In this document: positions 1-64,000 of the stretch, one piece after another | How the letters are laid out: each line of letters opens with the position of its first letter | Position numbering within the stretch: the stretch's first letter is position 1 | Origin: Pseudomonas sp. PD9R | Lineage (GTDB): Bacteria; Pseudomonadota; Gammaproteobacteria; Pseudomonadales; Pseudomonadaceae | DNA: 64,000 bases | NCBI RefSeq assembly: GCF_019200975.1 | Contig: NZ_JAHTMR010000002.1 | Coordinates: 62,001 to 126,000 of the forward strand | Reading direction: 5' to 3' | Made by a program: the position numbers and the translations under genes | Notes under the pieces: model-generated | Database searches by the model: none | Told to the model about the DNA's origin: nothing | Seen by the model: the letters and a program-made list of their open reading frames with translations, nothing else

Positions 1-1
1 C

Positions 2-211
2 AAGTCACTGATTCGGGTAACAGTGTATGTGAAGTCCACCGCAGACTTTGTCGACCTCAGCGAAGTGGCCAACGGTGCCTCGGATGTCTTCAGTCATGTA
101 TTGGGGGATGCCGGGAAACATACGCGTACAACCATCGGTGTTTATCAATTGCCAAAAAACGCGGCGATAGAAGTCGATATGATCGCGGCACTGCGTCCAT
201 CAGCGTTATAA
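2..211 (+). CDS. RidA/YjgF family protein, C-terminal part (5' end outside window)
   Basis: The reading frame is open from the window edge and ends at the TAA at 209-211. The last ~69 residues match the C-terminal half of the RidA/YjgF/UK114 fold: a segment resembling 'RVTVYVKSTADFVDLSEV', then the hydrophobic strand 'TTIGVYQLPKNAAIEVDMIA', which carries the usual L-P-x-x-A-x-x-E-V/I pattern. RidA proteins hydrolyse reactive enamine/imine intermediates released by PLP enzymes. The gene lies 81 bp upstream of a cupin gene and is co-oriented with a cluster that contains an aminotransferase, so an imine-handling role in that pathway is plausible (inference). The true start cannot be seen. Confidence 0.8.
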   Translation, partial: KSLIRVTVYVKSTADFVDLSEVANGASDVFSHVLGDAGKHTRTTIGVYQLPKNAAIEVDMIAALRPSAL

Positions 212-292
212 GTAAATCGCTTGGCTTTACAGCGCTGAACCGTTCACATAAGGTTCAGCGTTCATGTTTATAAAATAAGAAGGAACGTGCGA

Positions 293-778
293 ATGGATAA
301 CTTTCAAGGTGCGTTTTTTTCATATAAGGATTTTCGTCAGAGTTTGCATCATCAGCCAACAAGTCCAAAGGTTTGGAAGGGCGCGGAACTGGCGGGACTA
401 CCCCAGGCACTGGAGGCCAGTGAGGTCGATATCGTTGCGTTAGCCCACGACAAGAATATCGAAGGCTGCGAAGTGACACCCGGCATGGCGATCGCCATGC
501 AATGGCTGAAGCCGGGTGTAGTACTCAATGGGCACGCCCATTCCTGGTGGCATCTGTTTGTCATCCAGTCCGGCAACGGTTTGTTGACCCTGGGTGATGC
601 CGATGAGGTCAACGTCAGCAGCGGCGACGTGTTGCTGGTCCCGGCCTGGACCAGGCACGGCTTCGTCAACACCAGCGTGGATACGCCACTGGCCATGCTG
701 AACATGAGCAACATGCCGCAAATGGCGCTGCTCTCGAATTTCGCCGACAGCCACGGGCTGATCACCACCCCGGCATAA
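293..778 (+). CDS. cupin-domain protein
   Basis: A 161-residue single-domain cupin. The ATG at 293 was chosen over the in-frame GTG at 287 because an AAGGA Shine-Dalgarno sits at about 279-284. The central part reads as a double-stranded beta-helix: 'NGHAHSWWHLFVIQSGNGLLTLGD', with H-x-H and a Gly-rich turn, then 'VSSGDVLLVPAWTRHGFVN' (motif 2 with PxxxxH). Such proteins bind a divalent metal and serve as small dioxygenases, isomerases or ligand sensors. The substrate cannot be told from sequence. A strong terminator follows, so this gene and the RidA-like gene may form their own transcript beside the downstream cluster. Confidence 0.8.
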   Translation: MDNFQGAFFSYKDFRQSLHHQPTSPKVWKGAELAGLPQALEASEVDIVALAHDKNIEGCEVTPGMAIAMQWLKPGVVLNGHAHSWWHLFVIQSGNGLLTLGDADEVNVSSGDVLLVPAWTRHGFVNTSVDTPLAMLNMSNMPQMALLSNFADSHGLITTPA

Positions 779-797
779 CCCCTCCATTTTCCCCTCA

Positions 798-835
798 AGG
801 GAGCCAGCATTCGCTGGCTCCCTTTTGTTTTTTTG
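798..835 (+). terminator. rho-independent terminator after the cupin gene
   Basis: Stem AAGGGAGCCAGC / GCTGGCTCCCTT with a 4-nt loop, followed by TTGTTTTTTT. It separates the cupin gene from the GST-led cluster. Confidence 0.9.
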
Positions 836-993
836 GCGTTTTGCGGGGCAATCACCTGACCACCGGCAGACCAAAAAACAACTTTCTGTATCGATTGAAA
901 CAAGCAAATTCTGTATCTATCCAGCCTCGAATCAACTTACTACGATCACTTCCAATGCAGGTTAATCATGCAGCCATTGCAATGGAGTGTTCT

Positions 994-1641
994 ATGGAAA
1001 ACAACAAGCTCAAACTTTATGTGGGTGCGGACTTTGTCAGTGCCTTTGCGATGTCGGCTTTTGTAGCGCTCAAGGAAAAGCAACTTTCGTTTGAATTTAT
1101 CACCCTGAATTTAAAAGCTCGGCAGAACTATCAGGCCAGTTATCGTGATGTTTCGCTGACCTGCAAGATTCCAACATTAGTTCACGAAGGTTTTGCGCTG
1201 TCGGAATCATCGGCCATCGCCGAATACCTCGACGAACTCACGCCAGGGCATAACAGGCTCTTCCCACAGGACATCAAGCAACGCGCCCGTGCCCGTCAAC
1301 TGCAGGCCTGGTTGCGCAGTGATTTGCTGGTTGTGCGCAAAGAGCGCCCGTTTGATCTCGTGTACTTCGGCAAAAAGGACACTGCGCTGTCCGATGACGC
1401 CCGTGCGGCGGTCGAGCGTTTGTTTTTTGTCGCGGATCGCTTGCTGCCAGAGGGTGCCGAGCATCTGTTCGGTGACTGGAGCATCGCCGACACCGACCTG
1501 GCCATCATGCTCAACCGGCTGGTCGCCAATGGCGATCAGGTGCCTGCGCGGCTGGCGGCGTATGTCCGTCGGCAGTGGGATCGCGACAGCGTTCGGGCAT
1601 GGATGGACATAGAGCGCGTAGCGCCAGCCATCCAGTCATAA
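994..1641 (+). CDS. yfcF: glutathione S-transferase, YfcF type
   Basis: 215 residues from the ATG at 994, with GGAG about 8 nt upstream. An upstream in-frame extension to 841 has no ribosome binding site and is not homologous. The N-terminal thioredoxin-like domain (about 1-85) carries 'SESSAIAEYL' (71-79), the glutathione gamma-glutamyl binding motif. The all-helical domain begins with 'RARARQLQAWLRSDL' and contains 'FGDWSIADTDLA', the GST folding motif. The protein aligns well by eye with E. coli YfcF, which has glutathione transferase/peroxidase activity. It leads a tight run of co-directional genes (27 bp to the next gene), so it may conjugate or detoxify an intermediate of that pathway (inference). 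Confidence 0.88.
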   Translation: MENNKLKLYVGADFVSAFAMSAFVALKEKQLSFEFITLNLKARQNYQASYRDVSLTCKIPTLVHEGFALSESSAIAEYLDELTPGHNRLFPQDIKQRARARQLQAWLRSDLLVVRKERPFDLVYFGKKDTALSDDARAAVERLFFVADRLLPEGAEHLFGDWSIADTDLAIMLNRLVANGDQVPARLAAYVRRQWDRDSVRAWMDIERVAPAIQS

Positions 1642-1668
1642 CGGCCAGCACACATCGGGAGCACTGCC

Positions 1669-3009
1669 ATGCAGGGAATGTCGGAGCAGGAAAAATATAA
1701 ACCCTATAACTCACGCACCATCCGCGAGACACCGTACTGGCATAAGCTGACGCCCGCGTTGCAGGAGGCCATGACCGTCGTGGCTCGGGTCATGCCATTT
1801 CGCACCAACGAATACGTTCTTGGGACGCTGATCGATTGGAGCAACATTCCGGACGATCCGATTTTCCGCATGACCTTTCCTCACAAGGACATGTTGCTAC
1901 CGGAAGAATATGCGTCACTCAAGTATCTGATTGACCAGGACGACAGCGCCGCCATCAAGCGCCGGATCGAGGCAATCTGGCTGCGGATGAACCCACACCC
2001 GGCAGGCCAGTTGACGCACAACGGCGTGACCCTCGACGGAAAAATCCTGGCGGGCATTCAGCACAAGTACCGCGAGACCGTGTTGTTTTTCCCCGGTGCC
2101 GGTCAGACCTGTCACGCGTATTGCACCTTCTGTTTCCGCTGGGCGCAGTTCATTGGCGAAGAAGAACTCAAGTTCAACGCCCGTGAATCCCAGGAGCTGG
2201 TGAGTTACTTGCGGGTGCACACCGAAGTCACCGATGTGCTGATCACCGGGGGCGACCCGCTGATCATGAACACGCGCTCGCTGGCGGGTTACGTCGAACC
2301 GTTGCTGGAGCTGCCACACCTGCAAAACATCCGCATCGGCACCAAATCCGTGGCGTATTGGCCGCAGCGGTTTGTCAGTGACAAGGATGCACCCGAGCTG
2401 CTGGAACTGTTTAAGCGCATCGTCGCGGCAGGGAAAAATCTGTCGATCATGGGCCACTACAACCACCCGGTTGAGATTCGCCAGAACATCGCCCGGCAGG
2501 CGGTCGAGTGCATTCGTTCCACCGGCGCGACCCTGCGCATGCAGGCGCCCGTGATCCGCCACATCAACGAAAACCCGGCCGATTGGGCGGCGTTGTGGAC
2601 CGAAGGCGTGCGGCTGGGGGCGGTGCCTTATTACATGTTCGTCGAACGCGACACCGGCCCCAGCCACTATTTCGCGATGCCATTGGCCCGGGCATTCGAG
2701 ATCTTTCAGGCGGCGTATCGCACGGTGTCCGGGCTGGCGCGTACGGTGCGCGGTCCGTCCATGAGCACCTTCTACGGCAAGGTCTTGATCAACGGCATCG
2801 AGACCGTCGCCGGGGAAAAAGTCTTCGTCTTGCAGTTCCTCCAGGCGCGCAATCCGCAATGGGTGTTGCGCACTTTCTATGCACGCTTCGACCCTCACGT
2901 GACCTGGTTCGATGACTTGCGCCCAGCCTTCGGCGAGCGTGCATTTTTCTTTCAGACCGAGACCGTCGCAACGCCGGAATTGATACCGGTGCTGCTGCAA
3001 ACGGCGTAG
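1669..3009 (+). CDS. KamA-like radical SAM aminomutase
   Basis: 446 residues; start at ATG 1669 with GGGAG 7 nt upstream. The radical SAM motif CxxxCxxC is Cys148/152/155, followed by the glycine-rich 'TGGDPL' (193-198), as in the lysine 2,3-aminomutase family. Near the C terminus, 'RGPSMSTFYGK' (361-371) occupies the place of the PLP-lysine loop, making Lys371 the candidate Schiff-base residue. Family members move an alpha-amino group to the beta carbon of lysine, glutamate, arginine or proline using SAM and PLP. EpmB is a relative that modifies EF-P, but here no epmA or efp is adjacent. The neighbours suggest a biosynthetic beta-amino acid step. The substrate is unknown. Confidence 0.85.
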   Translation: MQGMSEQEKYKPYNSRTIRETPYWHKLTPALQEAMTVVARVMPFRTNEYVLGTLIDWSNIPDDPIFRMTFPHKDMLLPEEYASLKYLIDQDDSAAIKRRIEAIWLRMNPHPAGQLTHNGVTLDGKILAGIQHKYRETVLFFPGAGQTCHAYCTFCFRWAQFIGEEELKFNARESQELVSYLRVHTEVTDVLITGGDPLIMNTRSLAGYVEPLLELPHLQNIRIGTKSVAYWPQRFVSDKDAPELLELFKRIVAAGKNLSIMGHYNHPVEIRQNIARQAVECIRSTGATLRMQAPVIRHINENPADWAALWTEGVRLGAVPYYMFVERDTGPSHYFAMPLARAFEIFQAAYRTVSGLARTVRGPSMSTFYGKVLINGIETVAGEKVFVLQFLQARNPQWVLRTFYARFDPHVTWFDDLRPAFGERAFFFQTETVATPELIPVLLQTA

Positions 3010-3031
3010 GACAATTCACAGGAGTAGGGAC

Positions 3032-3907
3032 ATGAGCGGTATTCCATTTGATCAACGCGAAGGAAGGATCTGGCTGGACGGCGAGTTCGTCGAGTGGTCC
3101 GAGGCGCGCCTGCATGTGCTGACTCACGGCCTGCATTACGCAGGCACGGTGTACGAAGGCGAGCGCGTGTACAACGGCAAGATCTTTAAATTGCGCGAAC
3201 ACAGCGAGCGGCTGTATCGCTCGGCACAGTTGATGGATTTCGCCATCCCATTTGAGCTTGAGGAACTGGAGGCGGCCAGTTATGAACTGCTGCAGCGTAA
3301 CAATGTGGTCGACGGTTACCTGCGGCCGGTGGCCTGGCGCGGCAGCGAGATGATATCCACCTCGGCGCGTTTCAACCGCGTACACGTGGCGATCGCCTGC
3401 TGGCAATGGCCGAGCTATTTCGACCCGGCGGCGCGGATGGCCGGCATCCGCTTGAAAACCGCCACGTGGCGTCGTCCGCCACCGAACAGCAGCCCCTTCG
3501 AAGCCAAGGCCTCCGGGCATTACCAGATCGCCACGCTGAGCAAGCACGACGCGGAAAACTACGGCTATCACGATGCGTTGATGCTCGACTGGCGCGGCCA
3601 TGTCGCCGAAGCCACCAGCGCCAATGTGTTCTTCGCCAAAGGTCGGACTTTGTACACGCCTGTGCCGGATTGTTTTCTCAACGGCATTACCCGGCAGACC
3701 GTCATCGAACTGGCCAGGGCCCTGGATTACCAGGTGATCGAAACAACGATTTTGCCTACGCAACTGGGCGACTTTGACGAGTGTTTTCTGACGGGCACCG
3801 CCGCTGAAATCACGCCCGTGCAGAGCATCGATGAGCAGCACTATCGACCGGGCAACGCCTGCGCCGAGTTGATTGCCGCCTACACCTCAACCGTAAACGC
3901 CGGATAA
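3032..3907 (+). CDS. class IV (branched-chain type) aminotransferase
   Basis: 291 residues; ATG 3032 has AGGAG 8 nt upstream. The fold-type IV signature is complete: 'HGLHYAGTVYEGERVY' at the N terminus, the PLP lysine at Lys159 in 'EAKASGHYQIA' (matching the E. coli IlvE lysine), 'EATSANVF' (193-200) and 'FLNGITRQTVIELA'. The family includes IlvE, D-amino acid aminotransferase and aminodeoxychorismate lyase; the 'K-A-S-G-H-Y' spacing is most like IlvE. It sits 22 bp after the radical SAM gene and 18 bp before the dioxygenase gene, so it is more likely a dedicated pathway enzyme than the housekeeping IlvE. Substrate not determinable. Confidence 0.87.
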   Translation: MSGIPFDQREGRIWLDGEFVEWSEARLHVLTHGLHYAGTVYEGERVYNGKIFKLREHSERLYRSAQLMDFAIPFELEELEAASYELLQRNNVVDGYLRPVAWRGSEMISTSARFNRVHVAIACWQWPSYFDPAARMAGIRLKTATWRRPPPNSSPFEAKASGHYQIATLSKHDAENYGYHDALMLDWRGHVAEATSANVFFAKGRTLYTPVPDCFLNGITRQTVIELARALDYQVIETTILPTQLGDFDECFLTGTAAEITPVQSIDEQHYRPGNACAELIAAYTSTVNAG

Positions 3908-3925
3908 ACAGCCAGGAATCTCACC

Positions 3926-4684
3926 ATGCCAGATCAAGGGATTGTTGCCTCTAAACCTTACGTATCACTGGGCCATCGCCATGAAGAATTGTCGGTGCGA
4001 GGCTGGACGGTGCTGACACCAGGGGAATTTTCCCACGACGTAGTCCGCACATTGCACGAGTTCGGCCCGGTCATTCCGCAGTTCAATGGGCAGATGGCTT
4101 TTGCCATTACTCGCAAGCCGGGTTATGAGGATTTGCCGTATTCCCAAAGCATGAACGGCATAGGCCCGCACACCGAAGCACCAGTCTATGGACCGCCGCC
4201 ACGCTACCTCGCGCTGCATTGCCATAAACAGGCCGCCTGCGGGGGCGGGCATACGGGGCTGGTGGATGGTTATGAGTTTTTGAAATCCCTTGAGCACAGC
4301 GAACCAGAACTGCGCGAATGGCTGGATGACACGCCGGTGGAGTTCGTCGCCACGGCCAAACCCGGCGAGCCCGGGCAACGTCGGGTCAAGGAATACATCC
4401 TGACGCCTACAGAAGACGGGGATATTTTCCGCTTCAGCTACAACCAGTTTCACTACGGCGATGTGAATCCGTCGAAGGAAGCCTTGCAGCAATCCCAAGT
4501 CGCCAACAGCACTTCACCCCTGGCCAGGTTTGCCGTGCTTGGTGAAGCGTTCTTCGTCGAGCACAACATTCCGGTGCTGATACCCGACGGATGCATGCTG
4601 ATTTGGGACAACTGGCGAATGATTCATGCGCGCAGTCGATACACTGACCCGGCGCGCAACCTGACCCGCTATTGGCTGGCTTGA
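3926..4684 (+). CDS. TauD/TfdA-family Fe(II)/2-oxoglutarate dioxygenase
   Basis: 252 residues. The metal triad is visible: His82-x-Glu84 in 'GPHTEAPVYGPPP', and the distal His234 in 'NWRMIHARSRYTDPARN', with Arg244/Arg248 as candidates for 2-oxoglutarate binding. Glu in place of Asp in HxD/E is common in amino-acid hydroxylases of this superfamily. Such enzymes hydroxylate, desaturate or epimerise amino acids and carrier-bound intermediates. Embedded between the aminotransferase (18 bp) and the AurF-like gene (67 bp), it probably oxidises the carbon skeleton made upstream (inference). Confidence 0.83.
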   Translation: MPDQGIVASKPYVSLGHRHEELSVRGWTVLTPGEFSHDVVRTLHEFGPVIPQFNGQMAFAITRKPGYEDLPYSQSMNGIGPHTEAPVYGPPPRYLALHCHKQAACGGGHTGLVDGYEFLKSLEHSEPELREWLDDTPVEFVATAKPGEPGQRRVKEYILTPTEDGDIFRFSYNQFHYGDVNPSKEALQQSQVANSTSPLARFAVLGEAFFVEHNIPVLIPDGCMLIWDNWRMIHARSRYTDPARNLTRYWLA

Positions 4685-4751
4685 ATTTTCCGTCGCCCCT
4701 AATTCAATTGGCGTACCCCGTGGCGGGTACGCGTCCTACAGGTATCGCGTC

Positions 4752-5711
4752 ATGCAAACAGCAATCGAGATCGCCAAGGTCGATCATCAACTGATCGTGC
4801 GGCTCAATCAGGCTTGGACCAAGCGCGCCACGGTCTGCTCGCCGGACAGGGCAAACATCGACGAAGTGTTCGACCCGGCGCGCCCGGATTACCCGGAGTG
4901 CATGGTGCCGTTTTTCCACCATCCGACATTCCAGGCCTTGAGTGAAGAACTCAAAAGCAGCGTGGTGACCTGGGGCTGGATCGGCTACAACCTGCGCACC
5001 GTGACCGCCGAAGAACATATCGTCAATCCGGCGCTTAGCGTCATTGCCAATCAATACCTGGGCAAGGACGACTGGCATTTTCGCGAGGCTATGCAACAAA
5101 CGCTGATCGACGAGCACTACCACACGCTCATGCACCTGCGGGCGATCGAGCGGACCAAGCTTGAGCGGGCGCTCGATCAGGATCTGGATTTGCCGCCGTC
5201 AGTCACTTATCTGCGACTGATCGCCTTGCGTGAAACGCTGACCGAGCAGTGGCAGCGGGATTTGGCTGCGATCACCTTTGCTGTAGTGGCCGAAATCAGC
5301 GTCAACGCTTATCTGGACTTGCTGGCAGACGATCAAACGATTCAACCGCAAAACCGGCGCGTGGCCGATCAGCACAACCGCGACGAATACGCCCATAGCA
5401 AGGTGCTGGCCGAAGTGGCCAAGGTCATGTACGCGAACATGCAACCGGCCCAGCGGGAATTTTTCGCACGTAACTTGTCGGTGGCGCTGAGTGCCTTTAT
5501 CGCCCAGGACTACTCGATGTGGGAGGCGATTCTGACGCAGCTGGGGGTCGAGGAGGCGGCGCTGATCATTGCCGACACCCGTGAGAACAACAAGAACGCG
5601 ACGATCATGCGCGACTACAGCGGCCTGCATCGTCTGGCGCAGGACCTGGGCATCAGCGAGCAGATCGATTTCGATTTTCGTCCGACCCTCAAAGCCACCG
5701 CAGCGGCCTGA
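4752..5711 (+). CDS. AurF-like diiron N-oxygenase
   Basis: 319 residues. Ferritin-like helices supply a full set of candidate AurF-type diiron ligands: Glu87 or Glu88 ('TAEEH'), Glu121-x-x-His124 ('DEHYH'), Glu181 ('AEISVNAY'), His208, Glu212 and His215 ('HNRDEYAH'). The spacings (60 residues between Glu121 and Glu181, 27 to His208, then 4 and 3) equal those known for AurF. AurF and CmlI oxidise an amine to hydroxylamine, nitroso and nitro. The flanking genes are amino-acid enzymes rather than aromatic ones, so the substrate may be an aliphatic amine (inference). The ATG at 4752 lies 67 bp after the dioxygenase stop; no strong Shine-Dalgarno is seen. Confidence 0.82.
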   Translation: MQTAIEIAKVDHQLIVRLNQAWTKRATVCSPDRANIDEVFDPARPDYPECMVPFFHHPTFQALSEELKSSVVTWGWIGYNLRTVTAEEHIVNPALSVIANQYLGKDDWHFREAMQQTLIDEHYHTLMHLRAIERTKLERALDQDLDLPPSVTYLRLIALRETLTEQWQRDLAAITFAVVAEISVNAYLDLLADDQTIQPQNRRVADQHNRDEYAHSKVLAEVAKVMYANMQPAQREFFARNLSVALSAFIAQDYSMWEAILTQLGVEEAALIIADTRENNKNATIMRDYSGLHRLAQDLGISEQIDFDFRPTLKATAAA

Positions 5712-5725
5712 ACCAGGAGGTGCGT

Positions 5726-6526
5726 ATGTCCGTTCCTGTGTATGAAGTGTTCGCGATTCGTGTCGGCGCCAATGCCCAGCGCACTGCCAAAGAGAATTTT
5801 CTTTACGACGCCTGCTGTGGTGATCCGAATGCGTCGATGCCGCTGGATTACTACTTCTGGGTCATTCGTAACGGGCAGCAGGTGATCGTGGTCGACACCT
5901 GCTTTCAACCGGCCACGGCTGATCGACGCAACCGTCAGATGTATCGCCTGCCGGAAGAATCGCTGCGCCAACTGGACATCGATCCTGCGCAGGTCGAGCA
6001 CCTGATCCTCACGCATCTGCATTGGGATCATGCCGGCAATCTGGGGCTGTTTCCGGGAGCGACGGTGCATCTGCAAGAGGCAGAATTGCGCTTTTGCACC
6101 GGGCCGAAAATGGCCCATCGCACAGTCAACAAAACCTACGAAGTCGAGGACGTGATGTCGGCGTTGCCGCCGTTGTTCGAAGGGCGGATGCGCTTGCACA
6201 AGGGCACCGTCGAGGTGAAGCCGGGTGTCACGCTGCATCCGGTGGGCGGGCATACACCCGGCAGCCAGGTGGTTCGGGTGAACACCGCGCGCGGCTGGAT
6301 TGTGTTGGCCTCCGACGCCGCACATTTGTGGATGAATATCCGCCAGCGCAGCCCGTTTCCGATTCTGGATGATCTGGCGCAGACACTTGAAGCGTTCATC
6401 GAAATCGATCGCCTGGCCGACAGCGAAGACCACGTGATCCCCGGCCACGACCCACTGATCGCCGAACGCTTCCCCCACTGGTACGACGACCCGCACATCA
6501 TCTGTCTGCACCAAACACCCCGCTAA
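5726..6526 (+). CDS. metallo-beta-lactamase-fold hydrolase, lactonase-like
   Basis: 266 residues from the ATG at 5726, preceded by a perfect GGAGG at 5716-5720; the in-frame GTG at 5720 overlaps this site and is rejected. Metal ligands: His97-x-His99-x-Asp101-His102 ('THLHWDHAG'), His176 ('GGHTPGS'), Asp197 ('ASDAAH') and His241 ('IPGHDPLI'). This layout is that of the AHL-lactonase (AiiA/AttM) branch of the superfamily. It could open a lactone in the pathway, hydrolyse a thioester, or quench a signal. It is the last gene of the run and ends at a REPIN. Confidence 0.85.
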   Translation: MSVPVYEVFAIRVGANAQRTAKENFLYDACCGDPNASMPLDYYFWVIRNGQQVIVVDTCFQPATADRRNRQMYRLPEESLRQLDIDPAQVEHLILTHLHWDHAGNLGLFPGATVHLQEAELRFCTGPKMAHRTVNKTYEVEDVMSALPPLFEGRMRLHKGTVEVKPGVTLHPVGGHTPGSQVVRVNTARGWIVLASDAAHLWMNIRQRSPFPILDDLAQTLEAFIEIDRLADSEDHVIPGHDPLIAERFPHWYDDPHIICLHQTPR

Positions 6527-6531
6527 ACCAC

Positions 6532-6611
6532 TGTAGGAGCTGCCGCAGGCTGCGATCTTTTGATGTTGATTTTTTAAGATCAAAAGACCGCAGCCTGCGG
6601 CAGCTCCTACA
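6532..6611. repeat. REPIN, family A (inverted pair)
   Basis: Two copies of the family A unit (TAGGAGCTGCCG.AGGCTGCG, then ATCTTTTGA) face each other around a short AT-rich centre. It lies between the convergent MBL-fold and MocR genes. Confidence 0.9.
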
Positions 6612-6621
6612 GGGAATGTGG

Positions 6622-8052
6622 TTAGCCCTGGTTTTTGAGGATTTGGCCCAAGGTCGCCACAGCTTCATCAATCCTCGGCGAATACGGGGCCCCGCAGCCA
6701 ATGCGCACAAAGTGATTAAAACGCTTGGCATTGGAAAAGATATCCCCAGGTGAAATCTGGATGCCGACCTTCAACGCCTCATGGAAAAACGCCATGGACG
6801 AATGCTCACGCGGCAGTTCTACCCACAGCAACGTCCCGCCCTGCGGGTTGGTCACGCCAGTGCCTGCGGGAAAGTAGCGAGTAATCGCCGCGCTCATCTG
6901 CTGGCGCTGCTGCGTCAGGGTTTTCCTCAATCGCCGTAGGTAACGTTCGTAGGACGGTGTCCCCATGAACGCACTGACGGCTAATTGCGACAACGCTTCG
7001 CAACCACGGGACTGGGTGTGCTTGAGCATTTCCACGCGGTCGTGCCATTTGCCTGCGCTGATCCAGCCCAGGCGCATGCCCGGTGCGAGGGTTTTGTTCA
7101 GCGAGGCGCAATAGATCAGGTTGCCCGTGCGGTCCCAGTGTTTGAGCGTCGACAACGGTTGCTCGGTGTCCACCAGGTCGCCGTAGGTGTCGTCTTCAAT
7201 CAGTACCGTGTTGTATTCGGTGCATAGCTGTACCAGCCGCGCCTTGTTGGCGTCGGGCATGATGCTGCCCAACGGGTTGTGCAGATTGGGAATGACGATC
7301 AGCGCCTTGATTCGTTCAGGACCTTGCAGCAGTTGTTCGAGGGCTAGCAGATTGATGCCGCTGCGTGTCGAGGCCGGGACTTCCAGCACTCGCAGGTTCA
7401 GGCTTTCAAGAATTTGCAGCAGGCCGTAAAAGGTCGGCGATTCCACTGCCACCGCGTCGCCGGGGCGGGTGACTGCGCGCAAGGCCAGGTTGATCGCTTC
7501 GGTGGCGCCGTTGGTGATGACGATACGATCGGCTGTGAGGTGGGCCTTGGCGGTCAGCGCCCGTCGGGCAAGGATGTTGCGCAGCGCGCTGTTGCCACTG
7601 GTCGAACCCGCCGCACCGAAGAGGTGCTGATCGTGGCGCAGCGCCTTGATCATGTTGTCTTGCAGGGTTTTCAGTGGGTACAGCTCCGGGGCGCAATAGG
7701 CGCTGGCGAAATTGACCTTGATCGTCGCCCGCTGACTGGCCTTGAGCACCGAGGACACCTGTTCATGGATGCCGACGTAGACTCCGGTATCCAGCAGCGG
7801 GGGCAGGGTGGCCGGAACGGGTTTGGCCGGTGTATCGGGCTGGCGAATGTAGTTGCCCGAACGTGGCCGGGCTTCCAGTACGCCACAGTCTTCCAGCTCG
7901 CGGCACACCTGCACCGCAGTCGACAGGCTGACGGCGTGTTTTTCCATCATCAATCGAATCGAGGGAAAGCGTTCACCGGTTTTCAGGGTGCCGCTGCGGA
8001 TGGCGTCCAGGTAATGGTTGGCCAACTGACGGTAGAGGGGCGTCGTGTTCAT
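6622..8052 (-). CDS. MocR-type regulator: GntR winged helix fused to aminotransferase fold
   Basis: 476 residues from the ATG at 8052 (upstream GAGG); a longer frame to 8295 lacks homology. Residues 1-75 form a GntR winged helix-turn-helix ('GERFPSIRLMMEKHAVSLSTAVQ'), joined by a Pro-rich linker to a fold-type I aminotransferase domain (about 110-476). The PLP lysine is Lys320 in 'SLNKTLAPGMRLGW', with 'NPTFYG/NLHNPLG'-type active-site strands. MocR proteins (PdxR, GabR) use PLP plus an amino ligand as effector. The gene is convergent with the AurF-like cluster, not divergent, so control of that cluster is possible but unproven. Confidence 0.88.
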   Translation of the reverse strand: MNTTPLYRQLANHYLDAIRSGTLKTGERFPSIRLMMEKHAVSLSTAVQVCRELEDCGVLEARPRSGNYIRQPDTPAKPVPATLPPLLDTGVYVGIHEQVSSVLKASQRATIKVNFASAYCAPELYPLKTLQDNMIKALRHDQHLFGAAGSTSGNSALRNILARRALTAKAHLTADRIVITNGATEAINLALRAVTRPGDAVAVESPTFYGLLQILESLNLRVLEVPASTRSGINLLALEQLLQGPERIKALIVIPNLHNPLGSIMPDANKARLVQLCTEYNTVLIEDDTYGDLVDTEQPLSTLKHWDRTGNLIYCASLNKTLAPGMRLGWISAGKWHDRVEMLKHTQSRGCEALSQLAVSAFMGTPSYERYLRRLRKTLTQQRQQMSAAITRYFPAGTGVTNPQGGTLLWVELPREHSSMAFFHEALKVGIQISPGDIFSNAKRFNHFVRIGCGAPYSPRIDEAVATLGQILKNQG

Positions 8053-8207
8053 GATGACCTCAGCAATCGCACCACCGAGGTCTTGGGCTGGAAAGTGAGT
8101 TGACGCTCCCCGCAGGCGGACCCGTGGTGCTGAAGGGTTAGGGAAGTGTTTCTGGCGTCGATACTGGAAGAGTAATCGCGGTTTGAGGGGAATCACGGGC
8201 AATAAAA

Positions 8208-8229
8208 AGCCCCGCACGATGGCGGGGCT
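8208..8229 (-). terminator. terminator for the 8378-9082 gene
   Basis: AGCCCCGC/GCGGGGCT stem with an ACGATG loop. Read on the minus strand it is followed by TTTTTATT. The 325-bp gap 8053-8377 otherwise holds the mocR promoter region and a REPIN. Confidence 0.85.
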
Positions 8230-8251
8230 CATTTGTGAGGCGGTGAGGCCT

Positions 8252-8369
8252 CTGTGGCGAGGGAGCTTGCTCCCGCTTGAGTGCGCAGCACTCACAAAAA
8301 ATCTATATGTGTACTTGGATTTTTGGGGCCGCTACGCAGCCCGACGCGAGCAAGCTCGCTCGCCACAGG
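8252..8369. repeat. REPIN, family B variant
   Basis: Facing arms CTGTGGCGAGGGAGCTTGCT and GCGAGCAAGCTCGCTCGCCA enclose about 75 bp, with an inner GAGTGC..GCACTC hairpin. Confidence 0.75.
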
Positions 8370-8377
8370 GGTTTGCT

Positions 8378-9082
8378 TTACTGCGCGGCGATGCTGTAGC
8401 CGTCGAACGCGGTTTGTTGCTGCAGGGCGGTAATGATGTTCTTGCGATTGGTCGCCTGTTCGGCGCCGGTGTTGTCGAGGAACGTCTCGCTTTCCAGCTC
8501 CGCCTCATCGCCTTCGCCGACAAAGGTGAAACCGAGGAATTCCAGGGCCTCGCGGTCGACGTTCAAGCGCGAACGCGGAGTGCGCAGCGGCAAGGTGACG
8601 CTCATGCCGTCCTTGCTGATGGTAAACACTTCGACGTCTTTCTTGACCCGTGCCGCCTTGCTCTTGCCGCTGCTCGGGTTGCTGATGGCCTGGTGCGTCT
8701 GGTTCAGCACCTTCAACGCCAAGCCATAAACGATTTCCTGAAACGCCGGGTCGTCTTTGAAGCTGGAGAGAATGCGGCTGATCGAAAATTTGCTGCTCAG
8801 GTCTTCCAGGGCCGAAATGTCGGCCGCTTCGGCGTCCTTGAGTTGCTTGAGTTCGCCCATCAGTGCGTAGGCTTTATCGTCGTCGAAGCTGTCGTGGGCC
8901 TGACGAATCGCGGTGCGCAGTTCGCGGATCTGGTCGCTTTCACGGGTGGACTGGAAAGCGTCCAGGACCATCTCGCTGATGGTTTTGGCCTGGGACACGT
9001 GTTGTGAAAGATTGATGGAGTTTTCGTATTCCGCTTTGGACGACAAGGTGACTACGGATTCAGCGGTGTTGGAATCGGACAT
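8378..9082 (-). CDS. hypothetical protein, 234 aa
   Basis: I do not recognise a family. The protein is acidic and helical in its first 110 residues (Ser/Thr-rich start, then 'QIRELRTAIRQAHDSFDDDKAYALMGELKQLKD'-like amphipathic helix). A basic patch follows ('SSGKSKAARVKK', about 144-155), then a beta-rich C-terminal part with 'GMSVTLPLRTPRSRLN'. No signal peptide or membrane segment is seen, so it is probably cytoplasmic. It is monocistronic: flanked by a REPIN and terminator downstream and by another REPIN upstream. The base composition resembles the core genes, which argues for a resident Pseudomonas gene. Confidence 0.7.
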   Translation of the reverse strand: MSDSNTAESVVTLSSKAEYENSINLSQHVSQAKTISEMVLDAFQSTRESDQIRELRTAIRQAHDSFDDDKAYALMGELKQLKDAEAADISALEDLSSKFSISRILSSFKDDPAFQEIVYGLALKVLNQTHQAISNPSSGKSKAARVKKDVEVFTISKDGMSVTLPLRTPRSRLNVDREALEFLGFTFVGEGDEAELESETFLDNTGAEQATNRKNIITALQQQTAFDGYSIAAQ

Positions 9083-9219
9083 TGAAATTTCACTACTTTT
9101 TTAACTTGAATTGGGGCGAGAAAGCTCGGGGGCTTTTTCAGGCTGACTAATCTATTGGACCGCGGCGACGTTGTCACGGCCCAACAGGCGAGCGGACAAA
9201 GCAAACCCTGCTTAAAAAT

Positions 9220-9302
9220 CATAATCAAAAGATCGCAGCCTTCGGCAGCTCCTACAGGGGGCGCATGCAGGTGCTGCCGAAGGCTGCGATCTTTTGATTA
9301 TG
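9220..9302. repeat. REPIN, family A, perfect 30-bp arms
   Basis: Arms 9220-9249 and 9273-9302 are exact inverted copies, from CATAATCAAAAGATCGCAGC through TTCGGCAGC, around a 23-bp centre. Confidence 0.93.
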
Positions 9303-9308
9303 AAAATA

Positions 9309-9337
9309 AAAAGCCCCGTCACCAGGACAGGGCTTTT
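9309..9337 (-). terminator. terminator of the ABC importer operon
   Basis: Minus-strand AGCCCTGTCC..GGACGGGGCT-type stem (small mismatch) followed by TTTTTATTTT, 20 bp after the last permease stop. Confidence 0.85.
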
Positions 9338-9356
9338 CACTTGAAGGTTTTTACGT

Positions 9357-10184
9357 TTACGGATGCAGCAACCTCTGCGCCCGTTTATCGGCCAAATGTT
9401 GCACCACCAACCGTCCGATCAACACCAGCAACGTCAGCGAAATCAGCAACACCGAAATCGCCGCGACGCTCGGGTCAACGTTATCGCGCAGACCGCTCCA
9501 AATGCGCTTCGGCAGGGTGTCGACGTTGACGCTGGTGATAAACAGCGTCACCGCCACTTCTTCCCACGACAGGGCAAAACCCAGCAGCGCAGTGGAAGCC
9601 AAACCCAGCTTCAGGTTCGGCAAAATCACCATGAACGTGGTCTGCATCAGGCTGGCACCGAGGTTGCGCGAGGCCAGTTCAATGCGCCGGTCTATCTGGC
9701 TGAGCGCGACCAGCATGGTCACCACGCCGTACGGCACTACCATGATCACGTGGGCAATCACAACGCCAGTCAGGGTGTCGTAACCCATACCCGGTGCGTA
9801 ACGGCCGAGTTTGGTTTCCATGAAGTACAGCACCAGCGCGGAGATCACCGGCGGAATCGCCATCGGCAGCAGCACCAGGCCGATCAGCGCCGTGGCCAGC
9901 TTCGAGCGCATGTACCAGATGCCCAGGCTGAAACTGGCGGCCAGCAGCGTAGCGATGATGCTGGTGGCGAAGGCGATGGTCAGGCTCTGGCTGATGGCAT
10001 GGAACCAGTCCGGATTGCTGATCAGCGCCTCGTAGTGACGCAGCGACCAGTTGCCTTCCGGCATCGACAGGAAGCGTTTGCTGGTGAACGACACCGGAAT
10101 GACCGTCAGCAGCGGGAACAGCATAAAGGCCATGGCGACCACGGCCAGCAGCCGGGTACTCAGGCTCGTGCGATGAGTATTCAT
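9357..10184 (-). CDS. polyamine-type ABC transporter permease (PotC/YdcV-like)
   Basis: 275 residues with about six transmembrane segments. The cytoplasmic EAA-type loop reads 'ELASRNLGASLMQTTFMVILPNL', the coupling motif that contacts the ATPase. It belongs to the PotC branch of binding-protein-dependent permeases (spermidine, putrescine, 4-aminobutyrate). It is the fourth gene of an operon transcribed leftwards (ATPase, binding protein, permease 1, permease 2) and starts 8 bp after the preceding permease stop. The ligand cannot be read from sequence. Confidence 0.9.
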   Translation of the reverse strand: MNTHRTSLSTRLLAVVAMAFMLFPLLTVIPVSFTSKRFLSMPEGNWSLRHYEALISNPDWFHAISQSLTIAFATSIIATLLAASFSLGIWYMRSKLATALIGLVLLPMAIPPVISALVLYFMETKLGRYAPGMGYDTLTGVVIAHVIMVVPYGVVTMLVALSQIDRRIELASRNLGASLMQTTFMVILPNLKLGLASTALLGFALSWEEVAVTLFITSVNVDTLPKRIWSGLRDNVDPSVAAISVLLISLTLLVLIGRLVVQHLADKRAQRLLHP

Positions 10185-10191
10185 AATTTCC

Positions 10192-11064
10192 TCAGCCTAC
10201 CAGTCGGTTCACGCGGGTCATTTTCAGCAACACCCAGATCAACGCGCTGACCAGGGCCAGCAGCACCACGCTGAGCGCCGCCCCAAGACCCCAGTTGCTG
10301 GTCTGGAACATTTGCAGGAACACGTACTCGGCGATCATCACCGTTTGCCCGCCACCCAACAGCACCGGGGTGATGAAGAAGCCCAGGCAGAACACGAAGA
10401 CCATGATGAACGCGCCCAACATGCCCGGCAGGGTCTGCGGCAGCAGCACTTGCCAGAAGGTGCGCAAGGCACCGGCACCCAGGCCGCGTGAGGCCATGAG
10501 AATGCGCTGGTCCAGCTGGCGCATGCTCGACAGCAGCGGGAACACCGCGTACGGGATCATCACGTGGAGCATGCCGATGACCACCCCGATCTCGTTTCGG
10601 CTCAGTTGCAGGGGCTGATCGATCAGGCCCATGCCCATCAAGCCGTTATTGAGCACACCGTTGCTGCGCAGGGCGATCAACCAGCCGAAGGCCCGGACCA
10701 GCACGGAAATCCAGAACGGAATGAAGATGCAGATCTCCACCACGCGCTGCCAGAACGGCGGGCTGAACACCCAGCAGTACGCCAGCAGATAACCGATCAA
10801 CAAGGCCAGGCAGCTGACAGTCAGGCACAGACGCAAGGTGCGCCAGAGCATCTCGTGGATCGCCGGGTCCGTGGCGATGCGCTGGTACTGCTCGATACCT
10901 GGCGTTGGCAGCGAGAAGCTCCAGCCGACCACGCCAAGAAACGGCAGCACGTAGAAAATCAGCAGCAACACCGGCAGCGGAAACAGCAGCAAACCGCGCT
11001 CAAGCCCGGGCGAGCTGAAGCGTGGCTTGGGTTTGCTGAGGGTTGAGGTCAGGGTCGTAGTCAT
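10192..11064 (-). CDS. polyamine-type ABC transporter permease (PotB-like)
   Basis: 290 residues from the ATG at 11064 (an in-frame TTG at 11070 is rejected). About six membrane helices begin with 'GLLLFPLPVLLLIFYVLPFLG', and the EAA loop is 'LMASRGLGAGALRTFWQVLLP'. It pairs with the PotC-like permease to form the channel. The start lies 10 bp after the binding-protein stop, indicating one transcript. Confidence 0.9.
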   Translation of the reverse strand: MTTTLTSTLSKPKPRFSSPGLERGLLLFPLPVLLLIFYVLPFLGVVGWSFSLPTPGIEQYQRIATDPAIHEMLWRTLRLCLTVSCLALLIGYLLAYCWVFSPPFWQRVVEICIFIPFWISVLVRAFGWLIALRSNGVLNNGLMGMGLIDQPLQLSRNEIGVVIGMLHVMIPYAVFPLLSSMRQLDQRILMASRGLGAGALRTFWQVLLPQTLPGMLGAFIMVFVFCLGFFITPVLLGGGQTVMIAEYVFLQMFQTSNWGLGAALSVVLLALVSALIWVLLKMTRVNRLVG

Positions 11065-11074
11065 GGTCAAAGGC

Positions 11075-12187
11075 TCACTTGGACAACCGCGTCAGATACT
11101 CTTCCAAGGCTTTCGAGTAGTTATCGGCGTACCACTGGGCATTGAGGGCGATCTGTTTTTTCAGGTTCGCTTCAGAGCCGCAGTTAGCTTCCAGTTGCTT
11201 GGCCGACATCAATTTTTCCGTGGCGCTGTTCGACGGCCCGTTGCCCAGCAACTCAAACAGTTTGAGCTGGCCTTCGGGTTGCAGCGCGTGCTGGATGAAC
11301 TGCATCGCCGGTTGTGTGCCGGCCGGGTTGCCGGTCAGCACCGCCCAACTGCTGGAGTTGATGAAGCCGTTGTCGAAGCTCCAGCGCACGCGATTGTCGG
11401 TGTCTTCGCTGAGCAGCTTGGCGCGGGTGTGCCAGATCGCACCGACCGACACTTCGCCGTCGACCATCAGTTGCTGGCTCTCGGCACCCGAACTCCAGAA
11501 CGACAGCACGTGGGGTTTGATCTCGTCGATCTTTTTCATCGCCCGTGGCACGTCCAGCGGGTAGAGCTGATCGGCCGGTACGCCGTCAGCCAGCAACGCC
11601 GCTTCGAGCATGCCGTTCATCCACTTGTACAGCGTGCGCTTGCCGGGGAATTTCTTCACATCCCAGAAATCGGCCCAGGTCTTCGGCCCGTTGTCGCCGA
11701 ACTTGGCGCTGTCCCAGGCCATGACATAGCTGAACTGGTAGCTGGCGATGCCGAAATCGGAAGCGAGCGACGGGGCAACCTGATCGCGCTTGATCACGCT
11801 GTAATCGAGCGGTTGCAGGATTTTTTCGCGGCCCAGCACGAGGGCGCTGTAGCTCTCGACATCGACCACGTCCCAGCTTGGCTGACCGCTGGCCAGTTGC
11901 GAGCGGATCGCGCCTTCGGTCGGGCCGGCGCCGTCGATGCGCACCTGGATGCCGGTGTTCTTGGTGAAGGTGTCGGTCCACGCCGAGCGGAACGCATTCA
12001 GGGCATCGCCACCCCAGTTGACCACCACCAGCGGCTTGTCCGCCGACCAACTGATGCCGCTGCGCAGCGCCAGTGGCACCGCCGCCAGCAGGCCCATGGC
12101 CTGGATGAAGGTGCGGCGGTTGATCTGGCCGTCGCGGGCCTTTTCGATAAGCACTTCGATGCAGTCTTGTTGGTGATCCTGGCGCAT
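11075..12187 (-). CDS. ABC transporter periplasmic binding protein (PotD/YdcS-like)
   Basis: 370 residues from the ATG at 12187, with GAGGAC about 8 nt upstream. The N terminus carries a twin-arginine-like export signal ('INRRTFIQAMGLLAAVPLAL', near residues 23-42). The mature part begins 'KPLVVVNWGGDALNAFRSAW', typical of the PotD/PotF/spermidine-putrescine family; 'WDVVDVESY' and 'SVGAIWHTRAKLL' are ligand-lobe motifs of that family. It captures the substrate for the two permeases. The long linker before the RR motif is somewhat unusual. Confidence 0.88.
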   Translation of the reverse strand: MRQDHQQDCIEVLIEKARDGQINRRTFIQAMGLLAAVPLALRSGISWSADKPLVVVNWGGDALNAFRSAWTDTFTKNTGIQVRIDGAGPTEGAIRSQLASGQPSWDVVDVESYSALVLGREKILQPLDYSVIKRDQVAPSLASDFGIASYQFSYVMAWDSAKFGDNGPKTWADFWDVKKFPGKRTLYKWMNGMLEAALLADGVPADQLYPLDVPRAMKKIDEIKPHVLSFWSSGAESQQLMVDGEVSVGAIWHTRAKLLSEDTDNRVRWSFDNGFINSSSWAVLTGNPAGTQPAMQFIQHALQPEGQLKLFELLGNGPSNSATEKLMSAKQLEANCGSEANLKKQIALNAQWYADNYSKALEEYLTRLSK

Positions 12188-12277
12188 GGGCAAGTCCTCA
12201 GTCGGCGGGTGCCTGCGTGGGCACCGGCCTTTTTGTTGTCATTGGAAGAGAGCTTTGTGACGCAATTTTTTATGGTG

Positions 12278-13396
12278 TCAGGCCTGCAACAGGAAGCTTT
12301 GCTGTACCGGCCAGCTCAGCCACACCGGCGCACCGCTGGGCATCAGCGCGCCAGGGTGATTGCCGGGCACGGACAGGTTGATCGGCAGGGTATCGCCGCC
12401 AACCTTGAGCGCCAGATGGGTGCTGGAACCCTGATAGACCTTGTCGGTGAGTTGTGCGGGCATCACGTTGTAGCCGTCCCGGGTCGGGCACTCGCTGTGC
12501 AGTTCCATGTGCTCGGGGCGCACGGCCAGCACGATCGGTGCATTGCTCAAGGCGTTCGGGGCCAAGGCGTGCAGGACGCTGGTACCACAGCGACCGCTGG
12601 CGGTTTGGCCGTTGCGGGCCAGGTTGTCGAGCGGGAACAGGTTCATCTTGCCGAGGAATTCGGCGACGAAGCGGCTCTCGGGGCGGTTGTAGATGTTTTC
12701 CGGGGTATCGACCTGGGTCAGCTTGCCGTGATTGAAAATCGCGATGCGCGACGACAGCGCCAAGGCTTCGTTCTGGTCGTGGGTGACGAAAACGAAACTG
12801 GTGCCGACCTGACGGTGGATGCGTTGCAGCTCGGTTTGCAGCTGTTCGCGCAGGTTTTTGTCCAGCGCCGACAGCGGCTCATCGAGCAGCAGCAGTTCCG
12901 GTTCGAACACCAGCGCTCGGGCAATCGCCACGCGCTGTTGCTGACCGCCCGACAGTTCGGAAGGCTTCTTGTGCATGTGCGCACCGAGGCCGACCACTTC
13001 AAGGATGTGCTTGACCCGACGCTGGCGCTCGTCGGCTGCGACTTTGCGGATGCGCAGCGGGTAGGCCACGTTGTCCGCCACGCTCATGTGCGGGAACAGC
13101 GCATAACCCTGGAACACCATGCCGTAGTTCCGCTTCTCGGCGGAGCGCTTGATGATGTCGACGCCTTGCTCCATCAGCTTGCCCGACGTCGGGCTGAGGA
13201 AACCGGCCAGGATCATCAGCAAGGTGGTTTTGCCCGAGCCGGAGGGACCCAGCAGGGTAAGGAATTCGCCTTGGCGAACGTCAAGATCGACGTTATCCAG
13301 CGCCGCGAAACGACCGTAATACTGGCTGATACCTTGTGCGCTGAGCTGAATCGCTGAACGGCTGGACACTATGGAGTTCCTCTTTTTATTGCCCAT
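12278..13396 (-). CDS. polyamine-type ABC transporter ATPase (PotA-like)
   Basis: 372 residues. Walker A GPSGSGKTT (50-58), Q-loop Gln96, signature LSGGQQQR (148-155), Walker B LLLLDEP (168-174), H-loop in 'VTHDQ' and a C-terminal TOBE domain ('VRPEHMELH'). It powers the importer whose other three genes follow after 90 bp. It is first in the operon; the promoter should lie in 13397-13560. The LysR gene upstream is also leftward. The co-location with an amidohydrolase operon suggests uptake of that operon's substrate (inference). Confidence 0.92.
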   Translation of the reverse strand: MGNKKRNSIVSSRSAIQLSAQGISQYYGRFAALDNVDLDVRQGEFLTLLGPSGSGKTTLLMILAGFLSPTSGKLMEQGVDIIKRSAEKRNYGMVFQGYALFPHMSVADNVAYPLRIRKVAADERQRRVKHILEVVGLGAHMHKKPSELSGGQQQRVAIARALVFEPELLLLDEPLSALDKNLREQLQTELQRIHRQVGTSFVFVTHDQNEALALSSRIAIFNHGKLTQVDTPENIYNRPESRFVAEFLGKMNLFPLDNLARNGQTASGRCGTSVLHALAPNALSNAPIVLAVRPEHMELHSECPTRDGYNVMPAQLTDKVYQGSSTHLALKVGGDTLPINLSVPGNHPGALMPSGAPVWLSWPVQQSFLLQA

Positions 13397-13560
13397 AAAA
13401 CGTACGAGGACGGATGCGAATCCGAAATGGGCTTTGGGCTTATTATTGTTAAAAATATCGCTACATCAATGGAATTATTTTGCTGGTATTGGTTAGTTTT
13501 ATTACTCAATTCGATTGTGTTTTTCACACTGCCTCAGAGCCTTGAAACAGAGCCCTGACC

Positions 13561-13650
13561 TGTAGGAGCGAGCCTGCTCGCGATAGCAATTTTTCAGGCA
13601 GCATGAATGTTGAATGTGATGGCCTCATCGCGAGCAGGCTCGCTCCTACA
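13561..13650. repeat. REPIN, family B
   Basis: TGTAGGAGCGAGCCTGCTCG and its inverted copy face each other around a 41-bp AT-rich centre, between the LysR stop and the ABC operon promoter. Confidence 0.92.
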
Positions 13651-13668
13651 GGGGGTGTGTCACAGGGT

Positions 13669-14574
13669 TTAAAGGGTGTCTTGCCAGGTCTGATGCGACG
13701 ATTGCAGCTGCGTCTTGACCCAGTTGCTGAAGGCCTGAACCACCGCGCGCTCAGCCTTCAGCGGGTCGGCGGCCAGGTAATAGCCACGGTGCAGGTCGAT
13801 GGTGATGTCGAACGGACGCACCAGCAAACCCTTGGACAGGGCATCGCCGCTGATCAGGTTGTCGCCGATGGCGATACCTTGGCCGGCAATGCAGGCCGAC
13901 TGCGCGCAATGCGCATCGGAAAACAGAATGCCGCTGACCGCGTTGACCCCTGAGGCGCCAGCAGCCGTCAGCCAGACGCGCCAGTCCGAGTAGTCGGTCA
14001 TGTGCAGCAGCGGGTAGGTGCTGAGCTCCTGCGGGTTTTTCAACCCGCCCAATGCATTGATCAAGCGCGGGCTGCACACCGGGAAGAAGCGCAATGCGGC
14101 GATCTCTTCAACCACCATCTCCGGCCAGTCACCAATGCCATACGCAATGAACAGATCGACGTTGGAGTTGTGGGTGTCGTCCGGAGTCCGGGGCGAAATC
14201 AGCTGCAATTGCACCTGCGGGTACTGACGAAGGAACGCGCCAATGTGGTGGCACAACCAATAGGTGGCGAACCCGGGGGCACAACTTATGCACAGCCGCC
14301 CGGAAACTTCCTGGTCACCGACGAGCTGACCGGCATCGAGCAGGTTCAACAAAATGCCGTGCACCTCGCGGGCATAGCGTTCGCCTTGATAGGTCAGGCC
14401 AATGCCGCGACCGATGCGCTCGGTCAGGGCGAAACCGACGCATTCCTCCAGCTTGCTGATCTGATGGCTGATGGCACTACGGGTCAGGTTCAGTTCACGG
14501 GCGGCGACCGACACGCTGCCCAGGCGGGCAACCGCGTCCAGCGCGCGCAGGGCTGTCATCGAAGGAAAGCGCAT
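13669..14574 (-). CDS. LysR-family regulator (GcvA-like)
   Basis: 301 residues. The N-terminal winged helix 'LRALDAVARLGSVSVAARELNLTRSAISHQISKLEE' is characteristic of the GcvA/AmpR subgroup, followed by a periplasmic-binding-protein-like effector domain. The gene is divergent from the amidohydrolase operon across a 270-bp gap that holds a perfect inverted repeat (14646-14671). It therefore most likely regulates that operon and perhaps the ABC importer downstream of its own gene. Confidence 0.9.
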   Translation of the reverse strand: MRFPSMTALRALDAVARLGSVSVAARELNLTRSAISHQISKLEECVGFALTERIGRGIGLTYQGERYAREVHGILLNLLDAGQLVGDQEVSGRLCISCAPGFATYWLCHHIGAFLRQYPQVQLQLISPRTPDDTHNSNVDLFIAYGIGDWPEMVVEEIAALRFFPVCSPRLINALGGLKNPQELSTYPLLHMTDYSDWRVWLTAAGASGVNAVSGILFSDAHCAQSACIAGQGIAIGDNLISGDALSKGLLVRPFDITIDLHRGYYLAADPLKAERAVVQAFSNWVKTQLQSSHQTWQDTL

Positions 14575-14645
14575 AAATCATTCCGCTGTGGGTGGATGTG
14601 GCACATATGGTGACGTAAATTGAACAGTCAGGCCAAAAAAAATCG

Positions 14646-14671
14646 ATTGTTGTATCGGTTGGTTCAACAAT
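14646..14671. promoter_or_regulatory. candidate LysR operator
   Basis: Perfect 7-bp arms ATTGTTG/CAACAAT with a 12-bp spacer, of T-N11-A form, in the gap between the LysR gene and the amidohydrolase. A further half-site CAACAAT lies at 14769-14775, nearer the amidohydrolase start, fitting the usual recognition-site plus activation-site layout. Confidence 0.6.
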
Positions 14672-14844
14672 ACTAGTCCAACTTGTCATCAGGTCGGTCC
14701 GGCCCTTCATCGTAGAAGTGACGCATGACCCGTTGTGCTCAGGCGCTTCGCGCTGCTGACTAAAACAACAACAATTTTTCAGGTCCCCGAAGTGCAGAAC
14801 GCACCGTGGACCTTTCTACTGCCCTGAACTCAAAGGTGGCTTAC

Positions 14845-16593
14845 ATGGCTGAGTCCGACAACTTTTCTTCTACCCATTCCGTGCAAGGCACCTATGCCGA
14901 TCTGATCCTGGCCAACGGTCGCATCTACACTCAGGATCCGGCGAACCCATGGGCCGAGGCCGTCGCCATCCGCGACGGCAAGTTGATCGGTGTCGCCAGC
15001 CTCGGCGAACTTGAGACGTTCAAGGGCCCGAACACTCGGGTGCATGATCTGCAAGGCGCGTTCTGCATGCCGGGCCTGCATGACATGCACACCCATCCTG
15101 ATCTCGCGCTGGCTCCGCGCTACAGCGACGATCTCGACGTGGGCATCGAAGACCCGACCCCGGAACAACTGCGCGAAAGCATCCTCGCCTATGCCGACAG
15201 CCACCCGGGTGGCGGCTGGATCTACGGTCAGTACTGGGTGCGCTACACCTTCCGCGAGGCGGGTTTGACCCCAGGCCGGGCGTGGCTCGACAGCGTCATG
15301 CCGGACCGCCCGGTGGCGCTGCTCGATCGCATGTGGGGCACCATGATGGTCAACTCCAAGGCCCTGGAGCTGGCCGGCATCGACAGCCATACCGCTGACC
15401 CGCGCAACGGTTATTTTGAACGTGACGAACTGACCGGCGAACCGACCGGCCTGATGATCGACGGCGCCTACGCGATGATCCACGCCGCGATGCCGCCGAC
15501 CCCGGTCAGCGTACTGCGCCGCGCCTATCGCGATGGCGTGCATTTCCAGAGTTCGCGCGGTGTCACCGCGAGCAAATACGTGCACGTCTGTGAGCAGCGT
15601 TTGCAAGCGTTGAAGGAGCTCGATGACAGCGGTGAACTGACCGTCCGCATCGAAGCCGCCATCAGTTGGCAGGACGATATTTTCCCGGTGCGTCGTCGTT
15701 GGGAATTGCTGGCCGGTGAGCGTCACTACTACCGCAGTGCGCGCTTGAGTGCCAACGCGGTGAAGTTCCATTTCGACGGAACCGTAGAGCCGAAATCTTC
15801 GTACCTGCTGACCCCGTGGCCGCAGGAAAAGAGCTGGCGCGGCAAGCTCAACCTCACGCCTGAACACATTACCGACATGGTGGTGGACATGGACCGCAAG
15901 GGTATTCGCGTGATTGCCCACTGCACCGGTGACGGCGCGTCCGATGTGTTCCTCGATGCCGTAGCCGAAGCCCGACGCCGCAATGGTTTCAGTGGCGTGC
16001 GCCACCAGTGCGCTCACAGCACCTTGCTGCACCCAGGCAACCTGCCGCGTTTCAAGGAACTGAACGTCATCGCCGAGTTTTCCCCGGCGGCCTGGTATCC
16101 GACGCCATTCGCCAGCGGCGCGCGCTCCGGTTATGGCCAGGAACGACTCAAGCGCATTTACGACTTCAAAGGCGTACTCGAAGCCGGTGGCACCGCCGTC
16201 ATGGGTACCGACTGGCCGGTGGCGTCTATCGACCCTTGGCTGGCGCTGGAAACCATGGTCACCCGGCAGAACCCGTGGAACGACGACCCTGCATGCTTCG
16301 GTGATCCGATCAGCCTCGAACAGGCGTTAAACGTGATTACCAGCAACGGCGCTATCGCCATGGGCCTGGAAAAAACCACCGGCAGCCTGGAAGTCGGCAA
16401 GGCCGCGGACCTGATCGTGATCGACCGCGACCTGTTCGCTGAACCGGCGCGCAATTACATCCACAAGACTCAAGTGCTGCTGACGTTTGTCGAAGGGCAG
16501 TTGGTGTATGACCGTCATTCGACATTGGCGTCGATGGGGCTCAAAGCGGTCTGGCAGGGCGAGCCACCGGTGCTGGAGGGCAAGGCCAAATGA
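14845..16593 (+). CDS. YtcJ-like metal-dependent amidohydrolase
   Basis: 582 residues from the ATG at 14845, preceded by AAAGGTGG; the upstream GTG at 14806 adds 13 residues without a ribosome binding site. This is an amidohydrolase-3 family enzyme: metal-binding His82-x-His84 ('HDMHTHPD'), later 'AHCTGDGASD' and 'HQCAHSTL' histidines, and the C-terminal Asp in 'MGTDWPV'. Relatives (YtcJ, NfdA) hydrolyse N-acyl or formamide bonds. No signal peptide is seen. It overlaps the CobW gene by 4 bp, and that protein may deliver its zinc (inference). The substrate is unknown. Confidence 0.87.
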   Translation: MAESDNFSSTHSVQGTYADLILANGRIYTQDPANPWAEAVAIRDGKLIGVASLGELETFKGPNTRVHDLQGAFCMPGLHDMHTHPDLALAPRYSDDLDVGIEDPTPEQLRESILAYADSHPGGGWIYGQYWVRYTFREAGLTPGRAWLDSVMPDRPVALLDRMWGTMMVNSKALELAGIDSHTADPRNGYFERDELTGEPTGLMIDGAYAMIHAAMPPTPVSVLRRAYRDGVHFQSSRGVTASKYVHVCEQRLQALKELDDSGELTVRIEAAISWQDDIFPVRRRWELLAGERHYYRSARLSANAVKFHFDGTVEPKSSYLLTPWPQEKSWRGKLNLTPEHITDMVVDMDRKGIRVIAHCTGDGASDVFLDAVAEARRRNGFSGVRHQCAHSTLLHPGNLPRFKELNVIAEFSPAAWYPTPFASGARSGYGQERLKRIYDFKGVLEAGGTAVMGTDWPVASIDPWLALETMVTRQNPWNDDPACFGDPISLEQALNVITSNGAIAMGLEKTTGSLEVGKAADLIVIDRDLFAEPARNYIHKTQVLLTFVEGQLVYDRHSTLASMGLKAVWQGEPPVLEGKAK

Positions 16594-17540
16594 CTTCCCC
16601 ACGAATCGCCGTGACCGTTGTTTCGGGCTTTCTCGGTGCCGGTAAAACAACATTGCTCAACCGCATGGTGCGCCGTGCGGAGGGCAGCCGGTTGGCGGTT
16701 ATCGTCAACGATTTCGGTGAGCTGAACATCGATGCGGCCATCGTTTCCGAAGTCACCGATGCGGTGTACAGCCTGCAAAACGGCTGTATCTGCTGCACCG
16801 TGCAAGAAGACTTGCTGGCGCAACTGGTCAGCCTGGCGCAGTTGGAGCCCCGGCTTGAACGCATCGTTATCGAGTGCAGCGGCGTGTCCGATCCGCAGCG
16901 CATCGTGCAAACCCTGGCCTACCCGCAACTGCGCAGCCAGATGCAACTGGACATGGTGATCACCGTGGTCGACGCCACCCGGCATCTGCAACTCGACGGT
17001 GAATATGCGCGCCTGGCCAGAGCCCAGGTGGCTGCCGCCGACTTGCTGCTGTTGAACAAGACCGATCTGGTTGACGAGCAGCAGTTGCAGGGCTTGCGCG
17101 ATGCATTGGGCGTCAGGACTCGGGTCCATGAAAGTGTGCAGGCGCAATTGCCTGATGCGTTGTGGCTGGATACTGATCTGGACCTTGAGCCGCGAGCACA
17201 GAAACCACTGACGCGGGTTTCCGACGACGATCACAGCGAAATGTTCAGCAGTTGGTTGTGGCAAAGCAACACGGCGCTGGACGTCGATGGTTTGCGTGGT
17301 TGGTTGAAGGCGTTGCCTGCGGATGTGTTCCGGGTCAAAGGGCTGGTGGTGCTGGCGCAGGGTGGCAAGGCGCACTGGTTGCAACATGTCGGCACGCGCA
17401 GTCAGTTTCTGCCGGCCACCGATGAGGGGCAGGCCAGTGCGACGCGGTTGGTGTTTATCGCTCGCCGTGGCTTTGACGGCTGGGAAGCGTTGGGTCAGGG
17501 GCTGCAAGCCTGCACAGTGAAAGAGGCCGCTCGCCGATGA
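16590..17540 (+). CDS. CobW/G3E family GTPase, putative zinc metallochaperone
   Basis: 316 residues. Walker A 'SGFLGAGKTT' (12-21), the metal-binding CxCC motif Cys66-Ile-Cys68-Cys69 ('NGCICC'), a switch/Walker B region at 'ECSGVSDP', and 'NKTDLV' for guanine recognition. A CobW C-terminal domain spans about 220-316. G3E GTPases of this type (YjiA, ZNG1) load zinc or cobalt into client enzymes. ATGA overlaps with both neighbours suggest strict co-translation with two metalloenzymes, the amidohydrolase and the aldolase. No Zur-type site is evident upstream. Confidence 0.9.
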   Translation: MTSPRIAVTVVSGFLGAGKTTLLNRMVRRAEGSRLAVIVNDFGELNIDAAIVSEVTDAVYSLQNGCICCTVQEDLLAQLVSLAQLEPRLERIVIECSGVSDPQRIVQTLAYPQLRSQMQLDMVITVVDATRHLQLDGEYARLARAQVAAADLLLLNKTDLVDEQQLQGLRDALGVRTRVHESVQAQLPDALWLDTDLDLEPRAQKPLTRVSDDDHSEMFSSWLWQSNTALDVDGLRGWLKALPADVFRVKGLVVLAQGGKAHWLQHVGTRSQFLPATDEGQASATRLVFIARRGFDGWEALGQGLQACTVKEAARR

Positions 17541-18292
17541 ATCCGATCGAACAACGCCTGCGTGAAGAACTGGCCGCCTGTTATCGACTGGTCGCGCACT
17601 TTCGCATGACCGACCTGATTTTCACCCACATCTCGGTGCGTTTGCCGGGGCCGGAGCATCATTTCCTGATCAACCCTTATGGGCTGATGTTTGATGAGAT
17701 CACGGCGTCCAACCTGGTGAAAATCGACCTCGATGGTCGGGCCGTGGAGCCGTCGCCATACCCGGTGAACCCGGCAGGTTTTGTGATTCACAGCGCGATT
17801 CACGCTGCCCGTGAAGACGCGCAATGCGTGCTGCACACTCATACCAAGTCCGGTTGCGCAGTTGCCGCGTTGAAGTGCGGTTTGTTGCCGGTAAATCAGA
17901 TCTCCATGGAGTTCTACGGCCGCGTCGCGTACCACGATTACGAAGGTGTGGCGCTGGACATGAGCGAGCAGCAGCGGCTGGTGCAGGACATCGGTGATAA
18001 GCCGGTGTTGATGCTGCGCAACCATGGTTTGCTGACGGTTGGCGAGACGGTTGGCCAGGCATTCATGCGCATGTATTACCTGGAAAAGGCTTGCGACATA
18101 CAGTTGGCTGCACAGGCAGCGGGTGAGTTGGTGCTGCCGCCGCATGAGGTTTGTGCGCATACCGAGCGTCAGTTCAATGACCCGGGACGGCCGCTGGAGG
18201 AGGCAGAACTCAATGACCCGGATGCCATGCAATTGGCTTGGGCGGCGTTGTTGAGATTGCTGGATCGTGTGGCGCCGGGGTATCGCGATTGA
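17537..18292 (+). CDS. class II aldolase/adducin family protein
   Basis: 251 residues. Zinc ligands are in 'VLHTHTKSG' (His100 and His102) and a later His in 'MLRNHGLLTVG', as in fuculose/ribulose-phosphate aldolases and the adducin head. Tyr and Arg positions in 'EFYGRVAYHDY' fit the catalytic loop. The family cleaves or decarboxylates phosphorylated or hydroxy-acid substrates, and some members act as decarboxylases. It is the last gene of the amidohydrolase/CobW operon (ATGA overlap), so it probably acts on the hydrolysed product (inference). Confidence 0.87.
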   Translation: MNPIEQRLREELAACYRLVAHFRMTDLIFTHISVRLPGPEHHFLINPYGLMFDEITASNLVKIDLDGRAVEPSPYPVNPAGFVIHSAIHAAREDAQCVLHTHTKSGCAVAALKCGLLPVNQISMEFYGRVAYHDYEGVALDMSEQQRLVQDIGDKPVLMLRNHGLLTVGETVGQAFMRMYYLEKACDIQLAAQAAGELVLPPHEVCAHTERQFNDPGRPLEEAELNDPDAMQLAWAALLRLLDRVAPGYRD

Positions 18293-18309
18293 ATTGACGG
18301 GCCTCTTCA

Positions 18310-18367
18310 CGGGCAAGCCTCGCTCCTACAGGGACAGTGGTTCTCCTGTAGGAGCGAGGCTTGCCCG
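18310..18367. repeat. REP pair, family B, outward orientation
   Basis: CGGGCAAGCCTCGCTCCTAC and its inverse face away from each other around 14 bp, between the convergent aldolase and histidine kinase genes. Confidence 0.85.
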
Positions 18368-18388
18368 CGATGCAGGCACCGCGTTCTG

Positions 18389-19906
18389 TCAGGCATGCCC
18401 CGGTGTGTTCAGGTTCATCGAACGCACGGCCAATGCCGACGCAGTCGCTTCTTCCACCGCCAGCGTGAAACGGAACGTCGCGCCGCGCCCCGGAACATCA
18501 ATCAACTGAATCTCCCGGCCATGCAGTTGCAGGATGCGATGCACGATCCGCAATCCCAACCCGCCATCGCGCCGCGCGCCCCCAATGTTGAAGGGCCGCA
18601 GGAACAATCCTTCGCGCAGCTCGGGGGCGATGCCTGGGCCGGTGTCGCTGACAGTGACTTCAATAAATGATCCTTGCGGGCGCAAGCCCAGTTCGATTTC
18701 CCCACCTTGTGGCGTATGGCGCAGAGCATTGTCGAACAGGTTGGTCAGCACCCGTTCAATCAACCCCAGGTCCGCGCAGGCAGCAGACACATTGGGGGCG
18801 AACGTCGCCTTCAGTTCGACCTGTCGTGCTTCGGCGGTCAGTTCGAATTTCTGGAAAATGTCCTGCGCAAGATCGGTCAGGGAGAAGCGCTCCAGAATCG
18901 GCTGCACGAAACCGTGTTCGAGCCGCACCAACTCCAGCAGAGACTGCGCCAGCCCGCCGACCTTGCGGCTTTGATCCAGCGCAATACCCAGGTAGCGCCG
19001 GCGGTCGGCGGGGGACAGTGTGGAGTCCTTGAGCGACAGGGTTTCCAGATAACCATGCAGTGAAGCCAGCGGCGTGCGCAGGTCGTGGGAAATGTTCGCC
19101 ACCAGTTCGCGGCGCTCCTGATCCTGGCGGGTCAGGGTGCGCCATTGCTCGCCGAGACGCGCCTGCATCTGCCGGAAAGTCGCATCGAGGATGGCGATTT
19201 CATCATGGCTGGCGGCTTTGCCCTCCGGCATAGGTGGCGGTGTGACCGGGACGCCGTCGATGTCGAACTGGCTGACGGTTTCGGTCAGGCGTCGCAACGG
19301 TCGGGTAATCAAGGCGAACGCCGTGAGACCGGCGATCAGGCACAACAACGCCACCAGCCCGATGGACAACAGGGCGGTATTGAGCGCGGCGCTGGTGGCA
19401 CCGCGTTCAGCGATACGGTCGTGGTCTTCACCAAGCAAGACCACGTAGAGATAACCGGCCGGCTTGCCGTCGACCTTGAGCGGCGCGGCGCTGAATACCT
19501 TGCGGCCGTCGATACTGCGCGGGTCGTCACCGGGAATCGGCAAGGCATCGCCCCTGAGCAGGCGCTGGATCGGTGCCAGGTCGACCCGCTCCCGACGAAT
19601 CCGACCTTCGGGCGCGGCACTGCCGACAATCTTGCCCTCGGTGTCCAGCAGGTACACCTCGACACTGGGGTTGACCAGCATCAATTGGCTGAACAAATCG
19701 CGCACGGCATTGGGCATCAGGCCCTGGGTGTCCATCAGCACCGTGTCGCGGGCGATGTGTTGCGCCAGATCCCGCGACAGCCCTTGCACCACTTCCTGTT
19801 CATGCATCTGATTGGAGCGCACCTGCATCCACGCCGACGTGCCGCAGCACACCAGCAACAAAACGGCGAACACCAGGGACAGGCGTTGTGTCAGGGTCAG
19901 CCTCAT
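18389..19906 (-). CDS. sensor histidine kinase
   Basis: 505 residues. Membrane segments lie near 8-28 and 175-197 and bound a periplasmic sensor region of about 145 residues. A HAMP follows ('LITRPLRRLTETVSQF'), then the H-box 'ANISHDLRTPLASLHGY', N-box 'NLFDNALRHTP', and G boxes 'DTGPGIAPE' and 'GLGLRIV'. The start codon overlaps the stop of the response regulator gene, so the pair is co-translated. The msrB-dipZ-msrA operon is divergent, which suggests a sensor of oxidative or envelope stress; compare HprS next to msrPQ in E. coli (analogy only). Confidence 0.9.
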   Translation of the reverse strand: MRLTLTQRLSLVFAVLLLVCCGTSAWMQVRSNQMHEQEVVQGLSRDLAQHIARDTVLMDTQGLMPNAVRDLFSQLMLVNPSVEVYLLDTEGKIVGSAAPEGRIRRERVDLAPIQRLLRGDALPIPGDDPRSIDGRKVFSAAPLKVDGKPAGYLYVVLLGEDHDRIAERGATSAALNTALLSIGLVALLCLIAGLTAFALITRPLRRLTETVSQFDIDGVPVTPPPMPEGKAASHDEIAILDATFRQMQARLGEQWRTLTRQDQERRELVANISHDLRTPLASLHGYLETLSLKDSTLSPADRRRYLGIALDQSRKVGGLAQSLLELVRLEHGFVQPILERFSLTDLAQDIFQKFELTAEARQVELKATFAPNVSAACADLGLIERVLTNLFDNALRHTPQGGEIELGLRPQGSFIEVTVSDTGPGIAPELREGLFLRPFNIGGARRDGGLGLRIVHRILQLHGREIQLIDVPGRGATFRFTLAVEEATASALAVRSMNLNTPGHA

Positions 19907-20622
19907 GGCTGCGGCTCCTCGCCAGTGGCAAATTTATATCCACGACCCCAAACGGTGAGGATGCGTACCGGTTGCGCCGGATCGGTCTCGATCTTCGCGC
20001 GCAGGCGGTTGATGTGAGTGTTGACCGTGTGTTCGTAGCCTTCATGGCTGTAGCCCCACACGGCGTTGAGCAGGTCCATGCGTGAAAACACCTTGCCGGG
20101 CTGGCGGGCGAAGAAGTACAGCAAGTCGAACTCCCGCGGCGTGAGGTCGAGGCGGCGATTGTCGAGGGTCACTTCGCGGGTGATCGGGTCGATGGCCAGG
20201 CCGTCGATGAGCAGGCTGCCGGCGTCCATTTTCAGGTTGCGCGCCATCGCATCGACCCGACGCAACAGCGCTTTGACCCGGGCCACCAGTTCGAGCATGG
20301 AAAACGGCTTGGCCAGATAGTCGTCGGCGCCGAGTTCAAGCCCGAGAATCCGGTGCACTTCGCTGGAGCGGGCGCTGGTGATGATGATCGGCGTGTAGCG
20401 GGCCATGGCGCGGGCGCGCCGGCAGATTTCCAGGCCATCGACGCCGGGCAGCATCAGGTCGAGGATCAGCGCATCCCAGCTGCCTTGCTGCAGCAGGCGC
20501 ATGCCTTCATTGCCATCGGCGCAATGCACCACTTCGAACTGCTCATCACGCAGGTGCAGGCAGATAAGGTCGGCAATATGCAGGTCGTCCTCGACCACGA
20601 GGACACGTTTGGTTTGTTCCAT
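19903..20622 (-). CDS. OmpR-family response regulator
   Basis: 239 residues from the ATG at 20622; the frame continues upstream into a REPIN, which is not coding. The receiver domain has Asp12/13, phospho-acceptor Asp55 ('LILDLMLPG') and Lys in 'LAKPFS'. The C-terminal winged helix shows 'LTPREFDLLYFFARQPG' and 'VNTHINRLRAKIE'. It overlaps the sensor kinase start by 4 bp and lies 270 bp from the divergent msrB start, so it may activate that operon. Confidence 0.92.
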   Translation of the reverse strand: MEQTKRVLVVEDDLHIADLICLHLRDEQFEVVHCADGNEGMRLLQQGSWDALILDLMLPGVDGLEICRRARAMARYTPIIITSARSSEVHRILGLELGADDYLAKPFSMLELVARVKALLRRVDAMARNLKMDAGSLLIDGLAIDPITREVTLDNRRLDLTPREFDLLYFFARQPGKVFSRMDLLNAVWGYSHEGYEHTVNTHINRLRAKIETDPAQPVRILTVWGRGYKFATGEEPQP

Positions 20623-20672
20623 CCGGCTCAATCCTTCGGCGCAATGAGCGCATTGTGCGAAATACCGCTCAT

Positions 20673-20755
20673 CGTAGGAGCGAGCTTGCTCGCGAGGGTG
20701 TGTCAGTCGACACCTGTGTACCTGACACACCATCGCGAGCAAGCTCGCTCCTACA
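20673..20755. repeat. REPIN, family B, with nested palindrome
   Basis: Arms GTAGGAGCGAGCTTGCTCGC and its inverse enclose a second inverted repeat, GTGTGTCAG..CTGACACAC. It lies in the regulator/msrB divergent gap. Confidence 0.9.
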
Positions 20756-20892
20756 GTGGATGTCGTACCCATTGTGCGGGTTTTTCGGGGCTTGAGTTAT
20801 CACGAATTATTTAACTCTCCGTGAGGATTTGGCGATCAACCCAAGCCTAGGCTGTGTTCCATGAAAGGCCCCAGGATTTTTCGGAGACGAGC

Positions 20893-21411
20893 ATGTTTTC
20901 AAGACGGCAATTTCTTGTAGCGAGCGGCGGGCTGGGGGTTGCGGCCCTGGCGATCGGTGTATTGCCAAAATTTTCCGCAAGTTCTGCACTGATCAGCGAT
21001 GCCAGTGCGGCGCAGGTGTTCGAAGTGACCCACAGCGACAGTGAATGGCACACCATTTTGAGCGACGAGCAGTTCGACATCCTTCGCGAAGAAGGCACCG
21101 AACGGGCTTACAGCAGTCCACTGAACAACGAGCACCGCGACGGTACGTTCGCCTGTGCCGGCTGTGATCTGCCGCTGTTTTCCTCGACGACCAAGTTCGA
21201 CAGCCGCACCGGATGGCCGAGTTTCTGGCAGCCGTTGGACAAGGCAGTGGCCACCCGTCAGGACCGTTCCTTCGGGGTGCTGCGTGAAGAAGTTCACTGC
21301 CGCCGCTGTGGCGGGCATTTGGGCCATGTCTTCGATGACGGACCAAAACCCACCGGGCTGCGCTATTGCATGAATGGCCTGGCAATGAAGTTCGAACCGA
21401 AAACGGCTTGA
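20893..21411 (+). CDS. msrB: exported peptide-methionine (R)-S-oxide reductase MsrB
   Basis: 172 residues from the ATG at 20893, with GGAG 7 nt upstream. An N-terminal twin-arginine signal ('SRRQFLVASGGLGVAALA', from residue 3) marks it as exported. Zinc cysteines Cys88/Cys91 and Cys136/Cys139, and the catalytic Cys159 in 'GLRYCMNG', are all present. It reduces methionine-R-sulfoxide in proteins. It is the first gene of an operon with a DipZ-like electron carrier and an exported MsrA, a full envelope repair set. Cytoplasmic MsrB enzymes lack this leader, so this is a dedicated extracytoplasmic copy. Confidence 0.92.
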   Translation: MFSRRQFLVASGGLGVAALAIGVLPKFSASSALISDASAAQVFEVTHSDSEWHTILSDEQFDILREEGTERAYSSPLNNEHRDGTFACAGCDLPLFSSTTKFDSRTGWPSFWQPLDKAVATRQDRSFGVLREEVHCRRCGGHLGHVFDDGPKPTGLRYCMNGLAMKFEPKTA

Positions 21412-21443
21412 TTCCTTCCACTCGACTTTTGCAGGTAGACGCT

Positions 21444-23219
21444 ATGTGGCTTCTGATCCTCGCTTACCTTGGCGGTGTGTTGACGATTGTCAGCCCGTGC
21501 ATTCTGCCGGTACTGCCCTTTGTCTTCGCCCGCACCGGGCAGCCGTTCATGAAAAGCGGCTTGCCACTGTTGGCGGGGATGGCGCTGACGTTTGCGCTCG
21601 TTGCCACCTTGGCGGCGGTGGGCGGTGGTTGGGTGGTGCAACTCAATCAATATGGGCGCTGGCTCGCGCTGGTGTTCGTAGCGCTGTTCGGGCTGACGCT
21701 GTTGCTGCCGCAACTGTCTGAGCGCTTGACCCGGCCGCTGGTGGCAGCAGGCAGTCGTTTGTCAGAGGCGGCGGGGGCTGATGCCCGACCACGTCCCGGC
21801 GCATCGTTCCTGATCGGCGTTGCCACCGGCTTGCTATGGGCGCCTTGTGCCGGGCCGATCCTGGGCCTGTTATTGACCGGTGCGGCATTGCAAGGTGCGA
21901 GCATCCAGACCACCTTGTTGTTGCTGGCCTATGCCGCCGGTGCCGCGACTTCTCTCGCTGTGGCGCTGCTGCTGGGTGGCAAAGTCTTCGCTGCAATGAA
22001 GCGCTCGATTGGTGCCGGGGAGTGGGTGCGTCGCGGCCTCGGCGCAGCGATGCTGGCCGGTGTGGCGGCCATTGCCCTGGGCCTCGATACCGGGATTCTG
22101 GCGCGGTTTTCATCGGCCTCCACCGGCGGAATCGAACAGGCACTAGTGGGGCGCTTGGCCGGCAAATCGCCGCGCGACGATGGGACGATGATGGCGCAGA
22201 ACCCGTCCTCCGAAGGCGTGATGCAAGTAGCCGACAAAACCCCCGGCACCTTGCCGGTCGAGGGCAGCCTTCCACCACTGAACGGCGCCGTGCAATGGCT
22301 CAACTCGCCACCCCTCGATGCCCAGGCGTTGAAGGGCAAGGTGGTGCTGGTGGATTTCTGGACTTACTCCTGCATCAACTGCTTGCGCACGCTGCCGTAT
22401 GTGAAAGCCTGGGCCGAGAAATATCGTGATCAGGGGCTGGTGGTGATCGGCGTGCATGCTCCGGAATTCGCTTTCGAGCGTGACGTCAGCAATGTCACCA
22501 AAGCCATGAAGGACCTGGGCATCAATTACCCGGTGGCCATCGACAACGACTTCAAGATCTGGCGCGCTTTCAACAACGAATACTGGCCGGCGCACTACTT
22601 CGCTGATGCCCAGGGTCGTATTCGTTATCACCACTTTGGCGAAGGCGAGTACGCAGAGTCGGAGCGTGTGATTCAGCAACTGCTGCGTGAGGCCGGCGCC
22701 ACCAAGGTCTCGGACGGCCTGATCAATGCCGACGCCAAGGGTGTGCAACTGGCCCCGGACAGCAACGAAGTGCAATCGCCGGAAACCTATGTTGGCTACC
22801 AGCGTGCCGAGCACTTCGTACCGGAAACCGCATTGGTGCCAGACAAGGTAGCGGCCTACAACCCTCCGGAAAAACTGGCACTCAATGACTGGAGCCTGGG
22901 CGGACAGTGGCACGTCGGTTCGGAGCGGGCCACCGCCAGTGCACCGGCCAGCCGCATTGTTTACCGCTTTCACGCCCGCGACCTGCACCTGGTGCTCGGC
23001 CCAGGAGCGGATGGCAAACCCGTGCGCTTCAAGGTGCTGATCGACGGCAAGGCCCCCGGCGATGCCCATGGCATGGACGTGGCACCCGATGGCAGCGGCA
23101 GCGTGACGGAACAGCGCTTGTATCAATTGGTGCGACAAACCGGCGGCGTGACGGACCGGACCTTCAGCATCGAGTTTCTTGATCCGGGCGCGTCGGCCTA
23201 TGCCTTCACCTTCGGTTAA
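21444..23219 (+). CDS. DipZ-like protein: CcdA membrane domain fused to periplasmic thioredoxin domain
   Basis: 591 residues from the ATG at 21444. The N terminus is a CcdA/DsbD-beta membrane domain: 'YLGGVLTIVSPCILPVLPFV' and 'TGLLWAPCAGPILGLLL' supply the paired redox cysteines across several helices. A TlpA-like thioredoxin domain with Cys310-Ile-Asn-Cys313 follows, then a C-terminal jelly-roll-like domain (about 480-591; 'GGQWHVGSERATA', 'VRFKVLIDG'). Electrons would pass from cytosolic thioredoxin through the membrane to the external domain, and on to MsrA and MsrB on either side. The arrangement is functionally parallel to Neisseria PilB, but as separate proteins. Confidence 0.87.
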   Translation: MWLLILAYLGGVLTIVSPCILPVLPFVFARTGQPFMKSGLPLLAGMALTFALVATLAAVGGGWVVQLNQYGRWLALVFVALFGLTLLLPQLSERLTRPLVAAGSRLSEAAGADARPRPGASFLIGVATGLLWAPCAGPILGLLLTGAALQGASIQTTLLLLAYAAGAATSLAVALLLGGKVFAAMKRSIGAGEWVRRGLGAAMLAGVAAIALGLDTGILARFSSASTGGIEQALVGRLAGKSPRDDGTMMAQNPSSEGVMQVADKTPGTLPVEGSLPPLNGAVQWLNSPPLDAQALKGKVVLVDFWTYSCINCLRTLPYVKAWAEKYRDQGLVVIGVHAPEFAFERDVSNVTKAMKDLGINYPVAIDNDFKIWRAFNNEYWPAHYFADAQGRIRYHHFGEGEYAESERVIQQLLREAGATKVSDGLINADAKGVQLAPDSNEVQSPETYVGYQRAEHFVPETALVPDKVAAYNPPEKLALNDWSLGGQWHVGSERATASAPASRIVYRFHARDLHLVLGPGADGKPVRFKVLIDGKAPGDAHGMDVAPDGSGSVTEQRLYQLVRQTGGVTDRTFSIEFLDPGASAYAFTFG

Positions 23220-23249
23220 TCAGCATTCAATTTTTCAGGAGTCAGCCCC

Positions 23250-23954
23250 ATGAAACCCAAATTCACCTGGCGCCGCACCTTGTTGGCGCTGGCCGCAGCC
23301 GGTGCCATTGGCCAATGCTCGGCCTTCTCGTTCGGTGCTGAAGAGGCGGTGCTGCTTCCGCCTCCGACCCTCGACGAAACCACCCAGGCCCACAGCGAAA
23401 CGGCGGTTTTCGCCGGGGGTTGCTTCTGGGGCGTTCAAGGGGTGTTCCAGCATGTCAAAGGCGTGAAGAACGCTGTCTCGGGTTACGCGGGTGGTGCGGC
23501 CAACACCGCACAATACGAGCGGGTCAGCGACGGCAATACCGGTCATGCAGAATCAGTCGAAGTCACCTTCGACCCGAACCAGGTCAGCTATGGCACCTTG
23601 CTGCAAATCTACTTTTCAGTGGCGCACAACCCGACTGAACTCAACCGTCAGGGACCTGACAGCGGCACCCAGTATCGCTCGGCGATCTTTACCAAAAACA
23701 CTGAACAGCAACGTGTCGCCCAGGCTTACATCAGCCAGCTCGACGCCGCTCATTCGTTCAATAAACCGATTGTGACCAAGCTGGAAACCTTCAACGGTTT
23801 CTACCCGGCGGAGGAAGAACATCAGGACTTCCTGACGGATCACCCGACCTATCCCTACATCGTGATCAACGATTTGCCGAAGGTGGCGCAGCTCAAGCAG
23901 TTGTACCCGGATCGCTATCAGGACAAACCGGTATTGGTGAAGGCGGGGATGTGA
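23250..23954 (+). CDS. msrA: exported peptide-methionine (S)-S-oxide reductase MsrA
   Basis: 234 residues with a basic N terminus and hydrophobic signal ('WRRTLLALAAAGAIG'). The catalytic 'FAGGCFWG' has Cys58. 'GYAGG', 'GHAESVEV' and 'YRSAIF' are standard MsrA motifs. It reduces the S epimer of methionine sulfoxide, completing the pair with MsrB. The gene starts 30 bp after the DipZ-like gene behind an AGGAG site. It ends 12 bp from a convergent diguanylate cyclase. Confidence 0.92.
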   Translation: MKPKFTWRRTLLALAAAGAIGQCSAFSFGAEEAVLLPPPTLDETTQAHSETAVFAGGCFWGVQGVFQHVKGVKNAVSGYAGGAANTAQYERVSDGNTGHAESVEVTFDPNQVSYGTLLQIYFSVAHNPTELNRQGPDSGTQYRSAIFTKNTEQQRVAQAYISQLDAAHSFNKPIVTKLETFNGFYPAEEEHQDFLTDHPTYPYIVINDLPKVAQLKQLYPDRYQDKPVLVKAGM

Positions 23955-23966
23955 AGGGGAGGACGG

Positions 23967-24980
23967 TTATCCGGAGATCACATTCTTGCCGGCGATCTTC
24001 GACCGATACAGCGCCTGATCGGCTCGGGCCATCAGGCCGGTCTGCTGCTCTTCGTCGAAACGCTGTACCACGCCGAAACTCATGGTGATCTGGAAATCCC
24101 CCACGGGCGGCAAACCTTCCAGGCTGTGGCGGATTCTCTCAGCCAGGTGCCGGGCATCGACTAGCGAGGTGTCAGGCAGGATCACGATGAACTCGTCACC
24201 GCCCCAGCGCGCCAACAGATCCCCTTCGTGCACGCAACGCTTCACGCTCTCGACCACCTGCACCAATGCGGCGTCACCGAGGGCATGGCCGTAGTGATCG
24301 TTGATGTTCTTGAAGTCGTCGATGTCCATGGCGATCAGCGACAGCGGCTGACGAAAGCGTTGGGAGCGTTCGCAGGCCTGGGGCAGTGTTTTTTCCAGAC
24401 GGTAACGATTGGCGACCGATGTCAGTACGTCGGTTTCCGCCAGTTTGCGGTTTTCTTCGAGTTGAATTTGCAGTTGCTGATTGACCCGGGATAACTCTCG
24501 GGTGCGTTCTTCAACGATGGCTTCAAGGGAGTGATTGCGCCGTTCGAGTTCTTCCAGCAGGCGTTTCTTGTCTTCAATGCTGCGGTGCGCGCCGACCATC
24601 CGTGCCACCGAACCGTCCGCATTGCGTGCCAGGATGTAGCCGCGATCTTCGATCCAGGTGTAACTGCCATCCTGCATGCGGCAGCGATACTCGGCTTGAT
24701 AGCCTGGTGCCTGTTGCGCCAGATAGGCATCAAACTGCGCCATGACTTGCGGGAAATCGTCGGGATGGATCACGTTTTCCCAGGTGAACACGTTGTTGTC
24801 CAGGGAATGGGGAGGGTAGCCGAGCATTTCGTACCAGCGCGGATTGCGGTAGACGAAACCGGTGTTGGCGTTCCAGTCCCAGATGCCGTCGCTGACCAGT
24901 TCCAGAATGGTATGCAGCATGTCGTCGCTCAAGTCCGACGCGTTGAACTTCAACGGTTCGATGTTCGATGCCTCACCCAT
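23967..24980 (-). CDS. PAS-domain diguanylate cyclase
   Basis: 337 residues. A PAS_3-type sensor (about 20-140; 'GIWDWNANTGFVYRNPRWYEML', 'YTWIEDRGYI') is joined by a coiled coil (140-180) to a GGDEF domain with an intact active site (260-264). The usual inhibitory RxxD site five residues before GGDEF reads HEGD, so feedback inhibition by c-di-GMP may be lost. No EAL domain and no membrane segment. It makes c-di-GMP in response to a cytoplasmic cue bound by the PAS domain. Confidence 0.92.
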   Translation of the reverse strand: MGEASNIEPLKFNASDLSDDMLHTILELVSDGIWDWNANTGFVYRNPRWYEMLGYPPHSLDNNVFTWENVIHPDDFPQVMAQFDAYLAQQAPGYQAEYRCRMQDGSYTWIEDRGYILARNADGSVARMVGAHRSIEDKKRLLEELERRNHSLEAIVEERTRELSRVNQQLQIQLEENRKLAETDVLTSVANRYRLEKTLPQACERSQRFRQPLSLIAMDIDDFKNINDHYGHALGDAALVQVVESVKRCVHEGDLLARWGGDEFIVILPDTSLVDARHLAERIRHSLEGLPPVGDFQITMSFGVVQRFDEEQQTGLMARADQALYRSKIAGKNVISG

Positions 24981-25055
24981 CGCTGCTCTCCCTGGCGGCC
25001 TGATATCAAAATGAAATGCCTGCCGCGCAGATTAGTGCATGGTGCATCGGGCCGG

Positions 25056-25961
25056 CTAGTGTTTGCCCCACATCTGCACGGCGAAGTCGACGAAACGACG
25101 CAGTTTCGGCAGGCGGTAGCGGTCCTGGGCATAAACCAGATGCATCGGTCGGCTCGGCAGTTGATAGTCCGGCATCAGGGCAACCAGTTTGCCGTCCTTG
25201 AGGTCTTGCTCGACCAGTGCATCGGGCACCATGACGATGCCCATGCCGGTGCGCGCTGCTTGATGCAAACCGGCCGAACTGTTGATCAGCATCGGCCCGC
25301 TGACCGCCACCAACACTTCGCCTTCGGGGCTATTCAGACGCCATTGCCGCGCCACGGCTTGCCAGTCATCGCCCGCGGGATAGGCGAAGGCCAGGCAGTC
25401 GTGGTGTTGCAGGTCGTCGGGTTTCTCCGGGGTGCCACGGCGCGCCAGATACTCCTTCGAGGCGCACATGGTCAGGGTGTAGTCGATCAGTGGGCGGGCA
25501 ATCAGATTGGAAGGTTCGAGTGCGCCCAGGCGAAACGCCACGTCCAAACCATGATCCAGCAAGTCCGGGCGCCCGTTGGTCAGCATCACGTCCAGTTTCA
25601 CTCGCGGGTTTTGCAAGCTGAACTCACTCAGCGCGGGCGCCAGGCGTTCGGTGCCAAAGGTCAGCGGTGCGGTGATCCGCAGCGTGCCATTCGGTTCGTC
25701 GAGGGCTTGTTCCGCCAGTCGCTCGGAATCCGCTACCAGCCCTAACACGTCAAGACAGCGTTGATAATACGCGGTGCCAAATTCCGTCAGGCGCTGGCGC
25801 CGTGTCGTACGGTTGAGCAGGCGCACCCCCAGGCGTTGCTCCAACGCCTTGAGGTGATTACCTACCATGGTTGTGGACATTTCGCACTGCGATGCGGCGG
25901 CCGTCATGCTGCCGGCTTCCACCACTCTCACGTACACGGTCATTGCCTGGAATAAGTCCAT
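25056..25961 (-). CDS. LysR-family regulator
   Basis: 301 residues from the ATG at 25961. The longer frame to 26954 only shadows the aminotransferase gene on the other strand. The winged helix is 'MTVYVRVVEAGSMTAAASQCEMSTTMVGNHLKALE', of the DmlR/YhjC-like subgroup, and the effector-binding domain runs to 'LPKLRRFVDFAVQMW'. It is divergent from the aminotransferase gene across 102 bp, the classic layout for a regulator and its target. Confidence 0.9.
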   Translation of the reverse strand: MDLFQAMTVYVRVVEAGSMTAAASQCEMSTTMVGNHLKALEQRLGVRLLNRTTRRQRLTEFGTAYYQRCLDVLGLVADSERLAEQALDEPNGTLRITAPLTFGTERLAPALSEFSLQNPRVKLDVMLTNGRPDLLDHGLDVAFRLGALEPSNLIARPLIDYTLTMCASKEYLARRGTPEKPDDLQHHDCLAFAYPAGDDWQAVARQWRLNSPEGEVLVAVSGPMLINSSAGLHQAARTGMGIVMVPDALVEQDLKDGKLVALMPDYQLPSRPMHLVYAQDRYRLPKLRRFVDFAVQMWGKH

Positions 25962-26063
25962 TATCAAGCTCAGCTTTAAAATGATCGAAGTTTTGCAGCG
26001 TTTATCCAGCTCAGGTGGCCAACCATACTGCAAAAACACCCACCATAGATGGAGCTTGATGCC

Positions 26064-27239
26064 ATGACCGCCGCCTGCCTGATGAGCACTTACCAACCCT
26101 TGGCCTTGAGTTTCAATAAAGGCCTGGGCACGCGACTGTGGGATCAGGACGGTCGTGAGTACCTGGATGCAGTCGCCGGTGTCGCGGTGACGAACGTTGG
26201 TCATTCCCACCCGAAAATTGTCGCGGCGATCAGCGAACAGGCCGGATTGTTGTTGCATACCTCGAACCTGTACAGCATCGACTGGCAGCGGCAATTGGCG
26301 CAGAAGCTGACTCGGCTGGCCGGCATGGACCGGGCGTTTTTCAACAACTCCGGTGCCGAGGCCAACGAAACCGCGCTGAAAATCGCACGGCTGCATGGCT
26401 GGAAAAAAGGCATCGAGCAACCGCTGGTGGTGGTCATGGAGAACGCCTTCCACGGCCGGACCCTCGGCACCCTGTCCGCCAGTGATGGCCCGGCCGTGCG
26501 CCTGGGGTTCAACAAATTGCCGGGGGACTTCGTCAAGGTTCCGTTCGGCGATCTCAATGCACTGGAGCACGTACGAAAGGCTCATGGCTCGCGCATCGTG
26601 GCGGTTCTGATGGAACCGATCCAGGGTGAAAGCGGCGTTCAACTGGCGCCGTCGGGCTATCTCAAAGCGGTGCGCGATCTGTGCAAACGCTGGGGCTGGT
26701 TGTTGATGCTCGACGAAATCCAGACCGGCATCGGCCGTACCGGCCAGTGGTTTGCTTTTCAGCACGAAGGCATCGTGCCGGACGTCATGACCCTGGCCAA
26801 AGGCCTGGGCAACGGCATCCCGATTGGCGCCTGTCTGGCGCGGGGCAAGGCTGCGGATTTGTTTACGCCGGGAAGCCATGGCAGCACCTTCGGCGGTAAT
26901 CCGTTGGCTTGCCGCGTGGCTTGCACCGTGCTGGAAATTATCGAAGAACAGCACCTGCGGGAAAACGCCCGCGAACAGGGCGAACGCCTGTTAACCAGAC
27001 TGCGCATGGAATTGGCAGACGACCCGAACGTATTGGCGATCCGCGGTCAGGGCTTGATGATCGGCATCGAACTCAAACAACCCATCCGCGACCTGACAAT
27101 GATCGCCGCCCGGGAGCATGGTTTGCTAATCAACGTGACCCGCGGCCAGACCATTCGCCTGCTGCCACCACTGACGATTGATGAACGGGAAGTAGAGATG
27201 ATAGTCAGAGGCATAACCCGAATACTGAAAACCGCATGA
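26064..27239 (+). CDS. acetylornithine/ornithine-type class III aminotransferase (ArgD-like)
   Basis: 391 residues from the ATG at 26064 (GGAG at 26051-26054); an earlier ATG at 26049 overlaps that site. Fold-type I class III features: '[15 protein letters not shown]', '[10 protein letters not shown]', '[12 protein letters not shown]', the PLP lysine in '[13 protein letters not shown]' and '[14 protein letters not shown]'. It is very close to ArgD/AruC-type enzymes that transaminate acetylornithine or succinylornithine. The divergent LysR gene and lack of arg neighbours suggest a paralogue with a separately controlled role. Confidence 0.85.
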
Positions 27240-27243
27240 AACA

Positions 27244-27340
27244 TGTAGGAGCTGCCGAAGGCTGCGATCTTTTGATCTTGATTTTCAGCAAGGTCGGAAT
27301 CGTTAAGATCAAAAGATCGCAGCCTTCGGCAGCTCCTACA
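27244..27340. repeat. REPIN, family A
   Basis: TGTAGGAGCTGCCGAAGGCT and the inverted copy around a 36-bp centre, starting right after the aminotransferase stop. Confidence 0.93.
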
Positions 27341-27857
27341 GGGGGGTGATTTGTGTTGCGAAGTTGGTGGTTTCAAACCGGTCCATCAATTGAATTTTCG
27401 AACCGGTAAACCCTTCGAATAAACGCTGGTGAGCGGCAAATCCGCTGGACTCATCACGCAGTCGATAACTGCCGGCCCACTCCAGCAATGCCATCAATCG
27501 CTCGTCGTCGTTCACTTCCCGTTGGCGAATATTCGCTACGCACTCTTCATCCTCGATGCACAGCCAGATCAGCGTCGTGGCGCGGTGAATGATTTCGCTG
27601 ACGATCCCGCCATAAATCCCTTCGATCACCCAGCGTTCCTCATCGGCCGCAATTCGCGCCATGCCTAACGCTTCGCCTTGCGGACGAGCAATGTTGTATT
27701 CGTCCGACAGCCAGTGAATCCGGTCAAGATCAATCCAGGGCACCCGCAAGTGCTCGGCCAGCCGTTGCGCCAGCCAACTCTTGCCCGAGCCTGAATTGCC
27801 GATGAGCAGGGTTCGGGTCAGGTCCAATCTGTGCGGGCTTCTCGATTTCATTTTCAT
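27336..27857 (-). CDS. P-loop nucleotide kinase-like protein (FlaR/topology-modulation type)
   Basis: 173 residues if it starts at ATG 27857 (ATG 27851 is also possible; no strong ribosome binding site). Walker A 'GNSGSGKS' lies near the N terminus, then 'VPWIDLDRIHW', where the Asp pair binds substrate as in shikimate or adenylate kinases. 'WVIEGIYGG' is typical of proteins annotated as adenylate kinase-like or DNA topology modulation protein. A role in phosphorylating a small molecule is likely, but the substrate is unknown. The 3' end runs into the family A REPIN. Confidence 0.78.
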   Translation of the reverse strand: MKMKSRSPHRLDLTRTLLIGNSGSGKSWLAQRLAEHLRVPWIDLDRIHWLSDEYNIARPQGEALGMARIAADEERWVIEGIYGGIVSEIIHRATTLIWLCIEDEECVANIRQREVNDDERLMALLEWAGSYRLRDESSGFAAHQRLFEGFTGSKIQLMDRFETTNFATQITPL

Positions 27858-27923
27858 TCGCTGGAGTACCACCGACAGAACCCGCAGAATTGCCGCTTAT
27901 TCAAGGGGAAGGAGCTCCATCAG

Positions 27924-29015
27924 TTGTGGGTAAGATCACTGTTTCTCATGATGCTGGCCATGACTTCGGGCGTAAATGCTGCCACTGCGCCAGCGGATAT
28001 TGCTGGGCATTACTACCTGCAAGCCAGGGAAATCGGCTCGCAGTTGTTGCTGGAGCCCGACAACTCTTTCAAAGCCATGATCGTTTACGCCGGTGCGCAA
28101 GGTTCAGCTGAAGGGCGCTGGACACTTGTCGGCAACACCCTGACGTTGACCAGTGACGCCGTCGTGCCGCCCGCTGAAAATTTGCTGTTCGATTTAAGCC
28201 GTACCCGCAGTCTGGTGGGACTGAAAGATGCGCAACGGCCCGACGGCGGTGAAAGGTTCCTACAGGCGCAGAACAGCTACATCTTGAACCTGCGCTACGC
28301 ACGATCCACCCCCGTTCCGAGTATCGCCCCTGTGATGGTGTCGTTTGAGTTCAATCAAGGGCCAACAGTCCAGTTGCTGTGGAACAACGCCCAGGGTCGG
28401 CAGCTTTACCTGCCGTACGGCGACCAGCGAACGCTCACCCGAATCGGTTTCCAGACCGGTGCCGATCAGACGATGCAATGGTTTTCCATCGACCCGACGA
28501 CCCGCACCCTGTCACTGAACTGGGAAGTCGAGCGCGCAACCGGCCACATGACCTATGAAAAACCTGATGAGCTGACCCTTGCACAGTCTCAGCGTTTTTT
28601 TCGCAACGCCTCCAACGATCTGGCACTGATCGACCAAAACTACATGCTGACGATGAACTACGGCGTTCTTGCCGAGCCGCCCGCGATCAAGCCTGTGGAT
28701 ATCTTTTGGTCCTTCGACGATGGCTCGTCAGTAACGCAGCGCTGGACCGACTCGCGGCAAGCACAGTTACTCACGCCGATACTGGCCGGTAAGACCCTGA
28801 AAAAGCTCGGCGTGAAGTTGAGTGATAGCGAGGAGAGTGTGCAATGGTTCGAGGTCGCGGCGGATAGCCGGGCGCTCGACCTGATGTGGGACGAGCGACT
28901 CAACGCATCCCGTGCCCGTGACTTGTCGGGCATCTTCAAAACACTGGAGCTGGAGGTAACGGGTGATTGCCTGGCGGTGGATCTGGGCAATGGCCTGGCG
29001 TGTTATCGCAAGTAG
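27924..29015 (+). CDS. secreted hypothetical protein with internal duplication
   Basis: I do not recognise a family. The likely start is TTG 27924, with AAGGAG at 27909-27914; it gives 363 residues with a clean signal peptide ('SLFLMMLAMTSGVNA', cleavage near 19). After a first beta-rich segment (25-125), residues about 136-201 and 257-323 are diverged copies of one ~66-residue unit, sharing 'MQWF/VQWF' and 'TLSLNWE/ALDLMWDE' blocks. The copies are probably beta-sandwich domains. Upstream in-frame ATG 27831 would overlap the divergent kinase gene and bury the signal peptide. It ends 2 bp from the convergent phosphatase gene. Confidence 0.72.
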   Translation: MWVRSLFLMMLAMTSGVNAATAPADIAGHYYLQAREIGSQLLLEPDNSFKAMIVYAGAQGSAEGRWTLVGNTLTLTSDAVVPPAENLLFDLSRTRSLVGLKDAQRPDGGERFLQAQNSYILNLRYARSTPVPSIAPVMVSFEFNQGPTVQLLWNNAQGRQLYLPYGDQRTLTRIGFQTGADQTMQWFSIDPTTRTLSLNWEVERATGHMTYEKPDELTLAQSQRFFRNASNDLALIDQNYMLTMNYGVLAEPPAIKPVDIFWSFDDGSSVTQRWTDSRQAQLLTPILAGKTLKKLGVKLSDSEESVQWFEVAADSRALDLMWDERLNASRARDLSGIFKTLELEVTGDCLAVDLGNGLACYRK

Positions 29016-29017
29016 CA

Positions 29018-30934
29018 TCAGTCGTCGTGTTCAGGCGCAACCATTCGGGTCTTGGGTGACCCGTTTGAATTGTGCTGGTAGATCTCTTGCGGCTGACCCT
29101 TTTCATTGAAATACACCTGCCCGATCCCCGCCGAATTCCACAGCCGTTCACCCGCTTCGGCGTGTTCGGGAATATGCGGAACGATGCGCATGCGTCGGCG
29201 TTTGGTCAGCCAGTTGAGCGGTGAGCGCGGTGAGTACAGCCAGCGGTTGAGGCGGTCGAACCACTCCAGCAAGGTGCGCGGAAATTCATTCTTGATGCCG
29301 CTGCTGGTGATCTGCCAGATGCGCGGGCCGGCCTTACGGTGTCGGATCAGTACTTCGTAGACGAAGGAATAATGCACATCACCTGACAGCACCACATAGT
29401 TACCCGGTGTACGCGAGTGTCGGAAAATATTTAGGATCACCTGCGCCGCGCCGCGATGGGCCATCCAGTTTTCCGCGTCCACCAGCAGCGGATAACCGCA
29501 CCAACTGAACACCCGTTGCACGGTTTCAATCAGCTTCACGCCGAAAATCGGCGCCGGGGAAACGATGATCGCCGACGGGTGATCCAGCAGTTCCTGTTGC
29601 AGTTCACTGAGGGCTTCCCAGTCCAGCAAACCCGACGGTTGCTTGAGGTTCATCTCGCTGCGCCAGCGTCGGGTGCGGGTATCGATCACTACGATGGCCG
29701 GGGTGGTGGGCAGCACGTAATGCCAGTGTTGAAACTTCAGCAGTTCATCGATCAAAGCGTCCTGCACATCACTGTCGAGATAGCGGTCGTGCCCGGTGGC
29801 GCTCAACGAGCGGGCCTGCTCCATTACGCCGCCGAAAGCATCCGGGTTGTTGCCCCAGCCCTGACACAGCAGGTAGGCGAGCAGCGCGTTGCCGATGATG
29901 CGTTTGGAAAACGGATGGCCGTAGGCCGTTTCCTCCCATTGCGCGGAAAGATTCCAGTCATCGGTAATATCGTGGTCGTCGAAAATCATCAACGTTGGCA
30001 AGTGCGCCAGTGCCCGTGCGACGTTGCCGAGCCCGGCCTTGAAGCCGTCGATGTGCGTCTGTTCCAGCGTATAACGCTTGAGCCTTTCGGGTGTCAGCGA
30101 GGGTGGTTGCGGAGCTATCAACGTCCAGCAGGTCGGTGACCAGACCAGCAGGTACATGGCCATGACTTCGGCGAAGGTCACCAGATGATTGTCAGCGCTG
30201 CTGCTGGTGAAAATCGGCTTACGTGCCCCGCCGAAAAATCGCTCGCGCAGCGTCTCGTTGCTCTCCAGCGCCGGTAACAAATCCGCACGGTGGTAATAAC
30301 TGGCGGGGTGTTCGTAGAGCTTGGCGCTGTCGCTGACGACGGCGCCTTCGAGGTGTTCGCCGAACAATCCCAGCCGCTCGATCAAGGCATGAATCGCCCG
30401 CAGCATCGGCCCGGCAACGTCATCTGCATAGACCTGATCGCCGCTCATCATCAACAGCGCCGGGCGATACTTGGCTTCGTGCGTTTTTGCCAACAACGCA
30501 TCGACACACAGCAAACCATCCGCCGCCGGGTGATGCGGTTTACGGCAGGAACCGTGCAACAGCTGATCGATGCGTGAGCGCAGGACGAAGTTCGGTCGGT
30601 GCGCTTGGCCATACAACAGATGAGGTGCCCAGTCAGCAATGCCGGTCTGTGCGTCATCAATCAGCACGTCGTACTCGATCGGGGTATCACAGGGCAGGGC
30701 AACATCCAGTTGCACATCAATCAAGTGCACGAAGGCATGCTCGCCCACTGCAACGACGGTGCATTGCCCGGCGTCGAGGCGGATGTCGGCGCGATCCTGC
30801 AAACGCAAGGTCAGCCCCAAAGACCGCGAACCCACCAGCCACAGCACCAGGCGCGTAGGCTCCAGACGCCGTAACAGCGGGCCGGCTAGAACGGGTGGCA
30901 GGGATTGATGATCTTCAGGCAAAGGTACGGGCAT
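29018..30934 (-). CDS. PhoD-like metallophosphatase family protein
   Basis: 638 residues. The calcineurin-like core is recognisable from 'SGDQVYADDV', 'FDDHDITDDWN' (the Asp/His metal centre) and 'VLSGDVHYSF' near residue 530. These match the PhoD-like phosphatase family rather than secreted PhoD itself: no Tat signal is present, so it is probably cytoplasmic. Such proteins are predicted phosphodiesterases or phosphomonoesterases, and the substrate is unknown. It is convergent with the duplicated secreted protein. Confidence 0.82.
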   Translation of the reverse strand: MPVPLPEDHQSLPPVLAGPLLRRLEPTRLVLWLVGSRSLGLTLRLQDRADIRLDAGQCTVVAVGEHAFVHLIDVQLDVALPCDTPIEYDVLIDDAQTGIADWAPHLLYGQAHRPNFVLRSRIDQLLHGSCRKPHHPAADGLLCVDALLAKTHEAKYRPALLMMSGDQVYADDVAGPMLRAIHALIERLGLFGEHLEGAVVSDSAKLYEHPASYYHRADLLPALESNETLRERFFGGARKPIFTSSSADNHLVTFAEVMAMYLLVWSPTCWTLIAPQPPSLTPERLKRYTLEQTHIDGFKAGLGNVARALAHLPTLMIFDDHDITDDWNLSAQWEETAYGHPFSKRIIGNALLAYLLCQGWGNNPDAFGGVMEQARSLSATGHDRYLDSDVQDALIDELLKFQHWHYVLPTTPAIVVIDTRTRRWRSEMNLKQPSGLLDWEALSELQQELLDHPSAIIVSPAPIFGVKLIETVQRVFSWCGYPLLVDAENWMAHRGAAQVILNIFRHSRTPGNYVVLSGDVHYSFVYEVLIRHRKAGPRIWQITSSGIKNEFPRTLLEWFDRLNRWLYSPRSPLNWLTKRRRMRIVPHIPEHAEAGERLWNSAGIGQVYFNEKGQPQEIYQHNSNGSPKTRMVAPEHDD

Positions 30935-31074
30935 CCGGGGTCAAGGCTCTTGGTGCGCAGGGTGGCGATGATAGCTCAGGTCGTCGCCGCGACCTGTTAA
31001 GCCTTGTGAGCTACAGTGATTCTTCAACGCTGGTTACAGGCATTCAGGAAGGCGTTGATCAAAAGTGAGGACGC

Positions 31075-31527
31075 ATGAACAAAATCACCCTGCCGGCTTT
31101 GGCCATTTTGATATTGGCGCAATCCCCGGCATACGCCATCAATGACAAGTACCGCAAACAACTTGAGCAATCCGGCTGCACGCAAGTGAGCGAGACTCAA
31201 GGCTGCGATATCCACAAGAGCAAGGCAGAAAATGCCAAGGCCGGGTTCAGCAATCCCGCCGCCGACAGCTCGACCGCCCAGACACCCTATGCCGGGCAGT
31301 GGGTGGCCAAAAGCGACTCAGGCGCAACCGTTGCCACCATTCGTATCGACGCCAAAGAGCAAGTCTGGGTAAACGGCAAACGGGTAAACGCCAAGCGCAC
31401 CGATGGCACGCTGCAATTTCGCCAGGGCAAGATCACCTTCACGATTCAAGGTGATCGTCGTCTGACGGGAGAGGATTACTGGACCGACAGTGATGCCGGG
31501 ACCAAGGGCCCGATTGAGATTGAATAG
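31075..31527 (+). CDS. small secreted hypothetical protein
   Basis: 150 residues with a clear signal peptide ('LPALAILILAQSPAYA', cut near 21). The mature N terminus has two cysteines around residues 35 and 44 ('SGCTQVSETQGCDIH') that could form a disulfide. The C-terminal half is a compact beta-rich domain ('GQWVAKSDSGATVATIRI', 'RQGKITFTIQGDRRLTG'). GAGG lies upstream of the ATG at 31075. No function can be assigned. It is monocistronic and ends before a family B REPIN. Confidence 0.75.
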   Translation: MNKITLPALAILILAQSPAYAINDKYRKQLEQSGCTQVSETQGCDIHKSKAENAKAGFSNPAADSSTAQTPYAGQWVAKSDSGATVATIRIDAKEQVWVNGKRVNAKRTDGTLQFRQGKITFTIQGDRRLTGEDYWTDSDAGTKGPIEIE

Positions 31528-31542
31528 CGACGATCTGATAAC

Positions 31543-31632
31543 TGTAGGAGCGAGCCTGCTCGCGATGGCGGCAGCACATTCAACATCAATGTTGACTGAT
31601 GCACCGCTATCGCGAGCAGGCTCGCTCCTACA
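31543..31632. repeat. REPIN, family B
   Basis: TGTAGGAGCGAGCCTGCTCG and its inverse between the small secreted protein and the convergent formate dehydrogenase operon end. Confidence 0.92.
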
Positions 31633-31663
31633 GGATTTCAGCCAATCTCAAAATTATGTGACC

Positions 31664-31885
31664 CTAAGCCTCCCAACCCGCCCCACTGACCGCTGCCTGC
31701 GCCAGTGGGTGCAAATCTTCCCCGTGATGCTCCGTCTGCCAGGCCAGCAATTCCTTGCGCATGCCGGGCGTCCAGTACATCTGCAGATGATTGCGCACCC
31801 CGAGCACGGCCAGTTGCTGGTCGGGTTCAGTGGCAAAGTACTGGGCGATCTGGTTGACCATTTTGATCAGGTTGGCCGTGCTCAT
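31664..31885 (-). CDS. fdsD: formate dehydrogenase delta subunit
   Basis: 73 residues. 'LIKMVNQIAQYFATEPDQ' followed by 'VRNHLQMYWTPGMRKELLAW' is the signature of the small delta subunit of soluble NAD-dependent formate dehydrogenase. It is required for assembly or stability in related bacteria. Its start overlaps the alpha subunit stop (ATGA), so it is the last gene of a fdsG-B-A-D run. The fdsC/fdhD sulfurtransferase often found between A and D is absent here. Confidence 0.9.
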   Translation of the reverse strand: MSTANLIKMVNQIAQYFATEPDQQLAVLGVRNHLQMYWTPGMRKELLAWQTEHHGEDLHPLAQAAVSGAGWEA

Positions 31886-34755
31886 CGGCGTACCTCCGCT
31901 TTCGCGTGACGGCGGTCTTTGAGCAGACGGTCCTGTTCGTCACTGAATGCCTGGAAGCGTTTTTGCCACTCCGAAGGGTGGTAGACGCGGCTGACTTCGA
32001 CGGCGGTGACCTTGTACTCCGGACAGTTGGTGGCCCAGTCGGAATTGTCGGTGGTAATCACATTGGCCCCCGATTCAGGGAAGTGGAAGGTGGTGTACAC
32101 CACGCCCGGGGCGACCCGTTCGGTGACCCGCGCACGCAGCACGGTCTGCCCGGCGCGGCTGCCGATGCCGACCCAGTCACCTTCGTTGATGCCACGGCTC
32201 TCGGCGTCGGTCGGGTGGATTTCCAGGCGGTCTTCGTCATGCCAGGCAACGTTTTCGGTCCGTCGGGTCTGGGCGCCGACGTTGTACTGGCTGAGGATGC
32301 GCCCGGTGGTTAACAGCAGCGGATAACGACCGTTGACCTTCTCTTCCGTCGGCACATAGCCGGTGAGCATGAAGCGCCCCTTGCCGCGCACGAATTGCTC
32401 GATGTGCATGGTCGGCGTGCCGTCTGGTGCGGCGGCGTTGCACGGCCATTGCAGGCTGCCGTGGCGCTCCAGTTCGGCGTAGCTGACGTTGGTGAAGGTC
32501 GGCGTCAGGCTGGCGATTTCGTCCATGATTTCTGACGGGTGCTGGTAGTGCATCGGGTAACCCAAAGCGTTAGCCAGCGCTACCGTGCCTTCCCAGTCAG
32601 CCTTTTCGCCTAGCGGTTCCATGACCTTGCGCACGCGGGAGATGCGTCGCTCGGCGTTGGTGAAGGTGCCGTCTTTTTCCAGGAACGAACTGCCCGGCAG
32701 GAACACATGGGCGAACTTGGCGGTTTCGTTGAGGAAAATGTCCTGCACCACAATGCATTCCATGGCCGACAACGCTGCCGTCACGTGCTGGGTATTGGGA
32801 TCGCTCTGGGCAATGTCTTCGCCCTGGCAATACAAACCTTTAAAGGTCCCGCCCAGTGCCGCCTCGAACATGTTGGGAATGCGCAGGCCCGGGTCGGGTT
32901 GCAAGGTGACGTTCCACGCTTGTTCGAACTGCGCCCGCACCACTTCGTTGGAGATGTGCCGATAGCCGGGCAACTCGTGGGGGAAGGAGCCCATGTCGCA
33001 CGAGCCCTGAACGTTGTTCTGTCCACGTAGCGGGTTCACGCCCACGCCTTCGCGGCCGATATTGCCGGTGGCCATGGCCAGGTTGGCGATGCCCATGACT
33101 GCGGTGCTGCCCTGACTGTGCTCGGTGACGCCCAGGCCGTAATAAATCGCCGCATTGCCAGCGCTGGCATACAGACGAGCGGCGGCACGGATGTCCGCAG
33201 CTTCTACGCCGCAGATGGTGCCAAGCACTTCCGGCGAGTTTTCCGCGCGGCTGACGAACTCTCTCCAGTGAGCGAAATCGGTGCCCTCGCAACGAGCGTC
33301 GATAAAGGTCTGGTCAAGCAGGCCTTCGGTGACGATGACGTGGGCCAGGGCATTGAGCATGGCGACGTTGGTGCCGGGGCGCAGTGCCAGGTGGAATTCG
33401 GCGCGGGCATGCACCGTGTCCACCAGATCAATGCGTCGTGGATCGATGACGATCAGTCGTGCGCCTTCACGCAGGCGACGTTTGAGCTGGGAAGCGAACA
33501 CCGGGTGGGCGTCGCTGGGGTTGGCGCCCATCACCAGAATCACGTCGGCCTGCATCACCGAATCGAAACTCTGGGTGCCGGCGGACTCGCCAAGGGTTTG
33601 CTTGAGGCCATAGCCGGTCGGCGAATGGCAGACCCGCGCACAGGTGTCGACGTTGTTGTTGCCGAACGCCGCGCGCACCAGTTTTTGCACCAGATAAGTT
33701 TCTTCGTTGGTGCAGCGGCTGGAGGTGATGCCACCGATGGAGTCGCGGCCGTACTTTTGTTGCAAACGGCGGAATTCGCTGGCGGCGTAGGTCACCGCTT
33801 CATCCCAGCTGACTTCCTGCCAAGGGTCGTTGATGTGCTGGCGGATCATCGGTTTGGTGATGCGATCCGGGTGCGTCGCGTAGCCCCAGGCAAAGCGCCC
33901 TTTGACGCAAGAGTGGCCGTGGTTGGCTTGGCCGTTTTTGTCCGGAACCATGCGCACCAGCTTGTCGCCTTTCATCTCGGCGCGGAACGAGCAGCCCACG
34001 CCGCAATAGGCGCAGGTGGTGATCACGCTGCGTTCCGGCTGACCCATTTCGACCACGGTTTTTTCCATCAGGGTCGCGGTCGGGCAGGCTTGCACACAGG
34101 CACCGCAGGACACGCATTCGGAGTCAAGGAAGTTATCGCCGCCAGCGGCGGCCACGCGGGATTCGAAACCGCGCCCGGTAATGGTCAGGGCAAAGGTGCC
34201 CTGGGTTTCTTCGCAGGCGCGCACGCAGCGGTTACAGACGATGCACTTGCTCGGGTCGTAGTCGAAATACGGGTTGGAAGTGTCTTTGACGTCGGCGAGA
34301 TGGTTCTCGCCTTCATAGCCGTAACGCACCTCGCGCAGGCCGACTTGGCCGGCCACGGTTTGCAGTTCGCAATTGCCATTGGCCGAGCAGGTCAGGCAGT
34401 CCAGCGGGTGGTCGGAGATGTACAGCTCCATGACATTTCGGCGCAGCGTGGCGAGCTTCGGCGTCTGGGTGTGCACGCTCATGCCTTCGTTGACCGGCGT
34501 GGTGCAGGACGCGGGATAGCCGCGCATGCCGTCGATCTCCACCAGGCACATGCGGCAGGAGCCGAACGCTTCCAGGCTGTCGGTGGCGCACAGTTTGGGA
34601 ATGGTGGTGCCCAGCAGCGCGGCGGCGCGCATCACTGAGGTGCCTTCGGGCACGCTGATGCTGCGGCCGTCGATGTTCAGGGTGATCTGCACGTCGCTTT
34701 CGCGGGCGGGAGTGCCCAGATCGATATCGGTTTTCGGGTCGAATACAGTGATCAT
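31882..34755 (-). CDS. fdsA: NAD-dependent formate dehydrogenase, alpha (molybdenum) subunit
   Basis: 957 residues from the ATG at 34755, which overlaps the beta-subunit stop. In order: an N-terminal [2Fe-2S] ferredoxin-like domain ('CRMCLVEIDG', 'CLTCSANGNCELQ'), two [4Fe-4S] sites ('CIVCNRCVRACEE', 'CVSCGACVQACPT'), a further 'CAYCGVGC' cluster, then the molybdopterin domains. 'VDTCARVCHSP' carries the cysteine that ligates Mo (not Sec), followed by the usual His. It oxidises formate to CO2 in the cytoplasm. Length and layout match the FdsA family. Confidence 0.93.
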   Translation of the reverse strand: MITVFDPKTDIDLGTPARESDVQITLNIDGRSISVPEGTSVMRAAALLGTTIPKLCATDSLEAFGSCRMCLVEIDGMRGYPASCTTPVNEGMSVHTQTPKLATLRRNVMELYISDHPLDCLTCSANGNCELQTVAGQVGLREVRYGYEGENHLADVKDTSNPYFDYDPSKCIVCNRCVRACEETQGTFALTITGRGFESRVAAAGGDNFLDSECVSCGACVQACPTATLMEKTVVEMGQPERSVITTCAYCGVGCSFRAEMKGDKLVRMVPDKNGQANHGHSCVKGRFAWGYATHPDRITKPMIRQHINDPWQEVSWDEAVTYAASEFRRLQQKYGRDSIGGITSSRCTNEETYLVQKLVRAAFGNNNVDTCARVCHSPTGYGLKQTLGESAGTQSFDSVMQADVILVMGANPSDAHPVFASQLKRRLREGARLIVIDPRRIDLVDTVHARAEFHLALRPGTNVAMLNALAHVIVTEGLLDQTFIDARCEGTDFAHWREFVSRAENSPEVLGTICGVEAADIRAAARLYASAGNAAIYYGLGVTEHSQGSTAVMGIANLAMATGNIGREGVGVNPLRGQNNVQGSCDMGSFPHELPGYRHISNEVVRAQFEQAWNVTLQPDPGLRIPNMFEAALGGTFKGLYCQGEDIAQSDPNTQHVTAALSAMECIVVQDIFLNETAKFAHVFLPGSSFLEKDGTFTNAERRISRVRKVMEPLGEKADWEGTVALANALGYPMHYQHPSEIMDEIASLTPTFTNVSYAELERHGSLQWPCNAAAPDGTPTMHIEQFVRGKGRFMLTGYVPTEEKVNGRYPLLLTTGRILSQYNVGAQTRRTENVAWHDEDRLEIHPTDAESRGINEGDWVGIGSRAGQTVLRARVTERVAPGVVYTTFHFPESGANVITTDNSDWATNCPEYKVTAVEVSRVYHPSEWQKRFQAFSDEQDRLLKDRRHAKAEVRR

Positions 34756-36311
34756 TGCTCGGCCTCCGAGGCTGGCAGACCGAAGTCGGCAGGGAAGTAC
34801 TTGAGGGCGCTGACCACCGGAAAGGGGGCCATGCCGCCCAAGGCGCACAGCGATCCGTATTGCATCGTGTCGCACAGGTCCTTGAGGATGATTGCCTGCT
34901 CATCGCGACCGCTCTGGTCAGGCGCGGCCAGCAGACGGTCGATCACCTCGACGCCACGAGTCGAACCGATACGGCAAGGCGTGCATTTGCCGCAGGACTC
35001 CTCGGCGCAGAACTGCATCGCAAAGCGCGCCATCTGAGCCATGTCCAAACTGTCGTCAGCCACCACCACACCGCCGTGACCGAGCATCGCGCCCATCGCG
35101 GCAAAGGCCTCGTAATCCAGTGGCGTATCGAATTGCGACGGTGGCACCCAAGTGCCGAGCGGGCCGCCGACTTGCGCGGCCTTCAGCGGCCGGCCACTCG
35201 CGGTGCCGCCGCCGTAGTCTTCCACCAGCTCGCGCAAGGTCAGGCCAAAGGCTCGTTCCACCAAGCCGCCGTGACGAATATTGCCCGCCAGTTGGAAGGG
35301 CATGGTGCCGAGGGAGCGGCCCATGCCGTAATCGCGATAGAACTGCGCGCCCTTGGCCAGAATCAGCGGCACCGAGGCCAGGGTCAGCACGTTGTGCACC
35401 AGCGTCGGCTGGCCGAACAATCCTTTCAAGGCCGGGATCGGCGGCTTGGCGCGGACGACCCCGCGCTTGCCTTCTAGAGAGTCCAGCAGCGCGGTTTCTT
35501 CTCCGCAGATGTAAGCGCCGGCGCCGACGCGTACTTCCATGTCGAAGGCCAATCCGCTACCGCCGACATTGGCGCCGAGGTAACCGGCGGAGCGGGCGAT
35601 GTTGAGTGCTGCACGGAGTGTGGCGACGGCATCCGGATATTCCGAGCGTACATAGATGTAGCCGAAGCTGGCGCCGACGGTGATGCCGGCAATGGCCATG
35701 CCTTCGATCAGCAGGAAAGGGTCGCCTTCCATCAACATGCGGTCGGCGAAGGTGCCGGAGTCGCCTTCGTCGGCGTTGCACACGATGTATTTTTGCGCCG
35801 CTTCGGTAGCGCGCACCGTCCGCCATTTGATCCCGGCGGGGAAGGCCGCGCCGCCACGGCCGCGCAGGCCTGAATCGAATACCTCTGTCGCGGTCTGATC
35901 GCCACCAATGGCGACGGCCCGTGTTAAGCCCTCGAAACCGCCATGGGCGCGGTAATCATCCAGCGACAGCGGCCGGGTAATGCCGGCGCGGGCAAAAAGC
36001 AGGCGTTGTTGAGATTTGAGATAAGGCAACTCTTCCACCAGACCCAAAGCCAGTGGATGCATTGAAGGCTCGGCTTTTAATGCATCGAGCACAGAGGGCA
36101 CATCAGCCGCAGTCAGCGGGCCGAAGCCGATCCGGCCTTGCGGGCTGTCCACTTCCAGCAGCGGTTCCAGCCAGTACAGGCCGCGCGAACTGGTGCGTTG
36201 CAGCTCCAGTGGCAGATTGCGTTCCCGGGCCTGAGTGATCAGGGCCGTGGAGACCTCATCCGCACCCACGGCACGGGCCAGCGAATCAGCAGGCAAATAA
36301 AGAGTCGGCAT
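34752..36311 (-). CDS. fdsB: NAD-dependent formate dehydrogenase, beta (FMN/NAD) subunit
   Basis: 519 residues from the ATG at 36311. An N-terminal thioredoxin-like region joins a NuoF-type core: 'GLRGRGGAAFPAGIKW' for NADH/FMN, 'NADEGDSGTFADR', 'GAGAYICGEETALLDSLEG' and 'ESCGKCTPCRIG' for a [4Fe-4S] cluster. It passes electrons from the alpha subunit to NAD+. The start overlaps the gamma subunit stop by one base and the end overlaps fdsA by 4 bp. Confidence 0.93.
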   Translation of the reverse strand: MPTLYLPADSLARAVGADEVSTALITQARERNLPLELQRTSSRGLYWLEPLLEVDSPQGRIGFGPLTAADVPSVLDALKAEPSMHPLALGLVEELPYLKSQQRLLFARAGITRPLSLDDYRAHGGFEGLTRAVAIGGDQTATEVFDSGLRGRGGAAFPAGIKWRTVRATEAAQKYIVCNADEGDSGTFADRMLMEGDPFLLIEGMAIAGITVGASFGYIYVRSEYPDAVATLRAALNIARSAGYLGANVGGSGLAFDMEVRVGAGAYICGEETALLDSLEGKRGVVRAKPPIPALKGLFGQPTLVHNVLTLASVPLILAKGAQFYRDYGMGRSLGTMPFQLAGNIRHGGLVERAFGLTLRELVEDYGGGTASGRPLKAAQVGGPLGTWVPPSQFDTPLDYEAFAAMGAMLGHGGVVVADDSLDMAQMARFAMQFCAEESCGKCTPCRIGSTRGVEVIDRLLAAPDQSGRDEQAIILKDLCDTMQYGSLCALGGMAPFPVVSALKYFPADFGLPASEAEQ

Positions 36312-36787
36312 CACGCGTCCTCCCGGCAAGCGTCGAGCAATGCATCCAGCCGCTCGGCACTAAGCCGCGCATGCACCCGGCCATCCAATTCTAGAGCGGG
36401 CGAACAGGCACAGGCACCCAGGCAATACACTGGCCGCAAACTGATGCTGCCATCGGCGCTGCTACCGTGATCATCCAGTTGCAGACGTTCGCGCAACTGC
36501 GCGGCGAGCTGCTCGGCACCGCGACTCTTGCACGACTCGGCCCGACACAGCCGCAGAATGTGCCGTGCAGGCGGAGAGGTACGGAAATCATGGTAAAAAC
36601 TGATCACCCCGCGAATCTCGGCCTGACTCTGATTGAGGGCGTGGGCAATCTCGGGGACGGCGGCATCGGGGATATAACCGATGCGTTCCTGAATATCATG
36701 AAGGATGGGCAACAGCGCACCCGCAGAGCCCTTATGGCGCTCCAGCAGACTGTTGACCACAGGCAGGTGCAACATCTCATCAGGCAT
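36311..36787 (-). CDS. fdsG: NAD-dependent formate dehydrogenase, gamma ([2Fe-2S]) subunit
   Basis: 158 residues. NuoE-like: 'LPILHDIQERIGYIPDAAVPEIA' and 'GVISFYHDFR', then cysteines in 'LCRAESCKSRGAE' and 'YCLGACACSPAL' that bind a thioredoxin-like [2Fe-2S] cluster. It forms the NADH-oxidoreductase module with FdsB. It is first in the operon, and the promoter must lie in the 716-bp upstream gap, where I see no clear consensus. Confidence 0.92.
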   Translation of the reverse strand: MPDEMLHLPVVNSLLERHKGSAGALLPILHDIQERIGYIPDAAVPEIAHALNQSQAEIRGVISFYHDFRTSPPARHILRLCRAESCKSRGAEQLAAQLRERLQLDDHGSSADGSISLRPVYCLGACACSPALELDGRVHARLSAERLDALLDACREDA

Positions 36788-37503
36788 TCAGCAATCCTCA
36801 CGGTCACGGACAAACCAGATGGTTGTCGGTCGTCCGAAAGTGTCGGCTGCGGCACTCACACCACGTCACGGCATCGTGGCAATTTCAGGCCGTTGGCCAG
36901 GGCACCCTTGGCGGGCATCTTGTTGTGCCCGGCGCGGTCTTTGCCGCACCTCTACTGGGCATAAAGGGCAGCTTGCCACGCCGCTTTTGATTGAACTGCA
37001 CCAAAGCGACGTGTTCGGTTCTGCCTACGACTATTCATTAAGTCTAGATGAGAGCCGCACGGGGCGTTGACCCACTGGCCTAATGCCCAGAGGGCCTGTC
37101 GATGCCTGATGTATATCAAGCATTTCAGGTGGGAAGAAGCATCAGAACCATGGGCAATTCTACGGAGCAGATGCGTTGACGTATTCCCCTGCAGTGCCAA
37201 CGCACAACCCCTGTGGGAGTGAGCCTGCTCGCGATAGCGCCAGATCAGCCAACATCAATGCTAAAGGTGCACCGCAATCCCTGTGGGAGCGGGCTTGCCC
37301 GCGAAAGCGCCAGCCCAGCCACCATCAATGCTAAAGATGCACCGCAATGACAACCCCGCCACCTATTCGGGCCAAATAATCCCTGTCAGCTCACCGCAAC
37401 CCCTGTGGGAGCGAGCCTGCTCGCGATAGCGCCAGCCCAGCCAAAATAAATGCTGAATCAGCTGCCACCCTCGCAAGCCACCCACACCCACAGGCCTCAA
37501 ACA
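36788..37503. other. 716-bp gap: fds promoter region and REP array
   Basis: The first ~420 bp upstream of fdsG shows no convincing gene; it should hold the fds promoter. The rest contains three directly repeated family B units (see the repeat entry). No ORF here has a family match or a ribosome binding site. Confidence 0.6.
37210..37441. repeat. three direct family B REP units
   Basis: CCTGTGGGAG(T/C)G..GC(C/T)TGC(T/C)CGCGA units begin near 37210, 37280 and 37402, all in the same orientation. Each is followed by a copy of CGCCAG..CAGCC and AT..AATGCT. The first two are exactly 70 bp apart and share the tail AATGCTAAAG.TGCACCGCAA, so this is a tandem expansion rather than a REPIN. Confidence 0.85.
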
Positions 37504-37815
37504 CTAAGCTTCAGCCTTCGCCCCCGCCCGCTTAGACGCCAGCTCATTATCCCGATCCCGATTCAGAACCTTCACCGCATCATCCACCACGGCCTTACTC
37601 ATCGCCGTCAGATAATGCGCGGCCCAGGCGTGGCGGTCGGTGTCTGTGGCGTAGGCGGCATCTTCGTTCAGTTTCTTGGCGAGAAACAGAAAGTCAGAAG
37701 CCATGGATAAGGCATCACCGAGGGGAACGCCGCGAGTGACGTGGAAGAGTGGTTGATCCGTGCAGTAGATGGCGGGTGTCAGGCCGATGGTTTTGAGTTC
37801 TGGTTGATCGGTCAT
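37504..37815 (-). CDS. DUF3077 family protein
   Basis: 103 residues. The core 'PLFHVTRGVPLGDALSMASDFLFLAKKL' is the DUF3077 pattern, known mainly from Pseudomonas; its function is unknown. The start overlaps the stop of a 34-codon leader ORF (ATGA at 37812-37815) and has its own GGAGGT inside the leader, so translation is probably coupled. The leader's ribosome binding site is in turn the likely target of a C4-like antisense RNA just upstream. This control layout resembles phage anti-repressor genes. Confidence 0.8.
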   Translation of the reverse strand: MTDQPELKTIGLTPAIYCTDQPLFHVTRGVPLGDALSMASDFLFLAKKLNEDAAYATDTDRHAWAAHYLTAMSKAVVDDAVKVLNRDRDNELASKRAGAKAEA

Positions 37816-37916
37816 TTGCCACCTCCGAGGACGGAGAGGCGGTCGGGGAGGGCGTTACGCGATTGGGAATTGCGTAGAGGGAAAAGCCAAATTTCGTACG
37901 GATTTTTTCTAGTCAT
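37812..37916 (-). CDS. 34-aa leader ORF coupled to the DUF3077 gene
   Basis: ATG at 37916, stop TGA at 37812-37814, giving a 34-residue basic peptide beginning MTRKNPYEIWLFPL. An AAGGA Shine-Dalgarno lies 8 nt upstream (37925-37929 on the plus strand as TCCTT). Its end overlaps the DUF3077 start by 4 bp. The role is probably translational control rather than peptide function (inference). Too short for usual gene callers. Confidence 0.65.
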   Translation of the reverse strand: MTRKNPYEIWLFPLRNSQSRNALPDRLSVLGGGK

Positions 37917-37960
37917 GGTCAACATCCTTGATTTGAGGAGCTGCCACGAGCCTTCTCACG

Positions 37961-38042
37961 GGCTTGGGTGACAGCCGTGCGCGGGGTGAGAAACCGGCAA
38001 TCAAGGCAACCGGTAGACCCGAAGGTCTCCCACGCACAGCCG
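37961..38042 (-). ncRNA. C4-like antisense RNA
   Basis: On the minus strand the segment folds as a three-way structure: an outer stem CGCAC..GCGTG-type (38033-38037 with 37977-37981) encloses hairpin AGACC-TTCG-GGTCT (38015-38028) and hairpin ACCGG..CCGGT (37993-38014). The loop of the second hairpin holds CCTTGATT, exactly complementary to AATCAAGG, which includes part of the leader ORF's Shine-Dalgarno (37926-37933). A second block GCTGTCAC (37968-37975) can pair with GTGGCAGC (37940-37947), one G-U. Two paired blocks around a coupled start match the C4 control logic of phages P1 and P7. Confidence 0.7.
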
Positions 38043-38064
38043 CCATAAAGCCATATCGCAGACG

Positions 38065-38103
38065 AAAAAAAACGCCACGACAGGTTTTGGGGCGCTTTGC
38101 GCC
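38065..38103 (-). terminator. candidate terminator upstream of the C4-like RNA
   Basis: On the minus strand, GGCGCAAAGCGCC (38091-38103) or the alternative AGCGCC..GGCGTT stem is followed by TTTTTTTTCG. An AATCAAGG copy (38102-38109) abuts the hairpin, so pairing with the C4-like loop could alter termination (inference). Farther upstream is a perfect GTCGCTG/CAGCGAC hairpin at 38130-38149. Confidence 0.55.
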
Positions 38104-38426
38104 TTGATTGTTGCGGGCTCTCACACCCGGTCGCTGAATTGGCAGCGACGGTGGGAGGGTATCGTGAGGACCATTTCCCTGCAACCTTCAAAAGCTCCGA
38201 GCCCAGATATTCCAGGATGGGAAAATTTAGGCTTTACTAATTTTTATGAGATATATGATATAAACGACGTATCGGAGTGATCTGAAGCTCTTGAGGGTAA
38301 AGTTCAGCCTGTCCTTTTTTAAATAGATAAAGTGTGGCTCTGAAAGTGATTTCTAATAGCGGATTCATAAGTGCTGGTAATTTGATGGGCTCCCATAATT
38401 AAGTCTTTCATGAAGAGATTGTAAAA

Positions 38427-39341
38427 TTGGCTGCAAAAATAACTCCTCGCTTGATCGAACTCACTTATGAAGCGGTGCTCAAAGCGTTCTGGCGTCGTAA
38501 AGCATTACAAAAATTTCTACTCGCCTCCCATGTGGCAGAGCGGTTTGTAGAGTCATGGACTGCTGATGAGTCAAAGCGCGATTTACTTGATCGAATGTTT
38601 TTGAGGTTACAAGCGACTGATCGTGGGAAGGCAGTTATTTTTCAGATTGCACGAAATATTTCAGAGAAAACGACATTTCCCGATTTGCAGAATTGGGAGG
38701 ATTCGGATAAAAAAATTCAGGAGGCTCACAAGTCAGTTCAAGAGCTAAAAACATACCTATACGTGCAAGACGAAAAAATAAAGACTGAAAGTGAACGACA
38801 AGAGTTTCAAGAGCGTGCCCGCGCAGAGCGCCAAAGTATTCAAAAAACATTGACGGATAGGGCGAGGTTGCAGCAGCAACTTGATGAGATGCATGCCATA
38901 GTAGGAAGCCAGGATGGAGGGTACAAATTTGAGCATTGGTTTTATGAAATGCTTGATTATTGCGAGGTCTCTAGTCGTAGGCCTTACAAAACTGACGGTA
39001 GGCAGATTGATGGCTCGCTGACCCATGAAGGGACTACTTATTTGGTTGAGTTGAAGTTTACCAAATCTCAATCGGATGCTACAGATATTGACTCGTTGAA
39101 AGCCAAGGTTAATAAGATGGCCGATAATACGATGGGAATTATGGTGTCCATATCGGGCTACAGTAGCGTTGCTATTGCAGATGCGTCTGGTAGTAAAACG
39201 ACTTTGCTTTTGTTGGACGCAAGTCACCTTTATCTGTTTCTCTCTGGAGGGATGTCGTTCGCTGAGATAGTATCAAGAGTGAGAAGGCATGCATCTCAAA
39301 CTGGCCAAGCATATCTTCCCGTAGTTCACTTTCATGGCTGA
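38427..39341 (+). CDS. PD-(D/E)XK nuclease-like protein with coiled coil
   Basis: 304 residues from a TTG start at 38427 (GAAGAG upstream; no better ATG). Residues 1-90 are helical, about 92-158 form a charged coiled coil, and the C-terminal part is restriction-endonuclease-like: Glu169 ('GYKFEHWFYEML'), Asp195 ('RQIDGSL') and Glu208-Leu-Lys210 ('YLVELKFT') give the E..D..ExK active site. This suggests a stand-alone nuclease of a defence system; no methylase is adjacent. Codon use is AT-rich compared with the flanking core genes, a sign of transfer. The family name is uncertain. Confidence 0.7.
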   Translation: MAAKITPRLIELTYEAVLKAFWRRKALQKFLLASHVAERFVESWTADESKRDLLDRMFLRLQATDRGKAVIFQIARNISEKTTFPDLQNWEDSDKKIQEAHKSVQELKTYLYVQDEKIKTESERQEFQERARAERQSIQKTLTDRARLQQQLDEMHAIVGSQDGGYKFEHWFYEMLDYCEVSSRRPYKTDGRQIDGSLTHEGTTYLVELKFTKSQSDATDIDSLKAKVNKMADNTMGIMVSISGYSSVAIADASGSKTTLLLLDASHLYLFLSGGMSFAEIVSRVRRHASQTGQAYLPVVHFHG

Positions 39342-39525
39342 AAAATATCAAATGGTACTGTTGCTGAGTTTTGGTCTAGCGAATAAAGCGACTGGATATA
39401 AGTTGTAAATAAACTATCTAGTCGTAATGTTTTATATGGTGGGTAGTGTGAGCGAGAATCTAGGATAAGATTGATAAATTTTATTCGAGAGCCCGCAAAA
39501 TATTCAGCGAGTTTTTGCTTGCATG

Positions 39526-40230
39526 CTAACGATAGCCATCAAGAAGATCACGGATTCCATTTTTTTCAAAGAAATTGGCTTTGTCGAATGGTTTGAGAAT
39601 TGGCCAGTTCGTGTGAATTTTTGCAATGCATATAAGATAGATTACTGGGACTGGCGTAAGTTTTGTAGCAAGACTTACATAATGATCCTTCTTTCCTTCC
39701 GGAGCGCTTTCATTTATGAATCCAAAAGCAGTGGAAAACGATTTTATAGTGCTGTAGATAATGTCGCCGTGCAATAGTTCCAGGTCTTCGATTATGTCCT
39801 CAGGTTTCTCTCCATGTTCTTTGCGTAAGCTGAATATGTTTTCTATGAAGTAAAAAGTTTTGGATCCGTAATGGTCGTCTTTTCTGTCGCTTAATTTTGA
39901 ATTTTTGCAATCTTCCAAGCATAAATTTATTAGGTTGAAAAAAGAACTTTCGAATATTTGTGTTCTTATCAATAACCCTTGGTCTTTTACTGTTTGTTTG
40001 GCCTCTTCGGCGCTTTGTTCGGCAGCCTGAGTTGCTTTTCTTTGTAGTGATAGCGTTTCAATAAGTAGGATGGTGGATATAAATGTTAAAATCGGATTAA
40101 TATTTCCGCCAATAAAGTCGCCTAATGTTCCAAGTGACCCTGCGTTTATTTCTTCTTTGGCGAAGTAGAAGTATATAAAATACAGTGCGCCAAGCAGTGT
40201 GGATATTAATATTGCGATATCGCGCTTCAT
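39526..40230 (-). CDS. AbiC-like putative phage abortive infection membrane protein
   Basis: 234 residues. Two membrane helices (about 5-23 and 45-61) flank 'GTLGDFIGGNINPILTF', followed by a coiled coil (60-90) and 'IFESSFFNLINLCLED' (92-107). That order (G-D-F-hGG-x-h-N-P-I then coiled coil then FE-x-x-FF-N-L) is what I recognise from the putative abortive infection AbiC family. It would sit in the inner membrane with a cytoplasmic C-terminal domain. The start overlaps the stop of the upstream partner gene by 4 bp. AT-rich. Confidence 0.65.
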   Translation of the reverse strand: MKRDIAILISTLLGALYFIYFYFAKEEINAGSLGTLGDFIGGNINPILTFISTILLIETLSLQRKATQAAEQSAEEAKQTVKDQGLLIRTQIFESSFFNLINLCLEDCKNSKLSDRKDDHYGSKTFYFIENIFSLRKEHGEKPEDIIEDLELLHGDIIYSTIKSFSTAFGFINESAPEGKKDHYVSLATKLTPVPVIYLICIAKIHTNWPILKPFDKANFFEKNGIRDLLDGYR

Positions 40231-41027
40231 CTTGCAGGTATGACACTATGTAAGATGAAGAATTTTGTGCTGCCGTCGTTAATCGTTACGCGTGTTACTT
40301 CAGCAATTACGGGTTTGAAAACTTCCGCAGCAACTCCTTGCAGGCTATCGATAAGTGCGCGCTTTACTACTTTGGATAGTTTTGTGTCAGGAATGAAGCT
40401 GTATGATTCTTCATCGATATCGGTAATGAGCCTGCCTGTACCAGTCCTCGCGTTGAAACGGCTGATTCCTACTACGAGTTGCTCGCGTGCGGGGCTAACA
40501 ATTTCCTCTTCAAGATATTCTAATGATCTTTTATTGAAAGTAGCGATTTGTGTCTGAGCAGCAAATAGAGTCACCTTGTACCCTTGCTGCTTAACAGGGG
40601 CATGAACCTCCTTCAATGAAGGGAATAATCGGTGTGTGATATCCTCGCTAAAGTACATTTTATCGAATGTTTTTTTAGAGCCTCGTCGAGTTAACTCGGT
40701 AGGCGTGCCAATAGCTTCGTGGATAGAATGCTTCAACAGTTCGATGTAGCTCTTTGGTGTGATGGTGACGATTTTGCTAATGGTTTTAGGGTTGGTGAAC
40801 GTGATTTTAAATCTTTGTTTGAATGAACCTTCGAAACTGGACTTGAAAGTGCTTTTAAAGCCTTTTGCGGCGTTTGTTTTGGATATGTATTTCTCATTAA
40901 CGATGCCGTGAGTAGCAATTACGATTGTTTCGGCGACTCCTTGCAGGGAACGGGAACCATAATACATGTCGAGGCCATCAAACTTTTTCTCATCAGAGTC
41001 GTACAGTATCGAGAAATCGAATTCCAT
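40227..41027 (-). CDS. hypothetical protein, partner of AbiC-like protein
   Basis: 266 residues, not recognised with confidence. The N terminus 'DGLDMYYGSRSLQGVAETIVIATHGIVN' and a Lys/Ser/Phe-rich stretch ('GFKSTFKSSFEGSFKQRF', about 56-73) precede an alpha/beta region with no obvious catalytic motif. The C-terminal part is beta-rich ('RLITDIDEESYSFIPD'). There is no signal peptide and no membrane segment, so it is cytosolic. ATGA overlap with the AbiC-like gene implies stoichiometric co-expression, as in sensor/effector defence pairs (inference). AT-rich and probably acquired. Confidence 0.65.
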   Translation of the reverse strand: MEFDFSILYDSDEKKFDGLDMYYGSRSLQGVAETIVIATHGIVNEKYISKTNAAKGFKSTFKSSFEGSFKQRFKITFTNPKTISKIVTITPKSYIELLKHSIHEAIGTPTELTRRGSKKTFDKMYFSEDITHRLFPSLKEVHAPVKQQGYKVTLFAAQTQIATFNKRSLEYLEEEIVSPAREQLVVGISRFNARTGTGRLITDIDEESYSFIPDTKLSKVVKRALIDSLQGVAAEVFKPVIAEVTRVTINDGSTKFFILHSVIPAR

Positions 41028-41309
41028 TTCTGCTAGATCCTAGTTTTTATGCATTTTAGTGTGTAGTGGCAGGACGCTACCGTTCTTCGGGCGATATGTC
41101 TAGCCCATCAAGCCAAGATGAATGCAGGGGAGGAGGGTCACTTTTTTTGGTGCGACAAAGCAAGCGTCTACGTTGCTCGTCTCTTAGGGTACTAGCTATC
41201 GCCCTAGAAGCGTCAATGCATGAAAAGGTGACAGATTCATTTTCGCCAATACTCGTCGTCCAGGCGCGGTCCCTGGACGAGTGTTCCCCTCTTCGGGCAG
41301 CGTTATTAC

Positions 41310-41639
41310 TCACTGAATATCTTTCAAGTAATCCCTAAGCGCAATTAGCGGCGCATCTAGTTCTTCCATCGTCCGCGCATTGCTGAAATCAGTAGACAAC
41401 CTATGCAGTTCACGCCCTAGCGGCGTGTCGACACCGCCTATAGCACCCAGCACCAAACCTACACAGTGCGCCACTCTAAACTGAATACCCTCAACATCCC
41501 CCCGACGCACCAGCAACCCAAACACCTCCCGCTCATAGTCACTCATGATCGGATCATCCCGCAGAATCGGACTTTCTCCTTCCCGCTCATAAACCAGCTT
41601 GAGGGCGAAAAGGGCAACGGTTTCCAGTGGCAATTCCAT
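41310..41639 (-). CDS. hypothetical protein, 109 aa
   Basis: Start at ATG 41639 with AAGGA upstream; a longer frame to 41831 would run through the tRNA-Leu terminator. The protein is acidic and all-helical by eye ('LPLETVALFALKLVYERE', 'EELDAPLIALRDYLKD'), with no known motif. Base composition is like the core genome, unlike the AT-rich genes beside it, so the island boundary probably lies between about 41000 and 41300. Confidence 0.65.
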   Translation of the reverse strand: MELPLETVALFALKLVYEREGESPILRDDPIMSDYEREVFGLLVRRGDVEGIQFRVAHCVGLVLGAIGGVDTPLGRELHRLSTDFSNARTMEELDAPLIALRDYLKDIQ

Positions 41640-41697
41640 TGTGTGAATCCTTGATTCGTTAGCGAGCGGTTTGGGGCTGTAGCACCGAAAAGACAAA

Positions 41698-41729
41698 ATC
41701 AAAAGATCGCAGCCTTCGGCAGCTCCTAC
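41698..41729. repeat. solitary REP, family A
   Basis: AATCAAAAGATCGCAGCCTT followed by CGGCAGCTCCTA, without the inverted partner; between the 109-aa gene and the tRNA terminator. Confidence 0.85.
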
Positions 41730-41761
41730 GCGGTTGTGGGGCTTGGTCACTTTTCTACAGA

Positions 41762-41796
41762 CGAAAAAAAAGGCCTTGCAAAGCAAGACCTTTCTT
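41762..41796 (-). terminator. tRNA-Leu terminator
   Basis: Minus strand: AAGGTCTTGC-TTT-GCAAGGCCTT followed by TTTTTTCGT, 6 nt after the CCA end of the tRNA. Confidence 0.93.
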
Positions 41797-41801
41797 AATT
41801 T

Positions 41802-41886
41802 TGGTGCCCCGAGGGAGACTCGAACTCCCACTTCTTGCGAAAACGGATTTTGAATCCGCCGCGTCTACCAATTCCGCCATCAGGGC
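41802..41886 (-). tRNA. tRNA-Leu (anticodon CAA)
   Basis: 85 nt with encoded CCA. The acceptor GCCCTGA pairs with the 3' side before CCA (one wobble). The D arm is 'GGCGGAATTGGTAGACGC', the anticodon stem CGGATT/AATCCG with loop anticodon CAA, and a long class II variable arm (TTTCGCAAGAAG region) and GTTCGAGTC T loop are present. Its 3' end faces the AT-rich island, the usual side for integration, although no attachment repeat was found. Confidence 0.95.
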
Positions 41887-41993
41887 TCAATGGCCGCGGA
41901 GTATAGAGAGGTGATAACCTTCGGTCAATCAGGTACATGGAGAATTTTTGATATTTCCGCTAGACTTCCCGGCCCTGCTAGACGAACCCCATC

Positions 41994-44188
<2,195 letters not shown>

Positions 44189-44231
44189 GTTTTCTGACCC
44201 CAAGATTCAACATTTGCAACTGGAGTGCTAA

Positions 44232-44570
44232 ATGAGCTTTTTTATCTCTAATGCCATGGCTGACGCTGCTGCACCTGCTGCTGCCGGCCCAATGGGTGGC
44301 GGTTTTGAGTGGATTTTCCTGGTCGGCTTCCTGGTCATCTTCTACCTGATGATCTGGCGTCCACAGGCCAAGCGCGCCAAAGAGCAGAAGAACCTGCTGG
44401 GTAGCCTGCAAAAAGGCGACGAAGTTGTGACCACCGGTGGTATCGCCGGCAAGATCACTAAAGTGGCCGACGATTTCGTCGTTCTGGAAGTTTCCGACAC
44501 CGTCGAAATGAAATTCCAGAAAGGTGCCATTGCCGCCACGCTGCCAAAAGGCACGCTGAAAGCGATCTAA
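44232..44570 (+). CDS. yajC: preprotein translocase accessory protein YajC
   Basis: 112 residues: one membrane helix ('WIFLVGFLVIFYLMIWRPQ'), then a basic 'AKRAKEQKNLLGSL', then the small beta domain 'GDEVVTTGGIAGKITKV'. It is a membrane partner of SecDF in the Sec holotranslocon. It lies between tgt and secD, the conserved gammaproteobacterial order. Confidence 0.96.
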   Translation: MSFFISNAMADAAAPAAAGPMGGGFEWIFLVGFLVIFYLMIWRPQAKRAKEQKNLLGSLQKGDEVVTTGGIAGKITKVADDFVVLEVSDTVEMKFQKGAIAATLPKGTLKAI

Positions 44571-44592
44571 GTTTCAACTTCTACTCAATCGA

Positions 44593-44613
44593 CGGGGCGC
44601 GCAAGGCGCCCCG
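44593..44613 (+). other. hairpin between yajC and secD
   Basis: 8-bp GC stem CGGGGCGC/GCGCCCCG with loop GCAAG and no T-tract. Not a canonical terminator; it may attenuate or stabilise the transcript. Confidence 0.5.
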
Positions 44614-44633
44614 CGTCATAAGCGGGCGGCGTG

Positions 44634-46502
44634 ATGCTGAACAAATACCCTCTGTGGAAATACATTCTGATCCTGGCGGTGCTGGCGGTCGGTCTGATTT
44701 ATTCCGCTCCCAATCTATATCCTGATGACCCGGCTATTCAGGTCAGCGGTGCAAGCACTGCGCTGTTGGTCAATCAGGCTGATCTGGATCGTGTGAGCAC
44801 AGCGCTCCATGAATCCGGGATCAACGTCAAGGCAGCCACGCTGTCGGCCAATGGCAAGGGCGGTCTGATTCGCCTGACCAAGGCTGAAGACCAGTTGCCA
44901 GCCAAAGACGTTGTGCGCAAGGCGTTGGGTGACGACTACGTCGTTGCGCTGAACCTGGCACAAACCACTCCGCAATGGCTGCGCAGCCTGGGCGCGCACC
45001 CGATGAAGCTGGGTCTGGACTTGTCCGGTGGTGTGCACTTCCTGCTGGAAGTGGACATGGACAAAGCCCTCGACGCACGCCTGAAAGTCTACGAAGGCGA
45101 CGTCAAGAGCCTGTTGCGTAAAGAGAAGCTGCGCTATCGCAGCCTGCCGCAACTGGGCGGTGCCATTCAGCTGGGCTTCACTGATGAAGCAACCCGCGAA
45201 ACTGCCCGTGCACTGATCCGCAAGAACTTCAACGATTTCGACATTGTTCCGGCCGACCTCAATGGCCAACCGGTACTGCGTCTGGCGATGACCCCGGCTC
45301 GGCTGGCGGAAATCCGTGAATACTCCATCAAGCAGAACTTGACCACGGTACGTAACCGCGTCAACGAACTGGGTGTTGCCGAACCGATCGTTCAGCGTCA
45401 GGGCGCCAACCGCATCGTGGTTGAGCTGCCAGGCGTGCAGGACACCGCAGAAGCCAAGCGTATCCTCGGCAAGACGGCCAACCTTGAGTTCCGTCTGGCC
45501 GCTGAGCCAGGTGCTTCGAAAGCCACTTCCGAAACTTTCGAGTTCCGTGAAGGCAAGCGTCCGCCAGCACAGATCGAGCGTGGCCTGATCATCACCGGTG
45601 ACCAGGTCACCAACGCCAAGGCTGGCTTCGGCGAGCACGGCACGCCAGAAGTGAACATCCATCTGGATGGTCACGGCGGCGAACTGATGAGTCGTGCGAC
45701 GCGCAGCAACGTTGGTCGCAGCATGGCGGTGATCTTCATCGAGCAGCGTCCTGTCACCACCTACACCAAACAATTGGTCGACGGTGTCGAGAAAGACGTC
45801 GCGGTTCAAACGTTCAAAGAAGAGAAGAAGATCATCAGCCTGGCGACCATCCAGTCGCCGCTGGGTGCTCAGTTCCGCATCACTGGCCTGAACGGCCAGG
45901 GCGAGTCGTCCGAACTGGCGCTGCTGCTGCGTGCCGGTGGTCTGGCTGCACCAATGTACTTCGCTGAAGAGCGCACCATTGGCCCAAGCCTGGGTGCCGA
46001 CAACATCACCAAAGGTATCGATGCATCGCTGTGGGGCATGCTGTTCGTCTCGCTGTTCATCATCGCCATCTACCGCTTCTTCGGCATCATCGCCACCGTC
46101 GCGCTGGCGGTGAACATGGTGCTGCTGCTGGCCCTGATGTCGCTGCTGGGTGCAACGCTGACCCTGCCGGGTATCGCCGGTATCGTATTGACCATGGGTA
46201 TGGCGGTCGACGCCAACGTCCTGATCTTCTCGCGGATTCGTGAAGAGATCGCTGCGGGCATGACCGTACAACGGGCAATCAACGAAGGCTTCGGTCGGGC
46301 ATTCACCGCGATTCTCGACGCCAACCTGACAACACTGTTGGTCGGCGGGATTCTCTTTGCAATGGGCACCGGCCCGGTCAAAGGCTTTGCAGTGACCATG
46401 TCCCTCGGGATCTTTACCTCGATGTTCACGGCCATCATGGTGACCCGCGCGATGGTCAACCTGATCTTCGGCGGTCGTGACTTCAAGAAGTTGTGGATTT
46501 AA
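44634..46502 (+). CDS. secD: protein translocase subunit SecD
   Basis: 622 residues from ATG 44634 (a GTG at 44631 precedes it). One N-terminal membrane helix is followed by a large periplasmic P1 region ('LGLDLSGGVHFLLEVDMD' near 125-142), then five more helices with 'GMAVDANVLIFSRIREE', the conserved proton-pathway segment. With SecF it uses the proton gradient to pull polypeptides from SecYEG. secF follows after 9 bp. Confidence 0.96.
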   Translation: MLNKYPLWKYILILAVLAVGLIYSAPNLYPDDPAIQVSGASTALLVNQADLDRVSTALHESGINVKAATLSANGKGGLIRLTKAEDQLPAKDVVRKALGDDYVVALNLAQTTPQWLRSLGAHPMKLGLDLSGGVHFLLEVDMDKALDARLKVYEGDVKSLLRKEKLRYRSLPQLGGAIQLGFTDEATRETARALIRKNFNDFDIVPADLNGQPVLRLAMTPARLAEIREYSIKQNLTTVRNRVNELGVAEPIVQRQGANRIVVELPGVQDTAEAKRILGKTANLEFRLAAEPGASKATSETFEFREGKRPPAQIERGLIITGDQVTNAKAGFGEHGTPEVNIHLDGHGGELMSRATRSNVGRSMAVIFIEQRPVTTYTKQLVDGVEKDVAVQTFKEEKKIISLATIQSPLGAQFRITGLNGQGESSELALLLRAGGLAAPMYFAEERTIGPSLGADNITKGIDASLWGMLFVSLFIIAIYRFFGIIATVALAVNMVLLLALMSLLGATLTLPGIAGIVLTMGMAVDANVLIFSRIREEIAAGMTVQRAINEGFGRAFTAILDANLTTLLVGGILFAMGTGPVKGFAVTMSLGIFTSMFTAIMVTRAMVNLIFGGRDFKKLWI

Positions 46503-46511
46503 GGGGCTGCC

Positions 46512-47426
46512 ATGTTACGTACAATCAACTTCATGGGCGTTCGCAACTTTGCGTTCGGCGTCACATTGTTCCTTACCGCGCTGGCCATTTTCAGCGTCTT
46601 CCACAAGGGCATGAACTGGGGCCTGGACTTCACCGGCGGTACGCTCATCGAGCTGACCTACGAGCGTCCGGCCGACGTCACCAAGGTACGTGAGCAACTG
46701 GTTACGGCTGGTTATCACGAAGCCATCGTGCAGAACTTCGGTGCAACAACCGATCTGCTGGTGCGTATGCCTGGCGAAGACCCGCAACTGGGTCACCAGG
46801 TGGCTGACGCGTTGCAGAAGGTCGGCGGCGACAACCCGGCCAGCGTCAAACGTGTCGAGTTCGTGGGCCCGCAGGTCGGTGAAGAACTGCGCGACCAGGG
46901 CGGCCTCGGCATGCTGATGGCGCTGGGCGGTATCCTGATCTACCTGGCGTTCCGCTTTCAGTGGAAGTTCGCGGTTGGCGCCATTGTTTCGCTGATCCAC
47001 GACGTGATCGTGACCATCGGTATCCTGTCGTTCTTCCAGATCACCTTCGACCTGACGGTGCTGGCGGCGGTGCTGGCGATCATCGGTTACTCGCTCAACG
47101 ACACCATCGTGGTATTCGACCGGGTTCGTGAGAACTTCCGGGTACTGCGCAAGGCCAGCCTGATCGAGAACATCAACATCTCGACTACGCAAACCCTGCT
47201 GCGGACCATGGCCACGTCGATCTCCACGTTGCTGGCGATCTCGGCACTGCTGTTCTTCGGTGGCGACAACCTGTTCGGCTTCTCCATTGCGCTGTTTATC
47301 GGTGTGCTGGCGGGTACTTACTCGTCGATCTACATCGCTAACGTGGTGCTGATCTGGCTGAACCTGAGCACCGAGGATCTGATTCCTCCTGCTAACACTG
47401 AAAAGGAAGTCGACGACCGTCCATAA
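46512..47426 (+). CDS. secF: protein translocase subunit SecF
   Basis: 304 residues. 'GLDFTGGTLIELTYE' after the first helix, 'GYSLNDTIVVFDRVREN' in the membrane core, and six predicted helices. It forms a heterodimer with SecD. A strong bidirectional terminator follows, ending the queA-tgt-yajC-secDF unit. Confidence 0.96.
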   Translation: MLRTINFMGVRNFAFGVTLFLTALAIFSVFHKGMNWGLDFTGGTLIELTYERPADVTKVREQLVTAGYHEAIVQNFGATTDLLVRMPGEDPQLGHQVADALQKVGGDNPASVKRVEFVGPQVGEELRDQGGLGMLMALGGILIYLAFRFQWKFAVGAIVSLIHDVIVTIGILSFFQITFDLTVLAAVLAIIGYSLNDTIVVFDRVRENFRVLRKASLIENINISTTQTLLRTMATSISTLLAISALLFFGGDNLFGFSIALFIGVLAGTYSSIYIANVVLIWLNLSTEDLIPPANTEKEVDDRP

Positions 47427-47455
47427 CGGCCATCGTTTTTCCAGTGGTCAGAAGA

Positions 47456-47484
47456 AAGGCGCGAGTTTTGAACTCGCGCCTTTT
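47456..47484. terminator. terminator after secF
   Basis: AAAGGCGCGAGTT-TTG-AACTCGCGCCTTT, then TTTT on the plus strand. Confidence 0.93.
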
Positions 47485-47546
47485 TTTGTGCTCCAAGGCT
47501 GGGAGAAGCGCGGGCATGTCCCGCATGTGATGGTCAGGAGGTTCAT

Positions 47547-48098
47547 GTGAACAAGTCGATGCTGGTTGGTGCGGTACTGGGTGCTGTCGGTGTGACTGCC
47601 GGGGGTGCTGTGGCCACCTACAGCCTGGTTAAAAAAAGCGGTCCTGAGTTTGCTCAGGTGCTAGCTGTTGAGCCGGTCAAGACGCAAATCAAGACTCCAC
47701 GTGAAGTGTGCAAGGATGTAGCGGTTACCCGGCAAGCGCCGGTGAAAGATCAGCATCAGATCGCCGGTACGGTGGTAGGTGCATTGGCAGGCGGCCTGCT
47801 GGGTAACCAGATCGGCGGCGGCACCGGCAAGAAGATTGCCACGGTCGCAGGCGCTGTCGGTGGCGGTTACGCCGGTAACAAGGTTCAGGAGGGCATGCAG
47901 GAGCGTGACACCTACACCACGACGCAAACCCGTTGTAATACGGTGAATGACATCAGTGACAAGGTCGTGGGTTATGACGTGCGGTACTCGCTGGATGGCA
48001 AAGAGGGGAAAGTGCGAATGGATCGCGATCCTGGTAACCAGATTCCTGTCGACAAGGAAGGTAAGTTGATTTTGTCGCAGGCTCAGTCGGGTCAGTGA
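47547..48098 (+). CDS. glycine-zipper 2TM domain protein (SlyB/YgdR-like outer-envelope type)
   Basis: 183 residues from a GTG start at 47547 with AGGAGG just upstream. An N-terminal hydrophobic glycine-rich segment ('MLVGAVLGAVGVTAGGAVATYSL') serves as signal or anchor. The central 'GALAGGLLGNQIGG' and 'AGAVGGGYAGNKVQEG' (about 75-120) form a glycine zipper of the Rick_17kDa/2TM family. The C-terminal domain ('GYDVRYSLDGKEGKVRMD') resembles that of other Pseudomonas glycine-zipper envelope proteins. The function is unknown, possibly envelope integrity. Confidence 0.82.
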   Translation: MNKSMLVGAVLGAVGVTAGGAVATYSLVKKSGPEFAQVLAVEPVKTQIKTPREVCKDVAVTRQAPVKDQHQIAGTVVGALAGGLLGNQIGGGTGKKIATVAGAVGGGYAGNKVQEGMQERDTYTTTQTRCNTVNDISDKVVGYDVRYSLDGKEGKVRMDRDPGNQIPVDKEGKLILSQAQSGQ

Positions 48099-48122
48099 TC
48101 TGCTGAAATCAGGTTAAAAAAG

Positions 48123-48147
48123 AAGCACCCTGCGGGGTGCTTTTTTG
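48123..48147 (+). terminator. terminator after the glycine-zipper gene
   Basis: AGCACCC-TGCG-GGGTGCT stem followed by TTTTT. Confidence 0.9.
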
Positions 48148-48179
48148 TGTGCGGTGATTTATGCGCCACCGCAATTCCC

Positions 48180-48280
48180 TGTAGGAGCGAGCCTGCTCGC
48201 GATGGTCGTCATCGATGACGCTGCGAGTCTGATGCCCCGCGGCGCTCTCGGGTTTTTCGCGAGCGGGCTCGCTCCTACAG
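48180..48280. repeat. REPIN, family B
   Basis: TGTAGGAGCGAGCCTGCTCG and the variant inverse CGAGCGGGCTCGCTCCTACA, between two terminators of convergent genes. Confidence 0.9.
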
Positions 48281-48313
48281 AGATTTCAGTGTTTTCTGGA
48301 TTGAATTCCAGGC

Positions 48314-48340
48314 ATAAAAAAGCACCCCGAAGGGTGCTTT
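48314..48340 (-). terminator. terminator of suhB
   Basis: Minus strand: AGCACCC-TTCG-GGGTGCT followed by TTTTTTATG, 17 bp after the suhB stop. Confidence 0.9.
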
Positions 48341-48356
48341 CTCTGTCGCTGGAAGC

Positions 48357-49175
48357 TTAGCGCTTCAGCGAGGCTGGCAGGTGCGGCTGGATCGCCGTCA
48401 GTACTGCCTTGAAGCATTTGGTGTTGCCAGCAACGATGTGGCCTTTTTCAAGGAAGTCGTGACCGCCGGTGAAGTCGCTCACCAGGCCACCTGCTTCTTG
48501 AATCAGCAGGGCGCCAGCAGCCATGTCCCACTCGGACAGGCCCGACTCCCAGAAGGCGTCGAAACGGCCGGCGGCCACATAGGCCAGATCCAGGCTCGCC
48601 GAGCCAGCGCGGCGGATGCCGGCGGTCTGGCCAACCAGGGCGCGGAACATGCCCAGGTAGTTGTCGAGGTTGTCCATCTGGTCGTCACGGAACGGGAAGC
48701 CGGTACCCAGCAGGGCGCCGTCCAGGCTGGTGCGACCGCTTACACGCAGGCGACGACCGTTCAGTTGGGCGCCGCGACCACGGCTGGCGGTGAATTCTTC
48801 CTGGCGAACCGGGTCCAGAACTACAGCGTGTTCCAGGCGACCGCGGTATTTGCAGGCGATGCTGACAGCGAAGTGAGGAATGCCGCGCAGGAAGTTGGTA
48901 GTGCCGTCCAGCGGATCGATGATCCACAGGTACTCTTCGCCTTCGATGCCGGTGCCGGCGTGCAGGCCAGTCTCTTCACCGCGGATCGAGTGATTCGGAT
49001 AAGCCTTGCGCAGGGCGTCGATAATTTTCTGTTCGGCGGCGCGATCCACCTCGGAAACGTAATCCTTGGCGTCTTTTTCGTCGACCTTGATGGTATCCAG
49101 GCGCTCGATGGAGCGGAAGATCAATTCACTGGCGCTGCGGGCGGCGCGCAGCGCGATATTCAGCATGGGCTGCAT
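48357..49175 (-). CDS. suhB: inositol-1-monophosphatase family protein SuhB
   Basis: 272 residues. Metal-binding motifs 'GEETG' (Glu), 'WIIDPLDGTTNFLRGIP' and 'LSEWDMAAGALLIQEAGG' define the inositol monophosphatase family; 'AEQKIIDALRKAYPNH' is typical of SuhB. Besides phosphatase activity, SuhB is a component of rRNA antitermination complexes. It is divergent from trmJ, the conserved pseudomonad arrangement. Confidence 0.94.
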   Translation of the reverse strand: MQPMLNIALRAARSASELIFRSIERLDTIKVDEKDAKDYVSEVDRAAEQKIIDALRKAYPNHSIRGEETGLHAGTGIEGEEYLWIIDPLDGTTNFLRGIPHFAVSIACKYRGRLEHAVVLDPVRQEEFTASRGRGAQLNGRRLRVSGRTSLDGALLGTGFPFRDDQMDNLDNYLGMFRALVGQTAGIRRAGSASLDLAYVAAGRFDAFWESGLSEWDMAAGALLIQEAGGLVSDFTGGHDFLEKGHIVAGNTKCFKAVLTAIQPHLPASLKR

Positions 49176-49321
49176 GGATGTGTCACCTAAGGTTGTTAAA
49201 GAAAGCCGAGCATTCTATCAGAAAGTTTCTACAGGTGAAGGACGACGTTCGCTTTCATAGCTTAACGGTAGGCAGCGCTGTAAGATTCTGCTCCCGATTA
49301 TTGTGTTCGAGAGCGCCTCCC

Positions 49322-50092
49322 TTGCTGCAAAACATTCGTGTCGTCTTGGTCAATACCAGCCATCCGGGCAATATCGGCGGGGCTGCTCGTGCCATGAAGA
49401 ACATGGGCCTGTCGCGGCTGGTGCTGGTTGAACCTCGATTGTTCCCGCATCACGAGGCCGACGCCCGTGCCTCCGGTGCCGGTGACATCCTTGAAAAAGC
49501 GCAAGTCGTCGCCACCTTGGAAGATGCCTTGGTCGGCTGCAATCTGGTGCTCGGCACCAGCGCCCGCGACCGGCGCATTCCCTGGCCACTGCTCGATCCG
49601 CGCGAATGCGGCACGAAAGTGGTCGAGGAAGCGGCGTCTGGCGCTGAGATTGCGCTGGTGTTTGGTCGTGAAGATTCCGGCCTGACCAATGAAGAGCTGC
49701 AGCGATGTCATTATCACGTGCACATCCCATCAGACCCTGAGTTCAGTTCGCTGAACCTTGGGGCGGCGGTGCAGGTGTTGAGTTATGAAGTGCGCATGTC
49801 CTGGCTGGCGTCCGAAGGTCGGCCAAGCAAGGTCGAGAAGGAAGAAGTGGCATCCGTCAAAAGCGCTGAGCTGGCGACCATGGATGAGCTGGAGCGATTC
49901 TATGAGCACCTGGAGCAAACCCTGGTGGCCATTGAGTTCCTCGATCCGGAAAAGCCACGGCACTTGATGGCGCGCCTGCGCCGGTTGTACGGACGCAGCT
50001 TGGTCAGCCGGGCGGAAATGAATATATTGCGTGGCATCCTCACGGAAACCCAAAAAGCGGCCCGTGGTGAGCTCCTTAAGCGGAAGGATTAA
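49322..50092 (+). CDS. trmJ: tRNA (cytidine/uridine-32-2'-O)-methyltransferase TrmJ
   Basis: 256 residues starting at TTG 49322; the longer frame from 49178 reads through the suhB promoter and lacks homology. '[27 protein letters not shown]' is the N-terminal SPOUT motif 1. '[15 protein letters not shown]' and '[15 protein letters not shown]' form the SAM-binding knot. It methylates position 32 of several tRNAs. It is followed directly by cysE with stop/start overlap. Confidence 0.93.
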
Positions 50093-50094
50093 TG

Positions 50095-50871
50095 ATGTTC
50101 GAGCGTTTGCGTGAAGATATCCAGAGCGTATTCCACCGAGACCCGGCGGCGCGTAACGCTTTTGAAGTCCTGACCTGCTACCCCGGCATGCATGCCATCT
50201 GGATCCATCGTTTATCGGCGATGCTGTGGCGGGCGGATCTGAAATGGCTGGCGCGACTGGTGTCGAACTTTGGTCGCTGGTTAACCGGAATCGAGATCCA
50301 CCCGGGAGCCAAGGTCGGTCGCCGCTTCTTTATTGACCACGGAATGGGCATTGTCATTGGTGAAACCGCTGAGATCGGCGACGACGTGACGATTTATCAG
50401 GGCGTGACCCTCGGTGGTACCAGCTGGAATAAAGGCAAGCGCCACCCAACGCTGGGTGATGGTGTTGTTGTCGGTGCCGGTGCCAAGGTGCTTGGGCCAT
50501 TCACTGTTGGTGCGGGTGCCAAGGTTGGCTCTAACGCCGTGGTGACTAAAGAGGTTCCGCCGGGTGCCACGGTGGTGGGTATTCCGGGACGAATCATCGT
50601 CAAGCCCGACGAAGAGCAGGACGCCAAGCGCAAGGCCATGGCCGAGAAAATCGGTTTCGACGCGTACGGTGTAACTGAAGACATGCCCGATCCGGTGGCG
50701 CGTGCCATTAATCAGTTGCTTGACCATCTGCAAGCGGTCGACGGTCGTTTGGAGGGTATGTGCGGGGCGCTGAAGGATCTGGGTAGCAGCTACTGCGCCA
50801 AGGATCTACCCGAACTGCGCGAAGAAGACTTCGCCTGCGTAAAAGACAAAGACGAAACCAGGGCCGGCTAA
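50095..50871 (+). CDS. cysE: serine O-acetyltransferase
   Basis: 258 residues; tandem ATGs at 50092 and 50095, with AAGGA upstream. Left-handed beta-helix hexapeptide repeats ('[21 protein letters not shown]', '[21 protein letters not shown]') and the catalytic His in '[20 protein letters not shown]'. It makes O-acetylserine for cysteine synthesis. The position just upstream of iscR links cysteine supply to IscS, a conserved pseudomonad arrangement. The C-terminal tail (about 180-258) is long, as in SAT enzymes that dock to cysteine synthase. Confidence 0.94.
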
Positions 50872-50876
50872 GCCCC

Positions 50877-50960
50877 TGTAGGAGCTGCCGAAGGCTGCGA
50901 GCTTTTGATTCTTTTTTTAAGATCGACGTCAAAAGATCGCAGCCTTCGGCAGCTCCTACA
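50877..50960. repeat. REPIN, family A
   Basis: TGTAGGAGCTGCCGAAGGCT and the inverse between cysE and the iscR promoter. Confidence 0.92.
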
Positions 50961-51077
50961 GGGTTCGTATTCAGATTTGGCGGTTCGCCGCAGGTCGCTT
51001 TCAGGCAATGGCACTGCGCTCGCCGGTGTGCCATTCAGCCGCAGACCCTGCTATGATGCGCCCGCTCTTTTGCGGGT

Positions 51078-51099
51078 AAACCTGACTAAAGTACTAGGT
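51078..51099 (+). promoter_or_regulatory. candidate IscR type 1 site (distal)
   Basis: AAACCTGACTAAAGTACTAG-GT fits the type 1 pattern ATAnYYGACTRWWWYAGTCRR with two mismatches. Confidence 0.6.
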
Positions 51100-51102
51100 C
51101 TT

Positions 51103-51126
51103 ATAGTTGACTTAAATACTCGGGAA
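51103..51126 (+). promoter_or_regulatory. candidate IscR type 1 site overlapping the isc promoter
   Basis: ATAGTTGACTTAAATACTCG-GGAA. The TTGACT at 51107-51112 doubles as a -35 box; CATACT at 51130-51135 is the -10 (17-bp spacer). [2Fe-2S]-IscR bound here would occlude RNA polymerase, giving autoregulation of the whole isc operon. Confidence 0.72.
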
Positions 51127-51166
51127 TTGCATACTCGCCCCATTCCGAACTCCGTGGTAATTGTCC

Positions 51167-51658
51167 ATGCGACTGACTACAAAAGGCCGATACGCCGTGA
51201 CCGCCATGCTCGACTTGGCGTTGCATGCGCAGCACGGGCCCGTGTCCCTGGCCGATATCTCCGAGCGCCAAGGCATCTCCCTGTCCTACCTCGAGCAGCT
51301 TTTTGCCAAATTGCGCCGCAGCAATCTGGTGTCCAGCGTTCGTGGTCCAGGCGGCGGCTACCAGCTGTCACGCGACATGCAAGGTATCCAGGTCGCCCAG
51401 GTGATCGATGCGGTAAACGAATCGGTCGATGCCACCAAATGCCAGGGCCAGGGTGATTGCCATCAAGGCGACACTTGCCTGACCCACCACTTGTGGTGCG
51501 ACCTGAGCTTGCAGATCCACGAATTTCTGAGCGGTATCAGCTTGGCTGACCTTGTGACTCGCCGTGAGGTACAAGAAGTAGCCCAGCGTCAGGATCAACG
51601 CCGTTGCAACAGCAAGGCGCCACGCCTGGACAAGATTGAAGCGTCCGCCGTCGAATGA
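51167..51658 (+). CDS. iscR: Fe-S cluster assembly regulator IscR
   Basis: 163 residues from the ATG at 51167. Rrf2-family winged helix '[19 protein letters not shown]' with recognition region '[20 protein letters not shown]' and '[12 protein letters not shown]'. Cluster ligands Cys92, Cys98, Cys104 and His107 are present. It represses isc transcription when cluster-loaded. It is the first gene of iscRSUA-hscBA-fdx-iscX. Confidence 0.97.
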
Positions 51659-51708
51659 CAGCCAAAGAGCTAACGGCGCGCCAGCCAGCCTGATTTAGGA
51701 GATAGTCC

Positions 51709-52923
51709 ATGAAATTGCCGATTTACCTTGATTACTCTGCGACTACCCCGGTTGATCCGCGTGTCGCGCAAAAGATGAGTGAATGCCTGCTGGTCGACGG
51801 AAACTTCGGTAACCCGGCGTCCCGTTCCCACGTGTTTGGCTGGAAAGCTGAAGAGTCCGTCGAAAACGCCCGTCGTCAGGTGGCCGACCTGGTCAATGCC
51901 GACCCTCGCGAAATCGTCTGGACCTCCGGTGCCACCGAATCCGACAACCTGGCAATCAAGGGTGCGGCGCATTTCTACTCCACCAAAGGCAAGCACCTGA
52001 TCACCACCAAGATTGAGCACAAGGCTGTCCTCGACACCATGCGCCAACTGGAGCGTGAAGGTTTCGAAGTCACCTACATCGAGCCTCGTACCGATGGCCT
52101 GGTGACGCCTGAAATGATCGAAGCTGAACTGCGTGATGACACCATCCTGGTTTCGGTCATGCACGTGAACAACGAAATCGGCACCATCAACGATATCGCC
52201 GCCATCGGCGAACTGCTTCGTTCGAAGGGCATCCTGTTCCACGTCGACGCTGCTCAGTCCACCGGCAAGGTCGAGATCGACTTGCAGAAGCTGAAAGTCG
52301 ACCTGATGTCGTTCTCCGCTCACAAAACCTACGGCCCTAAAGGCATCGGCGCGCTGTACGTGAGCCGCAAGCCGCGTGTTCGCATCGAAGCGACCATGCA
52401 CGGCGGTGGTCATGAGCGCGGCATGCGTTCCGGCACCCTGGCGACCCACCAGATCGTCGGCATCGGCGAAGCCTTTCGTGTGGCCAAGGAAGACATGGCT
52501 GCCGAAAACGTGCGCATCAAAGCCCTGAGCGATCGTTTCTACAAGCAGGTCGAGCATCTGGAAGAGTTGTACATCAACGGCAGCATGACCGCCCGCGTTC
52601 CGCACAACCTGAACCTGAGCTTCAACTACGTTGAAGGCGAGTCGCTGATCATGGCGCTCAAGGATCTGGCGGTTTCGTCCGGTTCGGCCTGCACCTCGGC
52701 TTCGCTGGAGCCTTCGTACGTATTGCGCGCCCTGGGTCGCAACGACGAACTGGCACACAGCTCGATCCGCTTCACCTTCGGCCGCTTCACCACCGAAGAA
52801 GAAATCGACTACGCCGCGCAGAAAGTCTGCGAGGCCGTTACCAAGCTGCGCGCTCTGTCGCCGCTGTGGGACATGTACAAAGACGGTGTCGACATTTCGA
52901 AAATCGAGTGGGCGGCACACTGA
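51709..52923 (+). CDS. iscS: cysteine desulfurase IscS
   Basis: 404 residues. N-terminal '[16 protein letters not shown]', PLP lysine in '[17 protein letters not shown]', the mobile catalytic Cys in '[15 protein letters not shown]', and a C terminus ending 'SKIEWAAH', the IscU-binding tail. It releases sulfur from cysteine for Fe-S clusters and tRNA thiolation. Starts behind an AGGAG. Confidence 0.97.
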
Positions 52924-53006
52924 TTTCAAGTCGCCGCGAACCGGCCCTGTGAACTTCGGTTCCGGGGCTTAAAGAGCGACTCTCTGATGAGTGAGGATTA
53001 AGCATC

Positions 53007-53393
53007 ATGGCTTACAGCGAAAAGGTCATCGACCACTACGAAAACCCGCGCAACGTCGGCAAGATGGACGCGGAAGATCCTGATGTCGGCACTGGCATGG
53101 TCGGCGCGCCGGCGTGCGGCGACGTTATGCGTCTGCAAATCAAGGTCAACGACGCCGGCATCATCGAAGATGCCAAGTTCAAGACCTACGGCTGCGGTTC
53201 GGCTATCGCGTCCAGCTCCCTCGCCACCGAGTGGATGAAGGGCAAGACCCTGGACGAAGCGGAAACCATCAAGAACACCCAGCTGGCTGAAGAACTGGCT
53301 CTGCCGCCAGTGAAAATTCACTGCTCCGTGCTCGCTGAAGACGCTATCAAAGCGGCCGTTCGCGACTACAAGCAGAAGAAAGGCTTGATCTAA
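53007..53393 (+). CDS. iscU: Fe-S cluster scaffold IscU
   Basis: 128 residues. Cysteines in '[11 protein letters not shown]', '[11 protein letters not shown]' and '[11 protein letters not shown]' hold the nascent cluster; 'LPPVK' just before the last is the HscA recognition motif. Full length for the family. Confidence 0.97.
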
Positions 53394-53421
53394 GCATTTG
53401 GCGACGAGTAAGGAGTCAACG

Positions 53422-53745
53422 ATGGCTATCAGCATGACAGAAGCGGCGGCCAAGCACGTACGACGCTCCCTTGATGGGCGCGGCAAAGGTGAGGGGATTC
53501 GCCTGGGTGTTCGCACCACGGGCTGTTCCGGCCTTGCCTACGTGCTGGAGTTTGTCGACGAGGTAGTTGCTGAGGATCAGGTGTTCGAGAGTCACGGCGA
53601 GAAAGTGATCATCGACCCGAAAAGCCTCTCCTACCTGGACGGCACCGAACTCGACTTCGTCAAGGAAGGGTTGAACGAAGGCTTCAAGTTCAACAACCCC
53701 AACGTGCGCGGTGAGTGTGGCTGCGGCGAAAGCTTCAACATCTGA
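53422..53745 (+). CDS. iscA: A-type Fe-S carrier IscA
   Basis: 107 residues from ATG 53422 (AAGGAG upstream). Conserved cysteines in '[14 protein letters not shown]' and the terminal 'GECGCGESF' (C-x-C). It delivers clusters from IscU to targets. Confidence 0.96.
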
Positions 53746-53753
53746 GGCTGCTC

Positions 53754-54275
53754 GTGGGTACTCCTTGTCATTTCGCTTTATTTGAGCTGCAACCGAGTTT
53801 CAATCTGGACCTCGATCAGCTGGCTACGCGCTACCGTGAGTTGGCGCGCAGTGTTCATCCGGACCGCTTTGCAGACGCTTCCGAGCGCGAGCAGCGGCTG
53901 GCGCTAGAGCAATCCGCGAGCCTCAACGAGGCCTACCAGACGCTCAAAAGTCCACCCAAGCGCGCGCGTTATTTGCTCGCCTTGAACGGTGGTGAGCTGC
54001 CGCTGGAGGTCACGGTGCATGATCCAGAGTTTCTTCTGCAGCAGATGGAGTTGCGCGAGGAGCTTGAAGACTTGCAGGACAGCGCCGACCTTGGCGGCGT
54101 CGCCGTGTTCAAGCGCCGCCTGAAGGCTGCCCAGGATGAACTGAACCAAAGCTTCGCAGCTTGCTGGAACGATGCCGCGCACCGCGAACAGGCCGAACGC
54201 CTGATGCGGCGCATGCAGTTCCTCGATAAGCTCACCTACGAAGTGCGCCAGTTAGAAGAGCGCCTCGACGATTAA
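53754..54275 (+). CDS. hscB: J-domain co-chaperone HscB
   Basis: 173 residues from a GTG at 53754, 8 bp after iscA. The J domain (1-75) has '[10 protein letters not shown]' with the HPD tripeptide; the C-terminal helical bundle (90-173) binds IscU. It stimulates HscA ATPase for cluster transfer. The frame upstream of 53754 only shadows iscA. Confidence 0.95.
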
Positions 54276-54326
54276 CCCAGTGCCGCTCCGGTCGCACGCC
54301 TGATATACAGATAAGTCCTGATAACG

Positions 54327-56189
54327 ATGGCCCTACTGCAGATCGCCGAACCCGGCCAAAGTCCTCAACCGCACCAGCGTCGTCTGGCTGTGGGGATCGA
54401 CTTGGGCACTACCAATTCGCTGGTCGCTGCGTTGCGCAGTGGTCTTTCCGAGCCTCTGGCTGACGCGCAAGGGCAAGTCATTTTGCCGTCCGCCGTGCGC
54501 TATCACGCTGATCGTGTGGAGGTTGGCGAGTCGGCCAAGCTGGCTGCCGCCACCGATCCTTTGAATACTGTGCTGTCAGTCAAGCGCTTGATGGGTCGTG
54601 GTCTGTCCGACGTCAAGCAGCTGGGCGAGCAACTGCCGTACCGCTTTGTCGGTGGCGAGTCGCACATGCCGTTCATCGAGACGATCCAGGGCCCGAAAAG
54701 CCCGGTCGAAGTCTCCGCCGATATCCTCAAGGTACTGCGTCAGCGTGCCGAAGCGACATTGGGTGGCGAACTGGTGGGTGCGGTGATCACTGTTCCGGCC
54801 TATTTCGACGACGCTCAGCGTCAAGCCACCAAGGATGCGGCCAAGCTGGCCGGTCTGAATGTGCTGCGTTTGCTCAATGAGCCAACCGCCGCCGCGGTGG
54901 CCTATGGTCTGGATCAACACGCTGAAGGCCTGGTCGCTATTTACGATCTCGGCGGCGGTACTTTCGATATTTCGATTCTGCGTCTGACGGGTGGTGTCTT
55001 TGAAGTCCTGGCCACCGGCGGCGACAGCGCGCTGGGCGGCGATGACTTCGACCACGCAATCGCTGGCTGGATTATCGAGAGCGCCGGCCTGTCCGCTGAT
55101 CTCGATCCGGGTACGCAACGTCATCTGCTGCAAACCGCTTGTGCGGCCAAGGAAGCGTTGACCAATGCCGCAGTCGTCGAAGTCGCTTATGGCGAGTGGA
55201 AAGCCCAACTGACCCGCGAAGCCTTCAATGCGCTGATCGAGCCGATGGTTGCCCGCAGCCTGAAAGCATGCCGCCGCGCCGTTCGCGATTCCGGTGTTGA
55301 ACTGGAAGAAGTGCATGCCGTCGTCATGGTTGGCGGTTCGACTCGTGTTCCTCGTGTTCGCGAAGCTGTCGCTGAATCCTTTGGTCGTGAACCGCTGACT
55401 GAAATCGATCCGGATCAAGTGGTGGCCATCGGTGCCGCGATCCAGGCCGATACCTTGGCTGGCAATAAGCGAGACGGCGACGAATTGTTGCTGCTGGACG
55501 TGATTCCGTTGTCCCTGGGCCTGGAAACCATGGGCGGACTGATGGAGAAGGTGATTCCGCGCAACACCACCATTCCCGTCGCCCGCGCTCAGGACTTCAC
55601 CACTTACAAAGATGGCCAGTCGGCCATGGCGATCCATGTTCTACAGGGTGAGCGTGAGCTGATCAGTGATTGTCGCTCCCTGGCGCGCTTCGAATTGCGC
55701 GGCATTCCGGCGATGGTTGCCGGTGCAGCGAAGATTCGCGTGACCTTCCAGGTCGATGCCGATGGTCTGCTCAGTGTTTCGGCCCGTGAACTGGGTTCAG
55801 GTGTTGAAGCCAGTATCCAGGTCAAGCCGTCCTACGGTCTGACCGACGGCGAAATCGCCCGGATGCTCAAGGATTCGTTCCAGCATGCCAACGATGACAA
55901 GGTCGCCCGTGTTCTGCGTGAGCAGCAGGTCGACGCCGAGCGCCTGATCGAAGCTGTGCAAGCGGCTCTGGAGGTCGACGGTGAGCGTCTGCTCGATGCC
56001 GATGAGCGCATGGTTATCGACTTGCAGGTGCAGGAACTGACCGAACTGATGAAAGGTACCGATGGTTACGCCATCGAGCAGCAGACCAAGCGTCTGTCGC
56101 AAGTGACCGATGCCTTTGCTGCTCGCCGCCTGGACTCGACGGTGAAAGCCGCGCTGGCGGGGCGCAACCTGAATGAGATTGAGGAATAA
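54327..56189 (+). CDS. hscA: Hsp70-type chaperone HscA
   Basis: 620 residues. Nucleotide-binding domain signatures '[12 protein letters not shown]', '[14 protein letters not shown]' and '[17 protein letters not shown]', then the substrate domain ('[18 protein letters not shown]'). It recognises the LPPVK motif of IscU. fdx starts 2 bp after its stop. Confidence 0.97.
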
Positions 56190-56191
56190 CG

Positions 56192-56533
56192 ATGCCGCAG
56201 GTCATTTTTCTGCCACACGAAAAGTTTTGCCCGGACGGCATGGTCGTGGAGGCTGAGACCGGTACGTCCATCCTCGAACTGGCTCATGAGCACCATATCG
56301 AAATGGAAAGTGCTTGTGGCGGCGTTTGCGCCTGCACCACTTGTCACTGCCTGATTCGCGAAGGGTTCGACTCGCTGGAGGACGCCGACGAGCTGGAAGA
56401 AGACTACCTTGATAAGGCTTGGGGGCTGGAAGCCCAGTCGCGCCTGGCCTGTCAGGCAAAAGTCGGGACTGAAGACCTGACCGTCGAGATTCCGAAATAC
56501 TCGCTCAACCACGCAGCCGAAGCGCCGCACTGA
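56192..56533 (+). CDS. fdx: [2Fe-2S] ferredoxin of the ISC system
   Basis: 113 residues. Cluster cysteines Cys42, Cys48 and Cys51 in 'ACGGVCACTTCHC', and the fourth near residue 87 ('RLACQAKV'). It supplies electrons for cluster assembly on IscU. Confidence 0.96.
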   Translation: MPQVIFLPHEKFCPDGMVVEAETGTSILELAHEHHIEMESACGGVCACTTCHCLIREGFDSLEDADELEEDYLDKAWGLEAQSRLACQAKVGTEDLTVEIPKYSLNHAAEAPH

Positions 56534-56547
56534 TTCAAGGAACTGTC

Positions 56548-56748
56548 ATGAGTCTCAAGTGGACTGATGTGCTGGAAATCGCGATCCAGCTGACTGAGAG
56601 CAAACCCGACGTTGACCCTATGTCGGTCAACTTCGTCGATCTGCGCAGATGGGTGATGGAATTGCCCGAGTTCGACGACAAGCCTGAGCATTGTGGCGAG
56701 AAGATCCTGGAGGCCATTCAGGCCCATTGGATCGAAGAACGCGAGTAG
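56548..56748 (+). CDS. iscX: IscX (YfhJ)
   Basis: 66 residues, small and acidic: 'LKWTDVLEIAIQLTE', 'VDPMSVNFVDLRRWVMEL' and 'CGEKILEAIQAHWIEE'. It binds IscS and modulates desulfurase activity. Its TAG stop is also the first part of a family A REP unit. Confidence 0.96.
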   Translation: MSLKWTDVLEIAIQLTESKPDVDPMSVNFVDLRRWVMELPEFDDKPEHCGEKILEAIQAHWIEERE

Positions 56749-56848
56749 GAGCTGGCGAGCGAAGCGAGGCTGCGATCTTTTCCAGTTCCAGCTGAGTGTC
56801 AAGGGCAGGAACAGGGTCAAAGGACCGTAGCCTGCGGTAGCTCCTACA
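56745..56848. repeat. REPIN, family A, diverged
   Basis: GTAGGAGCTGGCGAGCGAAG..GCTGCGATCTTTTCC and the inverted copy GGACCGTAGCCTGCGGTAGC..TCCTACA. The left arm overlaps the iscX stop codon. Confidence 0.82.
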
Positions 56849-56884
56849 GAGGTCGCGACCTTACACAGTTAGGCAATACCCAAG

Positions 56885-56917
56885 AACCCGCGTATAATTC
56901 GCGGGTTTAATTTTTCA
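56885..56917 (+). promoter_or_regulatory. hairpin with TATAAT in its loop, upstream of ndk
   Basis: Perfect 8-bp stem AACCCGCG/CGCGGGTT (56885-56892, 56900-56907) around loop TATAATT, followed by TAATTTTT. It could be a terminator of the isc operon, and the loop is a consensus -10 box for ndk. The -35 is weak at the expected spacing. Confidence 0.6.
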
Positions 56918-56943
56918 CAAATTACCGTTTCTGGAGTTACACC

Positions 56944-57369
56944 ATGGCTGTTCAACGTACTTTCTCCATCATCAAGCCTGACGCTGTTGCAAAAAACGTT
57001 ATCGGCGAGATCACCACTCGTTTCGAAAAAGCTGGCCTGCGCGTTGTAGCTTCGAAACTGAAGCAACTGTCCAAAGCTGAAGCTGAAGGCTTCTACGCTG
57101 AGCACAGCGCTCGTGGTTTCTTCGGCGACCTGGTTGCTTTCATGATCTCCGGTCCGGTTGTCGTTCAGGTTCTGGAAGGCGAAAACGCTATCGCTCTGAA
57201 CCGTGAGCTGATGGGCGCTACCAACCCTAAAGAAGCTGCTGCCGGCACCATCCGTGCTGACTTTGCTGATTCCATCGACGCCAACGCTGTACACGGTTCG
57301 GACTCCGAAGCCGCTGCTGCTCGCGAAATCTCGTACTTCTTCGCAGCTACTGAAGTAACCACTCGCTAA
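56944..57369 (+). CDS. ndk: nucleoside diphosphate kinase
   Basis: 141 residues. '[19 protein letters not shown]' at the N terminus and the catalytic His in '[12 protein letters not shown]' (about 118). It balances NTP pools. Codon use is strongly biased (CTG, GCT, CGT), as expected for high expression. ATG 56944 follows TGGAGT. Confidence 0.97.
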
Positions 57370-57397
57370 GCATTGGCTTAAGAGTGAAGGTGAATCC

Positions 57398-58543
57398 ATG
57401 ACTACATCGACTGTTAAAACTAACCTGCTGGGTCTGACTCAGCTGGAAATGGAAAAATTCTTCGACTCAATCGGGGAGAAGCGTTTCCGTGCCGGTCAGG
57501 TAATGAAATGGATTCACCACCTTGGCGTCGATGATTTCGACGCCATGACGAACGTCAGCAAGGCCCTGCGCGACAAGCTCAAGGTTATTGCCGAAGTTCG
57601 CGGTCCCGAGGTTGTCAGCGAGGACATCTCCACCGACGGTACCCGTAAATGGGTGGTGCGCGTGGCGTCCGGCAGCTGCGTCGAGACCGTGTACATTCCC
57701 CAGGGCAAACGCGGCACGTTGTGCGTTTCGTCCCAGGCAGGCTGTGCCCTGGATTGCAGTTTCTGCTCCACCGGCAAGCAAGGTTTCAACAGCAACCTCA
57801 CCGCCGCCGAAGTCATCGGCCAGGTGTGGATTGCCAATAAATCGTTCGGCAGCATCCCGGCGACCGCCGACCGTGCCATCACCAACGTGGTGATGATGGG
57901 CATGGGTGAGCCGCTGCTGAACTTCGACAACGTCGTGGCCGCCATGCACCTGATGATGGATGACCTGGGCTACGGGATTTCCAAGCGCCGCGTGACCCTG
58001 TCCACTTCGGGCGTGGTGCCGATGATCGATGAGCTGTCCAAGCACATCGACGTTTCCCTGGCGTTGTCCCTGCACGCACCGAATGACGCATTGCGTAACC
58101 AATTGGTGCCGATCAACAGGAAGTATCCGCTTAAGATGCTCCTCGAGTCGTGCCAGCGCTACATGTCGTCCCTGGGCGAAAAGCGCGTGCTGACCATCGA
58201 GTACACCTTGCTCAAAGACATCAATGACAAGGTCGAGCACGCGGTCGAGATGATCGAACTGCTCAAGAACATTCCGTGCAAGATCAACCTGATTCCGTTT
58301 AACCCGTTCCCGCATTCCGGGTACGAGCGGCCAAGCAATAATGCCATTCGTCGGTTCCAGGATCAGCTTCATCATGCCGGTTTCAACGTCACTGTCCGCA
58401 CCACCCGTGGTGAAGATATCGACGCCGCCTGTGGTCAATTGGTAGGGCAGGTGCTGGATCGCACCCGTCGCAGCGAACGTTATATCGCCGTGCGTGAATT
58501 GAACGCCGACAGCGATATGGCGCAGAACGCCGCGAACAAGTAA
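57398..58543 (+). CDS. rlmN: dual-specificity rRNA/tRNA C2-methyladenine synthase RlmN
   Basis: 381 residues. Radical SAM CxxxCxxC in '[15 protein letters not shown]', '[13 protein letters not shown]', and the methyl-carrying Cys near the C terminus ('[11 protein letters not shown]'). It methylates A2503 of 23S rRNA and A37 of some tRNAs. It needs a [4Fe-4S] cluster, so the position after the isc operon is apt. Confidence 0.96.
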
Positions 58544-58559
58544 CCAAGAGAGGATCTCT

Positions 58560-59318
58560 ATGTCCCTGCGCTTCGCGCTGCTTTTGCTGTTGGCCAGCCT
58601 GTGTGCTGGCTGCGTTCTTTCGGGCGATTACAATCCGATGAAAACCAGCAAGGGCCGTGACGAAGCGCGTGAGGCGTACGTGCAGTTGGGGATCGGTTAT
58701 TTGCAGCAGGGCATGACCGAGCGTGCAAAAGTACCGTTGAAAAAGGCGCTGGAACTGGATGGCGCTGATCCGGACGCCAATGCGGCGCTGGCGCTGGTGT
58801 TCCAGGCCGAAATGGAGCCGGAACTGGCAGACCAGCATTTTCGCAAGGCGTTGTCCTCCCGCCCCGGCGATGCGCGAATCCTCAACAACTACGGCAGTTT
58901 TCTTTTCGAGCAGAAACGTTACAAGGAAGCTTACGAGCGCTTCGAACAAGCCGCCGCCGATACCCTGTATCCTGAGCGTTCGCGAGTGTTCGAGAACTTG
59001 GGCATGACCGCTTCGATGCTCGGTCAACGCGATCTGGCGCAACAGCAACTGGAAAAAGCCTTGCGTTTGAATCGCCAACAACCACGTGCATTGCTGGAAA
59101 TGGCTGAGTTGTCTTACGAAGACAGGCATTATGTGCCCGCGCGAGACTATTACGATCGTTTTAGCCTGCTGGCCGAGCAAAATGCACGTAGTCTATTGCT
59201 CGGCGTTCGACTGGCAAAAGTGTTTGAAGATCGCGACAAGGCTGCAAGTGCGGGCCTGCAATTAAAACGACTCTATCCCGGTACACCGGAATATCAGCAA
59301 TACCTGTCGGAGCAATGA
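58560..59318 (+). CDS. pilF: type IV pilus biogenesis/stability lipoprotein PilW (PilF)
   Basis: 252 residues. A signal ending in lipobox 'LCAGC' (Cys at about 18), then six TPR-like repeats ('AYVQLGIGYLQQGMTERAKVPLKKALELD', and so on). It is the outer-membrane pilotin that helps PilQ secretin assembly. The stop overlaps the rodZ start by 4 bp. Confidence 0.94.
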   Translation: MSLRFALLLLLASLCAGCVLSGDYNPMKTSKGRDEAREAYVQLGIGYLQQGMTERAKVPLKKALELDGADPDANAALALVFQAEMEPELADQHFRKALSSRPGDARILNNYGSFLFEQKRYKEAYERFEQAAADTLYPERSRVFENLGMTASMLGQRDLAQQQLEKALRLNRQQPRALLEMAELSYEDRHYVPARDYYDRFSLLAEQNARSLLLGVRLAKVFEDRDKAASAGLQLKRLYPGTPEYQQYLSEQ

Positions 59319-60349
59319 TGAAAGCGGCGCATCCTGAAGTTGTAGCAGCGAATCGCGTTAACCCGGGTGAGACCTTGCGCCAGGCCCGCGAAAACAATGG
59401 CTGGACGCTGGCCGAAGTGGCCCTCAAGCTCAATCTCACCGTCAATTCCTTGAGTAATCTGGAAGCCGGTGCTTTCGACAAGCTGCCTGGGCACACCTTT
59501 GCTCGCGGCTATATTCGCGCTTACGCCAAATTGCTTGGCATGGACCAGGCCGTTCTGGTCCAGCAGTTCGATCAATCCACCGGCACCGATTCCCAGGGCA
59601 GCAGCGTTCACAGCCTGGGTCGAATCGAAGAACCTGTGCGGGTTTCCCATACCATCTTGCGAATTGTCAGCCTGTTGTTGCTGATCGCCGTGATTGGTGG
59701 CGGTTTTGTCTGGTGGCAGGATCAAACCTCGCAGCGCACTAAAGACCTGATCAGCCTGAGCCCGGAGCACGTCGAAGTCGAAGGCGCCGACGGCAAAACC
59801 CAGATCCATCCGCTGGATGAGCCGGAAGACCAGGCAGTTGCCGAAGGTCAGGTTGAAAATTCGACCGCGCTTGAATTGCCGCAAACAGAAAAATCGGCTG
59901 AAGCGCTGGCAGAAGGTCAATCGACGGCTCCGGTAGTGGCTCCGACCGCGCCAGCGCCAGTTGTTCCGGCACATAGCACTGCTTCAGTTGTCGCAACTCC
60001 GGCCGCGCCTGCAGCGTCGGCCCCAACTGCTCCTGTCGTACCGGCGCCCACCATGGCCGCGCCAATTGCTGCGAGCGTTCCAGCGCCAGCCGCTGCTCCG
60101 GTCGCCGGCCAAGGTCAGGTACAACTGCAATTTACAGCCGATTGCTGGACGCAAGTGACCGATGGCACCGGCAAGGTGTTGTTGAGTGGTCTCAAGCGTA
60201 AAGGCGATAGCGTTTCCGTCAGCGGCAAGCCGCCATTTGCCGTACGCCTGGGCTTCGCCCGTGGCGCGCAGATCAGCTACAACGGTCAGGCGGTTGATGT
60301 TGCTCCGTTCACCAGTGGCGAGACTGCTCGCCTGAAGTTGGGTCAATAA
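59315..60349 (+). CDS. rodZ: cell-shape protein RodZ
   Basis: 344 residues. N-terminal HTH of the Xre type ('GETLRQARENNGWTLAEVALKLNLTVNSLSNLE', about 14-46), one membrane helix ('ILRIVSLLLLIAVIGGGFVWW', about 111-131), a Pro/Ala-rich linker (about 200-265), and a periplasmic DUF4115 beta domain ('QFTADCWTQVTDGTGKVLLSG'). It links MreB to the membrane. The linker is low-complexity and likely variable in length. Confidence 0.93.
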   Translation: MMKAAHPEVVAANRVNPGETLRQARENNGWTLAEVALKLNLTVNSLSNLEAGAFDKLPGHTFARGYIRAYAKLLGMDQAVLVQQFDQSTGTDSQGSSVHSLGRIEEPVRVSHTILRIVSLLLLIAVIGGGFVWWQDQTSQRTKDLISLSPEHVEVEGADGKTQIHPLDEPEDQAVAEGQVENSTALELPQTEKSAEALAEGQSTAPVVAPTAPAPVVPAHSTASVVATPAAPAASAPTAPVVPAPTMAAPIAASVPAPAAAPVAGQGQVQLQFTADCWTQVTDGTGKVLLSGLKRKGDSVSVSGKPPFAVRLGFARGAQISYNGQAVDVAPFTSGETARLKLGQ

Positions 60350-60352
60350 GTC

Positions 60353-61462
60353 ATGCACGGCGAATCTCCAATCAAACGTCGCGAATCGCGCAAGATCTGG
60401 GTCGGTAACGTACCGGTTGGCGGCGATGCACCTATCGCTGTTCAGAGCATGACCAACAGCGACACCAACGACGTCGCGGCCACCGTGGCGCAGATCAATC
60501 GCCTTGAAGCCGCCGGTGTCGATATCGTGCGGATCTCGGTGCCGGACATGGACGCCGCCGAGGCCTTTGGCAAGATCAAGCAATTGGTCAAGGTGCCGTT
60601 GGTTGCCGATATCCATTTCGACTACCGCATCGCATTGCGTGTCGCGGAGCTGGGCGTTGACTGCCTGCGCATCAACCCGGGCAACATCGGTCGAGAAGAT
60701 CGTGTACGCGCAGTGGTCGATGCCGCCCGTGATCGCGGGATTCCGATCCGCATCGGCGTCAATGCCGGCTCCTTGGAAAAAGACCTGCAAAAGAAATATG
60801 GCGAGCCGACTCCGGCCGCGCTGGTCGAGTCTGCCTTGCGTCACGTCGAACACCTTGAGCGCCTGAACTTCCAGGACTTCAAGGTCAGCGTGAAGGCTTC
60901 CGATGTGTTCATGGCCGTCGAAGCCTATCGCCTGCTGGCCAAGGAAATCGTCCAGCCGCTGCATTTGGGCATCACCGAAGCCGGTGGTTTGCGTTCCGGC
61001 ACAGTGAAATCTGCCGTGGGCCTCGGTATGCTGCTCGCCGAAGGGATTGGCGATACTATCCGCATCTCGTTGGCGGCTGACCCGGTCGAGGAAGTGAAAG
61101 TCGGCTACGACATTCTCAAGTCCCTGCACTTGCGTTCCCGTGGCATCAACTTCATCGCCTGCCCGAGCTGCTCGCGGCAGAACTTCGATGTGGTCAAAAC
61201 CATGAACGAATTGGAAGGGCGTCTCGAAGACCTGCTGGTGCCGCTTGATGTTGCGGTCATCGGTTGCGTGGTCAACGGCCCGGGTGAAGCCAAGGAAGCC
61301 CATATCGGCTTGACCGGCGGCACACCGAACCTGATTTACATCGACGGCAAGCCGTCGCAGAAACTGACGAATGACAATCTGGTGGATGAGCTTGAACGCT
61401 TGATCCGCCAGAAAGCGGCCGAGAAGGTCGAAGCTGACGCAGCGGTTATCGCACGCGGCTGA
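60353..61462 (+). CDS. ispG: (E)-4-hydroxy-3-methylbut-2-enyl-diphosphate synthase
   Basis: 369 residues. TIM-barrel part with '[19 protein letters not shown]', cluster cysteines in '[10 protein letters not shown]' and '[11 protein letters not shown]' (the [4Fe-4S] site). It carries out the penultimate step of the MEP isoprenoid pathway and needs an Fe-S cluster. It starts 3 bp after the rodZ stop. Confidence 0.97.
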
Positions 61463-61499
61463 GCCGGACTGAAGAGCCGAACGAATTTAAGGATTTAAA

Positions 61500-62789
61500 G
61501 TGAGCAAGTCTCTGCAAGCCATTCGTGGCATGAACGACATCCTGCCCGAGCAGACGCCCCTGTGGCGTCATTTCGAGGGTACAGTTTCGCGTCTGCTGGA
61601 TAACTATGGTTACAAGCAGATCCGCATGCCGATCGTCGAGTTCACCGAGTTGTTCAAGCGCTCCATCGGTGAAGTGACTGACATCGTCGAAAAAGAGATG
61701 TACACCTTCGACGACCGCAACGGCGACTCCCTGACCCTGCGCCCTGAGGGCACGGCAGCCTGCGTGCGCGCGGTGCTTGAGCACGGCATCACTGGCGGTG
61801 GCCAGGTGCAGAAACTCTGGTACATCGGCCCGATGTTCCGCCACGAGCGCCCGCAGAAAGGCCGTTATCGCCAGTTTCACCAGATCGGTGTCGAAGTCTT
61901 CAACCTCGACGGTCCGGACATTGACGCCGAGCTGATCGTGCTGACCTGGCGCCTGTGGGGCGAGCTCGGTATCCGCGATGCGGTCAAGCTCGAACTCAAT
62001 AGCCTGGGCACCAGCGAGTCCCGTGGCCGTTATCGTGAAGCGCTGGTCGAGTTCCTGTCCGGGCATCTGGACAAGCTGGACGAAGACAGCCAGCGCCGCC
62101 TGAAAACCAACCCGCTGCGCGTGCTCGACACCAAGAACGCCGATACCCAGGCGATTCTGGTTGATGCGCCGAAAATGGCCGACTACCTCGACGAAGAATC
62201 CCGTGTGCACTTCGAGGGCCTGAAAGCTCGCCTTGACGCCGCCGGCATTCCTTATGTAATCAACCCGAAGCTGGTTCGCGGGCTTGATTACTACAGCAAG
62301 ACCGTTTTCGAATGGGTCACCGACAAACTGGGCGCCCAGGGCACCGTATGTGCCGGTGGCCGTTACGACGGTCTGGTCGAGCAGATGGGCGGCAAGCCGA
62401 CGGCTGGCGTAGGTTTCGCCATGGGTATCGAGCGCCTGGTGCTGCTGCTGGAAACCCTGGAACAGATTCCGGAAGAGATTTCCCGTCAGGTCGACTTCTA
62501 CCTCTGCGCCTTCGGTGAAGCGGCCGAGCTGGCTGGTTTGACCTTGGCCGAGCGCGTGCGTGATCAGTTACCGAACCTGCGCCTGCAAGTGAATGCCGGC
62601 GCCGGCAGCTTCAAAAGCCAGTTCAAGAAAGCCGACAAGAGCGGTGCGCTGTATGCACTGATCCTCGGTGACGACGAGATGGCCCAGCAAGTGGTAGGTT
62701 TCAAACCCCTGCGTGGCCAGGGCGAACAACAAAGCATTGCCTGGGATGCGCTTGCCGCTCACCTGGCCACCTGCGTCGTGCAGGGTTGA
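61500..62789 (+). CDS. hisS: histidyl-tRNA synthetase
   Basis: 429 residues from a GTG at 61500 (AAGGA upstream). Class II motif 2 '[19 protein letters not shown]', His-specific '[15 protein letters not shown]', motif 3 '[12 protein letters not shown]', and a C-terminal anticodon-binding domain. It charges tRNA-His. Confidence 0.97.
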
Positions 62790-62831
62790 AGCTGTCATAA
62801 ACAGCCGATTTAGCGATTAAGGAGTATTGGG

Positions 62832-63473
62832 GTGTCGAGTACCGAAGACGAACAGCTGGCGGATTTGAAGGACTGGTGGTCACGCAACGGCAAGCCCCTG
62901 GTCACTGGCGGCCTGTTGGCGCTGGTCATCGTGTTCGGCTGGCAAGCCTTTCACAAGTATCAGAGTAATCAGTCGCAAGGCGCCTCGATGCTCTATCAGC
63001 AACTGCTGGAAACCACGCTGACGCCTGACGGCAAGCCTGACGCAGCCCGTGTTTCCGACCTGGCCGGCAAGCTCAACAGCGAGTTCGGTGGCAGTGCCTA
63101 TGCGCAATACGGCAGCCTGTTCGTGGCGAAAGTCGCCGTCGACAGCGGCAAGCTGGATGACGCAGCCAGCGAGCTGAAAGCCATTACCGCGAAACCGGCC
63201 AACCCGGCATTGGGCGAAATCGCCCGTCAGCGCCTGGCACAGGTACTGGCTGCGCAGAACAAGGCCGATGAAGCCCTGAAACTGCTCGAAGGCGATGCTG
63301 ACAAGGCATTCCTGGCCACTCGCGAAGAACTCAAGGGCGACCTGCTGGTACAGCTGGGTCGTAACGATGAAGCGCACGCGGCGTATCAAAAAGCCAAGGC
63401 GGCACTGTCGGATGAAGCGGCGGTCGGTGGCCTACAAATCAAGCTGGACGATCTGGCCAAAGGGGATGCGTGA
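62832..63473 (+). CDS. yfgM: YfgM-like ancillary SecYEG translocon protein
   Basis: 213 residues from a GTG at 62832 (AAGGAG upstream). A short cytosolic N terminus ('DEQLADLKDWWSRNGKPLV'), one membrane helix ('GGLLALVIVFGWQAFH'), then a periplasmic TPR-like region ('ALAAQNKADEALKLLEGDAD'-type repeats). It interacts with SecYEG and PpiD in E. coli. It is adjacent to bamB, as usual. Confidence 0.92.
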   Translation: MSSTEDEQLADLKDWWSRNGKPLVTGGLLALVIVFGWQAFHKYQSNQSQGASMLYQQLLETTLTPDGKPDAARVSDLAGKLNSEFGGSAYAQYGSLFVAKVAVDSGKLDDAASELKAITAKPANPALGEIARQRLAQVLAAQNKADEALKLLEGDADKAFLATREELKGDLLVQLGRNDEAHAAYQKAKAALSDEAAVGGLQIKLDDLAKGDA

Positions 63474-63474
63474 C

Positions 63475-64000
63475 GTGATCCGTTGGAAACATGCAGCATT
63501 GCTGGCTCTGGCCGTTTTGGCCGCGGGTTGCAGCAGCAACAGCAAAAAAGAACTGCCTCCGGCCGAACTGGTCGACTTCAAGGAAGAAGTGGTTCTGCAT
63601 AAAGAGTGGAGTCGTTCGATCGGTGACGGTCAGGGCGAAACCTACAACATGCTGGTTCCTGCAATCGATGGCGATACCATCTACGCCGCCGATGTTACCG
63701 GCGTGGTGATGGCGCTGGATCGCAGCAACGGCGACGTCAAATGGAAGAAAGATCTCGAACTGCCTGTTTCCGGCGCCGTTGGCGTGGGTTACGGGCTGCT
63801 GACGATCGGCACGCTCAAGGGTGAAATCGTTGCCCTGGACGCTATCAACGGCGAAGAGAAATGGCGCGCTCGCGTGTCCAGTGAAGTCCTCGCACCACCG
63901 GCCAACAACGGTGATGTGGTGGTGGTTCAAACCCAGGACGACCGTCTGATCGGTCTGGATGCCGCTACCGGCAACCAGCGCTGGTTGTATGACAGCACTC
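63475..64000 (+). CDS. bamB: outer membrane assembly lipoprotein BamB, N-terminal part (runs off window)
   Basis: Starts at GTG 63475, 1 bp after the yfgM stop; 175 codons lie within the window. The signal ends in lipobox 'LAAGC' with Cys near 18. Beta-propeller PQQ-like repeats follow: 'IYAADVTGVVMALDRSNGDVKW', 'EIVALDAINGEEKWRARV', 'LIGLDAATGNQRWLYD'. It is a component of the BAM complex. The 3' end is not visible. Confidence 0.95.
   Translation, partial: MIRWKHAALLALAVLAAGCSSNSKKELPPAELVDFKEEVVLHKEWSRSIGDGQGETYNMLVPAIDGDTIYAADVTGVVMALDRSNGDVKWKKDLELPVSGAVGVGYGLLTIGTLKGEIVALDAINGEEKWRARVSSEVLAPPANNGDVVVVQTQDDRLIGLDAATGNQRWLYDST

What the first reader, a model, noticed from the sequence alone, without database searches (positions are those of the whole stretch)
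994..6526. Compact AurF/KamA/TauD/aminotransferase cluster: likely undescribed small-molecule pathway
Five enzymes and a GST lie on one strand with gaps of 15-67 bp: radical SAM aminomutase, class IV aminotransferase, 2-oxoglutarate dioxygenase, diiron N-oxygenase, lactonase-like hydrolase. There is no NRPS, PKS, carrier protein or transporter. The set would shift or add an amine, hydroxylate carbon, oxidise nitrogen and open or close a ring. I cannot match it to any pathway I know (not mgo, ham, obafluorin or azomycin). A product derived from a beta-amino acid with an oxidised nitrogen is inferred.
Basis: partly seen in the sequence, partly recalled or inferred. Interest (0 to 1): 0.85.

Follow-up and report, generated by a model that had tools for sequence, protein, structure and literature searches.

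The report
Uncharacterised Pseudomonas amino-acid-ligase gene cluster
A conserved set of about a dozen genes in soil Pseudomonas, also found in rearranged form in a few other bacteria, probably makes and exports a small amide built from altered amino acids without the usual large peptide-assembly enzymes, and I could not match it to any described product.

Summary
In detail: GST, KamA-type radical SAM enzyme, class IV aminotransferase, HxE-type 2OG oxygenase, AurF-type diiron oxygenase and lactonase-fold hydrolase lie on one strand at 994-6526. Upstream in the same genome lie a MocR regulator, a 12-segment transporter-like protein, an ATP-grasp protein whose modelled relative best matches L-amino acid ligases, and a RidA protein; a cupin and a second MocR complete it. 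In 60 named loci KamA-AT4-TauD-AurF-MBL keep order and strand in 59 of 59 complete cases, including Trinickia, Paraburkholderia and Amantichitinum. Seven loci add an Ldh2-type reductase. The 12 genes tested are under purifying selection and metal and PLP motifs are kept. Best reading: an NRPS-independent pathway to an exported amide or dipeptide containing a rearranged, C- and N-oxidised amino acid; substrates and product are unknown. KamA belongs to a divergent clade below every curated aminomutase cut-off that recurs in other cryptic clusters. Nearest analogue in logic: mangotoxin. New variant of a known kind.

The parts
1..211 (+). RidA (YjgF) family gene, C-terminal part; whole gene is L075:13717-14211
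   Evidence: YjgF_endoribonc 6.2e-15 and Ribonuc_L-PSP 1.7e-11; 55 of 60 loci
293..778 (+). cupin protein (start uncertain, ORF from 287)
   Evidence: Cupin_2 1.2e-11; 59 of 60 loci at 36-91% identity
797..824 (+). terminator-like hairpin with T tail after the cupin gene, probable end of the first transcription unit
   Evidence: 12 pairs, 8 of them G-C; the number of hairpins found in 1-8400, 9, equals the 9.1 expected in shuffles, so only the strength of this one speaks for it
994..1641 (+). glutathione S-transferase family protein
   Evidence: PRK15113 294.5 bits, cut-off 150; 59 of 60 loci
1669..3009 (+). KamA-II: divergent radical SAM/PLP aminomutase-like enzyme
   Evidence: KamA family 1.6e-39; 2a5h lysine 2,3-aminomutase 4.1e-22; Cys, Arg and PLP-Lys motifs in 59 of 59
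3032..3907 (+). class IV (branched-chain type) aminotransferase
   Evidence: PRK07544 458.3 bits, cut-off 396; 59 of 60 loci
3926..4684 (+). TauD-family 2-oxoglutarate oxygenase with an HTE...H triad
   Evidence: TauD 1.8e-16; H82, E84, H234 invariant in 9 aligned; 60 of 60 loci
4752..5711 (+). AurF-family diiron oxygenase
   Evidence: AurF 1.2e-44; seven ligand positions invariant in 7 aligned; 60 of 60 loci by choice, as AurF was the query
5720..6526 (+). metallo-beta-lactamase-fold hydrolase, lactonase-like
   Evidence: Lactamase_B 5.9e-18; metal motifs in 59 of 59; 60 of 60 loci
6533..6610 (.). REP-like inverted repeat between the convergent MBL and MocR genes
   Evidence: read by eye
6622..8052 (-). 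MocR-type regulator (GntR DNA-binding domain plus aminotransferase-like domain); likely start 8052, ORF open to 8295
   Evidence: GntR 6.8e-08 and Aminotran_1_2 1.9e-36; 56 of 60 loci

Best explanation
A dedicated, NRPS-independent biosynthetic cluster for an exported, amino-acid-derived amide, most likely an antimetabolite or signal. Inferred sequence of events: the KamA-II radical SAM/PLP enzyme moves the amino group of an alpha-amino acid (1,2-amino shift to a beta-amino acid); the HxE 2OG oxygenase hydroxylates a carbon; the AurF-type diiron enzyme oxidises a nitrogen (to hydroxylamine, nitroso or nitro); the class IV aminotransferase, accompanied in seven loci by an Ldh2-type reductase and in Pseudomonas by RidA (imine or enamine hydrolysis), adjusts an alpha-amino or keto centre; the ATP-grasp enzyme joins the product to a second amino acid; the MFS-like protein exports it; two MocR regulators sense an amino acid-PLP adduct. 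GST, cupin and MBL are tailoring or self-protection steps. Shown here: gene content, conservation, kept catalytic motifs, ligase-type fold of the model. Inferred: every substrate, the order of steps and the product.
For: Five-gene order kept in 59 of 59 complete loci; TauD and MBL in 60 of 60, KamA, AT4, GST and cupin in 59 of 60, ATP-grasp in 56 of 60, MocR2 in 56, MocR1, MFS-like and RidA in 55 of 60. Purifying selection, dN/dS 0.019-0.256. Metal and PLP motifs. ATP-grasp: ATP-grasp_4 in 10 of 11 relatives and LAL_C2 in 7 of 11 at E up to 0.1; Foldseek best match L-amino acid ligase RizA 1.5e-15. MFS-like protein with 12 hydrophobic segments. Independent rearranged versions in Trinickia and Paraburkholderia with their own MFS and MocR genes. 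No NRPS or PKS gene recognised among the cluster genes.
Against: Trinickia and Paraburkholderia loci (3) show no ATP-grasp, RidA or MFS-like homolog in the stretches held, so amide formation may not be part of the core. The ATP-grasp model has mean pLDDT 59.9 with residues 202-295 under 50, and the own-genome ATP-grasp protein gives no Pfam hit at 0.001. The MFS-like protein has no Pfam family over threshold and a poor model, so 'export' is a guess from topology. The KamA protein is below all equivalog cut-offs. A lactonase-like hydrolase and MocR regulators are also common in catabolic operons (recalled).
Confidence: 0.65

Rival explanations
1. A catabolic or detoxification operon: the genes take up and break down an external nitro- or beta-amino compound or a lactone signal (lactonase-like hydrolase, GST, aminotransferase, oxygenases), with MocR as substrate sensor and the MFS-like protein as importer.
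For: Hydrolase nearest to AHL lactonases (AidB 64.1 bits; lactonases and related hydrolases among solved structures); branched-chain-type aminotransferase over its cut-off; MocR regulators; Ldh2-family dehydrogenase in 7 of 60 loci.
Against: An ATP-consuming L-amino acid ligase-type enzyme in 56 of 60 loci; a radical SAM aminomutase clade that otherwise sits beside NRPS, PKS, AsnB-type and ATP-grasp genes; all lactonase equivalog cut-offs missed.
Confidence: 0.15
2. A diazeniumdiolate- or N-N-bond-type signal or metallophore pathway in the style of mgo/pvf and ham, with AurF as the N-oxygenase.
For: AurF-type N-oxygenases are described in mgo and fragin clusters (titles and abstracts in the listing); cupin present.
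Against: No NRPS gene recognised in the cluster; no MetRS-like or SidA-type N-hydroxylase gene as in L094, L095 and L104.
Confidence: 0.08
3. Dirammox-like oxidation of ammonia or amine nitrogen to hydroxylamine and N2, with AurF acting like DnfA.
For: DnfA is described as a homolog of AurF and CmlI, in a cluster with PLP-dependent proteins (PMC9136411 and PMC11440038, passages).
Against: The 2Fe-2S protein DnfB and the glutamine amidotransferase DnfC described there were not recognised among the cluster genes; the dnf list given has no aminomutase, 2OG oxygenase or ligase.
Confidence: 0.02

Closest known systems
Mangotoxin cluster mboABCDEF of P. syringae (PMC13185094, passages)
   Same: NRPS-independent; free-standing ATP-grasp amino acid ligases together with a diiron oxidase; small peptide antimetabolite from a Pseudomonas
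   Different: MboA is a heme-oxygenase-like diiron oxidase, not AurF-type; no aminomutase, 2OG oxygenase, aminotransferase, GST or MBL reported in the passages read
Pbo cluster of P. syringae pv. phaseolicola (PMC8473136, passages; PMC3639832, passages)
   Same: lysine aminomutase-like PboF, ATP-grasp ligase-like PboG, 2OG oxygenase PboH and two MFS genes
   Different: contains NRPS and PKS domains; PboH is of the isoleucine hydroxylase (Ido) type; no AurF, class IV aminotransferase or MBL in the part of its table that I saw
AurF (aureothin) and CmlI (chloramphenicol) arylamine oxygenases
   Same: nearest solved relatives: 5hyg 2e-64, 3chh 3e-62 (that 5hyg is CmlI is recalled); all seven metal ligand positions kept
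   Different: 244.3 bits against a cut-off of 620 for the AurF equivalog; no carrier protein and no arylamine gene recognised nearby
Lysine, arginine and glutamate 2,3-aminomutases
   Same: radical SAM cysteines, the Arg after them, and the PLP lysine
   Different: far below all equivalog cut-offs (111.8 of 525.4, 96.6 of 600, 100 of 650 bits); the LAM Asp330 position is Ser or Val (LAM numbering recalled)
Dirammox dnf cluster of Alcaligenes (PMC9136411, passages)
   Same: AurF homolog with PLP-dependent proteins
   Different: DnfB and DnfC not recognised here

Membership tests
NRPS-independent amino acid ligase (ATP-grasp) pathway | ATP-grasp ligase gene in the cluster | tested here: met
   56 of 60 loci; ATP-grasp_4 in 10 of 11 relatives at E up to 0.1, best 1.2e-6; best fold match RizA 1.5e-15 on a model of mean pLDDT 59.9. 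Not seen in Trinickia and Paraburkholderia loci.
NRPS-independent amino acid ligase (ATP-grasp) pathway | no NRPS or PKS in the cluster | tested here: met
   none recognised among the cluster genes and their direct neighbours
NRPS-independent amino acid ligase (ATP-grasp) pathway | amide-forming activity | not testable with these tools
   needs enzyme assay
2,3-aminomutases (lysine, arginine, glutamate, EpmB equivalogs) | score over an equivalog cut-off | tested here: not met
   111.8 of 525.4, 96.6 of 600, 100 of 650, 96.2 of 369.3 bits
2,3-aminomutases (lysine, arginine, glutamate, EpmB equivalogs) | radical SAM cysteines and PLP lysine | tested here: met
   59 of 59; aligned with an arginine aminomutase
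AurF family (PF11583) | Pfam cut-off and diiron ligands | tested here: met
   153 bits, cut-off 29.6; E87, E121, H124, E181, H208, E212, H215 invariant in 7 aligned; patterns in 60 of 60 once two I-to-V neighbours are allowed
AurF 4-aminobenzoate N-oxygenase equivalog | score over cut-off | tested here: not met
   244.3 of 620 bits
mgo/pvf and ham diazeniumdiolate clusters | NRPS gene in the operon (for mgo text; for ham recalled) | tested here: not met
   none recognised
Dirammox (dnf) | DnfB (2Fe-2S) and DnfC (glutamine amidotransferase) beside DnfA | tested here: not met
   not recognised among cluster genes
AHL lactonases (AidB, AiiA, AttM, AhlS, YtnP) | score over an equivalog cut-off | tested here: not met
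   best 64.1 of 360 bits; metallo-beta-lactamase motifs are shared

The most novel reading that the evidence does not exclude
A new pathway type in which a previously unassigned aminomutase clade (KamA-II) supplies a beta-amino acid that an AurF-fold enzyme N-oxidises outside any carrier protein, and an ATP-grasp ligase joins it into an exported dipeptide-like antimetabolite; KamA-II would be a general beta-amino acid supplier for many unrelated cryptic clusters.
Probability: 0.35. Interest if true: 0.75.

Novelty: new variant of a known kind. Interest (0 to 1): 0.58.

Why it matters
A KamA of this type occurs in about one tenth of the Pseudomonas genomes sampled (30 of 298 at 83% identity or more, own genome included), yet I found no description of the cluster in the searches listed. 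It combines a radical SAM amino shift, a 2OG oxidation and an AurF-type N-oxidation apparently without carrier proteins, so each step should be testable with free small molecules. The KamA-II clade also turns up next to PKS, NRPS, AsnB-type and MetRS-type genes, so assigning its substrate would help to interpret many cryptic clusters at once.

Tried and rejected
Dirammox: considered because DnfA is an AurF homolog; rejected because DnfB and DnfC were not recognised here. mgo/ham: rejected for lack of an NRPS. Canonical lysine 2,3-aminomutase: rejected by score and by the Asp330 position. Pbo as the same cluster: rejected because of its NRPS and PKS genes. An AurF-like gene of Burkholderia terrae downregulated with a fungus (PMC5209427, passages): no neighbourhood given there, not pursued. 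The structure prediction of the MFS-like protein gave a poor model (mean pLDDT 49.9) and was not searched. Wider search for AurF orthologs: class 2 of 369 genomes, the second at 33% identity; phylum 1 of 398, the own genome; no new cluster. In plasmid records the AurF protein had 11 matching records, all under 60% identity, whose surroundings I did not look at. An Ldh2 enzyme supplied from elsewhere in this genome is only weakly possible: best 30% identity. KamA homologs of 46-55% identity were followed as possible distant versions: of the 12 phylum hits besides the own one, 11 neighbourhoods were fetched (G433 was not) and none showed an AurF, TauD, AT4 or MBL match at E 1e-4 and 35% coverage. 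In the genus, 9 of the 10 KamA matches at 49-66% identity were fetched (G205 was not); 3 of the 9 (L087-L089) had an MBL match and none an AurF, TauD or AT4 match. The promoter scan found nothing (0 sites, 3.1 expected) and the terminator scan found no more than expected (9 against 9.1). The TauD search of solved structures put repeat-type 'SAKe' chains first on short internal-repeat matches; I set them aside in favour of the gamma-butyrobetaine dioxygenase hits (4.1e-8). Text searches list only part of their hits: 20 of 85, 20 of 22, 8 of 9.
Full report
OBSERVATION. Families: GST of the PRK15113 type (294.5 bits, cut-off 150), KamA-type radical SAM (135.8 bits, cut-off 199.2), branched-chain-type class IV aminotransferase (PRK07544, 458.3 bits, cut-off 396), TauD-family oxygenase, AurF-family diiron oxygenase, and a metallo-beta-lactamase-fold hydrolase nearest to AHL lactonases. 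The organism is a Pseudomonas by inference: the 56 loci at 75% AurF identity or more all bear that genus name.

THE CLUSTER IS LARGER THAN THE FINDING. The window starts at position 62001 of contig C23 of its genome. A 15 kb stretch that ends 1 kb inside the window (L075) shows, after a cytochrome bo3-type operon (identified by eye from the ORF translations), a minus-strand MocR regulator (L075:9678-11096), a membrane protein (11249-12346), an ATP-grasp protein (12386-13669), a RidA protein (13717-14211, whose end is window 1-211) and the cupin (window 293-778). On the other side lie a REP-like inverted repeat (6533-6610, by eye) and a second MocR gene (6622-8052, minus). A 12-pair terminator-like hairpin follows the cupin at 797-824; the number of such hairpins in the region is not above chance (9 against 9.1 in shuffles), but this is the strongest. 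I therefore read two co-oriented transcription units flanked by two regulators.

CONSERVATION. A scan of GTDB genome contigs with the AurF protein gave 60 loci; the other genes played no part in choosing them. At 35% identity or more and 40% coverage: TauD 60, MBL 60, KamA 59, AT4 59, GST 59, cupin 59, MocR2 56, ATP-grasp 56, MocR1 55, MFS-like 55 and RidA 55 of 60; the Ldh2 gene 7 of 60. L021, which lacks most, is a 4 kb contig; L003, L017, L025 and L030, which lack MocR2, are contigs that end at or just after the MBL gene. The order KamA-AT4-TauD-AurF-MBL on one strand is kept in 59 of 59 loci that hold all five. Seven loci, from P. gingeri (2), P. fuscovaginae, Amantichitinum, Trinickia (2) and Paraburkholderia, carry one more gene between KamA and AT4, an Ldh2-family reductase (PF02615, 9.7e-100; solved relatives are malate/lactate, sulfolactate and ureidoglycolate dehydrogenases and, lower, Delta1-piperideine-2-carboxylate reductase). 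In the three Trinickia and Paraburkholderia loci the cupin, an MFS gene and GST follow the MBL gene and a MocR gene lies divergently upstream; no ATP-grasp or RidA homolog was seen in the stretches held, which is evidence against amide formation as part of the core. The L056 stretch ends inside its ATP-grasp gene, so RidA could lie beyond it. Downstream genes of this window do not look like part of the cluster: the solute-binding protein is in 16 of 60 loci and the 8378-9082 ORF in 46 of 60.

DISTRIBUTION. In the genus, 38 of 298 genomes have a KamA match at 1e-60 or better, 30 of them (own included) at 83% identity or more. I did not check the neighbourhood of those 30 beyond the own genome and L062, where cupin, GST, AT4 and TauD flank KamA. 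In the phylum sample 13 of 398 match, 12 of them besides the own at 46-55%. Eleven of these 12 neighbourhoods were fetched and none showed the other core enzymes.

SELECTION AND ACTIVE SITES. dN/dS between this genome and five Pseudomonas loci is 0.019 to 0.256 over 12 genes. AurF keeps seven ligand positions (E87, E121, H124, E181, H208, E212, H215; invariant in the 7 aligned; correspondence to AurF numbering recalled). In one search, 58 of 60 met a strict pattern around the DExxH motif; the two misses (L040, L060) are I-to-V changes beside it. TauD has an HTE...H triad (invariant in 9 aligned; HTE in 59 of 59, distal site in 58 of 59, the miss in L054 being a neighbouring change to V). HxE triads are recalled from clavaminate synthase, VioC and AsnO, against HxD in most TauD proteins. 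The four MBL motifs are in 59 of 59. The aminotransferase lysine motif is in 58 of 59; L053 shows a changed reading frame there.

KAMA-II. The radical SAM protein matches lysine 2,3-aminomutase 2a5h at 4.1e-22 but is far below the curated cut-offs for lysine, arginine and glutamate aminomutase and EpmB, as are the three homologs tested, from L076, L090 and L094. In the alignment the three cysteines (148, 152, 155), Arg157 (LAM Arg134, recalled) and the PLP lysine (371) are kept; the LAM Asp293 position is Glu or Asp and the Asp330 position is Ser or Val (LAM numbering recalled, and the second position placed by counting back from the lysine). I read this as an aminomutase with a different side-chain pocket; that is inference. 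The same clade occurs in other clusters: with MBL (48-49%), an AsnB-type gene, a weakly recognised FAD-NAD(P)-binding protein, GST and MFS in L087, and with MBL also in L088 and L089; with an arginine 2,3-aminomutase (634.6 bits, cut-off 600), ATP-grasp and AsnB-type genes in L090; with an N-hydroxylase-like flavoprotein, MetRS-like protein, small cupin and ATP-grasp in L094, and by eye in L095, and similarly on a Rhodococcus plasmid (L104); beside PKS genes in Streptomyces (L101) and an NRPS/PKS gene in Mycetohabitans (L100). The MetRS-cupin-N-monooxygenase association was predicted in 2010 (PMC2922099, passages), where the words 'aminomutase' and 'radical SAM' do not occur.

LIGASE AND TRANSPORTER. 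The ATP-grasp protein is divergent: the own protein has no Pfam hit at 0.001. Pfam ATP-grasp_4 is found in 10 of 11 relatives at E up to 0.1, best 1.2e-6, with ATPgrasp_N and LAL_C2 in 7 of 11 each, best 0.015 and 0.0022. Profile comparison with the L094/L095/L056 ATP-grasp set gives 97% probability, 1.2e-10. The AlphaFold2 model, made of the L001 ortholog, has mean pLDDT 59.9 with a weak middle, yet its best match among solved structures is the L-amino acid ligase RizA (1.5e-15), with a B. licheniformis L-amino acid ligase, YwfE and BacD among the top 18; PurT, PurK and biotin carboxylases, also ATP-grasp enzymes, fill most other places. A sequence search of solved structures gave only weak ATP-grasp hits (best 0.013). 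The membrane protein has 12 hydrophobic segments but no Pfam family over threshold (MFS_1 at 0.13 in 2 of 9), and its model is poor. It is 81-98% identical to L001 across the aligned Pseudomonas loci.

MECHANISM. Given in Best explanation. Shown: content, order, conservation, kept motifs, ligase-type fold of the model. Inferred: substrates, order of steps, product class. The alternative that the genes are catabolic is kept at 0.15 because of the lactonase-type hydrolase and the MocR regulators.

KNOWN SYSTEMS. Mangotoxin is the closest in logic: free-standing ATP-grasp ligases plus a diiron oxidase giving a small peptide antimetabolite (PMC13185094, passages), but with a different oxygenase family and no aminomutase in the passages read. 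The Pbo cluster shares an aminomutase-like gene, a ligase-like gene, a 2OG oxygenase and MFS genes but has NRPS and PKS domains (PMC8473136, passages; PMC3639832, passages). IdnL4 in incednine is a radical SAM enzyme thought to supply beta-glutamate; its activity had not been observed in vitro (PMC11284099, passages). Dirammox is set aside because DnfB and DnfC were not recognised here (PMC9136411 and PMC11440038, passages). Ten text searches of the open-access library showed no paper on this set among the titles listed (lists were capped in 36, 95 and 96). Subscription papers and preprints are not held and no curated cluster database was available, so 'undescribed' means not found there.

VERDICT. 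A real, conserved cluster whose product and function I could not match to anything described; observation confirmed, interpretation partly right. New variant of a known kind; interest 0.58.

Noticed in passing
window 38300-41330: Low G+C stretch (0.416 at 38001-40000, 0.466 at 40001-42000) with three ORFs of 304, 234 and 266 aa next to tRNA-Leu(CAA) at 41802-41886; looks like a small horizontally acquired islet.
   Followed up: no
L094:413-10833 and L095:962-10363: KamA-II beside an N-hydroxylase-like flavoprotein, MetRS-like protein, small cupin, ATP-grasp and a PrpB-like gene: the make-up of an N-N-bond-type cluster.
   Followed up: partly
L087:3943-13261 (also L088, L089): A second Pseudomonas cluster with KamA (65-66% identical) and MBL (48-49%), in L087 also AsnB-type gene, FAD-NAD(P)-binding-like protein, GST, MFS and methyltransferase-like gene.
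   Followed up: partly
L090:98-9957: KamA-II in one stretch with an arginine 2,3-aminomutase over its cut-off (634.6 of 600 bits), ATP-grasp and AsnB-type genes: two aminomutase-type enzymes side by side.
   Followed up: partly
L101:2834-14262: KamA-II between type I PKS genes in Streptomyces with an AMP-binding gene, an aminotransferase and a proline iminopeptidase-family hydrolase, reminiscent of beta-amino acid starter macrolactam clusters (the likeness is partly recalled).
   Followed up: no
G000:C11:5227-5961 and G000:C18:29346-29996: Two further AurF-family (PF11583) proteins in the window's own genome, both over the family cut-off.
   Followed up: no
L001:5649-5942 and the AT4 gene of L053: The cupin of L001 is a shortened ORF (97 aa) and the aminotransferase of L053 has a changed reading frame; decay or sequencing error in single strains.
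   Followed up: no
G000, whole genome: Apart from the cluster gene, only a 22.6-bit match to the KamA family was found in this genome, so no EpmB-type enzyme was seen.
   Followed up: no
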